NCBI GenBank assembly: GCA_037783545.1
Contig: JBBELK010000691.1
Location: 930,922 to 994,921 of the forward strand
Length of the DNA: 64,000 nt
Direction of reading: 5' to 3'
Origin: Henricia sp. BOLD:AAB3569
Lineage: Eukaryota; Echinodermata; Asteroidea; Spinulosida; Echinasteridae
Shown: piece after piece, positions 1 through 64,000 of the stretch
Layout: each line of letters starts with the position of its first letter
Position numbering within the stretch: position 1 is the stretch's first letter
Position numbers and translations under genes: made by a program
The notes under the pieces: generated by a model
Databases searched by the model: none
Told to the model about the DNA's origin: nothing
What the model saw: the letters and a program-made list of their open reading frames with translations, nothing else

Positions 1-214
1 CTTCACACATGCATGTAGTCTTACTTGTTCCTGTGTATGTCATCATTCACGCTTTGTCATATTGTGTCATTGTGAATGTGCATGTTATGGCATGTAGTAT
101 ATTGGTTTGTGAATAGTATTTGTGGATTAGCAGAAACAACTAGAAAAACAACAGAAAATTCCAGTGTTAAATTAATATTCTGAACATTGGTTTATGCTCT
201 TCCCCTAAACGCAG

Positions 215-3200
215 AACACTTTAAACCCAGTGAATGGTCTGATCAGTAACGAGCTTGATGCAACTCACAATGACAACTTGACCGTGGAGCCAGTTGTCAA
301 CCAAACACCTTCAGAAACACCAGGTGAGAATGAATTGATTTGTTTCTTTCATGCAAATATTACATATTAAATGAGTTTATCAGTGACTCACACCAGGGGC
401 CAATTTCATAGAGCTGCTTAAGCATGACAAGCCTTGCTTTATAAAATGAGGTTACCAGCAAATATTTCATGTGATTGTCATGGTAATGAAACAGTCCTCT
501 AACACTGTTTACACACTATTTCTATCACATGAGGATTTCAATGGTAACATTCTCTACTAAGCAAGAGTTTTTTTTACTTAAGCAAATTTGTGTGCTTAAA
601 CACCTCTATGAAATTGGCCCCAGAGCTAAGGGTAGTACAGTAATGTAAGGGGTTTCTGTAACGGACACCAATTTGCTAAAATTAAAATTATGCGGCAGTA
701 AACATTACTCATGGCTGCCAACTATTAAATTAAAGAATACAATAATCATCGAAGTAAAACAACCAAACAGCTCAGTTGGTAGAGCATCTTCCCCGGCATG
801 TTAGAGGTGATAAGGAATATAGGATTTTTCTCTTATCCCTGTTTGGCTGTTACCAGTCAGTGGTGATTAGGCACCATACCAAATAATGGATTTGTTACTT
901 TGCTCCTGTTTGGCTGTTACTATTCAGTGGTGATTAGGCACCATACCAAATAATGGATTTGTTACTTTGCTCCGTTGCATACCCATGCAACACAGAGACA
1001 AAATTTAGTTTATGGGGAAACCTCGTAACTCGGGTGTCGGAGGTCTCAGGTTCAAATCCCATTGAAAACCATATGATTTTTCTCTTATCCTCTGTTCAGT
1101 TTCTGATATATGACATTTAACAAGTCAATTCTTTTGACTAAATCAATTACTGATTAATTGCGATCCCCGTTGCTAACTGATTCGAACTGGCCATTCAACA
1201 CCGGCTAGCTCGGTGGTCGAGTGGTTAAGACGTCTGCCTTGTTTGCAGAAGGTCGTGGGTTCGAATCCCACCCGAGCACGCTATGAAGTTTTTCATAGTG
1301 TCTCGGGAAAGCACTGAGTATACAGTGTTAATATACGTCGGGTAAGGGCAAAACAAACCCTAATTAACATTCATTCTCCCTGACACAACCTAAATCAATT
1401 ACCCAAGTCAATTCTTGATCTATGCAGTCATCGGCCAAGAGACCCAACCAACCAACGCATCCTCCAGTAGCGTTGAATCGGCAGCAGAGTGCTTCGAGGA
1501 TAATAATGCTGCTACCGTCCTGCCAACAACGTCTCGACCCATCCAGGTGATGCCAAGGAATGAAAACATCCCGGCGTTGTCTTATTCCAGTAGTGATGAG
1601 GAAGATTTCTATGATGCAGATGAGTTTCTAGATTTAGATCTTGGGTAAGGTTTGGTGCTTTACGTGTCTCCCATGCTCACACAATTCAGTTATTTAAATC
1701 TGGTTATAGAGCCTTTGCACGGCGGCCATGACAGGGGGCAGTCACATTGTCACTGTGCATCATGCATGAGTAGGTGCTTTGTGGTTCCATTGTTACATCA
1801 TTTAAATAAGAAAACCTGCCCCTGTCATGGCCGCCGGTGCAGAAGCTCTATTCACATACAATTGAGTTTTTCCACTGTAAAGGGGGCATTTTGGCAACAC
1901 AGACCATATTTTCAAGAAAATACCTTTGTCTGGTCTCAAAATAAAAGAAATAAGTTTCAGTTGTTCTGAAGCGATAACTTAGGCCCAAAAGTCAAAAGTC
2001 TCCCATTAAAGAGAGGGATAAAAACCAATCCCCCAGAATTCCAACTTGCTCCATCCTTGAGATGGGATGTAGAGCCTTAGATCAATTGGAAACTCGGTAC
2101 TGTGATTTCTGGACAGGCCTCCTCAAGGACGGCTACCCATTGAAGATCAAGAAGAAGAAGACGAAGAACAGAGGCCTCGTGCCCACAAGCAGCACCCTGC
2201 CAACATGTATGAAGAGGAATCGGACGAAGAAAGTAGGTCACTTTCAGTGTGTTGTGTCACTTCAAAATAATTGTCTCTGTGCTGAGTTTTCTTGAAGCAA
2301 TGCACATCAAATTTCTGTGCTAGAGAGTTGTTGATAATTTTATTTTATTTTATTTTATTTATTTCATTTTCCGGGATATATAAATCACAGACAAATAAAT
2401 TACACGCACATATTACATACATACAAATAAACACTGAGAAGGAAACATAACAGAAAACAATACCCAAAAAGCTCCCGCAGGATTATCCAAAAGAAACAAG
2501 TTTCTATCGAGGGGCTCTCCAAACTAATTGGATAATACATTTAGGATAAGTACATTTAATACAAATATTTACAAAATTAAGCAATTATTGAAAATTATAA
2601 TACTTGGCATGCATACTATATTAAATCATAATTCTAAAAAAAAAAAAAAAAGAAAAGATGTATGATAATGATAATGTCGTTTCTCTGATTTAAACACACA
2701 GTGTTTGATCTTCAGGGACATGGAAGCATTATCACCCACCTCTTATCTCAAGTCCGACTCGGTATGGACCTGACTAAGGTCGTACTTCCGACATTTATCC
2801 TGGAAAGACGATCTCTCCTTGAGATGTACGCTGACTTCTTAGCTCACCCTGAAATATTTGCAAAGTGAGTACAAATAATTTGTCTTAATTAAGAGAAAAA
2901 TCTTTGTTTAGATAGGACTGTCAATATTTTGTAAGATGGATGGGCATAATGGCCAAATAAGCACTGTTATTAGTGTTTATATACCTCATGCGTAGATTCC
3001 TGTCATCTGATTGGTTAAATGTGGGGGCATTGAATCGGCTAGACCCGGAGCGTATATGCCCACTGGGCAATAGTCTTTGCCATGCCCCGGGCATAGTCAT
3101 TTAGCGGGTTCCGGACGCGCGCATTACATGTGTTAGCATAGCTATAGCTGTGCACCAACTATGCAGCTGTGCGCTTCACGTAAACATTCATCAGGACGGT

Positions 3201-6200
3201 AATGGCGGAATCTCGACGTCATTTTGTCGTCTGTCGTAGATGATGAAGTCCTTAAGAAAGTACGTGGCCTACAGTGAAAACTGTGTCAGCTGAAATGTGC
3301 TACTAAAGTGCCAGGTGATTATGCTACAATGTTTGCTGTAAATATACAACTTTTCCGCCGTAGACCAGCTTCCGAAATCGAAACGCGAAGGACCACTGTC
3401 ATGACTGTATGATGTCTCGTTACTTTTAACCAACCAGATGACGAAAATCTACACATTCGGTATATAAAACAAATATTGACTGCTGTTTATTCGGGTCATG
3501 GTTAAGATTATAGGTCCTTGGTGATCTCGAAGCCATGACTATGCCCCTCGGCTTCTGCCTCGGGGCATAGTCATGGCTTCGAGATCACCTTGGGCCTATA
3601 ATCTTAACCATGCCCCTCATTGCAGTCAATATTTGTATAATATAAGCCTCATGAAATTTAAGAGGATAGGGCATGCTGGCCAAGTTGGCAACAGAAAGTG
3701 TATACCTTGAAGGGGCATCAGGGCCAACTCAGCAAGGCATGAGGCCATTGGCCCTGGTGGCCTTGGTTAATGTTAAGGCCTGGGGTAGGGCATGCTGGCC
3801 AAGTTGGCCACAGAAAGTGTATACAGTTGTAGTCAGAAGTTTAACTGTGTTAAAACTGGTGTGCTTAAACTTGCGTTGTCACTATTTTTGTAAGTCTTTA
3901 CTAAAGTCGTGATTTTGTGGAATTCCTCACGTGCTTGCGGTACTTAAAACATAGCTTGCACACCTTGCAATGGTTCGGGTAGTCCTGTTTACCATTTTGG
4001 GTGATGATGGTAGTGGTGTACATGTATGTAAACTTCTGACTTCAACTGTATCTTCAAGGGGCTTCAAGGCCAACTCAGGAGGCCATTGGCCTCAGTCGGT
4101 TAATATCAAGGCCTGAATCAACTGCCTAAATCAACTTTTGAATTTGAATTGCGTCGTCAATTCAAGCGATATTTTGGGAGCTGTTAGGGGGAATGCCACA
4201 ATTTAAGTACTGATAATCATAGGGTTGTGCGCCTTGGCCGGGCAGTCGCCTAGTTGAAGTGAAATGGTTCTGGTGATTCCCTGATAGCAGTGGTAATAAT
4301 GGCAACAGCGACAGGAGCACCCTGTTAGAAGGAATGCCACAATCTAACTAGGGTTGTGTGCCTTGGCCAGGTAGCCACCTAGTTGAAGTGAAATGGTTCT
4401 GGTGATTCCCTGATTGCAGTGGTAATAATGGCAACAGCGCCAGGAGTACTCTGTAGGGGGAATGCCACAATCTAACTGCTAATAGGGTTGTGTGCCTTGG
4501 CCGGGCAGCCACCTAGTTGAAGTGAAATGGTTATGGTGATTCCCTGATTGCAGCGGTAATAATGGCAACAGCGCCAGGAGTACCCTGTTAGGGGGAATGC
4601 CACAATCTAAGTGCTGATAGGGTTGTGTGCCTTGGCCGGGCAGCCACCTAGTTGAAGTGAAATGGTTCTGGTGATTCCCTGATGGCAGCGGTAATAATGG
4701 CGACAGCGCCAGGAATACTCCTGGCATATGCGTTATACAAGAATCCGCCATTCACTAACTGTTATCTATCTGTATGTCTTATAACAGCATCTCTGATATG
4801 GAGAGTCCCAAGGACCGAATTATCCAAGTAGTCCGATGGTTCATGACTGCTTTCCATGCCGGTCGTAGCAGCACCATTGCTAAGAAACCATACAACCCCA
4901 TCCTGGGGGAAACAGTGCGTTGTTGGTGGGATCTTGGCCTGGAGAATGGCAATATAGACGGCAGTGAGGTGGGTTGTCTTCTGGTTTTATCAAATGTTGT
5001 GTCTGATTTGTAGTTTTCATTTTGAATTTGACAATAGCTGAACTTTCACTCTTCAAGGGACCAAAATAATCTGAGCATTATATACTGCATTCTCTTGCAA
5101 CCGTGCCTCTTTAACGCACTCCTCTACTCGTGCGTCCCGAGGCCCTGTTGAAATTGGCCCCATTTCGCTGTGGAAGCAGCGACAGAAATCTAGTCGCCGC
5201 TCTGGGCCAATCAGGACGCTTGGCAGTACATTGCGTGCGTTCAAATTTCGATTATACGCTCGTAACTGGGACAGACACTTGTGTTTTAGGCCGTCCCGAT
5301 TTCGAGCGAATATTTGAAATTTGTACACAGGGTTTTTATAAAGGCATGTTGTCACACTATTTGTAACCATTTTTGGGCCTAAGTTATCTCTTCAGAAAAA
5401 CTTAAACGTGTTTCATTTATTTTGAGACCAGACAGAGGTATTAAACGCCATCACGTTTATATTGTGTAAGTTATGTGTAAATCAGTGAACATTTCTGATT
5501 CCTCGGATACCAATCATGTATTCAACCTTTAACGTTGTGTGTATTTTTTTTATTACACTTTGCGTTGGCATAACAAATACAGAAAATGCTAATAAAAAAT
5601 ACAAATGTAGAAATTAAAATATACATAAAATGTAAAAAAAAAGAAAAAAAAAAGAAATACCAAGCCAATGCATGGCAAGGAGGAACAGGTGACCAGCACC
5701 TCTACAAGGCCGTCCTACCACAAAGATTGTCCGCCTCCCCCCGTCCGTACAAACTTTATGGACAGCCCCTTATCCTTGAATGTCGAACTGTTACCTCTTA
5801 TTTGCAGGAGTTAGCAGATGGACCTGTTCCCTGGGCAACCAAAGACCAAGTTACGTTTGTAGCTGAGCAAGTTTCACATCATCCACCAGGTAAGAATATG
5901 ACGTGAAATATGAAACAAAAAGTCATTAATAATTGTAAAAATGTGTGCATCTCTCAAATTACCTTTCTCCATTATTCAGACAAAGTCAAGGTATAGACCC
6001 TATAGACCTTTATCACGGTGCGTCCATCTTTGTCTTGTTCCCCACTGCATAGTACGTGTGCGTGTCATGCGTGTGCGTGTCTGCGCAATAGCGCGTGCAG
6101 TCTTCCGTTGTTGTTTTGAGAGAATCAATGTCAGCGCTGCGCGTTTTCTTGATCACACCGCACGCATGTCATTGTGATGCACACAATAAACATTTTTTAA

Positions 6201-9200
6201 CACGGGGCCAAACTATTTTATTTCGGCAAGCCTCGCTTTTGTTACGTTTTTTTTAATAGGGGAAAAGGGAAGATGGCCGCACCGTGATAAAGGTCTATTC
6301 ACACGAAAGGTCTGTTCAGTCTTGTCCCCTAAATCAGTCCCAAAGGGTTCAAGGTGCTTATTGGAATGGTACCAGACTATGCGTTCTGATCCTCTTCTTG
6401 ACAACACGATTTGGAGCACACACATAACTTGGACCTTTACAATCAACAGTTTCCATTTTATAGAACTGATTCAGGAGACCCACTGATTCAGAAGGCCCAT
6501 TGTATCATTTACAATGACCCAATTCTGTTTTTCATGAGTTCACAAGAAAAACCTTACTTAAAGTGTTGATAGCAATGGTAACAAACACCACATGAATTGA
6601 TTTCCATCCAAAATGGTATTTCATGCTGGAAATTGACAAATGAAGGTGGTTTTCTAAAGGTTTTTACCATTCACTTGTACACAAAATCAAAATATAGATT
6701 TTCAAGGTTTTCTGAAGCATTGATGCATCTAAGTAGCTAAAATTTCTTCAGGCTAGTTTACCAACATTCTTCCTTAAATATGTTACACTCTTATTCCACG
6801 AATCTTGCAAATGATACATTTGGCCTTTAAGCAAACTTGCTTCAGTAGTGCTAGATTATTTGGAGGATATTCAGGGTTAAGATATTGTCTTTTTCTTTCT
6901 TTCAGTTTCTGCATTTTATGCTGAACATTACAACAACCAGATGTCCATCAATGCTCACATTTGGACCAAGTCTAAGTTCCTGGGTTTATCTATCGGGGTA
7001 GATTTGGTTGGTCAAGGTGGGTTTCAAAAATTGTTTTACTCTGAATGTATGGTGGAAAACAACCATGTTATGCCTATTTAAAACGATTATGGGTAATTCC
7101 CGGGGTCTAAAACTGTTGATGTCCTAGTTATGTACGACACCCTGTGCTTCAAAAATTGCCACACATGGGCCTTTTTCCAAATCTCGACTTGGGCTCAGGC
7201 TCAGGCTCCGGCTCCATGTAAACCCTATGGAGACGGAGACGGAGACGAAGCCGATATCGATATTTGGAAAAGCCCCTTGATCACAAATTCTCAGTAATAG
7301 ACTGTGGCATGTGATTATAGGGGCCAGCATCATTTCCTTGACTATTTTGTTCTCTGATTACTGACAAATATTCGAAACAAGACCATAAAGGCTCATAATT
7401 TGTTCCATGATATTGAATAGGAATTCGGTGTCCCGGGTTAAATACGTCAATGAAAATTAGCTGTAGAATAAGTTTCCATTAACCTTAGTGCCTTAACCAC
7501 ACACAAACATTAAAGGCACAGGCTCGTCAGCAATACACGTGCGCCAAATTCGTGCCACGAAATACACAGCTCCATAGCAAAGGCACGGAGCTGCGTATTG
7601 CTGTCGAGCCTGTGCCTGTAAAATTAAGTGAAAAAAATATTTTTCTCCTGGAAAACAACTTTTAATCAATAAAAACACTTGAAAATCTTTAAAAACATGT
7701 CACACTTTTGGACCCCTAATTTTGGGAATTACCCTTATATCAGTAACTGGAATTTCAAATTTGTACATTCTTGCATTTTTACAGCTTGTGTCTCGGATCT
7801 CAAACACGACGAAGAATACATCATGACGTTTCCTAACGCTTACGGTCGCTCCATATTGACAGTTCCATGGTTTGAGATGGGAGGCAAATGCATTATTAGC
7901 TGTGCTAAGACGGGGTTCACCAGTACCGTCACGTTTCTGACCAAACCGTTTTATGGCGGGAAAAAACATCGGGTCACTGGCGAAATCACGTAAGCTTGGA
8001 ATTAAAGTCCTTTTTAGGGATAGAAAAAAAAGGGTTGAGGTTTTGAAAATCACCTGACAAATTTACATCTGAAACATCTGCAATTTACAATCCCTGATGT
8101 GATGCATGTCACACCATCTCATTTTAACCCTTAACAGGGGCGGATCCAGGATTTTCCAAAGTTTTTCAAATGTTTAAGCATGAAGCCCTAACGGCGTGGG
8201 GTCCGGATTCTATAGATGCTCTGTGATTCGATCTCAGGCAATATTTAACCACTTTAAGCAGGCAAAAGTGTGGTGTCATATGAGGCAGATACCCCAACGG
8301 TTGCAAAAGTTATCGATAATTAAACAAAAAACATGCTTAAGGAAAAGGTGGGGGGGGGGGGGGGGTGGGGGTTGGTGCGCTGGGGCTAGATTTGTCCCTG
8401 CTTAACCAGAGCTGCCAACCCTCCCAGATTCTTCGGAAAATGACTAATTTTGTGAGTCCTGACATGAATAAACACCCTCCTGGATTGTCAATTAACAACC
8501 TTGGGGATTTTTACATGTGTTTGGAGTCACGGAATGAACCTGTTTTCCCGGATGTCTTCCCCAAAATCCGGGAGGGTTGGCAGCTCTGCTTAACACACTT
8601 GAACACGTAACCAAACACTTTTATAAACACTCATTTTGACCCTTGACATCAATGACTAGAGTTGCCAGGAACTACAATAGTGATGTAAAAGTGGTTAAAA
8701 GATTGAGCAGTGTGCTGAAAACATCTTCAGAGTAATGCCATCATTTTAAATTGTCTGTCTGTCTGTCTGAAACCTTGTTTAAATTGTTGGGTTGTTGCAG
8801 GCATGTGTCGGACCGTAAACCATTTATGACAATAGCAGGAGAATGGAACGGTGTCCTGACTGCCAAATACGCCAATGGGGTAAGTGATGACGCTCTCTTG
8901 GGCCCGTGGGATATTGGACCAGCAGCCGATTTCACGAAACTTTACGCAATTGCACAAGTCCACTTACGCCATAAATTATTGCGCAAGTAATGGCGTAAGT
9001 GGACTTGCGCAATTGCGTAAGTTTCGTGAAATCGGCTGCTGGGTTCACTTTAGAATGAATGGTCTTCCTTGGGGAGGGGATGGGGATGGTACAAGTAAAA
9101 AAGGTTTTCAATTCGGGGGGGAGGGGGGAGGGGGAGGGGGAGGGGGAGGGGGAGGGGGGAGGGGGGAGGGGGCTGGGGGGAGGGGGGAGGGGGGGGGGGG

Positions 9201-11160
9201 AGGGGGTTGGGGGTTGGGGGTTGGGGGTTGGGGGTTGGGGGTTGGGGGGAGGTGTGGGGAGGGAGGTGGTTTGAGGGTAACCACCATCAACTTAAACCCT
9301 ATCATGATACATGTATAAGGAAAGTACTTAACTCATTTTAATTACTTTTTTTTGTGGTAGAGTTATATTTGATCTTTGTTAGACATGTAACATGGATATT
9401 TGTTGATTATTTGATGATTACATTTCTGTAGCGCACATTCCATATGAGCATGTTCACATGCGCTGTACATTATTATGAGTTTATAGAAGTATCCTCCACC
9501 TAAACATCGAGATACATAGGTGGGTGGTGCCATTGGCAGCCCACGGCCAGAGACACCGGGTAATCCCCTTTTACTCTTCAAGAAAGAGTGCCTCTGGGAT
9601 CTTTTAAGTGCGTTACACAACACACTGGACCAATGGCTTTACATCCCTTCCGAAGGATGGAGCAATTGCGGTTAGATGCCTTGCTCAAGGGCTACCATGG
9701 CTGGGTATCGAACCCGCAACCCCAAGTTTTCACCCAAGTATTGCGAGTTAACGACCCAAACCACTCGGCCACGATATATATGTAACCTAATTATTAATAG
9801 AAATGTATCATGATTTGTCATTGACTGTCAGGATACGGAAGAGTTTGCAGATACAACAACCATGAAAGTCAACAAAAAGAGAAGTATGCCTGTTGAGCAA
9901 CAAGGGGAATTTGAGTCAAAGAGGTAGGATTGATGTCCTCATTGAGTTGTCATACCTTCTTAAATAAAAAAGTTAGCATCTTGAGAAAAAAATTATTTTG
10001 AAGAAATTCCATAATACAAAAATGAGATTTTACCCACTTACTCAAATGAAAGATAGAAGTGGTTCCAACTGTTCTACTGTTCCAACTGACTACTGTGGTA
10101 TTTTCCATGCATTATAGTCAGGAAACCAGACTAAATAGGACGGTGGCTTCGCACAATTTCCTGAAACCATGGACACAGTTTTCCATTGTTTCCGAATTTA
10201 GATGAGGTACTAACTGACTTATGCACAGGTTGGTTTATTTGACGAGCATCCTCAGTCACACAGTTTCCCCCAATCCTATAATCAATCTTTTAATCTAAGG
10301 CTCTGGAAAGATGTCACGCACTACCTCAAGACACGTAATATTGACAAAGCCACAGATCACAAGCAGTTCCTTGAAGGGAGACAACGAGATGAGGCCAAGG
10401 CGAGGAAAGAGAAAGGGGAGAAATGGCAGACAAAGGTAAGGTCATAGGTAATACAAGGTCATGACCTTTGGGTGCAAAATACATTTGGTATTTGCTTTGT
10501 TGATGTTTTTACTCAGTTTCTAATTAAGGGGCCGTCCAAAGTTGTCAACATTTTCATGAGTCTACAAAATGTAGCAAGGGGGAGGGGAGTCGAGGGGCTG
10601 CGTAGGACCTTGCATCTACTGTAAAATGTTGATAAGTAGTATTTCATGGGAAGGGGGCGGGGGGTGGTGGGTGTCTTGAAAAATACTATACTCTGTACAA
10701 TCTTGAAAATGTTGACAACCCGAAGGGGAAATCTCCCCTTTGCGAATGAATGCTCTCGGATCTTTTAAGTGTATTACACAACACACTGGACCTACGGCTT
10801 TACATCCCATACGGATGATTAAGTAATTAGGCTTAGTGTCTTGCACAAGTACCTTGAGTGGTTTCGAACCCACTTGTGTTTGCCAGTCAATGACCCAAAC
10901 CACCCAGCCATGGTGCTTTGTAATTGTTGACGTTTTGCGTCTTTCTGCCGACTTAATAGTTCTTCCACGACGACGGCGAATGCTGGATTTTCAACAACCC
11001 TCTCCAGAAACGCTTGAAAGCGACGCAAGACGAAACCTCTCAATTGACTGGAAGTCCTGTAACAAACTCACACGTACCCGGTTTCCATGGCGACGGGCCA
11101 ACTGTTAATGTAACATCAACTAAAACAGCCAGTCAGGAAGTTTTGGATCTACTGAGTTGA
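215..11160 (+). CDS. OSBPL9: Oxysterol-binding protein-related protein 9-like, 3' part (12 exons)
   Basis: Lipid-transfer protein of the OSBP/ORP family; ORP9 is known to exchange sterol or phosphatidylserine for PI4P at ER-Golgi contacts. Exons: 215-323, 1428-1644, 2117-2232, 2702-2864, 4788-4968, 5808-5889, 6906-7016, 7785-7989, 8801-8879, 9832-9923, 10300-10435, 10960-11160. All have AG/GT borders and matching phases, giving 563 residues and a TGA stop. The sequence shows an acidic linker, then an ORD beginning with [20 protein letters not shown], then [10 protein letters not shown], the family signature EQVSHHPP (5865-5888; its two histidines contact PI4P phosphate), [23 protein letters not shown] and GEWNGV, and a C-terminal [12 protein letters not shown] block. 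The C-tail after about 11010 is longer than I would expect for the family. The N-terminal PH domain and start codon are upstream of the window. ORP9 is preferred over ORP10/11 from the match across the ORD. Introns hold many SINEs and MITEs. Confidence 0.93.
396..621. repeat. Palindromic MITE, GGGGCCAATTTC family, copy 1
   Basis: Starts GGGGCCAATTTCATAGAG and ends with its inverted complement (CTATGAAATTGGCCCC). The arms also share GCTTAAGCA-type sequence. A second copy at 19446-19690 matches over its length. No coding capacity; a non-autonomous DNA transposon in an ORP9 intron. Confidence 0.85.
765..1080 (+). mobile_element. tRNA-derived SINE with internal duplication
   Basis: An A-box-like stretch AGCTCAGTTGGTAGAGCAT is followed by a body (TGGTGATTAGGCACCATACC, then ATGCAACA...GAGA) also found near 40860-41200, 56480-56560 and in fragments at 44900 and 49880. 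About 70 bases of the body are repeated in tandem (roughly 838-980). A second tRNA-like B-box (GGTTCAAATCCC) lies at about 1050. Confidence 0.7.
1200..1350 (+). mobile_element. tRNA-Ser-like-headed SINE
   Basis: GGTGGTCGAGTGGTTAAGAC (A box) and GGGTTCGAATCCC (B box) form a near-complete cloverleaf with an anticodon loop CTTGTTT, and the acceptor stem closes except at the first pair. It continues into a tail (GTCTCGGGAAAGCACTGAGT) that recurs at 53240 without the head. That marks a SINE rather than a functional tRNA gene. Confidence 0.7.
1604..1624 (+). other. FFAT-like VAP-binding motif in the ORP9 exon
   Basis: The second exon encodes DFYDADE, preceded by the acidic run SSSDEE. This fits the FFAT consensus (E-F-F-D-A-x-E with an acidic tract before it), allowing Tyr at position 3 and Asp at position 1. 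FFAT motifs bind the MSP domain of VAP proteins and anchor ORPs to the ER. It sits just before the acidic linker and the ORD, as in ER-contact ORPs. Function is inferred. Confidence 0.72.
1706..1851. repeat. MITE, 'ATAGAGC..TTTGCACGG' family
   Basis: Inverted ends ATAGAGCCTTTGCACGGCGG and its partner CCGCCGGTGCAGAAGCTCTAT enclose about 100 bases. A close copy is at 14985-15130. Diverged copies lie at 43726-43860 and 47957-48094, and fragments near 13680 and 38490. Short ORFs across it are spurious. Confidence 0.85.
1870..2020 (-). repeat. Interspersed repeat fragment, 'GGGCCTAAGTTATC' family
   Basis: Reverse-oriented relative of 37345-37520 and of 5320-5460. Shared features are a tract of roughly TTATTTTGAGACCAGACA, GGGCCTAAGTTATCTCTT and a GTAAAGGGGGCATTTTGG edge. 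Probably a decayed MITE or SINE. Confidence 0.6.
3498..3622. repeat. Near-perfect palindrome (foldback MITE)
   Basis: The arm from CATGGTTAAGATTATAGG through GGTGATCTCGAAGCCATGAC is repeated inverted after a loop of about 12 bases (TCGGCTTCTGCC). Arms are about 55 bases with few mismatches, so the single strand would fold into a long hairpin. Located in the ORP9 intron between exons 2702-2864 and 4788-4968. Confidence 0.85.
3668..4130. repeat. Tandem duplication interrupted by a Tc1-like MITE
   Basis: A unit of about 118 bases (GGGCATGCTGGCCAAGTTGG ... GGCCATTGGCC ... AAGGCCTGGGGTA) occurs at about 3668 and again from about 3788. The second copy is split after GTGTA by the element at 3824-4048 and resumes with TCTTCAAGGGGC. 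The first copy preserves the unsplit sequence. Confidence 0.8.
3824..4048. mobile_element. Tc1-like non-autonomous element
   Basis: Ends CAGTTGTAGTCAGAAGTTTA and TAAACTTCTGACTTCAACTG are inverted repeats of the Tc1/Sleeping Beauty type, flanked by the TA target duplication. It is 225 bases long with no transposase. A longer copy lies at 63276-63811. Confidence 0.85.
4165..4735 (+). repeat. Four tandem copies of a SINE tail unit
   Basis: A unit of about 140 bases (GGGTTGTG.GCCTTGGCC ... CACCTAGTTGAAGTGAAATG ... GGTAATAATGGC) repeats about four times. The same tail occurs once in the SINE at 22436-22775, so one SINE 3' end expanded here. The last copy ends about 50 bases before the ORP9 exon at 4788. 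Confidence 0.85.
5998..6299. repeat. MITE, 'ATAGACCTTTATCACGGTG' family, copy 1
   Basis: Starts ATAGACCTTTATCACGGTGC and ends with the inverted complement CACCGTGATAAAGGTCTAT. Interior is rich in GTGCGTGT and contains ATTGTGATGCACACAATAAA. A second copy is at 36706-36958. Confidence 0.85.
6494..6835. repeat. MITE, 'AAGGCCCATTGTATCATTT' family
   Basis: Starts AAGGCCCATTGTATCATTTA and ends GCAAATGATACATTTGGCCTTTAA. A close copy with TTAA flanks is at 51019-51390 and a short derivative at 13724-13870. The interior motif CACCACATGAATT is shared. Confidence 0.8.
7164..7277. repeat. Nested palindromic insertion in the 7087-7735 MITE
   Basis: Begins GGGCCTTTTTCCAAATCTCG and ends CGATATTTGGAAAAGCCCC as inverted repeats. 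The interior is GGCTCAGGCTCCGGCTCC and GGAGACGGAGACGGAGAC. The equivalent place in the 11934-12359 copy lacks it. Confidence 0.75.
7504..7616. repeat. TTAA-flanked palindromic MITE 'GGCACAGGCTCGTCAGC', copy 1
   Basis: Arms AGGCACAGGCTCGTCAGCAA and TTGCTGTCGAGCCTGTGCCT flank a central hairpin. The left flank is TTAA and the right GTAA. The sister MITE at about 12225 carries the uninterrupted ACATTAAATTTAAGTG. Other copies: 23471-23591, 60555-60665, 61099-61226. Confidence 0.85.
8919..9042. repeat. Palindromic MITE 'CCAGCAGCCGATTTCACGAA'
   Basis: CCAGCAGCCGATTTCACGAA ... TTCGTGAAATCGGCTGCTGG with arms of about 55 bases that also contain CAAGTCCACTTACGCCAT. It starts 40 bases after the exon at 8801-8879. 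A single detached arm is at 25685-25713. Confidence 0.88.
9113..9270 (+). repeat. G-rich tract with TTGGGGG repeats (G-quadruplex candidate)
   Basis: Runs of five or more G separated by single A, then six GGGTT-type units (TTGGGGG) and a GAGGTGTGGGGAGG edge. Any four consecutive G runs satisfy the usual quadruplex pattern on the plus strand, which is the coding strand of this ORP9 intron. The Pro/Gly-rich ORFs here are low-complexity artefacts. Confidence 0.9.
9400..9775 (-). mobile_element. tRNA-headed SINE, minus orientation
   Basis: On the minus strand, GTGGCCGAGTGGTTTGGGTC (A box) and GCGGGTTCGATACCC (B box) lead into a body CCCTTGAGCAAGGCATCTAA, then GATGTAAAGCCATTGGTCCA, then ACACTTAAAAGATC-like sequence. 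Truncated relatives are at 10735-10915 and 12390-12545. Confidence 0.75.
10735..10915 (-). mobile_element. SINE copy related to 9400-9775
   Basis: The minus strand reads tRNA-like GGCTGGGTGGTTTGGGTCAT, B-box GGGTTCGAAACCA, then GATGTAAAGCCGTAGGTCCA. It ends about 45 bases before the last ORP9 exon. Confidence 0.7.
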
Positions 11161-11436
11161 TGGCGGGAGTTGTCATAGCAACTATCACTATGCAGAATTA
11201 ATGTATCATGTTGATATGTTTAAATTAAAAACTGCCAACAAATCATGCATATCATGCAGCTCAATCCATGTATTGGCCTTTGCACTGAAACAACCAAAGA
11301 TTGTAGACTATGGAAGACAAATCTGTGCTAACAACTTATATTTACTGCAGCTTTGTGTATTATTAATCATGAGCAATCAAAAAATGAAGACCGTTTGATT
11401 TAAAATACACCGCAGTGTAGCTGAAATAGAACTACA

Positions 11437-11630
11437 TTTAACCCTTTGAACCCTAAATGTCACATTTGTGACTTCCCCGTGAACAAGGAATAACACGATG
11501 AGCCCCTATTGTGACTTTTGAGTGACATCTTCATAACCGGTTGACAAAAGAGGACCTTAAGCCAATCAGAATGGCTGTTACAGCAGGGTCATGGTGTCAT
11601 TGCGCATAAATAATTTAGGGTAGGTTTGAC
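11437..11630. repeat. MITE 'CTTTGAACCCTAAATG' family, decayed copy
   Basis: Starts CCCTTTGAACCCTAAATGTC and shares GACTTCCCCGTGAACAAGGA and CTTCATAACCGGTTGACAAA with the intact copy at 56327-56468. The right end (ATAAATAATTTAGGGT) is partly preserved. It falls in the presumed ORP9 3' UTR. Confidence 0.7.
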
Positions 11631-11842
11631 TTGGTCTAAGACTGGTTAAGACTATCAAATGGAAAAGTGGTTGTTCTGTAATACCAGACTTCCTTGGCAT
11701 CCTGTTCACCACTTGCACGAAACCGCCGCATTGGCAAGACTCCCTCGCGTCGTTACCACGTCGGTTGCTGTGACGTTGACTTTTGTCCATTCTAAAACAT
11801 GACGTATGCTAGGAAAGCCTCGTTTTGAACGCGACTATGGTA

Positions 11843-11848
11843 AATAAA
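11843..11848 (+). promoter_or_regulatory. Candidate poly(A) signal for the ORP9 gene
   Basis: AATAAA lies 683 bases after the ORP9 stop. A weaker ATTAAA occurs near 11225. A MITE copy lies between stop and signal, so either site could be used. Confidence 0.3.
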
Positions 11849-11933
11849 ATGGCCTTTAGCGTATAATCCAGAAGAATAACTTTCCAATCTTTATAATGGC
11901 CATTTCTTTAGCGCATTTCACATATGGGTCATT

Positions 11934-12359
11934 CCCAAAATTAGGGGTCCAAAATTGTTGGTGTCCCAGTTACGTACGACACTCTCTGCTTCAAAAATCA
12001 CCCCTCCTGATCACAAATTCTCAGTAATGGACTGTGGCCTGTGATCATAGGGGGGCAGCATAATTCTCCGATTCCTGAAAAATATTTAAAACAAAAGACC
12101 ATAAAAGCTTATAATTTGTTCCATGGTATTGAATAGGAGTTTGGTGTCCCGGGTTACCTACGCCAATGAAAATTGGCTGTAGAATGAGTTTGCATTAACC
12201 TTGGTGCCATATTTACACACAGACATTAAATTTAAGTGGCATTTGTTAAAATTAAAATAATTATTATCTACTGGGAAACCACTTTCAATCACTAAAAACA
12301 CTTGGAAATCTTAAAAAGCATGTCACACTTTTGGACCCCTAATTTTGGGAATGACCCAT
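11934..12359. repeat. MITE 'ATGGGTCATTCCC' family, intact copy
   Basis: Terminal inverted repeats ATGGGTCATTCCCAAAATTA and TAATTTTGGGAATGACCCAT of about 27 bases. It is the uninterrupted version of 7087-7735. Confidence 0.88.
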
Positions 12360-12389
12360 ATGGCCAAGCCAGATACGGGTTTATCACTT

Positions 12390-12545
12390 CTCTTTGCGAA
12401 TAAATGCTCTGGGGTCTTTTAGGTTCATTACACAAAACACTGGACCTATGGCTTTACATTCCACCCAAAGGAAGAAGCAATCAGTGTTAAGTTCCTTGAT
12501 TGAGGACAAAAGTACCTCGGGTGGTTTTTGATTTGGGTTCATTGA
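12390..12545 (-). mobile_element. Decayed SINE fragment
   Basis: Related to 9400-9775 through CACTGGACCTATGGCTTTAC and TCTTTTAGGTTCATTACACA; the tRNA head is degraded to CCACCCGAGGTACTTTTG on the minus strand. Confidence 0.6.
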
Positions 12546-12592
12546 GAAGCATGATATATCGTAAATTCCTTGTCAGAACTAGAAGTAGTTCT

Positions 12593-12962
12593 GGGGCGGT
12601 ATTCACAAAACGACTTAAGTCGTGAAATTTAAGCGCCCCGCTTAAATTCTAGACTTAAGTCAAATCATAAAGTTAAGTGGTATTCACAGCGCGTTTTCTT
12701 TTAGTGGCCCGCTTATTTTTTAGACTTAAACTTAAGTGTGGTCTGACCTGTCTTAAGTGCATTTAACGCTGGGTCAACCGTCTGCAATAACAATTTAGAC
12801 ATTGGGAGATTACAACAGATTTCAATTTTTATTCTTACTGACCTTAAAAAGCCTTCGTTCGCCACTGACCATTGACTACCGCATAGCACAACGTACGTCG
12901 TCTACTTGTGGTACGTGCACGCGTATGTGTGCACGACACGCGCGTAATGTGAATACCGCCCC
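12593..12962. repeat. MITE with GGGGCGGTATTCACA ends
   Basis: GGGGCGGTATTCACAAAACG at the left; GTGAATACCGCCCC at the right. The interior has several CTTAAGT half-palindromes and a CpG-rich CGTACGTCGTC stretch. Confidence 0.75.
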
Positions 12963-13067
12963 TGAGATATACTGAGGAGCCTTGCTGTTCAGAACTTTGT
13001 GAGCATCAGTTTGAAGATAATTCGTTGTGAGAACGGAAGCTAATCGTGATGCAGTTCTAGAATTCAA
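12963..13067 (-). pseudogene. LINE reverse transcriptase 3' fragment
   Basis: The minus strand encodes NSRTASRLASVLTTNYLQTD and HKVLNSKAPQYI. This resembles the HKALNNKAPYYI block of the LINE fragment at 48160-48548, the region near the C-terminus of CR1/L2-type RT proteins. No complete frame remains. Confidence 0.5.
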
Positions 13068-13086
13068 GTGATATGACAGGAATTTC

Positions 13087-13536
13087 TTGATAATGTCTCG
13101 ATGTACGCTGCAGCGTTATGGACATTGTATTGGTGCCGTTTTGTATTTTGAGGCAAGCAGCTTGACTGATAAGAGTGTAAAATTGTCAATTTCAGCTTTT
13201 CTCTCAAAAAACAGCCAGTTTACATTTCCTTTCAAGATAAAATTGCCACAGGGTGATATCACCGAATGTAAGTTGTACATATATTTCATTCCAAGTAATG
13301 GTTGTCGCAGATTCTGTAACCACGTTCATCAAAACATTTGGTTTTACATTGGCAATCCAGATCATTTTTTTGAAAAAAATAGTTGGTGTGTCATTCCAGA
13401 AGATTATATTGAATGGGAGAACATAAGAAGCAATTTCTGTCTAATTAGTTATGGGTGTTATTCAAGAATAATTGCAAAGTGGTCACCAATTTCGAGACCC
13501 TACTCTAACAGCAGAAATGTACTGGTAAAAACATAA
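13087..13536 (+). CDS. Unidentified 149-codon ORF
   Basis: An uninterrupted ORF with protein-like composition: mixed hydrophobic stretches, about seven Cys, and motifs such as FPFKIKLPQGDITECKLYIY and WCVIPEDYIEWENIRSNF. I do not recognise the family. No signal peptide, membrane segment or zinc motif is clear. It begins 20 bases after a LINE fragment and is followed by AT-rich DNA, so it could be a single-exon gene, one exon of a gene, or part of a mobile element. No nearby promoter can be assigned. Confidence 0.3.
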   Translation: MIMSRCTLQRYGHCIGAVLYFEASSLTDKSVKLSISAFLSKNSQFTFPFKIKLPQGDITECKLYIYFIPSNGCRRFCNHVHQNIWFYIGNPDHFFEKNSWCVIPEDYIEWENIRSNFCLISYGCYSRIIAKWSPISRPYSNSRNVLVKT

Positions 13537-13723
13537 TATGAAAACGCTGATTATCATGTAAACTGCAAGTATATGTAAATTATGGCAGATTTTATAAACA
13601 TGTACATAGAAATAGAGGGGCATTAAATTGCAGTTTATACACGAATGCACTGAGGTTTATTATTTTTCTTCCCGGACCAATAGATCCTTTGCACCGGTGG
13701 CCATGTCTGTGACAGGTATTGTT

Positions 13724-13870
13724 ATTTAAAGGCCCAGTGTATCATTTGCAATGACCCCAAATAGTAATCGACGAGTTTACAGGGGAAAAGTTCTGAAAGT
13801 AAAGATTGAATTATAATGGTTTTTTCGCAGAATCGCTCAAAAACAGATCATCTACAGGGCCTTTAAATGA
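13724..13870. repeat. Short derivative of the AAGGCCC MITE
   Basis: TTTAAAGGCCCAGTGTATCA at the left and AGGGCCTTTAAATGATAC at the right, with TTAA at both edges. An internal deletion form of the 51019-51390 family. Confidence 0.7.
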
Positions 13871-14226
13871 TACAGCCATGCATAGTTATAAAATGACTAC
13901 CCAGAATATATACAAAATTCCTTTGACTAATCGATTTCCTCCTTCCCTCCCCCCAAAAAGGTATACCCAGCACGATTTGGGCCTAAGGACTCCCCCTATG
14001 ACTCGACACACTCTTCCCTTTTGTTAACACACCAAATTCCTTGAATGTTTGAGACACGATGGTAGGGGTGGGGTACCCTCGGCCCCAGATCGTGCTGCAT
14101 ATGAAAAATAGTACAAACTATCGCATAGATAAGAAAATGATACAGTACTTTAGCAGCATTAGTAAACATTTTACCACAATATTTTTAGAATACATTTTTG
14201 AAATAAAAAAAAAGCCCATGCATAAT

Positions 14227-14684
14227 GTGAATCTCTTTTGTGTATGTGTGGTTCTGAACCACACATATAAGTCTGTTTTCAATACTGGAGAGACTTTTTC
14301 ACCAGGATCATAACTCTGTGCAAAGCCAGTTATCTTCTCTCAAAACAAAAGAAATATCTTCAGACAGATCTAAGGAGATAACTTAAGCAACAAATAGTGC
14401 AACAACATACCTTTCTGAAAACCCTGTGTACAAATTTCCTATTTAACGTATGTAACATACTTTGTGACATTTGTTGGTGTCCTGGTTACACACGGTATAT
14501 TGGAAATTTGCACACAGGGCTTTCAGGAAGGTATGTTGTGGCACTATTCGTTGCAGTTCTTGAGCTGAAGTTATCTACTTAGATCTATCTTAGGATATTT
14601 CTTTTGAGAGATATAATCCTGGAGGAAAAGGTCTCTCCGGTATTGAAAACAGACACATATACAAAAGAAATTCACATGCCTGCT
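14227..14684. repeat. Foldback element with long imperfect inverted repeats
   Basis: GTGAATCTCTTTTGTGTATG ... GTCTGTTTTCAATACTGGAG at the left matches the inverted right end (CTCTCCGGTATTGAAAACAG ... AAAGAAATTCAC). An inner pair (CCCTGTGTACAAATTTCC / GGAAATTTGCACACAGGG) extends the palindrome. A detached end is at 53807-53840. Confidence 0.8.
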
Positions 14685-14984
14685 ACCATAAACTTGTTGA
14701 TTTCCACAATGCATAGCCTTAAGTCTTACCTAGTTAAGAGTACACTAAGTTATATATTTCAGAATATTTGGAAGCATTGCGACAATCATTTGTTAGATAT
14801 TTAAGTACAAAGCATGCATTTCATGCAAAACAAATAACATAATTTACAAGTTGAGAAAAAATTGTGACTTAAAGTCTACAATAGGAAGAATACATTTAAG
14901 TACATGCACTATTGCATCTGTTTTTAAAACCATATTTCTTTTATAATTTCTGCGTGCTTTTGATTGTTCATCCAGCAGAAAACA

Positions 14985-15130
14985 CCAATAGAGCATTTGC
15001 ACGGTGGCCATGACAGGAGGCAGACACATTGTCACAGTGTGTCATGCATGAGTAGGTGCTTTGTGGTTCTATTGTTACATCATTTAAATAAGAAAACCTG
15101 TCATGGCTGCTGGTGCAGAAGCTCTATTTT
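14985..15130. repeat. MITE, 'ATAGAGC..TTTGCACGG' family, copy 2
   Basis: Same ends and core (CATGCATGAGTAGGTGCTTT, CATCATTTAAATAAGAAAAC) as 1706-1851. Confidence 0.85.
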
Positions 15131-15134
15131 GATA

Positions 15135-15388
15135 TATGGGTCTTTCTATAAATTAGGGGTCCAATGTTGGTGTCCCCGTTACATTTTACATCTAGTTTTT
15201 GTAAATTCAGGACACATTCTTTAAATACTTTCCATCTCAAAGAGTGAGTACATAAAGTACAATTCATACAAAATGGTTAAAAGGCCATTTTAATGATTTT
15301 TGTACGAAAAATAACACATATCAGGTGTAACGGGGGACACCAAATGTCACACTTTTGGACCCCTAATTTATAGAAAGACCCATATGGA
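15135..15388. repeat. MITE with TATAAATTAGGGGTCC ends
   Basis: ATATGGGTCTTTCTATAAAT...AGGGGTCC and its inverted complement. The interior GTGTCCCCGTTACATTTTAC and ACATTCTTTAAATACTTTCC recurs at 19400-19770 (nested-insertion copy) and 58265-58522. Confidence 0.85.
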
Positions 15389-16054
15389 AGTGAATATTTC
15401 ACAAAATCATACAGTAAAATGCATTGGCGCTCTAAAAACGTTTTTACCTTAACTTAACAAATCATGGATAAATTACCTTAACTATGATAAAGTTCCCATT
15501 TTACTTAAACTGGTATGCCATCAAATCAAGTGTTCCGCTTTTGTCTGACAGCTGCATGCGAATTCACAATCTCTTTGTCGGTTATGATGTAGCCAGCCAT
15601 TATTGACTTGTGTGTAATTTTCAGCCAACCTCATTGACCAGTTGATGCCGGAGGACAATTAAACACGCCAAGATTTCCGCATTGGTGTAGCGGTGGAGAA
15701 GTTTACCTGTGGGGAAATTTACTTGTTACTGCTTTTGATGTCTACACTCGCAGTAATTTACGAGGGAAATGGGCAAAACAGTTTATAACAAAGCGGCATT
15801 GTGGTGTACAATGACAGTGCATCGACATAACAATATTTTACCAATGAGTTCAGTTGTTTTCATTCCTCAATGCTTTAACTAAAAATTAACCCACGCCTAC
15901 GAACAGCAATGTTTAAAATAATCCCGGCGTTAACTGGTTCATAGTATGAATTGATTTGTCTGCATTTATCTCTCAAAATGCCCCAGGGTTGTTTGAGTGT
16001 CTTTAATTTGTTGGGTTAAGTTGACAGTTTTGAATCCTCATCAGTGACAAACCG

Positions 16055-16060
16055 TTTATT
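16055..16060 (-). promoter_or_regulatory. Candidate poly(A) signal for the minus-strand DOMON-b561 gene
   Basis: TTTATT on the plus strand reads AATAAA on the minus strand, 37 bases past the stop codon at 16097. This implies a short 3' UTR. Confidence 0.45.
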
Positions 16061-16096
16061 CCGAGCACCTTGTCACGTCTTGAACGTCTTGTAAGT

Positions 16097-19000
16097 TTAA
16101 TTTTCAGCGATGATGAAGCTGATGACAAAAAATGCCACAACTATGACGATGCCAAGAATGTAGATTATCAGCAGAAGCATCTTGACTAATGAGCCCTGCA
16201 TGCAGAGGGTGAAGAAAGGAAGAAATAGGAGGACAAAATAAAAAATCAGTTTTACGATAAAATAATGTTTGTCAGAAATTACAGCAGTACACACAAAATA
16301 ATGACCATTTACAATGGGATGGTGCTGGAAACAAAGTTAAATTGTGTCAGGAGCATGCAATGCAATAATATGTAGCTTTAAGACATGCAGAGAGAAATAT
16401 TCTGAAAAGGAAAAAGCATTTTTGTGTTGTCTATTTCATGCAAACCCTGTTAATTTCCCTCTGAATGTAGATGTTACATGTATATAAAGATTATGTAGTT
16501 TATTGTTCTGATGCCAATTTTTGCCACACTGACAGTTTGTGAAAAGCAAAGTGCATTCCTCTACAGACCGTATCGAATAGGGGGCACCTTTTGTTACTTA
16601 AACTGTTCAAAAATGTAAGCACAATATGTGCAACCATGCATGTCCTCAAGGAACAAAGGAAGAAAGAAACTGCCCTACAAAATAGCGGCTATTTGATACG
16701 ATCTATAAAGCATACATGTTTGTAGTGTTAAAACAGTTGTGCATATTCGTGGGATGTTGGAAGAGTGGAAATTTCATGCAAATTAGCCTGGGACGATTTG
16801 TTTGCAACCATTTATGAGAAACTTATTTCTGACACGATGCATGTACACATTTCTTTGCTCAAACTATGACTGGTATCGTTGACCAAAAGTCAGTGTAAAA
16901 AAAACCAACAAACATGGCTATGGTCGCAGAAACTTGACCAATGTTGTGTAAAATGTTAGTAAAACAATATGGCTGCTTTCGTATTAATAAATATAGTGAA
17001 TGCCACTCTTTAAAAAAAATCACAAAAATGATACAGAAGGTTGCAAACAAAAACTAGACATAACACAATATTATTTGAATGGACCAATTGATCAGAATGC
17101 CAAAATAACAATAAAATTACTGCATATGCATGAGACAGAAAAATAAAGCAATATCAGACCAATCAAACGCAGGAATACTATCAAGTGTACTGCATATGCA
17201 TGAGAGAAATAATATTTGAATGGACCAATCAGAATGCCAAAATAACAATAAAATTACTGCATATGCATGAGACAGAAAAATAATACAATATCAGACCAAT
17301 CAAACGCAGGAATACTATCAAGTGTACTGCATATGCATAAGAGAAACAAAAAGGGATGAGGTGACAACATGAGGCCAGTAAGGAGCAAGTTTGGGTGGGT
17401 GACTATAGTGACTAGAGTCCTTCGAACAATGGGTGATTTCCATTGTTCAAGGGACTCTCTAATCGACCATGTTTGGGGAGAGTCCCTTGAACAATGGGTG
17501 ATTTCCATTGTTCAAGGGACTCTCTAGTCAACTATATTTGGCAAGAGTCCCTTGAACAATGGGTAATTTCAACTATAGTTTGTCACTCAAGCTTGCCCAA
17601 GGATGTTTAAAAATGTTGAGATTAAATGCCCCGACCTCTTCTGTAACTTGGGATAAACAAGGACCATCAACCATCGTTTGATCCTGTATGCGAGAAATTT
17701 GTAAACAAAAAACAAGATCAAACACATCGGAATTTGAAGAAAATCTTTGATTGGGAAGTGTAAGTATTTCACTTGGTTTATTTCTGAAAAAATAAAGGAA
17801 ATCTTAATACATTTATCTTCAATTTGGGCGTTTCACAATACACCATTCATTTTGTTTGGCCTAAGGGCTCTGCATCATGCAGTTATTTGCTTGTAAACAT
17901 TAAGAAAGCTGATGAAGTACAGGTAGTCTTGGTTTGTTAATAGACCACTAAAGCGTGACATCAGTTGCCAGGGTATCTGGGTATAAACATTCGCTGGTAA
18001 TCTGAAACGTCTATTGCTAAAGCGCAGGGAAACAGTTCACTGGTTTTAGTGTAGACCCAGTAACCTTGGCAATGCAAAAAGGGAGACGTTTTTACTTTTG
18101 TACGCTATAGAAGAAGAAGAAAGAAAAATACATTTGTCAGTGCCAAAATAGCAGGTTGGAACGCCTATCGCATGAAGGCAGCAACCAACTGCAGTTGAGA
18201 TATGCTGACACATGTTGGTTCACGCAGTCAAGCACATCCATGTACCACCAAACAGTTCCAACTTCATGTTGGACAATTGCAACAAATGTTGGCTCGTCTA
18301 GACGGGCCTAAACCTAGGAGAAGACAAGGCAACTTACGGATGAATCGGGGTCGGTACCCAGGAGATTCTTGGTGGTGTCGCCTAAAGGCCCACCGCCATG
18401 GACTGAATTCAGAGGCATATCATTGCTCCGCCCTGCAATTGACAGTGAAGGAAGTCTTGTTAAGTTAAAGCTCGAAGGAATAAGCACAAATGTTTGAGGT
18501 AAGCAGGATTTATTCTAGTTATCAGAGTTCAACTTATCAAAACTTCACCGTATAGACCAGAGACAATTTCATAGCATTGAGGAGGCTCCAGCCCTTTCAT
18601 GGAGACCGTAACCTTCAGCACTGATAACATTTTGTTGTGAGGCAGAAGTAAGTAAGTATACTTTATTTCAAGAATTATATAATATTAGACATCCAATATT
18701 ATTATTGTTGTATAAAATGAAGCTTTGTTTTGAAAGATTTCCGTGAGATTTTTGTCTGTTTGGCGTTGAAAAGTCAGTTTTCAAATGCATGCGCTTTTGT
18801 TACTGTTGTACAGTATTTGTTGTTACTGTACTCTGGTGCGCGTTGCACACGCACGCAATCCATTCCCTCGATCCATGACACGCGTGTGTTTGTGGTGCGC
18901 CCAACGTGCACGCACATCGAATATGGGCTCTGTGCTGCACAGAAACGCACGGTGTCCGCAAAAGCTTCATTTTATTTAATAATCATAATTTCTTCCGAAT

Positions 19001-22000
19001 TTTACAGCATTGGTACAAACATATCTTTAATGGCATGATGTGCTTTAGACTTGGCCACTCTCTTCGTCGACCGAAAAGTGACCGTGTTGCGTACGTTGCA
19101 CAACATGTCGGCAATAATTACTGGCAAGCCTATAGCGCCTACACCATTTTCAAAAGTTGTGCAAGCTACGCACTTTTACGTGAATTCGGCTGCATATCAC
19201 TTGACTATCTTTTACCTTGACTTTCCGTCATGCACCGCTGGATCTCAAACAGAATCCATAAGACACAATGAAAAGCCACAAAGGTGATCATAATGAAGAA
19301 GACGTAACGTGGAAGATTCGTCAGCAATGATTCCTGGTAGCCGATACCAAGGAAGATGGTTGCCACTGTAAGAAAACAAAATAAACCATTTTATACTCAC
19401 ATGTGGGTCTTTCTATAAATTAGGGGTCCATTTTTGGGGTCACCTGGGGCCAATTTCATAGAGCTGCTTAAGCATGAAAAATTGCTTAAGCATGAAAAAC
19501 GTTGCTTGATAAAGTGAGGTTACCAGCAAAATGTTCATGTGATTGTCATGGTAATGAAACAGTCCTGTAACACTGGTCATACCACAATTGCTATCACATG
19601 AAAATTTTGCTGGTTACCTTACTTTATCAAGCAAGGTTTTTCATGCTTAAGCAATTTTTCATGCTTAATCAGCTCTATGAAATTGGCCCCTGTTACAGCC
19701 GACATCTCGTTTTTGTAAATTCTGGTCACATTCTTTAAATACTTTCCATCTCAAACTGTACAATGTTGACATTTCATGGCAGTGCCAAAACAAAGTTGAT
19801 TAAGTGTTGGTAAGCTTAAACTGTTAAAAAAATTAATGATTGATTAATGACGTTTCGGTCGCATACGGTTAGGCAAAACGACGACTATTAGTGAATTTTA
19901 CGTCATCGATTTGTGCGTACTTGTGGCGTTTACACAAATATCCCAATTGTTGTTTTGTTGTTTACACTGATAGCAACGCCTCTATACACCTTAGTGAGAA
20001 ACGGACAGCGAAAGATAACGATTTTGAGGTTTGGCTAATCGTAGTTGTAATCACTAACCGTGCACACCGAAACCTCACTATTGTTGCTTATACTTACATC
20101 CAATAAGATGGGCTGATATGCCAACTCCCCAGTGAACCCAGTTGAAAATGGGCCGTCTGAAAATACATCAAACAAATTCAGTGAATATCAGATTTTAACA
20201 ATGTGTTGTGGCATGAATTGTTTTTGTGTGTATTTGGTTCTTGGATCTTTTAGATTGCCTTGTTATAACAGAAACCTTGTACTATCAGGAATGAAAACAA
20301 TGAAGCACAAGGAATTGTGACCTAAACTTTTGTTGTTATAAGCAGAATGTTGTATTAACAGTGCTTTTATTATCAAGACTCCACTGTAATTTCTAAGGAT
20401 TTTTTTTAATAAAGAAACAATTTCTTACTTGGAAGCTCCGGGATGAGGCCTGAGGACGGCCATGATTGGATTAACGATGGCCAGAATTATCACGATGATC
20501 CCAAAGATGGCATGAAGAACTCTTATGGTATTCTAAAAACAAAGCAGGGGAAAAAAATGGGCTTGATCTTTATGGGCTTGATCTTTATCAAATGCTTTTT
20601 TGAAACTTTCAACATTTGCATTTTTCACATTTCAATTCCTCTTCTTCAAAAACATTAGTTAAAATGTTTTAGTCTGTCAAATTACCATCCTGTTCATATG
20701 GAAAAGGGGAAAAATAAAAAAAAATATTTTGAGCATAAAGAAAAGCCAAAGCAAAAATGCACATTAAAAAATGCAAAATGTCCGTAATGAAACTTACCCC
20801 CGGCCCTGTTTCCACAAAGCCTTCAACGTGAATAACTATCAGGACTGTAGCAGCAATGGAACATCCGACACAGGTAACCATACAGGCACGGTGGAGCTGG
20901 GGAGGAGAGTTCAAGTTGGATACATAAAGATTAGTTTCAGATATACAAATAAATGGTACTACAAAATCAAAAACAGAATTAAGTAACGACAAAGACATGC
21001 TAAAGCGCATACACTAATCATCATTAGTTAAGGAAAGACACACAAATCTAACCTCCGGTACTGGTGTTTTTTGTTGCGGTACCGCCTGCACAGTACCAGC
21101 GGTTAGATTTGTGTGTCTTCCCTAACTCCTGTAAAGTGGACAGCAATTTTCTTCTTTATTCCCCAGGAGCGGGAGACTTAATATCTAGTCCTGGGGCTGA
21201 TTTCACTAACGCTTACGATGATCGCTGATGCCCAAATCCATCGCAACTTACCATACAGTGGAATTGAAGATAACGATCGTTTGTAGTCTTACGATGATCG
21301 CAAAGCGTTAGTGAAATCGGCCCCTGGCTTTGTATGTCTCTGGGGCAGGAGACTTAATGACTAGAGTTTATTTTAAGTTGTTAATCAATTTTATTTTCCA
21401 AGTCACAAGTCAATATCTTCAGAATCGAGTCTCAAGACAAAAACAAAAACACTTCTAAAATCAGGTTTACTCACCGTGAACCAGACTTTTTTACCGAAGA
21501 GTGTTGAGGAAGGCCACATGGGTTTGAAGTAACGAGCCATTGTGATACCAATGCTTGCAAAACCCACCCAGGCAATCACCATCAGAGAAGCTGGAATATG
21601 ATCAGAAAAATCGTTGGGAGAAAAGCTTTAAAGAATTACCCCAGGCGATGACAAATACCCATGTACATGTATGTGTTGTCAGGAAAACTGGCAATGGGAG
21701 AAATATGAGGCAGCTATTTCACAAGATCAGATAGTTTATTTATTCTCACCAACAGGGGACCTGGGGGTGCACATGCCCCCGCCCCCTAAAAGTGTCACAC
21801 TCTCCCTTGCGCCCCCTTCCCCAATAGGGTTTGAAAATCTATATGTGTAAGCTGTGCCCCACTCTAAAATGCTTTACCACCTCTTTGCCCCCCACTTAGA
21901 AAAGTCTGGCTATGCCGCTGCTCATTGGCTTAAAGCCTGCCATGTGACCAGTTTTGAATATGTAAATCTACTGTCCTCTCTGTAGTTAAGAATCTGACAT

Positions 22001-24625
22001 GCTAACAAGACGAGTTATCAGACGAGTTATCGGGCGGTCTGTTCTTGACATGGGTAACTTGTTCTTGGTGGATTAGTGATGTGTGATCCTGTTCCGAGTG
22101 CAGTGTTCTTGAGGCGTGTTCCCATCGTTCGGGTGCAAGAACATTGTTCATGTGTTAAGAACAGACCACCCAAACTCGACCAAAGTGTCCTACCCAAGAT
22201 GAGTTGTACATTGCTTTCTTTCCTTACCGTGAGCTCGTCTCAAGATTGCTCCATTGTTACTCGTCACTGGGGATAAGTGTGCCTGCAATTTGATCGCTTT
22301 ACTCGATGCCCAGAACTCTTTGTGCTCGTATTTCTCAATTGCTCCTGTTTCAGATGTAGAGATCAACCAACTTGATGAATAAATGCATTTGCCATTTATG
22401 ATGAGGCACGGATTTCATTATTAGCCACACACGGGAATGCGTGTGGTCTAGTGGGTATTAGCGGGACTCATAATCAGGAGGTCGTGGGTTCAAGCCCCAC
22501 TGCGGTCAACGTGTTAGTGTCTCTAGGCAAGGCACTTAATTCCCAATTGCCTCGTTGACCCAAGTGATATTTGGGGAGCTGTTAGGGGAATGCTAAGTGC
22601 TGATAGGGTTGTGCGCAACTAGCCAGGGAGCCACCTAGTTGAAGCGAGATGATTCTGGTAGATCCATAAGGGCAGTGATAATAATGGCTATGACGCCTTT
22701 GAATGACAGTCATGTTTGATACTGTGTGCCTTATAAATGCTCTGCTATTATTATTATTATTATTACTACATGTTAGTAATGCTTATCATTGTCAAAAGGA
22801 CGTCTTACTATCAACGACAAATTGACCACGATTTAGATGTTTTTTTTGCAGTGATTCATAATTACCATTTGTGCCAATTGTGTCACAAATGGCCAAGAGA
22901 ATGAAATATGCGTTGTCTCCAGTGATGTTGTAGAATGTACTGTCGCCCTCTAAATCCGGTTTCCTCGTAAACTCGCAGCTAATTACATCGTCCTCAAACT
23001 TTGCAGATTCGACGGTGATTGTATTCTGAAAGAAACATACAAGAATGAAAACAACTTTTAAAAAGCACTTTTTAATATCGTTCACAGGGGCTTCTCTATA
23101 TTCTTTTCTTTTATTATTTCATTTTAAAATCTTACTAATGTAAAAAAATATTTGTTTACGCGAAAATCTACTCATTATTTTCCTAATTTAATTTTTTTAA
23201 TGCCACTTTTTTTAATGGAATTGCATGCCCAAAATCTTTGCCTAAAATCACACACCTTGTTTATGTGTCCTATTGATGTACTTTTTTTAGATGTAGCCTT
23301 TTAAAAAACCAAAGTTAAACAAAAAAGTCTGAATTTTTTAATTTAAATTTTTAGACTCCAACTCCAACTTGATTTAAAATACAGTAAATCTGAGAGCAGG
23401 AATTTTCAGCACACAGAAGCTTTGTGCAGTCATGCATAATGAAGCTTTTATGTGAACATGTTGTCAACTTAGGCACAGGCTCGTCAGCAATGCGCGCGCA
23501 AATTCGTGCCACGAAATACGCAATAAGTCTTGGAGCTGCGTATTTCGTGGCACGAATTTAGCGCTCGCGCATTGCTGACGAGCCTGTGCCTTTAATTACA
23601 AAAGAAATTTCAGAAAACTTAAAATTTGCATTTCTTTGGCTGCTCATGAGTGTAGTAATTTGATAACAAAATACTACACGTACATACAAACACTGCTTAC
23701 ATTGGGTATAGTTCTGGACACGGAGTCGAGTTTACCATTATCTTGTCTTCGCATATTTTCTGATCTTTGGACCTCGTTGTTCTTGGTGCATGCGTACACC
23801 TCAGCTGGTATCTGTCAATAAAAATGTCATTAAATCTCAACTACTTCAAGCGATTTTATCAATTGTGCCTGCCATCTTTAAAATATCATTAGTGTAAGAA
23901 TTGAGGAATTTCAAGATTTCATCAAAAACGAGGGTCCCCATGCTTTCCTTTGTGATAAAATTTGCAAATGAAAAGACGCGTGACGTAATACAATGGCTCA
24001 GCATCTGAAACGTGGCTGCCTGTGTCAATTTGAAATTTGTCAATTAACCCTTGACCTCACTGCATACTGCCGTATGCCTTATTGTACTTGCACGATGCCA
24101 CTTTTCCTACACCAAAACATGGAAATTAACCACAATAACCAACGCATTTTATTTATCCTTTGACAAGACACATACCATGTCATTCCGACCGGAAGAATCC
24201 CCCGGACGGAGACCAACGGCCACCCAACCTAAAGCTTGACCCCACAGAGTGAAGTTAGTCTGACCATCTTCCATTGTCTGCCATGTCACGTACGCTGTGC
24301 AGTCGTTGCCGTTACACATTGGTGGTTGGTTGAAGCAACCCTTCGTGACCCCGCATCCAGATAGCTGATTAGGAGTGAAATCAGATGGTGAACAAAAACA
24401 AAAAACAAAAACAGTTTGCAACATTTAGAATTCTCATTAATATTACATTGTGTTGATAAAGGACGATAATACATTTTATCTTACCTCACTACCTTCATTT
24501 GGATTGCGCATTTCGTCTCCGTGCCGTTTATGTCTGCTGCTTACTGACTGACCTGAGGTCATGGAGGTCACAGAGGTCAACTGGAGTAGAACCAGCATGA
24601 TCATAAATGCTAATTTGGACTTCAT
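16097..24625 (-). CDS. DOMON-cytochrome b561 protein, FRRS1-like (one DOMON), complete
   Basis: Putative transmembrane ferric-chelate reductase. The family passes electrons from cytosolic ascorbate through two b-hemes to extracellular acceptors. Coding exons in transcription order: 24625-24485, 24364-24176, 23811-23701, 23025-22866, 22344-22228, 21590-21475, 20896-20798, 20532-20429, 20156-20098, 19365-19216, 18432-18338, 16195-16097; all GT-AG and in phase, about 479 aa. Exon 1 encodes a signal peptide (MKSKLAFMIMLVLLQLTSV) and a basic RHKR site. DOMON is residues 48-239, with a SGCGVTKGC start and WVAVGLRPG; Met110 and His208 are candidate heme ligands. b561 follows, with histidines at about 280, 318, 354 and 398 in LHRACM, VLHAIFG, NWVHWG and FVAFHC. 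A last hydrophobic helix occupies exon 12. No reelin domain is present, unlike vertebrate FRRS1. The start is chosen for its signal peptide and paralogue agreement. Confidence 0.9.
17064..17345. repeat. Tandem duplication of a ~140-bp AT-rich unit
   Basis: Two copies of TTGAATGGACCAAT ... CAGAATGCCAAAATAACAAT ... ACTGCATATGCATGAGA ... CAAACGCAGGAATACTATCA. Located in the last intron of the minus gene. Confidence 0.88.
17400..17580. repeat. Iterated inverted repeat CAATGGGTGATTTCCATTG
   Basis: AGAGTCCCTTGAACAATGGG and CCATTGTTCAAGGGACTCTC alternate to form two full hairpins and a third half, spaced about 90 bases. Each could fold on its own. Confidence 0.85.
17935..18112. repeat. MITE related to 35918-36091
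   Basis: AATAGACCACTAAAGCGTGA at the left and TACTTTTGTACGCTATAG at the right; the interior GTTTTAGTGTAGACCCAGTA matches ATTTTTAGTGTAGAGCCAAT in the other copy. Confidence 0.6.
19400..19770. repeat. TATAAATTAGGGGTCC MITE split by a second MITE
   Basis: The left part (GTGGGTCTTTCTATAAATTA) and the resumption (TTTTTGTAAATTCTGGTCAC, ACATTCTTTAAATACTTTCC) match 15135-15388, interrupted at 19446-19690. The right terminus is lost. Confidence 0.8.
19446..19690. repeat. Palindromic MITE, GGGGCCAATTTC family, copy 2 (nested)
   Basis: GGGGCCAATTTCATAGAGCT at the left and AGCTCTATGAAATTGGCCCC at the right; the arms continue through TGCTTAAGCATGAAAAA. It inserted into the older MITE at 19400-19770. Confidence 0.88.
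21026..21126. repeat. Palindromic element (AAGACACACAAATCTAACC arms)
   Basis: TTAAGGAAAGACACACAAAT...CTAACC and GGTTAGATTTGTGTGTCTTC, followed by inner GGTACTG / CAGTACC pairs, form a hairpin of about 100 bases. It begins about 130 bases from the exon at 20798-20896. Confidence 0.8.
21193..21324. repeat. Palindromic MITE (GGGGCTGATTTCACTAACGC)
   Basis: GGGGCTGATTTCACTAACGC and GCGTTAGTGAAATCGGCCCC with inner ACGATGATCGC pairs. It lies in the intron between the exons ending at 21475 and starting at 20896. Confidence 0.82.
22436..22775 (+). mobile_element. tRNA-Met-like-headed SINE
   Basis: GTGGTCTAGTGGGTATTAGC (A box), an anticodon-loop-like CTCATAATC, and GGGTTCAAGCCCC (B box) lead into CTCTAGGCAAGGCACTTAAT and the tail that is tandemly repeated at 4165-4735. 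It ends in (ATT)n. Full-length-looking member of this SINE family. Confidence 0.8.
23471..23591. repeat. TTAA-type palindromic MITE 'GGCACAGGCTCGTCAGC', copy 2
   Basis: AGGCACAGGCTCGTCAGCAA...GCGCGC and GCGCATTGCTGACGAGCCTG...TGCCT are nearly perfect arms, followed on the right by TTAA. It lies in the intron between exons 23701-23811 and 22866-23025. Confidence 0.85.
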
Positions 24626-25684
24626 TCTTGAAGTGCAGTGGTAGAACCTCCTTTGTAGAAAACAAAAAGAGCAGTTTAATAGATACAGTGCTTGACTTAT
24701 AATTGAATATTGTGATGTGAGTTCGAGTCCCATTACAACCAATGTTTTGTGCCCTTGGACAAAGCACTTTGTTTCAATTGCCTCTCTTCACACAGGCATA
24801 CTTCACCCAGGTATTAGTATTACTATACTTGTTCTGGGAATAAATTCCTGCTGGTATGAATTCAGGGATGTCATTTGTTCCAGTTTGTCCCAGAAAAGTC
24901 TTTATCACAGGCCACTGAGTGAGAGTGAGACAAAAGAAAGTTACGGGAAAACCCGGAACAATCACATCACTTATGAATTACAATTTATGAGCTACCATAT
25001 TTTGATTTAGTAAAGTTTTACTATTTAAGCTTTTTTTTTTCCCAAAAAAAATCTCAGTAAAGGCGAGTGTAATAACTTACAGATACAGTCAATTGATGTT
25101 TGTAGAAGATTAAAATTACTCATACACGGAGACGTGAAGTTAAAAATTCCAACAAATTCTTGTTTTGGGCGTGTCGATAACAACCCTATAGACTGACATG
25201 GATCAGGAAACCTTGTACTACCTATTGCCTGTGCCTTAATAATAGTCAGCACGATTCTTTTATATAATTTTCAATACCCTTCTGAACTTATCAAGAATGT
25301 AGTGAAGCGTTAAATAATACAGAGCGAGGTCACGCACCAGTACTGCTTTGCTGTGAACAATATTCTTATCCTGGTTTTTTATAGGTAGAGTAGGCCTATG
25401 GTCACATTTTTCATGCCCCAGGGTGGGGCATTTGGCCCATTATCTGTGAATATTTGTGCATGTTTGCGCATGTTTTGCACCCGAGGGTGGAGATTTTTGT
25501 CACCTAAATGTTGCCCCAGGGGTGGGGATTTTGTCACGCAAAAAGTGACAATCCCCACCTCTTAGGTGGGGTAGCCCGGGGGAGGGGGGGGGGGGAGGGG
25601 TGGGGGAAACAATTGATACTGATGAGCATCTTTTTTGATGGATACCGGCGCATTATAAATTTTCATTATTATTATTATTATAGG

Positions 25685-25713
25685 TGCATAAGTTTCGTGA
25701 AATCGGCTGCTGG
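25685..25713. repeat. Detached arm of the CCAGCAGCCGATTTC MITE
   Basis: CATAAGTTTCGTGAAATCGG...CTGCTGG matches one arm of 8919-9042 with no partner arm nearby. Confidence 0.7.
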
Positions 25714-25778
25714 CCTTGATTACAGTCACAAATGCGTGTTACAAAAACACATTACATTTTCTTCTCTTTTGAACCTAC

Positions 25779-25960
25779 CGTGACCCTCGAAAAAAAGTGT
25801 GCAGCAACAACGCCCCCTCGACGATCGACGATTATCAACGTAGGGCAGAAATCGCGCAGTTAGTTATACGACAAGTTCCCTAAATCATGCCCATTACGAA
25901 ACAAGTCCACAGTTCCAGGGCACAGACTACTCGTATGCTGCTGGTGCTGCGCTGCTTGAG
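25779..25960 (-). promoter_or_regulatory. Probable non-coding first exon of the minus DOMON-b561 gene
   Basis: On the minus strand the stretch downstream of a TATA box contains GCAGCGCAGCACCAGCAGCA, like the CAG-rich 5' leaders at about 35570-35651 and 61790-61843, and ends at a splice-donor-like ACG|gtaggt at 25779. The paralogues appear to have the same untranslated exon plus intron arrangement. The start is estimated from the TATA box. Confidence 0.5.
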
Positions 25961-25983
25961 GGCGCTCTTAACGGACGACCACT

Positions 25984-25993
25984 TATATATATA
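25984..25993 (-). promoter_or_regulatory. TATA box for the minus DOMON-b561 gene
   Basis: The minus strand reads CTATATATATAAGT. It lies about 25-30 bases upstream of the CAG-rich leader, in a CpG-rich neighbourhood (GCGCGCGG). Spacing fits a core promoter. Confidence 0.5.
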
Positions 25994-26493
25994 GTGCGCG
26001 CGGACGACGGATCGATCGCGATGTAAAGCTCGCATGAAGTGAAAGGAAAAATCAATCGTCTTATCTGCTTTTTGTGTCAACAAGCTCCCAGAAAACCTCA
26101 CACCTTAATAACTGTAAGTTACCACGTAGAATTCCGGGCATCAATACGGCTTTTTTATACGCTGGGGGCCTTACGTTCGTACTTCCACGATACAGGATGA
26201 GTGGAGGGGGTGGAGGAAGGGGCGGGGCATGAGAAAATCTTGTGTATGTGACCAAACAATTTAAAAGTACCGGGTACTCCAGTTTAATAAAAGTTATTTT
26301 ATTGGTATTTTTTTCATATACATTGAACACGGATTTGGGTAAATTTATCGTCAGACCCCCTAAATCCACGCGGTCCTATTTCTACGCACTCACGTACATG
26401 TTTGCCGGCCAATGCGCGCGCGTGCATAAGCGTTAGGTGCGCAGAATATGGAGGATCGAGGATATATATTGGAATCGATAGCTTATTCAATTC

Positions 26494-26752
26494 TAAGATA
26501 TACTTCCCACTGACACTTCCGTCGCAAATGTTGCATTTCTGAGATAAATAAATGACAAAATTACTCCATAAAGTAATGCACAAAATGATGCGGCGAGCGG
26601 TCTGTGCGTAAGCGCGACAACAGAGGGCGCTGCGCGCGCGCGTGAATGGTTATCTTGTGCACTAACTGAAGGCAATTTTTGAAGAAGAAAACGTGATTTT
26701 TCTACAGAAAAGCAACATTTGCGACAAAAGTGCAAGTGGGAAGTATATCTTA
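26494..26752. repeat. Foldback element, AAGATATACTTCCCAC ends
   Basis: AAGATATACTTCCCACTGAC and GTCGCAAATGTTGCA at the left are repeated inverted at the right (TGCAAGTGGGAAGTATATCT; GCAACATTTGCGAC). The spacer is CpG-rich (GCGCGCGCGCG near 26630). Confidence 0.8.
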
Positions 26753-26927
26753 AAATTACATTATGTGTTGATTCCAGGAGGTAATTTCCTTAAAATCTTT
26801 GTTCAATGTATACAAAAAAAATACCATTTTATTTAACAGAACACAGAAAGATTTAGCCTTCTAAAAGTACATGACAAGAATCAAAGTTTGAGCATGTCAT
26901 ACGGAGTTGTTTTAATTGCTGCATAAT

Positions 26928-27582
26928 AAACCTTATCGACGTTCTCAATGCATTATGGGATTGGATGACAAAATTGCCCGGCCAAATGTGCATAAACCTA
27001 TGAGGCGGACACCAGCTCGGCAACTTTTTTACTCATTTTCACGAAAACCAAAAAGAGTTCAAGAATCAACCTCCCACCACTTTATCTTTGACAGTACATA
27101 GGGGCCTATCAAACATTCTGACAAACAGAAATGTTGCAAATGCGAGAAATCTTTGGGGATTCCCTTCGTATCGGTAGAGTCTGAGTACCACGCTCGCAGC
27201 TAGGTATGCGCTATGCAACACACGCCGTAAAATTTATATTGGTGGGGGAGTCCGTGTCCACGGACTCAAAGTATGCAGCACACTCAATCCGTCCAGCGCT
27301 GTGCCGATACGGCGTGTGTTGCATAGCGCATACCGAGCTGCGAGCGTGGTACTCGGACTCTACCGATACGAAGGGAATCCCCAAAGATTTCTCGCATTTG
27401 CAACATTTCTGTTTCGGGACATGTTTGTCAGAATGTTTGCTATGTGAACTCTTTTTGGTTTTCGTGAAAATGAGTAAAAAAGTTGCCGAGTTGGTGTCTG
27501 CCTCATAGGTTTATGCACATTTGGCCGGGCAATTGTGTCATCCAATCCCATAATGCATTGAGAACGTCGATAAGGTTTATTA
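26928..27582. mobile_element. Foldback transposon with ~270-bp inverted repeats
   Basis: The left arm begins TAATAAACCTTATCGACGTT; the right arm ends with its complement. Arms stay matched through TTCTCAATGCATTATGGGAT, AAAACCAAAAAGAGTTC and CGCTATGCAACACACGCCGT, leaving a loop of about 75 bases. The right arm lacks about 45 bases that the left arm has near 27065-27105. No transposase is visible. Confidence 0.88.
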
Positions 27583-28651
27583 CGTCAAACTTCAATTCAA
27601 AGGTAAAGCGTCAAAAACGCGTGCCGTCGAAAACAGGGCCCTTAACGATATACAATCAGGCCAATTCGCATAGCACAATGAACTATCAACAGACACGATC
27701 GGTGCTCCACAGTTTCATCTTGTTATGACCTAGTCCTACATGTCAAAATAGTAATTTGATGGTAAAAAATAGAAATTAGTTCTAAGGGCAATATGTCAAG
27801 ATTTGTCTAAGGTTCCAAAATATTTGGAACTTGTCCCACAGATTTTGTGCAGGAGGTTTCAGGCAGTGGCTGGTATTCTTTCCATTCATTGTCATTTGAC
27901 AAAGATTTTTGTGATTAGTCTGGTCTAATCTAAATTTCAAAATTTGTTGGATGAAAACTTATATTATCCCACAAGTTGATTTTTACTACCAAACCACACT
28001 ATATACTGCACAGGTTTCAGCCTCCATCAGCAATTTGTTCTTTACTTTATTTGAATTTAATTAAAATTGTTCCCCATACATCACTTCTCTGTACTAGCTG
28101 TTTCCGTGGGTGTGCTGCGAGCCCATTACACATGATGATCCCATTTAATTGTTGACATTCCTCTTGAACGTTGCCGTTCATTGTCTCACGCCACCAACTA
28201 ATCAAACCAACTCCTTGACAATTGCTAATAAATGTTTCCAATAAATCTTCAGCTTGTTTCTTTCATGGAGTGTGAAAGTTATACCTGTGATTCTAAATTA
28301 ATTCACCATTTCTTTACAAACCTCATTTTTAAGAGCACTGCTTATAATATTAATAACACTCTGCTTATAATAACAAGGAAAGTTTTAGGTCTTGATGGAA
28401 ATAAGCCATTTTATTAACAGCTTGTTGGCTTGGCTTGTTTATATGTAGTAGTGTATTGTAGTCTGTATACTTGTACTTGTGTTTGTCTATTTTAGCCAAA
28501 ATAAAAAAACAAAATAAAAAAAACTAGAGGTATGTCTGTAACACTGCATGCTGTATAATACTACATCTAAACTTTGTACAATGTAAATGCATACCGTACA
28601 TGTACATGCACAGTGACATGATTCAAAAATTCATAATAAATCAACAAATCA

Positions 28652-30443
28652 TGTGGGAACTGTGGGAACTGTGGGAACTGTGGGAACTGTGGGAACTGTG
28701 GGAACTGTGGGAACTGTTGTGGGAACTGTTGTGGGAACTGTTGTGGGAACTGTTGTGGGAACTGTTGTGGGAACTGTTGTGGGAACTGTTGTGGGAACTG
28801 TTGTGGGAACTGTTGTGGGAACTGTTGTGGGAACTGTTGTGGGAACTGTTGTGGGAACTGTTGTGGGAACTGTTGTGGGAACTGTTGTGGGAACTGTTGT
28901 GGGAACTGTTGTGGGAACTGTTGTGGGAACTGTTGTGGGAACTGTTGTGGGAACTGTTGTGGGAACTGTTGTGGGAACTGTTGTGGGAACTGTTGTGGGA
29001 ACTGTTGTGGGAACTGTTGTGGGAACTGTTGTGGGAACTGTTGTGGGAACTGTTGTGGGAACTGTTGTGGGAACTGTTGTGGGAACTGTTGTGGGAACTG
29101 TTGTGGGAACTGTTGTGGGAACTGTTGTGGGAACTGTTGTGGGAACTGTTGTGGGAACTGTTGTGGGAACTGTTGTGGGAACTGTTGTGGGAACTGTTGT
29201 GGGAACTGTTGTGGGAACTGTTGTGGGAACTGTTGTGGGAACTGTTGTGGGAACTGTTGTGGGAACTGTTGTGGGAACTGTTGTGGGAACTGTTGTGGGA
29301 ACTGTTGTGCAAACTGTTGTGCAAACTGTTGTGCAAACTGTTGTGCAAACTGTTGTGCAAACTGTTGTGCAAACTGTTGTGCAAACTGTTGTGCAAACTG
29401 TTGTGCAAACTGTTGTGCAAACTGTTGTGCAAACTGTTGTGCAAACTGTTGTGCAAACTGTTGTGCAAACTGTTGTGCAAACTGTTGTGCAAACTGTTGT
29501 GCAAACTGTTGTGCAAACTGTTGTGCAAACTGTTGTGCAAACTGTTGTGCAAACTGTTGTGCAAACTGTTGTGCAAACTGTTGTGCAAACTGTTGTGCAA
29601 ACTGTTGTGCAAACTGTTGTGCAAACTGTTGTGCAAACTGTTGTGCAAACTGTTGTGCAAACTGTTGTGCAAACTGTTGTGCAAACTGTTGTGCAAACTG
29701 TTGTGCAAACTGTTGTGCAAACTGTTGTGCAAACTGTTGTGCAAACTGTTGTGCAAACTGTTGTGCAAACTGTTGTGCAAACTGTTGTGCAAACTGTTGT
29801 GCAAACTGTTGTGCAAACTGTTGTGCAAACTGTTGTGCAAACTGTTGTGCAAACTGTTGTGCAAACTGTTGTGCAAACTGTTGTGCAAACTGTTGTGCAA
29901 ACTGTTGTGCAAACTGTTGTGCAAACTGTTGTGCAAACTGTTGTGCAAACTGTTGTGCAAACTGTTGTGCAAACTGTTGTGCAAACTGTTGTGCAAACTG
30001 TTGTGCAAACTGTTGTGCAAACTGTTGTGCAAACTGTTGTGCAAACTGTTGTGCAAACTGTTGTGCAAACTGTTGTGCAAACTGTTGTGCAAACTGTTGT
30101 GCAAACTGTTGTGCAAACTGTTGTGCAAACTGTTGTGCAAACTGTTGTGCAAACTGTTGTGCAAACTGTTGTGCAAACTGTTGTGCAAACTGTTGTGCAA
30201 ACTGTTGTGCAAACTGTTGTGCAAACTGTTGTGCAAACTGTTGTGCAAACTGTTGTGCAAACTGTTGTGCAAACTGTTGTGCAAACTGTTGTGCAAACTG
30301 TTGTGCAAACTGTTGTGCAAACTGTTGTGCAAACTGTTGTGCAAACTGTTGTGCAAACTGTTGTGCAAACTGTTGTGCAAACTGTTGTGCAAACTGTTGT
30401 GCAAACTGTTGTGCAAACTGTTGTGCAAACTGTTGTGCAAACT
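28652..30443 (+). repeat. Minisatellite: 9-bp then two 12-bp repeat blocks
   Basis: Seven 9-mers (TGTGGGAAC), then about 49 copies of the 12-mer TGTTGTGGGAAC, then about 95 copies of TGTTGTGCAAAC, switching once near 29309 with no mixing. Unit lengths are multiples of three, so several frames stay open for about 600 codons on both strands. Those ORFs are artefacts of periodicity. Confidence 0.97.
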
Positions 30444-31015
30444 GGACCAGTCACCTGCTAGGTCATACGACCAATGGATGAAGTAAACAACCTAGGTTAA
30501 TGTATACTTGAGGAACTCTTATTTGATTACGTCATCGTGACGTCACAATATTTTGCTGATAATACACATTGCACGAAGTCAAACGACCTTGGCTTATTAT
30601 TTAATAATAAATCACGCATGTCATATGCATGTTAATGACCAGGTCCAGTCACCTGCTAGGTTTCAAGGTCATACGACCAATGGATGAAGTAAACAACCTA
30701 GGTTAATGTATACTTGAGGAACTCTTATTTGATTACGTCATCGTGACGTCACAATATTTAGCTGATAATACACATTGCACCAAGTCAAACGACCTTGGCT
30801 TATTATTTAATAATAAATCACGCATGTCATATGCATGTTAATGACCAGGTCCAGTCACCTGCTAGGTTTCAAGGTCATACGACCAATGGATGAAGTAAAC
30901 AACCTAGGTTAATGTATACTTGAGGAACTCTTATTTGATTACGTCATCGTGACGTCACAATATTTAGCTGATAATACACATTGCACCAAGTCAAACGACC
31001 TTGGCTTATTATTTA
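30444..31015. repeat. Three tandem copies of a 206-bp unit
   Basis: Starting points of CCAGTCACCTGCTAGG are 30447, 30645 and 30851. Copy 1 lacks 8 bases (TTCAAGGT region), and copy 3 stops at about 31013. Each copy holds ACGTCATCGTGACGTCAC, a CRE-like palindrome. The copies are almost identical and abut the minisatellite directly. A diverged relative (TGATGACGTCATCG) follows at 31030. Confidence 0.93.
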
Positions 31016-31789
31016 TGCTGCACAAGCGCTTATTTGATGACGTCATCGTAACGCCACCAAATTTTCCTGACAATATGCATTAAAGCAAGTCACAACAAAC
31101 CTAAAACACAAAATTTGACCTCCATCGGTCTTTTCGTTCTCTAGCTATAGCCGTTAGACGAAAGCATGTTCAACCGAGTGTAATTTGACACCTGGTGACG
31201 TCATCAAACTTTTGAAGGTATGACCCTCAGTGAACATATGCACCAATTTTGGGCCAATTTGCAAAAACTTCGCCACAGACATCTCTTAAAAACGCGTTTT
31301 GGTCATTTTTCAACTTGCCGCTAGAGGGCGCTCTTTCGCGTGACGACCTAACTTTTGGTATTGTTTTGATGCCCAAGGGGTCCTGAGACTAACACTTTTG
31401 ACCCGATCTCGGTATCTGCTACCAGTTTTAAATGACAGGGCAGCCTCGTTTTCGACCAATAGGAAGCAAGATTCAAGGTCAATGTCTGTGTATGAAATTT
31501 AGACCTTGGATAGTCATGACCATTGCCGAAGGAATAAAGTTTGTATCTCAAACGGTTAAATTTTTACAGATGTTTGAATATTGAAGGCCATATATTTCAA
31601 ACGCTTGTAATCTGACACCTGATGATGTCATCAAGATGTAAACACATTTGTGCAGTACTTCACTATGAGGTGATTGTTGTGACCAAGTTTGATGATGATC
31701 TGAGCTTTGCAAGTGACCATTTTGCCAGGCCGAAAGACCATGCGCTTTGTCTATGGGGTTTTGACGGAAGAATAAAAAAAGCTAAAAAA

Positions 31790-31953
31790 AAAAAAAATCA
31801 GAACAGAAACAAGGACTTTCCGCAGGAGTGCGGAAAGCCAATAAAAATAAAAATCAGAATAGAAACAAAGGGTTTCCGCAAGATGCTGCTGCGGAAAGCC
31901 AAAACAAAATCACAACAAAAACAAGGACTTTCCGCAGGAGTGCGGAAAGCCAA
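31790..31953. repeat. Three spaced hairpins TTTCCGCA..TGCGGAAA
   Basis: Units ACTTTCCGCAGGAGTGCGGA, GGTTTCCGCAAGATGCTGCT and again ACTTTCCGCAGGAGTGCGGA lie about 57 bases apart, separated by A-rich AAAATCAGAA..AGAAACAA spacers. Each unit is a short perfect stem with a 4 to 10 base loop. Confidence 0.85.
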
Positions 31954-32039
31954 AAATAAATGTTGTTTATGTTCCTGGTTTATGTTTTTCATTCCGGATA
32001 ATACCGGTACAAGGTTTCTGTTATTGATTGCTTTCCGTT

Positions 32040-32418
32040 ATTGATTGCTTTCCGTGACGTAGGGTATACCGTAGAACATCCGGGAATGTTTGGGTGTCAC
32101 TGGTCACGCGTGTACACGCACATCCAATAGATGCACATGAACACGCGTACAAAATACTCTCCAGCGTATTTTCATTCGAAAATGCCACACGCGCGCGTTT
32201 ACTTGATAGCGATTTTTAGCCTAAAGAAATACATTTTATCTTTATCGATACAACAGCCATGGTGCAACAACATAAAGCAAGGTTAAGCAACAGAGGTAAG
32301 TGCAACCAATGTGCTTTTCTTGCTTTTTTGGCCGGTAATCACTCGAGCCACGTGGGTCATAAAAAATGACACCCAAAATGGTGGATGGAAGGTGTGACGT
32401 CACCGGAAAGCAATCAAT
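32040..32418. repeat. MITE 'TTGATTGCTTTCCG', copy 1
   Basis: TTGATTGCTTTCCGTGACGT at the left and GACGTCACCGGAAAGCAATC...AA at the right. The interior ACATAAAGCAAGGTTAAGCA and CACTCGAGCCACGTG is shared with 55416-55813. The left end is duplicated for about 16 bases (32024-32055). Confidence 0.87.
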
Positions 32419-32949
32419 AATATACGAAAGTTCCAAGGACCTCTTATTAAAAAAAGTTTGACTGTATTCAGCCATACACATTTTGAAATGCCAACCATTT
32501 TTGCTTGAGGTTTTCTAACCATTATGCATTTTGCTAAAAATGATTATTCTGATCTGCAAACAAAACCAAAACTGATGCTTCACTGACGATGATTCAGTCA
32601 ATATTATTAGTCTTCTTTCTGATTGTGATCATCATTTGCATTAATTAACGCACCACCTGTGCCACACATGTCATTGATGTCGTTCTCAATGCTTTGTTTA
32701 TTGTTGGAGTTTATTTAAATCATCAGCACAATCAATAGCATCACCAACATTGCCAATAACGTCTGGACTGATATTTTAGAGAAATGAGAAAGAAACATTC
32801 AATTTTAGATGTGAGGAAAACCCACAACATGGATGTACATTTTCTGGACTGAATTGTATTTCCTAAGAGGTTCCTAAAATTTAATTTTGTGTCCAAATTA
32901 TGTAATTCTTTTGAGTCACCCACTTTTTTTTTTTAATCCAAATTTTTAA

Positions 32950-33250
32950 ATTAGGGGTTAAAAGTAGGTTTGGCCAATCTTAAACACACGTTTAAAGCCA
33001 GCTAGGGGTCCTGGGCACTGTTAATGCCCGAGCCGCCAGGCGAGGGCATTATCAGTGCCCAGGACATCTTGATCTTGATGTTGCTTGATGTTGTTTTTGT
33101 TAGAAAACAAACAAGGGCTGACAAGGGCACAAACGCGGGACAGCCAGCCGGGCATTATCACTATTATTTATCGTTAATTTAAGACTGCCCACGTGACGTG
33201 CTCTCAGCCAATAGAGATGCGTAAACTGTCCAAGGTATTTATGAATTGGT
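32950..33250. repeat. MITE 'AAAGTAGGTTTGGCC', copy 1
   Basis: Shares GGGGTCCTGGGCACTG, AATGCCCGAGCCGCCA and AAGACTGCCCACGTGACGTG with 46340-46775 and 50350-50835. Contains its own hairpin (GGGCACTGTTAATGCCC / GGGCATTATCAGTGCCC). Confidence 0.8.
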
Positions 33251-34384
33251 ATTTAGTGCTAATTTGAAATTGTTAAATGTTGTTCTCTTATTTTAGGGAG
33301 AGGGGATGTGTTTTTGTTTATTTTTACCCTTTCTGTGCCTGGGGGTGCTCCCACTTCTAATGTGTAGTATACTGAGTCATGTGTCTTTCCATTTAGTACA
33401 AATTTAATCTTTTTAGGCTTTTTTTTTTACATTGAATACAGTTTTCAATAATAATGAGATGTCCATTTAGTTTGTGGTCCTTGTCAGTTGCTATAGAACT
33501 GACCCATGCTTAGCACAAGGTGGTACGTATTGTTTGCTAAAGGCTGTAGCGTGCTAGTTCAATGGCAGAGTTTTGTTTGCATTGCAATTCATATTGTTTA
33601 CCAAAAATGCAGCACTTGCAGTTTGATTGGCGTACCGGTAGATTGGACAGTGATTTCTGTTGTTTTACAAGGGAAAACAATTTACATATTGTAGTATTTC
33701 GTGGAGACAGGAAAATATTAAAAGTACATGTATTTTATTAAAAATAAAATGTTCAAATAAAATTGACAATTTAATTTAAACAATTTAAAAAAAAAAATTG
33801 TTCAATGTGCTGCAAACCTCTGTATTTTTTCCATCATTAAACTCAATAAAACACAACACCTGCATATGGTGTGTACTGTTTATGGACAAACAAACCTATT
33901 GAAAAGACCATATGCACCAATGGAGTAAATGTATTAATTGACGAATAATTGTCAATTTCATACTGATGACGGCTAATTTTGGGTTGTACATGTACCTCGG
34001 GTCATGGAAATTTGCCATATAAAATTTATTCTAATTCACAATACTGTAGAATTCCTTTCATCGGCACTGTGTGAAAAGTACTCCGAGAAAGGTCATTAGA
34101 TTATTGATTAAAAAACCACTGTGTATCATAAATGGCGTATGCACTGCTCCAATGAATCACCATAGAGACAAACATTTTCTCATTACAAATGAGAATTAGA
34201 CCAAGGCCATTTCGGGTCTGACTGAGTCTGTTACAATGAGATATTTGCAAGCGTTTTGTGTATGAGTTGCAACCCAATGCAGTCATGGCCTCAATTTTAA
34301 AGGTAGTTGGCATTTTGGACCAAAACCAACATCGGGGTGTATAGATTGCTGGTATGTTGAATCATAGAATCACATTTTTTATAT

Positions 34385-34670
34385 TTTGCATTTTACCATG
34401 AAAAACATAATTAAAAGGGGTGTATGATCAGAGCAGTTTCAGTTAGGAATGGGAATTTACGGTTAATTTATAAACCTGTTTGTAATCCTTTCAAGTGTCA
34501 GTTAACTGGTTAACCGTTCGGCTGACACTAAAGTTAACTTAACTATGAGTGTTAACTTAACTATAGTTTGACTGTGTTTTGGGGAGATATTTTGTATGAT
34601 TGTTAGGTTAGAACGAAATTGATTTTTTTTAGGGGGAAAAAATCTGGTCACGCTCCTTTAATAGGTTGCC
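34385..34670. repeat. MITE with CTTTAA/TCTGGTCA ends, degenerate copy
   Basis: The left AATTAAAAGGGGTGTATGAT and right AAATCTGGTCACGCTCCTTT resemble the ends of 38598-38966. The interior differs. Confidence 0.5.
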
Positions 34671-35467
34671 ATTACTCTTTTCCAAGAACTTTTGAGTTCA
34701 ATGCTAATGGACCTTTATTTATTCATAGTAATAAAAATAAAAGTAATTAATGTATAATTTAAGTAGGTAGTTGGTAATTGCTTGTTAATTGCAGTGAAAA
34801 GGGATATTTAGGCAATTATTATCTTGTTTCTTTCCTTTTATGCTTTAATTAACTGAGACAGACTTGGCACAAAGCCATATCCTGAATCAAAATTGACATA
34901 ATTTTTGTATGAGCTTGCATGAAATACATTCTAATACTTGACACAAATGCACAGTCACATATGCCCACAGAAAGTCACAGTTTGTACCAAAGAGTTACAA
35001 CTCCATGACTGGTTTGTATACACAACAACAAAAAGTGCTGTGTCACGAATAATTCTGCCTTTTTCGCCATGGTGACTGACCTGTACAATAGTACTCATAT
35101 TTTTTGGGGCCATGACAGTCACACTACATAGATGAAAAAATGTAGTACTAGTGTTTCATACTATTTATATCAGGCCTTTTTCCAATCACAAAACTCATCA
35201 AATCCCGTGTTTGTTTGATAATCAGAGTGTGTGGTCGAGGCTGTGTGATTACCTAGGATTGTTTGCTCTTAGCGCTGGCCCAGCCCATTAACTGTATTAT
35301 TTCAAATGTCAATCATTGACACTGATTATGACATTTTGATCAATAACCTGTCAAGTTTGCTGATCTGCTGTACATGCTTAGAGATCAAGTACTACTAACG
35401 GTGTGTGCAGATCACGTGCATACATTTTCCTGTTGTTATGAGTGAACTTCCTTTATCCAAACTGAAC

Positions 35468-35651
35468 TGTGATATTTTATTATTTGTGTGTCAGCAGGAG
35501 GGGACTCCGCCCAATTGACGACTGAAGCGTGAACAAAATTAATGTTTAGTTTGACAAAGAAAGCAGCGTTACAATTCGTCTAGCAGCACGACAAGTACAG
35601 CAACACTAGCAGCAGCAGTGGCAACAAGTCGGATTTATGCGTGTTCAACAG
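35468..35651 (+). promoter_or_regulatory. Probable promoter and non-coding first exon of the three-DOMON gene
   Basis: TATTTTAT at about 35472 could serve as a TATA-like element. The downstream leader (TAGCAGCACGACAAGTACAG, AGCAGCAGCAGTGGCAACAA) ends at CAACAG|gtatga at 35651. The CAG-rich leader resembles those of the two paralogues; the next exon begins at 38350. Confidence 0.45.
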
Positions 35652-35698
35652 GTATGAATATTCTGTCTATTTGTGTTGTTACAATTTAATGGTATAGA

Positions 35699-36302
35699 TG
35701 CTGGTACTCTTTATCGTCTTGAAATGTCAGCAAAGCCTTAAATTGTCAAACTTCACACATTGGGAGAATGTGAGGCTGAAATTTTAATGAATTTAATTTT
35801 GTCTAGTACATGTATGCATTCCTGTATATGGTTTTCAAAACTTTTGACAGGAACAGTCTTGCTTTAAATTAACAGGATTTTACATGTAGGTAAAAACAGA
35901 TAAATTTAGATTCTATAGACAGCCAAAGTGTGACGTGCGTTGCCATGGCAATTGGCTCTAAACATCATGGCCGTGGGAAAAAGTACCATTGCAAAAGCAC
36001 AGGGACACGGTTTAGTGATTTTTAGTGTAGAGCCAATTGCCTAGTCAACTAACAAAAGATGACGTACGATGTATTCACTTCGGCAGTCTATTTGATAGTG
36101 CTGGTACTCTTCAACAGTCTTGAATCATCATCAGAAGCTCGTCAAAACTCACACAATCAGAGAATAGGCTAACATTTTAATGAATTTAATTTTGTCTAGT
36201 AATTGCATTCCTGTATATGGTTTGCAATAGTTTTGACAGGAATAGAGTCTTGCTTTAAATTAAAAGGATTTTAGGTAAATACAGGTAAATTGAGATTCTA
36301 TT
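35699..36302. repeat. Tandem duplication split by a MITE
   Basis: 35699-35917 and 36100-36302 share TGCTGGTACTCTT, TTTTAATGAATTTAATTTTG, TGCATTCCTGTATATGG and TCTTGCTTTAAATTAA. Between them 35918-36091 carries the 17935-18112 MITE type (CTATAGACAGCCAAAGTGTG ... TTCGGCAGTCTATT). Confidence 0.75.
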
Positions 36303-36705
36303 AAAAAGTATGTTTAGCATTGAAAACATAATGTATCTTTTGTCATGTGGGTCCTTCCAGGTTTTTTTTTAGCAAAGCCCAATTCTTATGCCAGATTCTG
36401 AAAGTATGGGCAGTAATTAGTCACAGTAGCAATTTTTAGCTTCCTATCATGTTTAGAAATGAAGTTATGGCCTTTCAAAAACCCTCACAAATCAGTGTAG
36501 CGATCCACAAGTGCAAACAAGAGTGTGGCACCCAAAATTGAAACCACTTTGAATTTTTCACTGTAACTTTGGGGTTTTTCATTACATTAAGGTACATTTG
36601 GTCGAATTTTTAGCAAAATCTGAGATTGTCACCCTGGTTGATTTGGCTTGGAATGACCCATGTACCTGTGGTAGTTTACCGACATTCTTCTTTTGATATG
36701 TAATT

Positions 36706-36958
36706 GACCTTTATCTCGGTGCGTCCATCTTGTCTTGTTCGTCATGATACGAGTCCGGCACGAGCAGAGCGTTTGCGCGTCCACGTGATAGTGCATATAA
36801 TCTACCGTTTTCTTGATGGTGCCATGGGTGTGTCATTGTGACGCACACAATGAACATTTTCAACACGGGGGCAAACTATTTTTTCTGCAAGCCATGCTCT
36901 GGTTCTGCTTATTTGAAAAGGAATTAGGAAACAAGGCCACACCGTGATAAAGGTTTAT
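36706..36958. repeat. MITE, 'CCTTTATCACGGTG' family, copy 2
   Basis: GACCTTTATCTCGGTGCGTC at the left and CACACCGTGATAAAGGTTTA at the right; the core TTGTGACGCACACAATGAAC is as in 5998-6299. Confidence 0.82.
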
Positions 36959-37227
36959 AGCACTGCCCTTCCAGGAATTTGTTTTACATGCAGAGATGAT
37001 ACAATAGGCTTTATAGATTCCTTGCACTGCCATTTCCTGTTACATGTACGGTACATGCATTTCTAATTTGTGCAGTTGTTTCCTTGAATGCGTTTCCTGA
37101 CATTTCCCAAGTGGTAAATATGTATGTTGCAAGCATACGGTATTTGGTTTCCAGCCACACTGAATGTTTTAAGTTTGAGCATGATGACAGTGCAATTTTC
37201 TATTGTTGGACAGTAAATTGAAATTGG

Positions 37228-37275
37228 AATTTGAATTGGATTGGATTGAATTGAATTGAATTGAATTGAATTGCA
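37228..37275 (+). repeat. (GAATT)n microsatellite
   Basis: About six GAATT pentamers preceded by degenerate GGATT and GGAATTTG units. Confidence 0.85.
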
Positions 37276-37344
37276 CAGTCATTCTAACTTTAGTTGTATT
37301 CTCATTGGACTTGTGTTACATTTTAAGCCATCCCGGTTACAAGC

Positions 37345-37520
37345 GTATATTGCAAATTTGTACACAGGGTTTTTAGAAAGGCATGTTGTCACACTATTTG
37401 TAACCCTTTTTGGGCCTAAGTTATCTCTTTAAAACAACTGAAATTTTTCTTTTATTTTGAGACCAGACAAAGGTAATTTCTAGAAAATATGGTCTGTATT
37501 ACCAAAATGCCCCCTTTACC
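37345..37520 (+). repeat. Interspersed repeat, 'GGGCCTAAGTTATC' family
   Basis: ACACAGGGTTTTTAGAAAGG, GTCACACTATTTGTAACC and GGGCCTAAGTTATCTCTT match 5320-5460 on the same strand and 1870-2020 inverted. Confidence 0.7.
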
Positions 37521-38375
37521 GTGGAAACACTCATTATTGGCAAACTTTGTTATATCCCACAAAAAAATGTTACCTATTGGAATTTGCCATGACTGTAGTG
37601 CTTAGTTGTAATACAAAATGTATGTTTTTTTTCAAAATGCCAAAAATGGATAGCATTTTGCAATGAAACTCGTCAACCGTACATTCTCTCAGTCGTTATG
37701 TAGCCAGAACTTGTTCTGGTCAGTCAATGAATAAGATCCACAGATCAAAACATTTTACTTTTAAATAACATCCTTCTTCTTTTGATAAATTTAGCTCACA
37801 AACTGTCAGTTTAACAACACAACAATGAACAAACTCTTTCCTTTGTTGCTCAAATTGTCCTGATCACTAACTTTAATCAAAAGGGAACATAATTAAACCA
37901 TTCTAAGCCTTCAAGTGTTCATATATCATGTTATAAGTAGTACTTGTGCCAGGTCAAGTGCAGTGATATTTTTAAAGGGCATTTGTGAGCGAATCGGGTC
38001 AATAATAATGCATCAACAGTCCCGGGTGATGTTTTCTGTCGTTGCAGAAGGCCGTTCTGGTTGAACATTCACCAGGTTTGGGGAAAATTTAATTGCAATT
38101 AGAGTATTTTTAATAACCAATATACTCAAAGAGTAAACAAGGCATACCATATAACGAGTCACCTACACCATTTTATTCGCCCGTCAATATATTTATTTGT
38201 GAATGTTTGTTGTTCCCAACCATTTTTATTTGACTTTTTGGACAACCCCTGCATAAAATTAGACAAAAACCCACAAATCTGCACTTTGACACTCCGTGAC
38301 TGTCCCCCAAAAGAACATTTAATCATGTTCGTTTTTGTCTCCTGTTCAGGTGAATTTCTGAAGACTACGTGTACA

Positions 38376-41300
38376 ATGGTTGCAAGATTGGTCCTCGTTC
38401 TCGTTGCATTAGTGTTGTTACTTCAAGTGACGTCAGGCCAGGATGTAAGTATCATGCATGAACAGTTTTAGACATCTTAGTAAATGATAATAGGATCTTT
38501 GCACGGCGGCCATCTTAGGAGACAGGTGCTTTCTTCCCACACGTCTGGCATGTGTAGGTGCTTTGTGTCTCCCTTCACACATATCTATAACTGAGAAAGG
38601 TATTAAAGGAGCATGACCAGAGTTTCTGGAAAATAGTTTTCGATGGAACTTACAAATATTATCAAGTAACTCCCATACACACCTCCCATGTCCCAAAAAC
38701 CCGAAAACATTCGCGATTTCCATTAAAAAATTGAACAAAACTATCGTCGGCCTTCAGTGATAAACGTTGATACTGGAAAATTAGTTTACAAATAATCGGT
38801 GGATTTTCGACGATATCCTCGGAAATATGCGGCCTAGAAGCGCGGGAGTTTCAGTTTCGTAATCAGAAAAATATAACGGATGTTATGATATAAAAATCTC
38901 ATGACCCATAAGAAAAGTCCCGGGGAGTTATGGGTAAAAAAAAGTGATCTGGTCACACTCCTTTAAAGAGTTTGTTTTCTCTAAAATGACTCGTCAAGCA
39001 TTAGTGGTAAGTGCAGATTTGATGGAAAAACACAAATTTAGGAGTGAGAACATTTTGTGAGGAAACACTATTTTTCAGCCTGTCTTATTTGTTTTGTACC
39101 CAAGCTCTAAAGCCATAATAAACTACTTCATTCATTCCGATTGCAATGAACATCATGAATTCTGAACCTAAATATTCCTTTTTTCCTCAAACCCAACAAG
39201 ACAAATTAACGTCACATGATTATCTTTGTTCCAGGTTGAGGGGTGTGACGTTACCAAGGGATGTTTAATCAAATCATGTACAAGCGGCGAACCATGCACA
39301 GCATTTGTAACTTGGGAGACAACTGCTAGTGGACGCACTAAATTCTCCATGAAGGCCGAGAGAGCAGCTGGCCTGGCATGGGTGGCTGTCGGACTCCGAC
39401 CGTCAACTCAAACCAGTGGAATGGTATGTAGTTTTAACCCCTAACTGCCCCCCCAATAAAGTTCAGGACATTGCGTGCATTACCATGATTGAAAGATAAA
39501 TTTAGAAACATGAGAAAATTGCAGTGCCCTGACTGGGATTCGAACCCAGGTCCATGGCTTACATGGCCAATTGCTCTACCAACTGAGCTATCTTGGAATC
39601 CCACCGGAGCACCACAACAATCCCGTGTTTGCCTCTCTTTTAATAGCCAGTTGGTTGGCATGGATTTGCCCCACTGCATTGGGGGAAAAAGAGAGGCGAA
39701 CACGAGATTTGTGAAGTATGAGAAAATTGCAGTGCCCCGACTGGGATTCGAACCCAGGTCCATGGCTTACATGGCCAATTGCTCTACCAACTGAGCTATC
39801 TGGGAATCCCACCGGAGCACCACAACAATCCCGTGTTGGCATGGATTTGCCCCACTGCATTGGGGGAAAAAGAGAGGCGAACATGAGATTTTTGTGGTGC
39901 TCCGGCGGAATGCCCAGATAGCTCAGTTGGTAGAGCAATTGGCCATGTAAGCCAAGAACGTGGGTTCGAATCCCAGTCGGGGCACTGCAATTTTCGCATG
40001 TTTCTAAATTCATCTTTCAATTATCAATCCTGTCATATATATATACCTTCAATTGCCATGATTATTAGAAAAATTGATAAAAACATTTCCATTTTTAAAT
40101 GGTTGTTAATTTTAGAAGTTTGTTTGCCTTTTCCAAACTTCATAGCTTGCTTTTTGGCGGGACTTAAGCCCATATTTTATCGTGATGCCAAAAATTATGA
40201 ATGCTAGGATAGGGCGACAATTTGTGTGTAAAAAAGCTATATTAGGGCGACATGCTCAATAGGGCGACATTTTTAAAAATCTTTTTTTTGGGTCAAAAAC
40301 CATTTTCTTTAAGGTCAAAAACCATTTTTATTAGGACTAGAGCTATTTCTCTTTGGTCTGGAACCATTTTTGGAAGCTTTGGGTAAAAAAAATAAGGTGT
40401 CATTTTGAGTGACTCTTGCCGAAATTTTGGTGGTCCCCGGGGAGAGTCTTCCCGAAATGTCGCCCTATTTGCGGCATCCAGAGTTCTTACATTTACATTA
40501 TTCTTTATTACCAACCAGGCGCCAGCTGATGTTTATGCATGTACAAGTTCCGGAGTTCAAAGGTCAGAAAATGTAGGATTTAACTCGGAAAGCAGAGCAA
40601 TACCAATGGTAAGTATTATGAATGTAGGTTAGTTGACTTCAATGCTCAATTAGTGGGGCATCTGCACATTAAACAGAAGGTCTACAGTTCGAATCCTGGT
40701 GGAGCAAAGTTGTTTTTCACTGCATCAAAATTTCACTGCATCATGGACATTTGGCCGCATTTCTATCTAATTGCCTTTAATGAATACATCTCTGAAATAG
40801 AAAATTTGTTAAAAATTACTTTAAACTTATTTTGGAGAATTTTTTTCTTATCCCAAGTTTGGTTGTTTCATTTCAATGGTGATCAGGCACCATACAAGAT
40901 GTTGCATTCGTTACTTTGCCCAGTTGCGCCACCATGCAATATTGAGAGAAACATTGGGTCCATAGGGAAAACATGAGGAAATATCAAGTACCAACTCAGC
41001 TGGTAGAGCATCTGCCTAGTGAGTCAGAGGTCTCGGGTTCGAATCCTGATAAGGCCCTTACGATTTTTCTCTCATCCCAAGTTTGGTTGTTTCATTACAA
41101 TGGTGATCAAGCACCATACCAGATGTTGCATTCGTTACTTTGCCCAGTTGCACTACCATGCAACATTGAGAGAAAAATTGGGTCCATAGGGAAAACTTGA
41201 GGGGGAATATCAAGTACCAACTGTGCCTTATACATGTAGCTCGGGTGGTAGAGCATCTGCCCGGTGTGTCAGAGGTCTCAGGTTTTTTCACTCATTCCAA

Positions 41301-44300
41301 GTTTAGTTATTTTTGGGAAGAGAAATAGAATCCAAAAAAGTGTTGTTGCTGTATTTACACCTTGTGCTGCATGTATTCTTGTACAGAACACCACAACAAC
41401 TGAATCTAGTAGCAATGTCAATGGCGTCATCAACTGCATTTTCACAAGAGAACCTAGCTTGGAGGGGGACGATAAATTCTACAACATCAGCGGAGACAAT
41501 GCCTACTACATTTTATTGGCTGTTGGCGACAACATCAATGGTGATGGTACGTTTCTTCATTATTAATTTTTTTCTGGTATAGACTGCTGGGCTGCGTTCG
41601 GGCGTGCAGTTCTCGCTACTCCGGAGTAATGCGTGCGCATTGCACTCGGGTCACATTACGCGAAATGGCACTTGGGCGAAGTGGTTCAGGACAAAGTAGT
41701 CCAGGGCGAAATGGTTTTGGGTCGAATTGAATTTATGTCTTGTTTTGCTTATTTTTCAAAGGCTATAGCACTTAAGACAAAACTATTTCAGCGGACGTTT
41801 TCTACCGTCATGTTTATATCGTGTAAGTTATGTGTAAATCTGTGCACATTTCTGATTCTTCGAGATACCAATCATGTGTACTGCCTTTAACCATCGGCCA
41901 AGGCTGTATCCTCCCAAGGGAGCTGAGGAATGATGTAATAGACCGATCCAGTAAGCTCCGCCCATTTTGGAATTGACCAATCACAGCCTCAGGTTCAGGT
42001 AACCAAAATGTTTGGTTACCCGAGTCCTCAAAATGTTGTGCACAGAGCTACGGCAAATGCAGCACGAGTGACGCAAAAACACCATAAACATCATTTTTAT
42101 CAGCACAGAGGACCCTAGCCAGTTTAAAAGGGGAGCTTGAGTCTATCGGTATATTACGCCTAACGACCAGGGATGATAATCAATGTTATCAGTGCCTTAT
42201 ATGTGCACTATATAAGACTCCAGCGTCGTTATTGCATGAATTGTATAGCCGCCTTTCCTTAGGTCTGTTTTTCATCTGTCTTGCGTTTTTCATCCGTTTG
42301 CGTCTGAATCGCTCCATAAACTTAAGCGTTCCATAGACCAATATAGACAGACGAGTGCAACGCAAACGCAACACACGCAAGATGGATGAAAAACAGACCT
42401 AAGCAATAACCTTTTGTCATTAATACAGGAACTATTGCAGGAAATCAACACAACGCACGTTGGCCATCAAGTAAGGCAATGCAATTACAGGGGGACTTCA
42501 CTATGGTAACCGAACCACCAGCGCAAGGTGTAAGTCAAATTTCGATCTTCAGTGGGAAAAACCCCAAGATTATAGGGAACTAAAAACGTCACCCTTTGTG
42601 TGTCTACACTACACTACACTACTCAGAAAAAGTCAGGGATATTGTGGGGTGTACGCAGATATTTTATTGAGGGTATGCATTCCGCTTGAATGATTTTGTA
42701 TACGATTAGACAATTGTATCTGCATGACAGAGCACCTTGTCACAGGAATAGGTGTAAACAGTCATTTCCAGAAAAAATCTAAAAATCCAAAAACACAACA
42801 TACCAGTATTCCCTAACTTATTTTGAGTATAGTTTAAAACCAGCAAACTGTTTTATACCCAGCCTGATATGTGGCAAAGGGACTCCCCCCCTAACGGCCC
42901 TATACCTTAAACACGCTCTTCCCCCTAAAAACTGAAAGGAATTCCTTGGAAATTCCTTGGATGTTTGAGTCACAATGGTAGGGGGGATACCCTCTGCCAT
43001 ATATCGTGCTGCATATGAACTGTTTCCCTGTGCTTTAGCAATGAACATTCTCTATTGTGAAACATTTGAATTTTGTTCATCCGCTACACATTTTTCTAGT
43101 TGGATGGATGTGGTCAAACTGTTGGCTGTTTCACGCCTGACGCAGAATGCGGAGGTGATTGCAAGGCATCTGTCATGTATGCGATGCAGGATGATGGGAG
43201 GGTCAAGTTTACTCTAAGTGGTCAAAGCTCAGCAGGAATTGCCTGGGTTGCCGTGGGACTGCGTCCATCTAGTACATCCTCGGGAATGGTAGGAATTTCT
43301 CTTTTATACACCGAGTGGTAAAAGAAATGCAAATTCACAGTTTAAGCAAAATTTGAAAATTTCTTTTGTAATTATAGCTGACATCGAAATATTCTATTAA
43401 CAGCTTCATTGTGCATTACTGCATTAAATGTCAGTGTGCTGAAAATTTCCACTCTTAAGCGGGCCTCCCACTGTGCGATTTTCGCCACGAATTTCCTACG
43501 AATTGGTACGATTACCAGAGACTGTCTTTAGACTCTTCACACAATCGTACCCAATCATAGGAAATTCGTGGCGAAAATCGCACAGTGGGAGGCCCGCTTT
43601 AGACTGACTGCTTTTTTATATTAAAAAGTAGACAAATTTTTACATTTCTTTTGCTGCTGTGAATGGTTTTAATGTTAGAATTGGAGTGCTAACAGTAGAG
43701 TGGTGAAGATCCACAATCCACACAATAGACACTTTGCATGGACGGCCATCTTAAGGAAAAGTGCATCATGTAAGAGTAGGCACTTTGTGGATCTATCGTG
43801 ACAGCATTCAAATTTGAAAACCTTCACCTAACATGGCTGCCAGTGAAAAGTGTCTATTTATTGTGGATGCTTGTGCCGGTTATCGCTCGAGCCACGTGAC
43901 AGTGCAATGGGCACTTTAGAGGAATCCTTGGTATGAATACCAGAAAGAAATAATAATAATTGTAAGAACTCTGGATGCAGCAATAGGGCGACATTTCGGG
44001 AAGTCTCCCCACGGGGACCACCAAAATTTCGGCAAGAATCACTCCAAAAGACCTTATTTTTTTACCCAAAGCTTCCAAAAATGCTTTCAGACCTAAGCGA
44101 GACGGTTCTAGACCTAATAAAAATGGTTCTCGATTCAAAAAAAAAGGTTTTTGACCTAAATAAATAATTTTAGTTTTAATAGTATTCAGCTTTTAAATGG
44201 GATACCAGTATATGTGTAAAGGGTTTTGGCATTGTTTAAAATTACAGAAATTAGCACACTTTTATCCTTTATTTTTTAGACTCCAGCAGATGTATATGCA

Positions 44301-47300
44301 TGTACAAGCAGAGAACAGGTTGAACGATCAGAAAATGTTGCAGCTGGTGGTTTGAATTCTGTAACCAGGACGATACCCTCAGTAAGTACATCAGTATTAT
44401 GTGTATGTAATTTGTCATACATGATGCAGAATATGAAGAGTTTCATCGCAAAACACTATTAATTGCTCTCCGGTGACGTCACCCCTTCCATCAAGGGCCA
44501 CATACGACTTTACATGCACTGTAAAATGTTGTGAAAAAAATTAGTTTTTGGCGGGAGGGAGGAGGGTCTTGATAAACACGCTTTGTAGAACTGTGAAAAT
44601 GTTGACGACTTTAGATGGCCCCTTATCTCAACATTTTCCTTTAATTACAAACCATGTTTTTGTTCTTTTCCATTGCAGGGAGCTGTCACATTGGATTCGA
44701 TAGAAGCTATGAATGGCATGATAACCTGCACGTTCACCAGACAAGCAACCGTTGCAGGAGCTGATGACAAATTCTACGACATCACAAGCGGCAATAAATA
44801 TTTTCTGTTGTTGGCAATTGGCGACAATGTCAATACTCCTGATGGCAAGTAGCAATAAGTTCCTTTTAGCAGAAAATGAAATGAAACAACCAACTTGGGA
44901 TGAGAGAAAAATCATTTGGGTTTTATCTTGATTAGAAACCATATTTTGCTAAGTTGTGCTCCCATACAGCACTGAGAGTAAAATTGGGTTCCTCCGGAAT
45001 AACCTTGTAGCAGAAAGGATAGAAATGAAATACATGTAAGTTATTCATCGTTGTTATTGAAGAACAAAGTGACTTATCTGGGCCCTATTTTAGAGCAGCA
45101 TAACATTTAATAGCGAAAAAAGTATGCTTATTATAGGATACAAGTCCTGCTATTTCACGGTCGCTGCGTACTTAGAAACGTGTATTGTTGTGTCACTAAC
45201 TTAAACAGCTAGAATCCCCCCTTGACGAAAATCCAGCATTTGGGCTTTTTTCGATAGTCCAAACATCCCTCTTGCCGACGTGGATTTTTTTTTTTTTTAA
45301 TTGTCGGTTTTAAGTGGATAAATTGCAAGCAAAAGTGCGCTTTTCGAAAATGTTCGCGATTTCTGAAACGCTCATTAGGTATTCATGATATGCGCGTGAC
45401 GCAATCCTGAGAAAGAGAAGTCGACACGATTGTTAGCTCCATACGTTTACACGCAAAAAACTTGGAAAACCGTCTCTGTTAGATGGTGATTTTTGAAGAA
45501 TTTTGTTGGTCCAAAAAGCCAGAAATATGCCCAGTAGCTGCGTGATTGTATGTTTTACCAGACACTATGAAAAACAAAGAGCAGAAAGATTTTCTTTTCT
45601 ATTACCAAGCGAGAGAAAAATGAGTCGCTCATTCTATACCTTGTACGGCCGATGTTCAAACACGTGGGGTCTACGCGTACGTACGCCCGCACCATGCTGT
45701 ATACAGACCCGCTGTGAATGCCGTTCGTTCCCGGCCGTGACAAAACATCATCGGCGTCGCAATGCACCAGTATTTACTTCAAAAGAGCTTCACTGAGAGC
45801 CACAATTTCATCGTTTTTTTCACAAAACAGGTAATAGTAGATTGTTGTCATATTACATGAAGTGTTTTTCACGTTTGTATTTTGAATTACAAGGACAAAA
45901 CAGGCATGATAAACATTCACTTCGTGTATTTTCCATTCAATACTGCACAGACCGTTTTGTATGTTTCTCAGGATGACGTCAAAACCCTGTTGATAAACAA
46001 GCCGAATGACCTTGAGCGTTTCAGAATTTGGGTGAAGAGGGTCGGAACTGCTTTACGTTTTAAGCAAAAGCCTGTCGATTTTTTGTGAAAAACAAGTTGT
46101 GACGGTGTTGTAGACACATACACCTCCATGATAAACAGAAAAACTAAAAAAATGTGGAAGGGGGGATTCTAGCTGTTTAAGCAATGTTTATTTCTGCAGT
46201 TGAGATTGTTAACAGTGAAATAGTAACAAAATGTCACGCAAGAGATGTCCTTGTTACTTCAAAAGTTTTTACTTTAAATTTGTTGCCGTTCTAGGGCTGA
46301 AGTCTTTCCCTTTAAATTCTCTTGGGAGACATTTAAGATTTTAAGGGATTAAAAGTAGGTTTGGCCAATTCTAAACATACGTTTAAAACCAGCTAGGGGT
46401 CCTGGGCACTGATAATGCCCGAGCCGCCACCATTCATACATACCTTTTCGTGTAAATCGGTAAAACACCCACAGTATCAACACCGCGTTCGTACAACTGC
46501 TAGCTGTGCGTCATGTTGTTTTTGTTCAATTACGCGTAACGTAGGCGTGTTGCGCGCGCACGCACACGACCGGATATAAGTGCACAATTTGCTTTCGGGC
46601 GAGTGCAGTTTCTGTGTGCATGTGCATAATCCGTATACACGCTGACTAGGGCACAAACACGAGCCAGCCGGCCGGGCATTATGACTGGTCATTATCGCTA
46701 GTTTAAGACTGCCCATGTGACGTGCTCTCAGCCAATAGGGATGCGTAAACTGCCTAAGGTATTTATTAATTATACTTAAAATGGCCTGTCACACCACTAG
46801 TAAAAATGATTCTTTCTTGGTTTTCAGGAACAATCCAAGGTAATCAGCATACAAACAGGTGGGCAGCACAAGAATCTGTGGACTTAAATGAGTTAAATGC
46901 AGCTACTGAACCACCAATGGGGACACAGATGCCAGCGCAAGGTGTAAGTTATATTTCGCTCTTTAAGGGGAAAAAAAACCCCAAGATTATAGAGAACTAA
47001 AACGTCACCCTTCGTGTGTCTACACTACACTACTCAGAAAAGTCAGGGATATTATGGGGTGTACGCAGATATTTAATTGAGGGTATGCATTCCGCTTGAA
47101 TGATTTTGTATATGATTAGACAATTGTATCTGCATGACAGACACACCTTGTCACAGGAATAGGTGAAAACGGGCATTTCAAGAAAAAAATCCAAAAACAC
47201 AACATACTATTACTAGTATTCCCTAACTTATTGTGAGTATAGTTTAAAACCAGCAATCTGTTTTCCTGTGCTTTAGCAATGAACATTCTCTATTGTGAAA

Positions 47301-48518
47301 CATTTGAATTTTGTTCTTCATCCGCTACACATTTTTCTAGTTGGATGGATGTGGTCAAACTGTTGGCTGTTTCACGTCTGACGCAGAATGCGGAGGTGAT
47401 TGCAAGGCATCTGTCATGTATGAGATGCAGGATGATGGGCGGGTCAAGTTTACTCTAAGTGGTCAAAGGTCAGCAGGAATTTCCTGGGTCGCCGTGGGAC
47501 TGCGTCCATCTAGTACAACCTCGGGAATGGTAGGAATTTCTCTTTTATACACCGAGTGGTAAAAGAAATGCAAATTCACAGTTTAAGCAAAATTTGAAAA
47601 TTTCTTTTGTAATTAAGCTGACATCGAAATTTTCTTGTAACAGCTTCATTGTGCATTACCGCATTAAATGTCAGTGTGCTGAAAATTTCCACTCTTAAGC
47701 GGGCCTCCCACTGTGCGATTTTCGCCACGAATTTCCTACGAATTGGTACGATTACCAAAGACCGTCTATAGACTCTTCACACAATCGTACCCAATCATAG
47801 GAAATTCGTTGCGAAAATCGCACAGTGGGAGGCCCGCTTTAGACTGACTGCTTTTTTATATTAAAAAGTAGACAAATTTCTTTTGCTGCTGTGAATGGAT
47901 TGAATGTTAGAATTGGAGTGCTACAGTAGAGTGGTGAAGATCCACAATCAACACAATAGACACTTTGCATGGACGGCCATCTTAAGGAAAAGTGCATCAT
48001 GTAAGAGTAGGCACTATGAGGATCTATCGTGACAGCATTCAACTATCAAAACCTTCACCTAACATGGCTGCCAGTGAAAAGTGTCTATTTATTGTGGATG
48101 CTTGTGCCGGTTATCGCTCGAGCCACGTGACAGTGCAATGGGCACTTTAGAGGAATCCTCCCAAAGGATTATTTTCAAACTCATGCTTCTGGTCCACAAA
48201 GCTCTCAACAACAAGGCTCCCTACTACATTAAGGAACTACTACATGAATATTCTCCAGCAAGAACTCTTAGATCAAGTAACCAGCAACTTCTCAAGGAAC
48301 CAAATTCTAAGCGAACATGGGGCGCCAGATCTTTTTCTGTTGCAGCTCCTCGACTTTGGAATTCATTGCCACTTGACCTCAGATCATGCCACTGTACAAC
48401 TAGGTTCAAATCACTTCTAAAAACTTACTTAATGTCGCAAATTTTCGAGAATTAATTACTTGTTGTTGTTAACAGCGCCTTGAGCACCCTGCAGGGTGGA
48501 TATGTGCGCTTTACAAAT

Positions 48519-48550
<32 letters not shown>

Positions 48551-51500
48551 CCTTGGTATGAATACCAGAAAGAAATAATAATAATTGTAAGAACTCTGGA
48601 TGCAGCAATAGGGTGACATTTCAGGAAGTCTCCCCCCGGGGACCACCAAAATTTCGGCAAGAATCACTCCAAAAGACCTTATTTTTTTACCCAAAGCTTC
48701 CAAAAATGCTTTCAGACCTAAGCGAGACGGTTCTAGACCTAATTAAAATGGTTCTCGATTAAAAAAAAAAGGTTTTTGACCTAAATAAATAATTTTAGTT
48801 TTAATAGTATTCAGCTTTTAAATGGGATACCAGTATATGTGTAAAGGGTTTTGGCATTGTTTAAAATTACAGAAATTAGCACACTTTTATCCTTTATTTT
48901 TTAGACTCCAGCAGATGTATATGCATGTACAAGCAGAGAACAGGTTGAACGATCAGAAAATGTTGCAGCTGGTGGTTTGAATTCTGTAACCAGGACGATA
49001 CCCTCAGTAAGTACATCAGTATTATGTGTATGTAATTTGTCATACATGATGCAGAATATGAAGAGTTTCATCGCAAAACACTATTGATTGCTCTCCGGTG
49101 TTGTCATTTTTCATGAGCCACGTGGCTTAAGTGATAACTGGCCAAAAAGGCAATAAAAGCGCATTGGTTGCACTTACCTCCGTTGCTTAACCTTGCTTTA
49201 TGTTGTTGCGCCATGGCTGTTGTATCGATCAAGCAAAAACCCTTTGTTTTTACAAGCTGCAGTGCGAGCTAAATAATTTGACATATCGCAACGCACGCAT
49301 GCAGCATCTTCGAATGAAAGTACGCTGATGAGTCACGGACGTATGTATGTTGTGAGTATATTCTATGCAGGCCCATGTACGTGCGTGACCACAAAATTGG
49401 GGGGTGGTGGGGGGGGGGGGGGGGGGTGTTGAGGGCCACATACGATTTTACATGCACTGTAAAATGTTGACAAAAAATGTTGATAAGTAGTTTTTCGCGC
49501 AGGGGAGAAGGGTCTTGAAAAATGTGCTCTGTAGAACTGTGAAAATGTTGACGACTTTAGATGGCCCTTTATCTCAACATTTTTCTTTTATTACAAACCA
49601 TTTTTCTTTGGGTTCTTTTTCATTGCAGGGAGCTGTCACATTGGATTCGATAGAAGCTATGAATGGCATGATAACCTGCACGTTCACTAGACAAGCAACC
49701 GTTGCAGGAGCTGATGACAAATTCTACGACATCACAAGCGGCAATAAATATTTCCTGTTGTTGGCAATTGGCGACAATGTCAATACTCCTGATGGCAAGT
49801 AGCAATAAGTTCCTTTTAGCAGAAAATGAAATGAAACAACCAACTTGGGATGAGAGAAAAATCATTTGGGTCTTATCCTGATTAGAAATCATACCAAAAA
49901 TTGTGTTCCTTATTTTGCTCAGTTGTGCTCCCATACAGCACTAAGAGTAAAATTGGGTTCCTCCGGAAAAACGTTGTAGCAGAAAGGATAAGTTCAAATA
50001 GAAATGAAATAGATGTAGGTTATTCATCGTTGTTATTGAAGAACAAAGTGACTCATCTGGGCCCAATTTTAGAGCAGCATAACATTTAATAGCGAAAAAA
50101 GTCTGCTTATTATAGGCTACGAGTCCCGCTATTTCACGGTCGCTGCGTACTTAGAAACGGGTATTGTTGTGTCACTAACTTAAGCAATGTTTATTTGTGC
50201 AGTTGAGATTGTTAACAGTGAAATAGTAACAAAATGTCACGCAAGAGATGTCCTTGTTACTTCAAAGGTTTTTACTTTAAATTTGTTGCCGTTCTAGGGC
50301 TGAAGTCTTTCTCTTTAAATTCTCTTGGGAGACATTTAAGATTTTAAGGGATTAAAAGTAGGTTTGGCCAATTTTAAACATACGTTTAAAACCAGCTAGG
50401 GGTCCTGGGCACTGATAATGCCCGAGCCGCCACCGTTCATACATTCCTTTTCGTGTAAATTGGTAAAACTCGCCAAAATTAGCTCTATTTGCCATGTTTT
50501 ACATTCACTTTCTTACACCCACAGTATCAACACCGCGTTCGTACAACTGCTAGCTGTGCATCATGTTGTTTTTGTTCGATCGCGCATGTTACGCGTAATG
50601 TAGGCGTGTTGTGCGCGCACGCACACGACCGGATATAAGTGCACAGTTTGCTTTCAGGCGAGTGCAGTTTCTGTGTGCATGTGCATAATCCGTATACACG
50701 CTGACTAGGGCACAAACACGAGCCAGCCGGCTGGGCATTATCACTGGTCATTATCGCTAGTTTAAGACTGCCCACGTGACGTGCTCTTAGCCAATAGGGA
50801 TGCGTAAACTGCCTAAGGTATTTATGAATTATACTTTAAATGGCCCGTCACACCCCTAGTAAAAATGATTCTTTCTTGGTTTTCAGGAACCATCCAGGGT
50901 AACAAGCATACAAACAGGTGGGCAGCAGAAGAATCTGTGGACTTGAATGAGTTTAATGCAACTACTGGGGGATCCCAAAACATTGCATTGGCCAAGGCTC
51001 ATGGTAAGATTGCATTATTAAAGGCCCATTGTATCATTTGCAATGACCCAACTTTGTTTTTCATGAGTTGACAAAAAAAACCGTACTCAAAGTATTAATA
51101 GCAATGGTAACAAAACACCACATGAATTTATTTCCGTCCAAAATGGTATTTCATGCTGTAAAATGGCAACCGAAGGTGGTTTTCTAACCTGTGCAAGGGA
51201 CTTTTTTACCCTTCACTTGTACACAAAATTCATATATAGATTTTCAAGGTTTTCTGAAGCATTGATGCATCTAAGTAGCTAACATTTCTTCAGGCTAGTT
51301 TACCAACATTCTTCCTTAGATATGTTACACTCTTATTCCTAGAATCTGTAAAAAGTTTTATCTTGCAAATGATACATAGGGCCTTTAAGGGTAAATATTC
51401 AAGATACTGTGTTTTCTGCTTTTCATTTTTGTTGTCTGAGTTTTTAAAGAAATTTTCTGATATGAGCTCAAAGGAACTCCTTGACAAAAATAACATCCTC

Positions 51501-53408
51501 TAAACAAAAAAGGAGAAGCTACTGCTTCTTGTGTATGATCCTTAACAGATTCGAGTTTGGTTTTAAAAAATACTACCAATATGCAGCAAACACCACAAAA
51601 TGTGAGTCTGTGCTGAACCTGTCATTCCATACTTGGATTTAGTACAGGTTGAAGAAATTATGGAAACAAAGCCACGTTTTGTGACCTCAACGCGACTCCG
51701 TGGGACATGTAAGATGTGTTCGTTGGCAAGCTTTGTCCGTCGCACAGGCACATACAAACTGAAAGGGTTGGTCAAGCTGAAATGATTGTGAAAGTGTTTA
51801 TACAGAAATAAAGAGTCATTGACGGTACGCCTAACAGACAGTGGAGAAAGTTTATACAAATCAACCAAAGATGCAAGGCTTAATCAAAGATGAAAACACA
51901 AAGATATAGGCAATCCCCAATACCATATATGACCAGACTCATTAACTCCACAGTGGTGCAATAGTTTGTTTGATATTTTGCACATATAACTATTTTTATT
52001 GTATGCTTATGTTAATTAATGGAAGCCAAATTGTATAAGTCTTTGACTTTCTATTTGGTTGTGTGACCAGAAATTGATTGATTGATTGATAAAGTTCTAG
52101 ATAATCAGGAATGTCTGAATTTTTATATCGTTTGCATCATTCATTTGGTAGTTTTTGCTCAACAGTCACCTAAGATGTTCTCTGATGCTCTTAAAGGTAG
52201 TATACTTGTTGGATAAAGTGTAAAAAACGGCGTGATTTCCACTGGTAATTGAAAGCATAGGTCGAGAAATTTCAGCCACAAAGATGCAGCAATAGTTCAG
52301 AAAACATGAAAAATCCAAGTACGGTTTCTGTGCATGAATGAATAGCTCCAAAGATTGCCTACAGGCGATCTTTGGAGATTCAAATAGTTTTGTCATTTTT
52401 CTCATGAATGGGGGGAAATTCAGAGGAAATAGTTTCACAGGATGATTACTACCATTACCATCTTGATAACAAGTAAGCTTAAAGATAATACATGTAATTA
52501 AGAAAAAAAGGGCAATCACCAAACAAGTAGACTACCTTTAACAAGGGACATATTCCTCTACCAACCCTTGATTTATCAGCTCAAAATTTCTACCTTTTTT
52601 TACTTCCCAGCTTCTCTGATGTTGATCGCCTGGTTGGGTTTTGCAAGCATTGGTATCACGATGGCTCGTTACTTCAAACCCATGTGGCCTTCCTCAAAAC
52701 TCCTGGGCCAAAAAGTATGGTTTATGGTGAGTAAACACGAATCTTAGGTGTTAAAAGCAAATTGCTGATGATTCCTTAACCCTAACACTCCTAAATCCTC
52801 CAAAATCAGTATGATTTTACATACACCCTTGAGAGTTAGGGTTAAGCTTGATAAAAGACACAGAGGTCTGTTCTATTTGTGACGTTTACCGAGAACAAAA
52901 TTAAAATGTAGACTTTGTTGGTTGGTTGTTTCATTTCATTTTCTGCTAAAAGGAACTTATTGCTACTTGTCACCAATTGCCAAAAGCCATAAAGTAAAGC
53001 GGGCCTCCCACTGTGCGATTTTTGCCACGAATTAGCTACGATTGGCTACGATTGGGTACGATTGTGTGTAGAGTCTATAGGCTGTCTCCGATAATCGTAC
53101 CAATTCGTAGGAAATTCGTGGCAAAAATCGCACAGTGGGAGGCCCGCTTAAAATCACAATTAACACAAGTTTCTAAACACAAACATGAGAAAAACACACA
53201 TTTTTCTTACGAGAAAACACAAGGTTTTTATTATGGTGTCTCGGGAAGGCACTGAGTGTACAATGCTAGTCAAGTTACGCCGGGTAAGGGTAAAACAAAC
53301 TGTGGATTGTATATTACATATTGTATCTAATGAAGTAGTTGCTGCTACGAAAGCTCACGCAAAACTTTTAAGTAGTGTATAATTTTGAGATATTTATTTA
53401 TTTATTTT

Positions 53409-53445
<37 letters not shown>

Positions 53446-53507
53446 ATTAATTAATTAATTAATTAATTTATTTATTTATTTATTTTTTTATTTATTTATT
53501 TATTTTT

Positions 53508-53550
<43 letters not shown>

Positions 53551-56500
53551 TATACCACATCCAACAGCGGAGGGACCGCCAATTACAGGAATGGGAGCAA
53601 GTGTGGTTGAGTGCCTTGCTAAAGGGCACAGGTGCCACAACCCGTCACGGCCAGGAATTGAACCTACATTCTAGTACTAGCACAGGAACTTAAGTTCGAC
53701 GCACTAGACCGCTCGGCCATAACACCCCACAATTAATTGTTATAAGTAAGATTTGAGGCTATGCATGGTGGAAATCAACATGTATGGGTTTGCGGTAGCA
53801 CCGTGTGAATCTCTTTTGTATATGTGTGGTTCTGAAAAGAACCGGTGAGTGTTATAGTTCTAGTGATTACTGATACATGTAGTATTTTCATCAACATCTC
53901 TGCTGCATTGCATTATTTTCAATTTTTGTTATTTCAGATCCATCGGATATGCATGATGTCCTGTGTTTCGTGCTTCATTGCTGCCTTCATCCTGATATTT
54001 GTCTACGTGGGTGGTTTTGTTAATACTGCAGTAAGTGGACAAAAAACTAAATTTGAACACAAAGATGGCAGTGCCCAATCACTGTATGAATTGAAATAAA
54101 AACATTGCTGGTGAGAATATTGTATTTGCAATTCGGTCAAGATAAGGAAAATCAGAAACAAATTAATGTCCAACATGTGATCTAAAGTTTGTTTAAAACT
54201 CCTTTTTGTTTTCTTCCTCAGGTTAAAACAACATTGGCCCATGCCATCTGTGGGATCATCGTGACAACTTTGGGAATCATTAACCCCATCATGGCCATCT
54301 TCAGACCTCACCCAGGAACCCCTAAGTATGAAATGTCTTAAACCCTGTCAAGAAACGAGCTGCCGAGAAAGGAAAAAAAAAAACCTGCCGAGAAAAAAAG
54401 ATAGAAAGAAAGAAAAAAATGAAAACACTATGCCAACCAGACCGCCCTGCAGTGCCAAAGGCTTTGTTTAACCTATTTATTACCAGACCATGATTTGTTT
54501 GTCTAAAGCCGTGTCCGTATTGGACTAATTTTGGTAAAACTTACGGAGAGCTCCGTAAATTCTACCAAATTTAGTCCAATGCGGACGGCCGGAAAACACC
54601 CGAAATTGTAATGTGTCGACTGTCGATTGTAATTGTTCCGCTACGTCGTTGTAATTCTTACGGGGCGAGCTGGGTCGCGGAAGAATTACATTGTAGATTT
54701 TATAGCACTGGAAAGTCCCGTGCGGACAGGCATTGTAATGTAAAACGATCTTTACGGTCATGTGTGAGTGAATACGCACGCTTTCTTCACACAGACATGA
54801 CAGCAGAACATCCGGTGTCACGTTACGCGATCGTTTGTAGGACGCCCTCATTAGTTTTAGGGGCGACAGCATTGTAAAAGATTACGCGGCGGAAAGCCTG
54901 AAATAAATCCACGTACGGACGCATGGAAGAATTACCACGATGGAATGTTTACAGCGGCCCGCGGAAACCTTTTACAAAATTTAGTCCAATGCGGACGCGG
55001 CTTAACTAATAGCGAGAATATCTCGGCACAACACTCATGGAAGACTAATTATATCTGTTCTGTATCTCTCTGTATAAATATGACAGACAACATCTGTAGT
55101 GTAGTATGTATTTTGTGTAAAAATCAACTCTACCTTTACTTAATTTGGACATAATTTAATGTTCTAAATATGTTATTTTGTTTTTTCCTTGACGACTACA
55201 GCCGACCTATTTTCAACTGGGCCCACTGGGGTGTTGGTACCACAGCGCATCTGCTTGCAAGTAAGTAAGATTTGTACACAACATATAATAGCAGTACAGC
55301 TTAACACATTGACTGCCGACCATAGTTTCACAGGGCATTCTCACGGGGCGTTTCAGTAGTCTGTGGGACTAATTCAGGGCACACGATCAAATTGTCTATA
55401 CGTGACTATGGTCTATTGATTGCTTTCCGTGACGTAGAACATCCTGGAATGTTTGGTGGTCAACGATCACGCGTGTACACGCGCTTGCCAATAGACGCAC
55501 ATGAGCACGCGTAACAAATACTCACCAGCAGATTTTCATTCGAAGATGCCGCACTCGCGCGCTGCGATACGTTTAAATTATTGAGCATGCACTCAGCTTG
55601 TAAAAAAGTGCTTCTACTTGATCGCGATTTTTAGCCTGAAAAAATACAAGAGCCGTGGCGCAACAACATAAAGCAAGGTTAAGCAACAGAGGTAAGTGCA
55701 ACCAATGCGCTTTTCTTGCTCTTTTTGCCGGTTATCACTCGAGCCACGTGCGTCATGAAAAATGACAACCAAAATGGTGGATGGAAGGGGTAACGTCACC
55801 GGAAAGCAATCAATTGATGGTACCTTTAGAAACTGCCCAAAGTTGTCAAACATTTTCACATTTATTTGTCACTACCATGAAATGTCAACAATTTACAGTG
55901 CATGTAAAGTCCTACACTGCCCTTGACTCCCTCCCCTTATCCTACATTTTGTAGAATCATTAACAATTTTACAACTTTTGACACTTTTCCTTTTTACTTT
56001 TTTTCCTGTAACAGTGGCAACCATTTTGCTCGGATTGAACTACAACGCACCCCTTCTGGGGCTACCCAAATCGTTGTTCTTCATCATGATTGGTTTCGTA
56101 GCTTTCCATGCGGTAGCTTGGATCATATTCCAGGTTCAGCTTTGCATGACTGAGAATAAAGGTAGGGATTATTCACTGCCCCAGGAACCACAAGCCTGTA
56201 AGAACAGTTTGCAGATGATTCTTCTATCCTGCTCACAACAAAAATAAGACTTGAATGAAATTTTTCTAAAATTTTCATTTGTTGGCCTTGACATTTTTTC
56301 TCTCATCCCAAGATTTGTTGTTTAACCTTTTAAACCCTAAATGTCATTTGTGACTTCCCCGTGAACAAGGAATAACCCGATGAGCTATTGTGACTTTTGA
56401 GCGACGTCTTCATAACCGGTTGACAAACCGGTGTCATTGAGCATAAATCATTTAGGGTTCAAAGGGTTAATTTCAGTAGTAATTAGGCATCATACAAAAT

Positions 56501-59500
56501 ATTTAATTTGTTTCTTTGCTAAGTTGCGCTCCCATGCAACACCAAGAGAAAAAGGGAAATAGGGAAATCCTGAGAGGGTATATACCACTGTGCCTTATAG
56601 CTCGGCCGGTAGAGCGTCTGCCCAGTGAGTTAGAGGTCTTGGGTTTGAATCCTGATAAGGCCCATATGATGTTTCGCTCATCCCAAATTTGAATGTTTTC
56701 TACATTAGATCATAAGGCATATCTGATGAGTTTATGTTATCACTCGTCAGATATTTCTTATTATATTGTTTATGGTAAAAAACAAATCAAGACTGACATA
56801 TTTGGATGTTTTACAATACAATACCCAAATGCCAAGAATTAAACCCATATTTTACAGTTTCTTTTTTAAACAAATTTATTCACTCTTATAAAACAAGGTA
56901 TGTATTATGCACAAAATGCTTTTCTCAAGTAACATTCTAAAAACTCATGGCATGCTCAGACGGGATGGAACCCATGACCTCCTGCTTGCTGTATCTCAAG
57001 TTTATGCATACCTCATTTTAAGTTCCTTTTTTTAAACCAAATTTTAGTGGTAGGGCCGGAGCCTGCTGCGCAGCCACCCCCTGATAAACCAGGTACCCCA
57101 ACATTCTCACATTTATCGCATGCATCCTGCATTCTGTGAGCTCAGTTACCATTCTCTAACTGAGTGTTGTATTGACTTGACTTGACTTGAGACTCAAACC
57201 TCAAATGACTTGACTTGAGACTCCGGCCTCAAATGACTCGACTTGAGACTCCGGCCTCAAATGACTCGACTTGACTTGAGACTCAAACCTCAAATGACTT
57301 GACTTGAGACTCCGGCCTCAAATGACTTGACTCCGGCCTCAAATGACTCGACTTGACTTGAGACTCAAACTTCAAATGACTTGACTTGAGACTCCGGCCT
57401 CAAATGACTCGACTTGACTTGAGACTCAAACCTCAAATGACTTGACTTGAGACTCCGGCCTCAAATGACTCGACTTGACTTGAGACTCAAACCTCAAATG
57501 ACTCGACTTGACTTGACTTTTTGACTTGAGTCTGCAAAAAAAATGAAACTGAACTTTTATGCAATTTTGTTGTCATTTTGAGGATCAAATTGTATTTCAG
57601 CACTACAGATAGAGACTGAGCTTTGTTTTAACATGGAGCATTCTTGGCCAGAACAACAAAAGTAGTTTCAGCATTTACACTCACTTTGAAATTAGTTTAA
57701 ATAAATTTACTTTCATTACTACTTGACTTGACCCAACTTGACCAACAAGCCTGACTTGACTTGACTTAACTGCGGATTCAAAGGCGACTTGACTTGGGAC
57801 ACGAGGGCAGTTTGACTTGACTTGACTTGACTTGGGACTCGAGCAGAGGGAGATTCGTTACAATCCTGGTAACTAAATCATATGATGGACATATTCATGC
57901 AAATTCCATTAGATGCTGTGTACTATTCATGCTTAACATTTGTGTGTTGTCTCAACATTTTTTTGAACAAAAAGGTTTGCTGAACAGTTTAGTCATAGCT
58001 TAGTCATCATTCTTCACTTGATTTTAAGGTTATACCATACTCATCTGAGATCCAAAACATTGGTCACAGGCATTGTATGGTATTCTGATGTCTGTTCAGA
58101 TTCCTTACATGCAAACATGTTCATTTATTTCATTTGTGTGTATTGAGTGTTGTGTCTGCACATTCAGCCTTAATTCTGTCTATCCATTTCACCAAAAGTG
58201 TGTTTTCCCTCTAAAATCACTTGAATTTCCATACCTTTTCTGAATTGTTGTAATTTGTTGTGATATGGTTCATTCTATAAATTTGGGGTCCAACGTGTGA
58301 CAATTTTCCGTCCCTGTTACACCTGACATACTGCTATTTGCCATACAAGTGTCATTAAAAATGCCTTCAAACCATATTTTTATGAATTGTATTTTATGTA
58401 ATCACTCTTTGAAATAGAAGGCATTTAAAGAATATGAATTTACAAAATACAACATTTTACAAGATGTCAGATGTAACGGGGACAGAAAAAGTGGACCCCA
58501 AATTTATAGAATGACCCATGTGTCGTGGATGTGAAGTTTACTCAAGATTTATGTTTTGTAAAGGCCCGTTTACACTTGATTTGCCTTTGCCGAATCGAAC
58601 TCTGCAATTTCCAAAAAGGGGAGTTCAAGCCGGGTAGGCGCTAGGTGTAAACGCAAAAGGTGAATTGAAAAAGGCGGATCAGACCCGGGTCTGATTCACC
58701 TTTTTCAAGTCACTTTTGGGGTAGGGTTGAACCCCGCAATTGTCAAGGTCGCTGGTAGTGTAAACGCTACCCGAATACAGATTCGGCAATTTGAGTGTGC
58801 TTGGGGCGGTTAATGCATGACTCCCCTCTAAAACCTAAAAAGGAAATTCGTTGGATGTTTGACACACAATGGGGAACAACGGAAGAGGGGAGTCACCTGG
58901 TCTCATATCATGCACCAAATGCTATAAACGCCATTTGTTTTATGTGTTAAGATCGCAGCAACGATATCCCAATGAGATCTGCAGGTGGGACAAACTCCAC
59001 TCAACAACTGTCAGGGGATCCCGAACCACCAGCCGTAAGTCATATGCTTCTTTTTTTCCACAGGGTGTCCTCCCCCTCCCCCTCCCCCTCCCCTCCCCCA
59101 CAAAAGTTCAAGCCAAACCAGGCAACGTCACAATGACGAGATTCCTCCCGGTCCTGGTCCATGTAAATGAGGACCCTTTTTAAATGAAAATAGCCTTTAT
59201 TTCATCAAAATCACTCAAGTCAGTTGGAAGTTATGTCATTGTTGAGCAAAGTCACACCCTAGTTCAGGAACCACATCTGATTATTTGACGACAAGAACTG
59301 GCTGCCCAGTTTGGGATTTATGAGTCAGAAGGCAGTCATTGGCCTTTCTCAATTTCAGCCCATAGAGTCAGCGTGAAAATCTAAGTTTGTATTGTTGGTT
59401 TGTCCTCTCTAAAATGTTTCAGCCTGCCCTCTGGGACAACTTGTCCACACACTTTGCGGTTTGTTAAGGGTTATACAGCATCTTTAAAATTACTTGTGTG

Positions 59501-59907
59501 TCAGAGGTTTGATTTTCAATGAGGACACACCTCATTTTTCACACTTTGTGTCTGATTACAGTGAAACCTGCTATTAAGGCCACCTTGATAAACAGGCCAC
59601 CTGCTTATACTGGCCACCTTTCTTTGGTCCCAACTGCCATTTGTATAATGCTTAAGCAACCTCTATAAAGAGGCCACCTGTTTATAGAGGCCAGTTTTTT
59701 ACGGTCCCGAGGGTGGCCACTATAGACAAGTTCCACTGTATTTCGTTCTGGTTATTACAGGTTTTTTTTTACCAATGTTCTCATCAATCTGTGTGATTTT
59801 GTTGTTTCCTGCAGGGTGCAACAGCCAAGTCGGTTCTTCTTTCCATCTACATCTTGGGCGTTTTGGTCTTTGTTGTTGTTCTTGTCCTTTTCATTGCATT
59901 TAATTAA
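38376..59907 (+). CDS. Three-DOMON cytochrome b561 protein, FRRS1-like, complete
   Basis: Predicted multi-domain transmembrane reductase of about 831 aa. Coding exons: 38376-38444, 39235-39423, 40519-40608, 41387-41546, 42429-42529, 43100-43288, 44280-44381, 44679-44844, 46828-46943, 47341-47529, 48905-49006, 49629-49794, 50887-51003, 52611-52726, 53938-54030, 54222-54325, 55202-55260, 56015-56161, 57048-57092, 58952-59034, 59815-59907. Phases agree throughout; introns are GT-AG except two GC donors (44845, 49795). A 23-residue signal peptide (MVARLVLVLVALVLLLQVTS) is followed by DOMON1 (24-203), DOMON2 (204-394) and DOMON3 (395-585), then b561 with histidines 626, 662, 698 and 741 and a C-terminal helix after a Pro-rich cytosolic stretch. 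Candidate DOMON heme ligands are Met86/His177, Met266/His363 and Met457/His554. Exon 57048-57092 is absent from my minus-gene model. The acceptor of the start exon is at 38350. Reductase activity is inferred from family. Confidence 0.9.
38598..38966. repeat. MITE with TTAAAGGAG ends
   Basis: ATTAAAGGAGCATGACCAGA at the left and ATCTGGTCACACTCCTTTAA at the right; both edges carry TTAA. A diverged relative is at 34385-34670. In the first coding intron. Confidence 0.8.
39480..40020. mobile_element. Three tRNA-Thr-like SINE heads, two minus and one plus
   Basis: At 39517-39592 and 39733-39808 (minus) and 39910-39984 (plus), TAGCTCAGTTGGTAGAGCAA (A box), an anticodon loop CATGTAA (TGT) and GGGTTCGAATCCCAG (B box) recur. 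All run into TGCAATTTTC.CATGTTTCTA. The two minus copies are also a tandem duplication with the stretch CCAATTGCTC..GGATTTGCCCC. Stem mismatches and shared tails favour SINEs over working tRNA genes. Confidence 0.75.
40640..41290 (+). mobile_element. SINE cluster, 'CTTATAGCTCGG' head family
   Basis: Two or three tandem partial SINEs: heads like CAGCTGGTAGAGCATCTGCC with GGTTCGAATCCTGATAAGGC, and bodies with AATGGTGATCA.GCACCATAC and CATGCAA.ATTGAGAG. Relatives at 56480-56700, 62340-62480 and 765-1080. Confidence 0.75.
42250..42412. repeat. MITE 'TTAGGTCTGTTTTTCATC'
   Basis: TTAGGTCTGTTTTTCATCTG at the left and GGATGAAAAACAGACCTAA at the right with inner TTGCGT / ACGCAA matches. A second copy is at 60070-60222. 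Confidence 0.82.
43457..43600. repeat. Palindromic MITE 'AAGCGGGCCTCCCACTG', unit A copy
   Basis: AAGCGGGCCTCCCACTGTGC and its complement at the right, with arms continuing through GATTTTCGCCACGAATT. Same site in unit B (47697-47840); a further independent copy at 52997-53150. Confidence 0.9.
43726..43860. repeat. Diverged 'ATAGAC..TTTGCA' MITE, unit A
   Basis: AATAGACACTTTGCATGGAC and CAGTGAAAAGTGTCTATT ends; core GTAAGAGTAGGCACTTTGTG. The unit B counterpart is at 47957-48094. Confidence 0.75.
44455..44510. repeat. Remnant of the TTGATTGCTTTCCG MITE, unit A
   Basis: ATTAATTGCTCTCCGGTGAC...GTCACCCCTTCCATCA is one end of the MITE seen whole at 55416-55813, cut off at AGGGCCAC. Confidence 0.7.
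45205..46176. mobile_element. Kolobok-like DNA transposon (TTAA target, THAP remnant)
   Basis: A 972-base insertion with inverted ends ACAGCTAGAATCCCCCCTT and AAGGGGGGATTCTAGCTGT, flanked by TTAA on both sides (45201-45204, 46177-46180). Unit B has one TTAA and no insert at the matching place (about 50182). It contains a degraded THAP-type N-terminus (MPSSCVIVCFTRHYEKQRAE). TTAA duplication plus a THAP transposase is characteristic of the Kolobok superfamily. No full transposase remains. It lies in the intron between exons 44679-44844 and 46828-46943. Confidence 0.85.
45527..45650 (+). pseudogene. THAP zinc-finger remnant inside the TTAA transposon
   Basis: The frame reads MPSSCVIVCFTRHYEKQRAE then FSFLLPSERK, resembling the start of THAP domains (Cys, 2-4 residues, Cys, then F..LP). 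The remainder of the C2CH motif and the catalytic domain cannot be followed. Decayed transposase start rather than a host gene. Confidence 0.6.
46340..46775. repeat. MITE 'AAAGTAGGTTTGGCC', unit A copy
   Basis: Same edges and core as 32950-33250, with a CpG-rich insert (GTTGCGCGCGCACGCACACG). It ends just before the linker exon at 46828. Confidence 0.78.
47697..47840. repeat. Palindromic MITE 'AAGCGGGCCTCCCACTG', unit B copy
   Basis: Positional counterpart of 43457-43600, so the insertion preceded the duplication. A few substitutions separate the two. Confidence 0.9.
47957..48094. repeat. Diverged 'ATAGAC..TTTGCA' MITE, unit B
   Basis: Positional partner of 43726-43860 with minor differences (GCACTATGAGG for GCACTTTGTGG). 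Confidence 0.75.
48160..48548 (+). mobile_element. 5'-truncated CR1/L2-type LINE with (ATT)n tail
   Basis: Encodes the C-terminal end of a reverse transcriptase polyprotein (LVHKALNNKAPYYIKELL; APRLWNSLPLDLRSC; FKSLLKTYL) followed by a short 3' UTR and an ATT repeat. It is flanked by ATCCT (48155-48159 and 48549-48553). Unit A has the uninterrupted site near 43924, so the insertion followed the duplication. Confidence 0.85.
49083..49432. repeat. Larger remnant of the same MITE plus poly-G, unit B
   Basis: ATTGATTGCTCTCCGGTG continues with TTGTCATTTTTCATGAGCCA and the inverted MITE interior (TTGCTTAACCTTGCTTTATG), then a G run near 49398-49430. The unit A version lost most of this. Confidence 0.72.
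50350..50835. repeat. MITE 'AAAGTAGGTTTGGCC', unit B copy
   Basis: Positional partner of 46340-46775; keeps about 50 bases (CGCCAAAATTAGCTCTATTT region) that A lacks. Confidence 0.78.
51019..51390. repeat. MITE 'AAGGCCCATTGTATCATTT' with TTAA flanks
   Basis: TTAAAGGCCCATTGTATCAT at the left and AAATGATACATAGGGCCTTT...AA at the right. Closest intact member to 6494-6835. Starts 15 bases after the linker exon of DOMON3. Confidence 0.85.
52195..52537. repeat. MITE 'AGGTAGTATACTTGTTGG' with TTAA duplication
   Basis: AGGTAGTATACTTGTTGG at the left and CCAAACAAGTAGACTACCT at the right, flanked by TTAA at 52191-52194 and 52538-52541. It ends 73 bases before the first membrane exon. Confidence 0.87.
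52997..53150. repeat. Palindromic MITE 'AAGCGGGCCTCCCACTG', third copy
   Basis: Independent insertion after the first membrane exon; slightly longer because of extra GATTGGCTACGATTGG sequence in the loop. Confidence 0.88.
53395..53560 (+). repeat. (TTTA)n / (TTAA)n microsatellite
   Basis: About 160 bases of TTTA repeats with a TTAATTAATTAA segment. It abuts the 3' end of the minus-oriented SINE that follows. Confidence 0.95.
53555..53732 (-). mobile_element. tRNA-Leu(UAA)-like SINE, minus orientation
   Basis: The minus strand reads TATGGCCGAGCGGTCTAGTG (A box), an AACTTAAGTT anticodon region, GGTTCAATTCC (B box), then CCCTTTAGCAAGGCACTCAA. The (TAAA)n tail is the adjacent microsatellite. 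Head resembles tRNA-Leu with a long variable arm. Confidence 0.75.
54504..55004. repeat. MITE 'TAAAGCCGTGTCCG', 500 bp
   Basis: TAAAGCCGTGTCCGTATTGG at the left and CCAATGCGGACGCGGCTTA at the right; a second internal inverted copy (ATTTAGTCCAATGCGGAC near 54568) makes a nested palindrome. CpG-rich interior. Confidence 0.82.
55416..55813. repeat. MITE 'TTGATTGCTTTCCG', copy 2
   Basis: TTGATTGCTTTCCGTGACGT and CGTCACCGGAAAGCAATCAA ends; interior GTTAAGCAACAGAGGTAAGT and GGTTATCACTCGAGCCACGT, as in 32040-32418. Confidence 0.88.
56327..56468. repeat. MITE 'CTTTTAAACCCTAAATG', intact copy
   Basis: TTAACCTTTTAAACCCTAAA at the left and ATTTAGGGTTCAAAGGGTTA...A at the right, with TTAA at the edges. 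The core GACTTCCCCGTGAACAAGGA is shared with 11437-11630. Confidence 0.82.
56480..56700 (+). mobile_element. SINE, 'CTTATAGCTCGG' head family
   Basis: GCCTTATAGCTCGGCCGGTA, then GGGTTTGAATCCTGATAAGG and CGCTCATCCCAAATTTG; preceded by a body piece CTCCCATGCAACACCAAGAG. Confidence 0.75.
57168..57530 (+). repeat. Minisatellite ACTTGACTTGAGACTC
   Basis: Higher-order repeat built from ACTTGACTTGAGACTC plus AAACCTCAAATG or CGGCCTCAAATG; an outlying CTTGACTTGACTTG segment is at 57720-57845. In the intron between exons 57048-57092 and 58952-59034. Confidence 0.93.
58265..58522. repeat. MITE with TATAAATTTGGGGTCC ends
   Basis: ATGGTTCATTCTATAAATTT...GGGGTCC and its inverted partner; core as in 15135-15388. 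Confidence 0.83.
59066..59099 (+). repeat. C-rich polypyrimidine tract
   Basis: Repeated CTCCCC units starting about 30 bases after the splice donor at 59034. Confidence 0.85.
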
Positions 59908-60069
59908 GAGACGTCAGTGGTTGTAGTTGTAAACCATGACATCGATGCCTTTTACATGCACCATCAGAATATCTTGGACTAAAGGAATCATGTATCTTTT
60001 TCACGATTTTATAAAATTTTAATCATTTTTGCGATTGCTTTTGAGTCTGATGCAATAGCCATAAGCCGC

Positions 60070-60222
60070 CTTTTCATAGGTCCTTTTTTCATCCGTCTTG
60101 CGCGTTTGTTGCGTTTGCATCTGAATTGCTCCACAGACCGATAAAGACGGATGAGCGCAGCGCAGCGTAAACGCAACGCACGCAAGACGGATGATTATGA
60201 AAAACGAACCTATATAAAGGTG
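60070..60222. repeat. MITE 'ATAGGTCCTTTTTTCATC', copy 2
   Basis: ATAGGTCCTTTTTTCATCCG and the inverted right end (GATGATTATGAAAAACGAAC) with inner TTGCGTTTGC / GTAAACGCAA; relative of 42250-42412. Confidence 0.78.
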
Positions 60223-60554
60223 CTTATACATTTCAAGTTCTGCTACACTTTCGTCCCAGTGAAATTTTGTTTTGTTAAGAATTTCATAGACAAAAGGAAT
60301 CGTGTCTTTCAAAACCTGTGTATTTTGGTGTAAGCTATTTGAAAGCCACTTATAAGAGTTTACTGTATGCGTAGTTGTTGTTAGTTTGTTTACAGTACTG
60401 TTTATCTGCAGAAAGGAATTTTTTTAGGGCAAAGTACGGAGTCGCATAGCACACACAAATAATTGTTCTATTTTTCTATATATGTATTAGTTGGAACAAA
60501 GTGGTATATCGTTATCAATGCCTTTTATGTGTTTAAGGAGTCTTTCATTAACGG

Positions 60555-60665
60555 CACAGGCTCGTCAGCAATGCGCGCCCGCCAAATGTGTGCCACGCAA
60601 TACGCAGCTCCATAGCAAAGGCATGGAGCTGCGTGTTTCGAGCACAAATTTGGCGGGCGCCTTAC
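60555..60665. repeat. TTAA-type palindromic MITE 'GGCACAGGCTCGTCAGC', copy 3
   Basis: TTAA then CGGCACAGGCTCGTCAGCAA...GCGC; the central hairpin GCAGCTCCATAGCAAAGGCA is intact, but the far end is lost (GGCGGGCGCCTTAC). Confidence 0.8.
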
Positions 60666-61098
60666 AGGAACTGTTTCAGTGCAAAGTCTTTAGTTTAAAT
60701 TGTATAAGTATCCTCGATCCTCCATAATCTGCGCAACTTACACTTATGCACGTGCGCGCATTGGCCGGTAAACATTAAGGTGAGTGCGTAGAAATAGACC
60801 GCGTGGATTTAGGGGTTCTGACGATATGTCTCGAGTAAGTAAGATCTGTAGAGAAGTTTGTCAAATGTATCCTTGTAAATTTATATTTTAGTTGAAACAA
60901 GATTGTATATAATCGATGCCTTTTAAACAAAATCTTCGTGGTCTTTGTAAGTCGGTGTAAAAAGGTTTATTGGATGTGTGCATGCAGTTGAAATTGTGAA
61001 TCATTTCAATTGTTTTTGTGCAACCTTAGGAGCCTGAAAGAAATTTTTTTTATGGAAATTGTTTCTTCTTACCAAAAACTATTTCGGGGCTTCTTAAC

Positions 61099-61226
61099 GG
61101 CACAGGCTCATCATCAGCAATGCGCGTGCGCCAAATGCGTGCCACGAAATACGCAGCTCCATGTCTTTGCTATGGAGCTGCGTATAAATATCGTCGCACG
61201 CGCATTGCTTACGAGCCTGTGCCTTT
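61099..61226. repeat. TTAA-type palindromic MITE 'GGCACAGGCTC', copy 4
   Basis: TTAA then CGGCACAGGCTCATCATCAG; right end TTGCTTACGAGCCTGTGCCT followed by TTAA. Confidence 0.85.
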
Positions 61227-61593
61227 AATACAAATACATTTTTGTTTAACCACGGGGTGTTTTACAAATTGAAAAGGCAGCTTGTTTTATTAGTACAGTG
61301 TGCATTTGTTTAATATTATTTACGTAGAGTTGTTAAGTTAATTATTACTTTGTTTGTAAACGGGCCCATGAAATATGACTGCTAAATGGGCAGATCTCCG
61401 TTTTTGTTTTCGGGTACTCGAACTCCAAGCAAACGGACTTGGTGACATGTCCTGGTACGAATCCCCAGGGTGTTGTCTGTAATCTAAGCTTCATATACCA
61501 GTTACACACAAGCACCATGGAGTTATCGTGAGACCGTCACTGATAAGAATCCTGTAATACAGAGTTATTTTTATTTAACTAGTTTAGTGTATC

Positions 61594-61599
61594 AATAAA
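61594..61599 (+). promoter_or_regulatory. Candidate poly(A) signal for the three-DOMON gene
   Basis: AATAAA within TATCAATAAAAACC, the first clear signal after the stop at 59907. Confidence 0.35.
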
Positions 61600-61784
61600 A
61601 ACCACGTACTGTCTTATTGAATGGAAATGCTTGCTTGTCCGAACTGGACTTTGGTCTATTTGTATGTGGACTCCACCCCGGTATTCAATACCCAGTGGTA
61701 GATGTAGCTATTTTGACGAGAAAGATGTGACATTTTACAGCTTGTTTGTCCACAGTAATAATATTAACAGCAAGTTTCAGCAGT

Positions 61785-61843
61785 AAAGGAAGGATCAGCT
61801 TCAACAACGCAGCAGCAGCAGCAGCATCATAGAAGAAGTGACT
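61785..61843 (+). promoter_or_regulatory. Probable non-coding first exon of the third DOMON gene
   Basis: A CAG-rich leader (AACGCAGCAGCAGCAGCAGC) ends at GTGACT|gtgagt at 61843; the next exon begins at 62593. The left edge is estimated. No strong TATA box; the AT-rich stretch at 61755-61770 might serve. Confidence 0.45.
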
Positions 61844-62339
61844 GTGAGTACTTCATATCGACTGTACGTCTCTGCAACTGTAATTCATGTAAATTTTAGT
61901 TTTAATTTTAGTTAAAAGGCTCATTGTATTATGCACCTTTCAATGGTTTCTATGCATTAAAAGAAAAAAGAAAAGCAAAAAGTTGCCACTGACAATATTA
62001 AATTGTGATCATCATCCAATTTCGAGACGGGAAAAAAAACTGGCAAACTTAACGAAGCTATTTAGGCCAACAAATGAGTTATTTATTAGCGTAGTGCGTA
62101 TTACGATCACCAGAATTAATCATTTGACCATCCTGAGCTATCGAATGCCGGTTGTAGTTCAAGTGCTGTGACGTACAAAGTCTGTTTTAAATTGTCATTA
62201 GACTAAAGTAAACCATTTCTGTTGGGAAATTTTGAAGTGGTTTAGGGAAAGAAGTTAGAGTCGAACCTGGTCAAACCTACAACATGTATATATACAAGCT
62301 ATGCATCCATGTAACACTATAAGGAAAATGTGGTCCTGA

Positions 62340-62480
62340 GATAGTGTATATCACTGTGCCTTATACCTCAGCTGGTAGAGAAGCTGCCCGGTGTGGCAGA
62401 GGTCTTAGGGAAAACCTGAGGAAGTACACCACTGTGCCTCATAGCTCACCTGGTAGAGCATTTGTTTGTGTGTCAGAGGT
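62340..62480 (+). mobile_element. Paired SINE heads, 'CTTATAGCTC' family
   Basis: CACTGTGCCTTATACCTCAG...CTGGTAGAG and again CACTGTGCCTCATAGCTCAC...CTGGTAGAGC; B boxes are degraded. In the first intron of the third gene. Confidence 0.65.
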
Positions 62481-62597
62481 CAAGACACACCTAATTTTTT
62501 GTATTTGGTATTTTATTCTTTTTGTGCGAAATAAAGACTGTTTATTGTAATTTTTAGTCATTTAATTGTTTAATTTCTTGTCTTCTGTTTAGGTTGA

Positions 62598-63182
62598 ATG
62601 GCGAAGACTACAATGAATGGAAGATTGGTCCTTGTATTAGTTGTATTAACAGTGTCACTTCAGGCATCATTAGGCCAAGATGTAAGTATCGTACATGAAC
62701 ACGTGTTGTCTGAAAGTATCCAAGAAAATTCTTTCCCCAAAAGACAGGACTGCTTTTTAGAATGCAAATTAGAAATTAATAAATGCAAATTAGAATATTA
62801 ATAAACAAAACTAAGGTTGCATCTTGTAGATCATGATCAAGAGTTATAAAAAAAAGCATTGGAGGATTACTGAAGCATGGCTAATTTCTTAGCTTTTAAA
62901 GGAAATTTGATGGCCATCTCAGAAGATTGTGAGGCATCAGTGGACTTAATGACTTTGATTAAAATTGAAGCCTATGAAGCCTTAAATTACTTGTTTCAGC
63001 TGTCGGGATGCGGTAATACCAAAGGATGTTTCAGCCGTGGGTGTCCCTGCAATGACTGCAGCGCATCTGTTACCTGGGAAATGGTCAGTGGACGAATGGA
63101 GTTCTCTTTGAGGGTGGAGCGACCGGCAGGTGTGAAGTATGTGGCTCTCGGGCTCAGACCGTCAAACGTCACCAGCGGAATG
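62598..63182 (+). CDS. Third DOMON/b561 FRRS1-like gene, 5' part only
   Basis: Exon 62593-62681 carries the ATG at 62598 and a 28-codon signal peptide (MNGRLVLVLVVLTVSLQASL within it), ending GQD|gtaagt as in the three-DOMON gene. Exon 63000-63182 (61 codons, phase 0-0) encodes LSGCGNTKGCFSRGC, DCSASVTWEM, YVALGLRPS and ends SGM|gtaata, the position of the candidate heme Met. The rest of DOMON and any b561 domain lie beyond the window, so the number of DOMON copies is unknown. Same strand and head-to-tail with the three-DOMON gene; retained reading frame and splice borders suggest a working paralogue. Confidence 0.85.
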
Positions 63183-63275
63183 GTAATAATTTCTTACTGG
63201 GGCAACACTTGCATGTAAGATCTTGTGTGCAAAACATATGCCTTGACATTTTTTTTCCAAGTTTCCAAGTACGTA

Positions 63276-63811
63276 CAGTTGTAGTCTGAAGTTTACATAC
63301 AACTGTGTTAAAACTGGTGTGCTTAAACTTGCGTTGTCACCATTTTTGTAACAGTCTTTACTAAAGTCATGATTTTGTGGAGTTCCTCACGTGCTTGCAC
63401 AGCCCTACAAATAGGGCTGTAAATAGCTCGCTTTTCAAATCTGACTTAATTATTACATTTGCGACTGTAATAAGTCAGATTTAAAAAGCGAGCTATTTAC
63501 AGCCCTATTTGTAGGGCTAGTGCTTGCAGTACTTAAAACATAGCTTGCACGTACGGGTAGTCCTGTTTACCATTTTGGGTGATGGATGGTAGTGGTGTGC
63601 GGGTTTCTGTATTCAAATGGGGGACGTTTAACAATAGGAACAATAGGGTCCTTGATTGCCAAGGACGTCCGCGATTTAGAATCGTGTGCAAAACAAATTA
63701 GAGCAGTCGCCAAAAAAACTAAGTCCAAACAAAGAGGAACAATGGGACGTCCGCAGTGGGAGGTGGGTTCACACCCTTATGTACATGTGTGTAAACTTCT
63801 GACTTCAACTG
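63276..63811. mobile_element. Tc1-like element with internal palindrome insertion
   Basis: TA-flanked ends CAGTTGTAGTCTGAAGTTTA and TAAACTTCTGACTTCAACTG. It is the 225-base element of 3824-4048 enlarged by a palindrome at 63401-63518 and by about 180 bases near 63600-63780 (GGGACGTTTAACAATAGGAA..CAGTGGGAGG), which may be leftover element interior. No transposase frame is recognisable. Confidence 0.82.
63401..63518. repeat. Perfect-armed palindrome AGCCCTACAAATAGGGCTG
   Basis: AGCCCTACAAATAGGGCTGT...AAATAGCTCGC and its complement, arms about 48 bases, with an inner CTGACTTA / TAAGTCAG pair. The Tc1-like copy at 3824-4048 has continuous sequence (CACGTGCTTGCGGTACTTAA) where this is inserted. 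Confidence 0.9.
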
Positions 63812-64000
63812 TACATGTATGCTTTTATTAGTAACTACTAAATCTGGGTTTTGCATCCAATTTGCGAAAAATTAGTGAACATACATATAAAGGAATTATG
63901 GCGTGCTGCTCGCAGTGGCTCAAGATTCTACTCCTCGCCAGAAAGGGTTCTCTCTATAGGGGTGACTGGGGGGCAAGATGCTACTGTGGGAGGGCGCCAG

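Follow-up and report, generated by a model that had tools for sequence, protein, structure and literature searches.

A Henricia gene with three DOMON domains and a cytochrome b561 part, and a difference in DOMON number between two contigs

The window analyzed here, the final 64 kb (64,000 nucleotides) of contig C691 in a Henricia sp. genome assembly of 740.7 Mb and 2,104 contigs, contains a gene for a protein with three consecutive DOMON domains ahead of a cytochrome b561 part, and a second contig of the same assembly, C105, carries a version of this gene with four. The third DOMON is young and comes from a recent tandem duplication. Judging from the sequence, it is likely that the gene encodes a transmembrane electron exporter of the CYBDOM class (DOMON plus cytochrome b561) with an expandable, and probably haplotype-variable, array of heme DOMONs.

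Gene model and domain architecture

The rebuilt gene lies on the plus strand and runs from an ATG at 38376 to a TAA at 59907 (positions are those of the window unless a contig is named). It has 20 exons and a coding sequence of 2,451 nt, giving 816 amino acids with a single stop. The protein reads, in order, signal peptide, DOMON 1, linker, DOMON 2, linker, DOMON 3, linker and b561 part. An earlier note on this DNA had proposed that exons assemble in frame into a signal peptide, three DOMONs and a b561 domain with four histidines, and the model bears this out. All modelled exons keep open frames and have GT-AG or GC-AG splice ends. A pseudogene reading of the window copy was considered and is ruled out by 20 exons with one stop.

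Exon 1 (38376-38444, phase 0) holds the start codon and the signal peptide, MVARLVLVLVALVLLLQVTSGQD, with a hydrophobic segment at residues 1-19. Each DOMON is encoded by three exons, a to c, and followed by a linker exon; exons a were placed by the gene model and Pfam, exons b and c by the gene model. For DOMON 1, exon a (39235-39423) ends in Met86, a proposed heme ligand, exon b (40519-40608) reads APADVYACT..., and exon c lies at 41387-41546; linker exon 1 (42429-42529) carries His177, the second proposed ligand. DOMON 2 comprises exon a (43100-43288, ending in Met266), exon b (44280-44381) and exon c (44679-44844, with a GC splice donor), followed by linker exon 2 (46828-46943), which carries His363. 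DOMON 3 has exon a at 47341-47529, ending in Met457, an exon b (48905-49006) identical to that of DOMON 2, and exon c at 49629-49794, again with a GC donor. Linker exon 3 (50887-51003), with His554, leads into the membrane part. The linker exons encode 34-39 residues.

The membrane part begins with b561 exon 1 (52611-52726), which holds its first hydrophobic segment, and continues through exon 2 (53938-54030, H626), exon 3 (54222-54325, H662), exon 4 (55202-55260, H698) and exon 5 (56015-56161, H741). A small tail exon (58952-59034) restores the phase ahead of the last exon; it was spotted by comparison with a minus-strand paralogue in the same window, in which a similar stretch follows. The intron before it contains a minisatellite (57118-57536) with a spacing of mostly 28 and 33 bases. 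The last exon (59815-59907) encodes the final hydrophobic segment and the TAA stop.

Pfam profiles were matched to a model that lacked the small exon. Three stretches of this protein match DOMON (110.4 bits, E 8.7e-32); taken singly, the modules reach 42.0, 39.6 and 39.7 bits, all above the Pfam cut-off of 32.7. Cytochrom_B561 (PF03188) aligns over positions 2-132 of 137 with 18.3 bits and E 0.0029, below its cut-off of 23. The profile search that the earlier note had proposed as a check came out in favor of all three DOMONs, each over the cut-off, and fell short for the b561 domain. Because this nearly full-length match scores below the cut-off, the b561 assignment rests on four histidines. 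The membrane part contains six histidines in all, of which H626, H662, H698 and H741 stand in family contexts and H685 and H706 are extra. H626 and H741 lie inside hydrophobic segments, H662 adjoins one, and H698 is found in the motif NWAHWGVG. Six helices are the number typical of the b561 family; a simple hydrophobicity scan returned the signal peptide and five membrane-part segments, with the segment around H698 below the threshold. Sequence searches against solved structures gave no useful match, the one hit being unrelated at E 0.61. Searching the whole genome for DOMON gave a list of nine places, all outside the window gene, probably because the search scores each exon separately.

Two related genes lie in the same window. 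The minus-strand paralogue (about 24604 to 19214 and beyond) has a single DOMON, and its exons follow the order and phases of the three-DOMON gene, with lengths of 189, 111, 160, 117 and 116 compared to 189, 90-102, 160-166, 101-117 and 116. We modelled it up to the second b561 exon, whose end was set arbitrarily, and its Met-His spacing, counted from the exons, is 98. The other relative, gene 3, starts at about 62996 on the plus strand, is cut by the contig end at 64000 and continues on C105 (C105:804001-824000). Read there module by module, it has four DOMON modules (A-D) and then b561 exons, which would together form one transcript. Its b561 exon 5 has Asp in place of the fourth histidine (VVFDIAIW), and a simple motif scan of gene 3 found no NWxHW exon. 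The GC donors after DOMON 2 exon c and DOMON 3 exon c, at 44845 and 49795, both read GCAAGT, as do donors in modules C and D of gene 3. Elsewhere in the window, plus-strand reading frames at about 5574-8000 presumably belong to a gene resembling those for oxysterol-binding proteins, and a 12-base tandem repeat at 28712-30444 (144 copies, 99% match) is open in several frames.

Proposed heme ligands and CYBDOM membership

In every DOMON of the window gene the first exon ends in a Met and residue 8 of the linker exon is a His, the two being 91, 97 and 97 residues apart in D1, D2 and D3; recounting gave exactly the placement and spacings claimed in the earlier note. In gene 3, too, the first exon of each of the four modules closes with Met, and the eighth linker residue is His. 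Over 170 residues, D1 and D2 share 50.0% identity. For an alignment of ligand positions we used six module lineages with one row each (G1, D1, D2 type, G3-A, G3-B and G3-D), omitting the six other of the 12 module copies as near duplicates. The Pfam DOMON profile matches each of the six lineages with an E of at most 0.1. They are 36.5-58.1% identical, with 36 of 160 ungapped columns invariant and 124 variable. Only one of the 13 Met-bearing columns and one of the seven His-bearing columns are invariant across the six lineages, and these two are the proposed heme ligands. The conserved Met/His pairs that had been noted earlier are thus the sole invariant Met and His, and they match ligands published for CYBDOM proteins: Met286 and His379 in Drosophila CG8399 (PMC10691727), Met89 and His180 in Arabidopsis CRR (PMC10784552), and M90 and H174 in HYP1 (PMC10784544). 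By subtraction, the published spacings are 93, 91 and 84. The Met and His of each DOMON probably ligate one b heme, so that one chain could hold up to five hemes. The likeness of D2 and D3 adds no independent support for heme binding, because one is a recent tandem copy of the other.

On its sequence, the window gene is best read as a CYBDOM. We refrain from calling it an FRRS1 orthologue, because both the SXDXXMGXD loop and the reeler domain are missing. The loop around the Met reads (S/T)SGM(T/A)PAD: in all three modules the Asp at Met-3, the Gly at Met+1 and the Asp at Met+3 are missing, and an acidic residue stands at Met+4. A Pfam scan of the modelled protein found no reeler domain; DOMON and b561 were the sole domains to reach E 0.01. 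SXDXXMGXD is reported to be highly conserved in an animal alignment, with Ser281, Asp283 and Asp289 strictly conserved, and its serine and two aspartates have been proposed as an iron site (PMC10691727). Human SDR2/FRRS1 and Drosophila CG8399 resemble the window gene in having DOMON followed by b561, Met/His ligands and four b561 histidines; they differ in having a reeler domain, SXDXXMGXD and normally one DOMON, compared to three here.

The earlier note had taken a single DOMON as the rule for FRRS1-type proteins. This holds as the normal state, but two-DOMON CYBDOMs have already been published, accounting for 19 of 888 insect hits, 17 of them in Hemiptera and two in Coleoptera (PMC10691727). 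In pea aphid CG8399, both of the two DOMONs have the Met and the His (PMC10691727), compared to three such domains in the window gene. In the text consulted from that study, these insect proteins are not described as varying in module number within any one species. Plant CRR shares signal peptide, DOMON and b561 with the window gene, as well as the Met-His spacing of 91 (PMC10784552), and the spacing of 84 in HYP1 is near that of the window gene (PMC10784544); CRR and HYP1 have one DOMON each, whereas the window gene has three. According to PMC10784544, a plant b561 may be joined to one or more DOMONs. The eFRE ferric reductases of Naegleria and oomycetes carry one or two extracellular DOMONs on a membrane ferric reductase, but their membrane domain is an FRD rather than a b561 (PMC3591440). 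Among the literature matches listed, most of them outside subscription journals, none described a three- or four-DOMON b561 protein or variation in module number; the phrase “three DOMON” in PMC3204972 refers to three genes. Outside this literature, unannotated three- or four-DOMON examples may well exist among eukaryote protein records.

Proposed electron export and the distal DOMONs

In the mechanism we propose, cytosolic ascorbate would supply electrons to the b561 domain, where they would cross two b hemes, as in other members of its family. The electrons would pass to the heme of the membrane-proximal DOMON (D3), and this heme would reduce an acceptor outside, for instance ferric or cupric ion. 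For CRR and HYP1, a path over three hemes has been predicted, leading from ascorbate in the cytosol to ferric ion on the outside, and electron transport or ferric reduction has been demonstrated for both (PMC10784552, PMC10784544). In a model of CG8399, the DOMON heme site faces and packs against the b561 domain (PMC10691727), which makes D3 the natural b561 partner in the window gene. The distal DOMONs would lack such a partner. D1 and D2 may supply extra redox sites, greater reach or binding; in our view their main contribution would be additional redox sites or a longer reach, a strict wire being less likely. A five-heme relay is possible, and would need close heme spacing; for HYP1, a DOMON-to-b561 distance of about 20.9 Å has been reported (PMC10784544).

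Of the alternatives to this reading, the strongest holds that only the membrane-proximal DOMON exports electrons, the others being spacers, adhesion modules or ligand-binding modules, with or without heme, and that there is no relay. We regard it as a real contender, though clearly behind an exporter with an array of heme DOMONs. The packing in the CG8399 model implies that probably one DOMON docks (PMC10691727), the linkers of 34-39 residues mean that distal modules may be flexibly held, and the recent copies are under weak constraint (see below). All three points are in keeping with a spacer role. Against it, the Met and the His are invariant in the distal modules too, across six lineages in which more than three quarters of the ungapped columns vary.

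Recent duplication and module number

Self-comparison of the window reveals a tandem duplication on the plus strand, with DOMON 2 in copy A (42518-46908) and DOMON 3 in copy B (46932-50967). The unit is about 4 kb long including introns, and 118 of 3,221 aligned bases differ between the copies; with gaps excluded, 17 of the differences fall among 550 coding bases and 101 among 2,671 noncoding bases (3.8% noncoding). At the protein level, D2 and D3 are 95.5% identical over 176 residues. The joint of the duplication falls inside linker exons and is in frame. Linker exon 2 is a chimera, its 5' part resembling linker 3 and its 3' part linker 1, and it carries six extra residues. The copies also contain non-aligning stretches of hundreds of bases. 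One of these, at about 48160-48548 in copy B, is missing from copy A and includes part of an open frame (48078-48452) that we take to resemble the end of a LINE reverse transcriptase. Between D2 and D3, synonymous divergence is 0.067 and nonsynonymous divergence 0.022 (8 vs. 9 changes; one-sided Fisher p 0.025), while dN/dS spans 0.23-1.00 across the ten pairings of the D2-type units on the two contigs. Purifying selection on recent D2-type copies is weak.

A DNA search of the species' own genome found three D2-type units on the minus strand of C105. The gene there has D1 plus three D2-type modules, making four DOMONs. Its frame stays open for 945 amino acids, up to and including b561 exon 5, and its Met and His lie 91, 98, 98 and 97 residues apart. 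The linker-2 joint and its six extra residues are present on both contigs. In linker exon 1 of C105, the last ~13 bases, the donor and some 500 bases of the intron are replaced by a foldback-like element of ~285 bases (C105 about 844,859-844,575). Because the usual linker-1 donor is gone, the four-DOMON frame requires another, ATG/GTAACC (slash at the splice point), which agrees with the consensus at six of nine positions, compared to 5 to 8 for the 19 donors of the window gene. D1 differs between the contigs by seven nonsynonymous and two synonymous changes.

The simplest reading of C105 is that it represents the other haplotype. In stretches sampled over ~123 kb (C691 871,974 to 994,921), intergenic DNA included, the two contigs are collinear with unaligned gaps. 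These stretches lie at 8,159-12,380, 18,797-29,065, 31,046-58,787 and 61,344-64,000 in the window, and at C691 871,974-879,650, some 51-59 kb upstream of it. Gapped collinearity of this extent is as expected of alleles, and argues against C105 being a paralogous duplicate of the whole region, in which case the two loci would differ in carrying three or four DOMONs and no polymorphism would be involved. In the same assembly, contigs C114 and C176 also look like uncollapsed haplotypes, sharing a common stretch (21 mismatches in a 2,453-column alignment) before diverging. Substitutions between C105 and C691 are uneven, ranging from 0.37 to 4.81% by block (>500 columns), which would fit a paralogous duplicate. 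So would a genome search with the far flank, in which C105 was absent from the 40 scored candidates, although a ~440-base repeat swamped that query. On balance, we consider a duplicated locus unlikely.

If C105 and C691 are indeed alleles, they represent heterozygous variation in the redox-domain number of one protein. The array would grow and shrink through unequal exchange of the four-exon module. Taken furthest, this would give a polymorphic multiheme wire, with alleles of three or four heme DOMONs (five or six hemes), length or capacity tuned by unequal crossing-over, and similar amplification in the neighboring gene; such a wire strikes us as doubtful.

It is likewise improbable, in our estimate, that one or two modules are left out of most mRNAs, which would make a protein with one or two DOMONs the norm and the triple form rare. 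The D1 and D2 modules measure 540 and 573 nt, both multiples of three with phase-0 junctions, and exon c of both D2 and D3 has a GC donor, all of which would suit skipping. The third module has 574 nt, and skipping it would break the frame. The open frames and the GT-AG or GC-AG ends kept by the model exons speak against regular skipping.

Very improbable is an assembly artefact in which two alleles of one D2 unit were set end to end to give the third DOMON: the noncoding divergence of D2 and D3 does fall within the between-contig range and the window ends exactly at the contig end, but C105 also has tandem D2-type units with the same in-frame joint and six extra residues, copies A and B contain the non-aligning stretches described above, and gene 3 likewise has two closely related proximal modules.

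Those two modules of gene 3, C and D, are close in a tree of the 12 module copies (branches 0.083 and 0.021). The tree is unrooted, and separates the D2-type modules of the window gene plus gene 3 C and D from the other five rows with a support of 98/97. G3_B, G1 and G3_A have long branches, and we leave the deeper forks open. If the root lies outside the group of D2-type, C and D modules, the proximal-type module predates the split of the genes, and each gene multiplied that module later.

For the exporter with a variable DOMON array that we favor, the variable module number heightens interest, and the youth of the third module lessens it. One genome with one-, three- and four-DOMON genes, all keeping the proposed ligands, could show whether the extra DOMONs add hemes, reach or rate.
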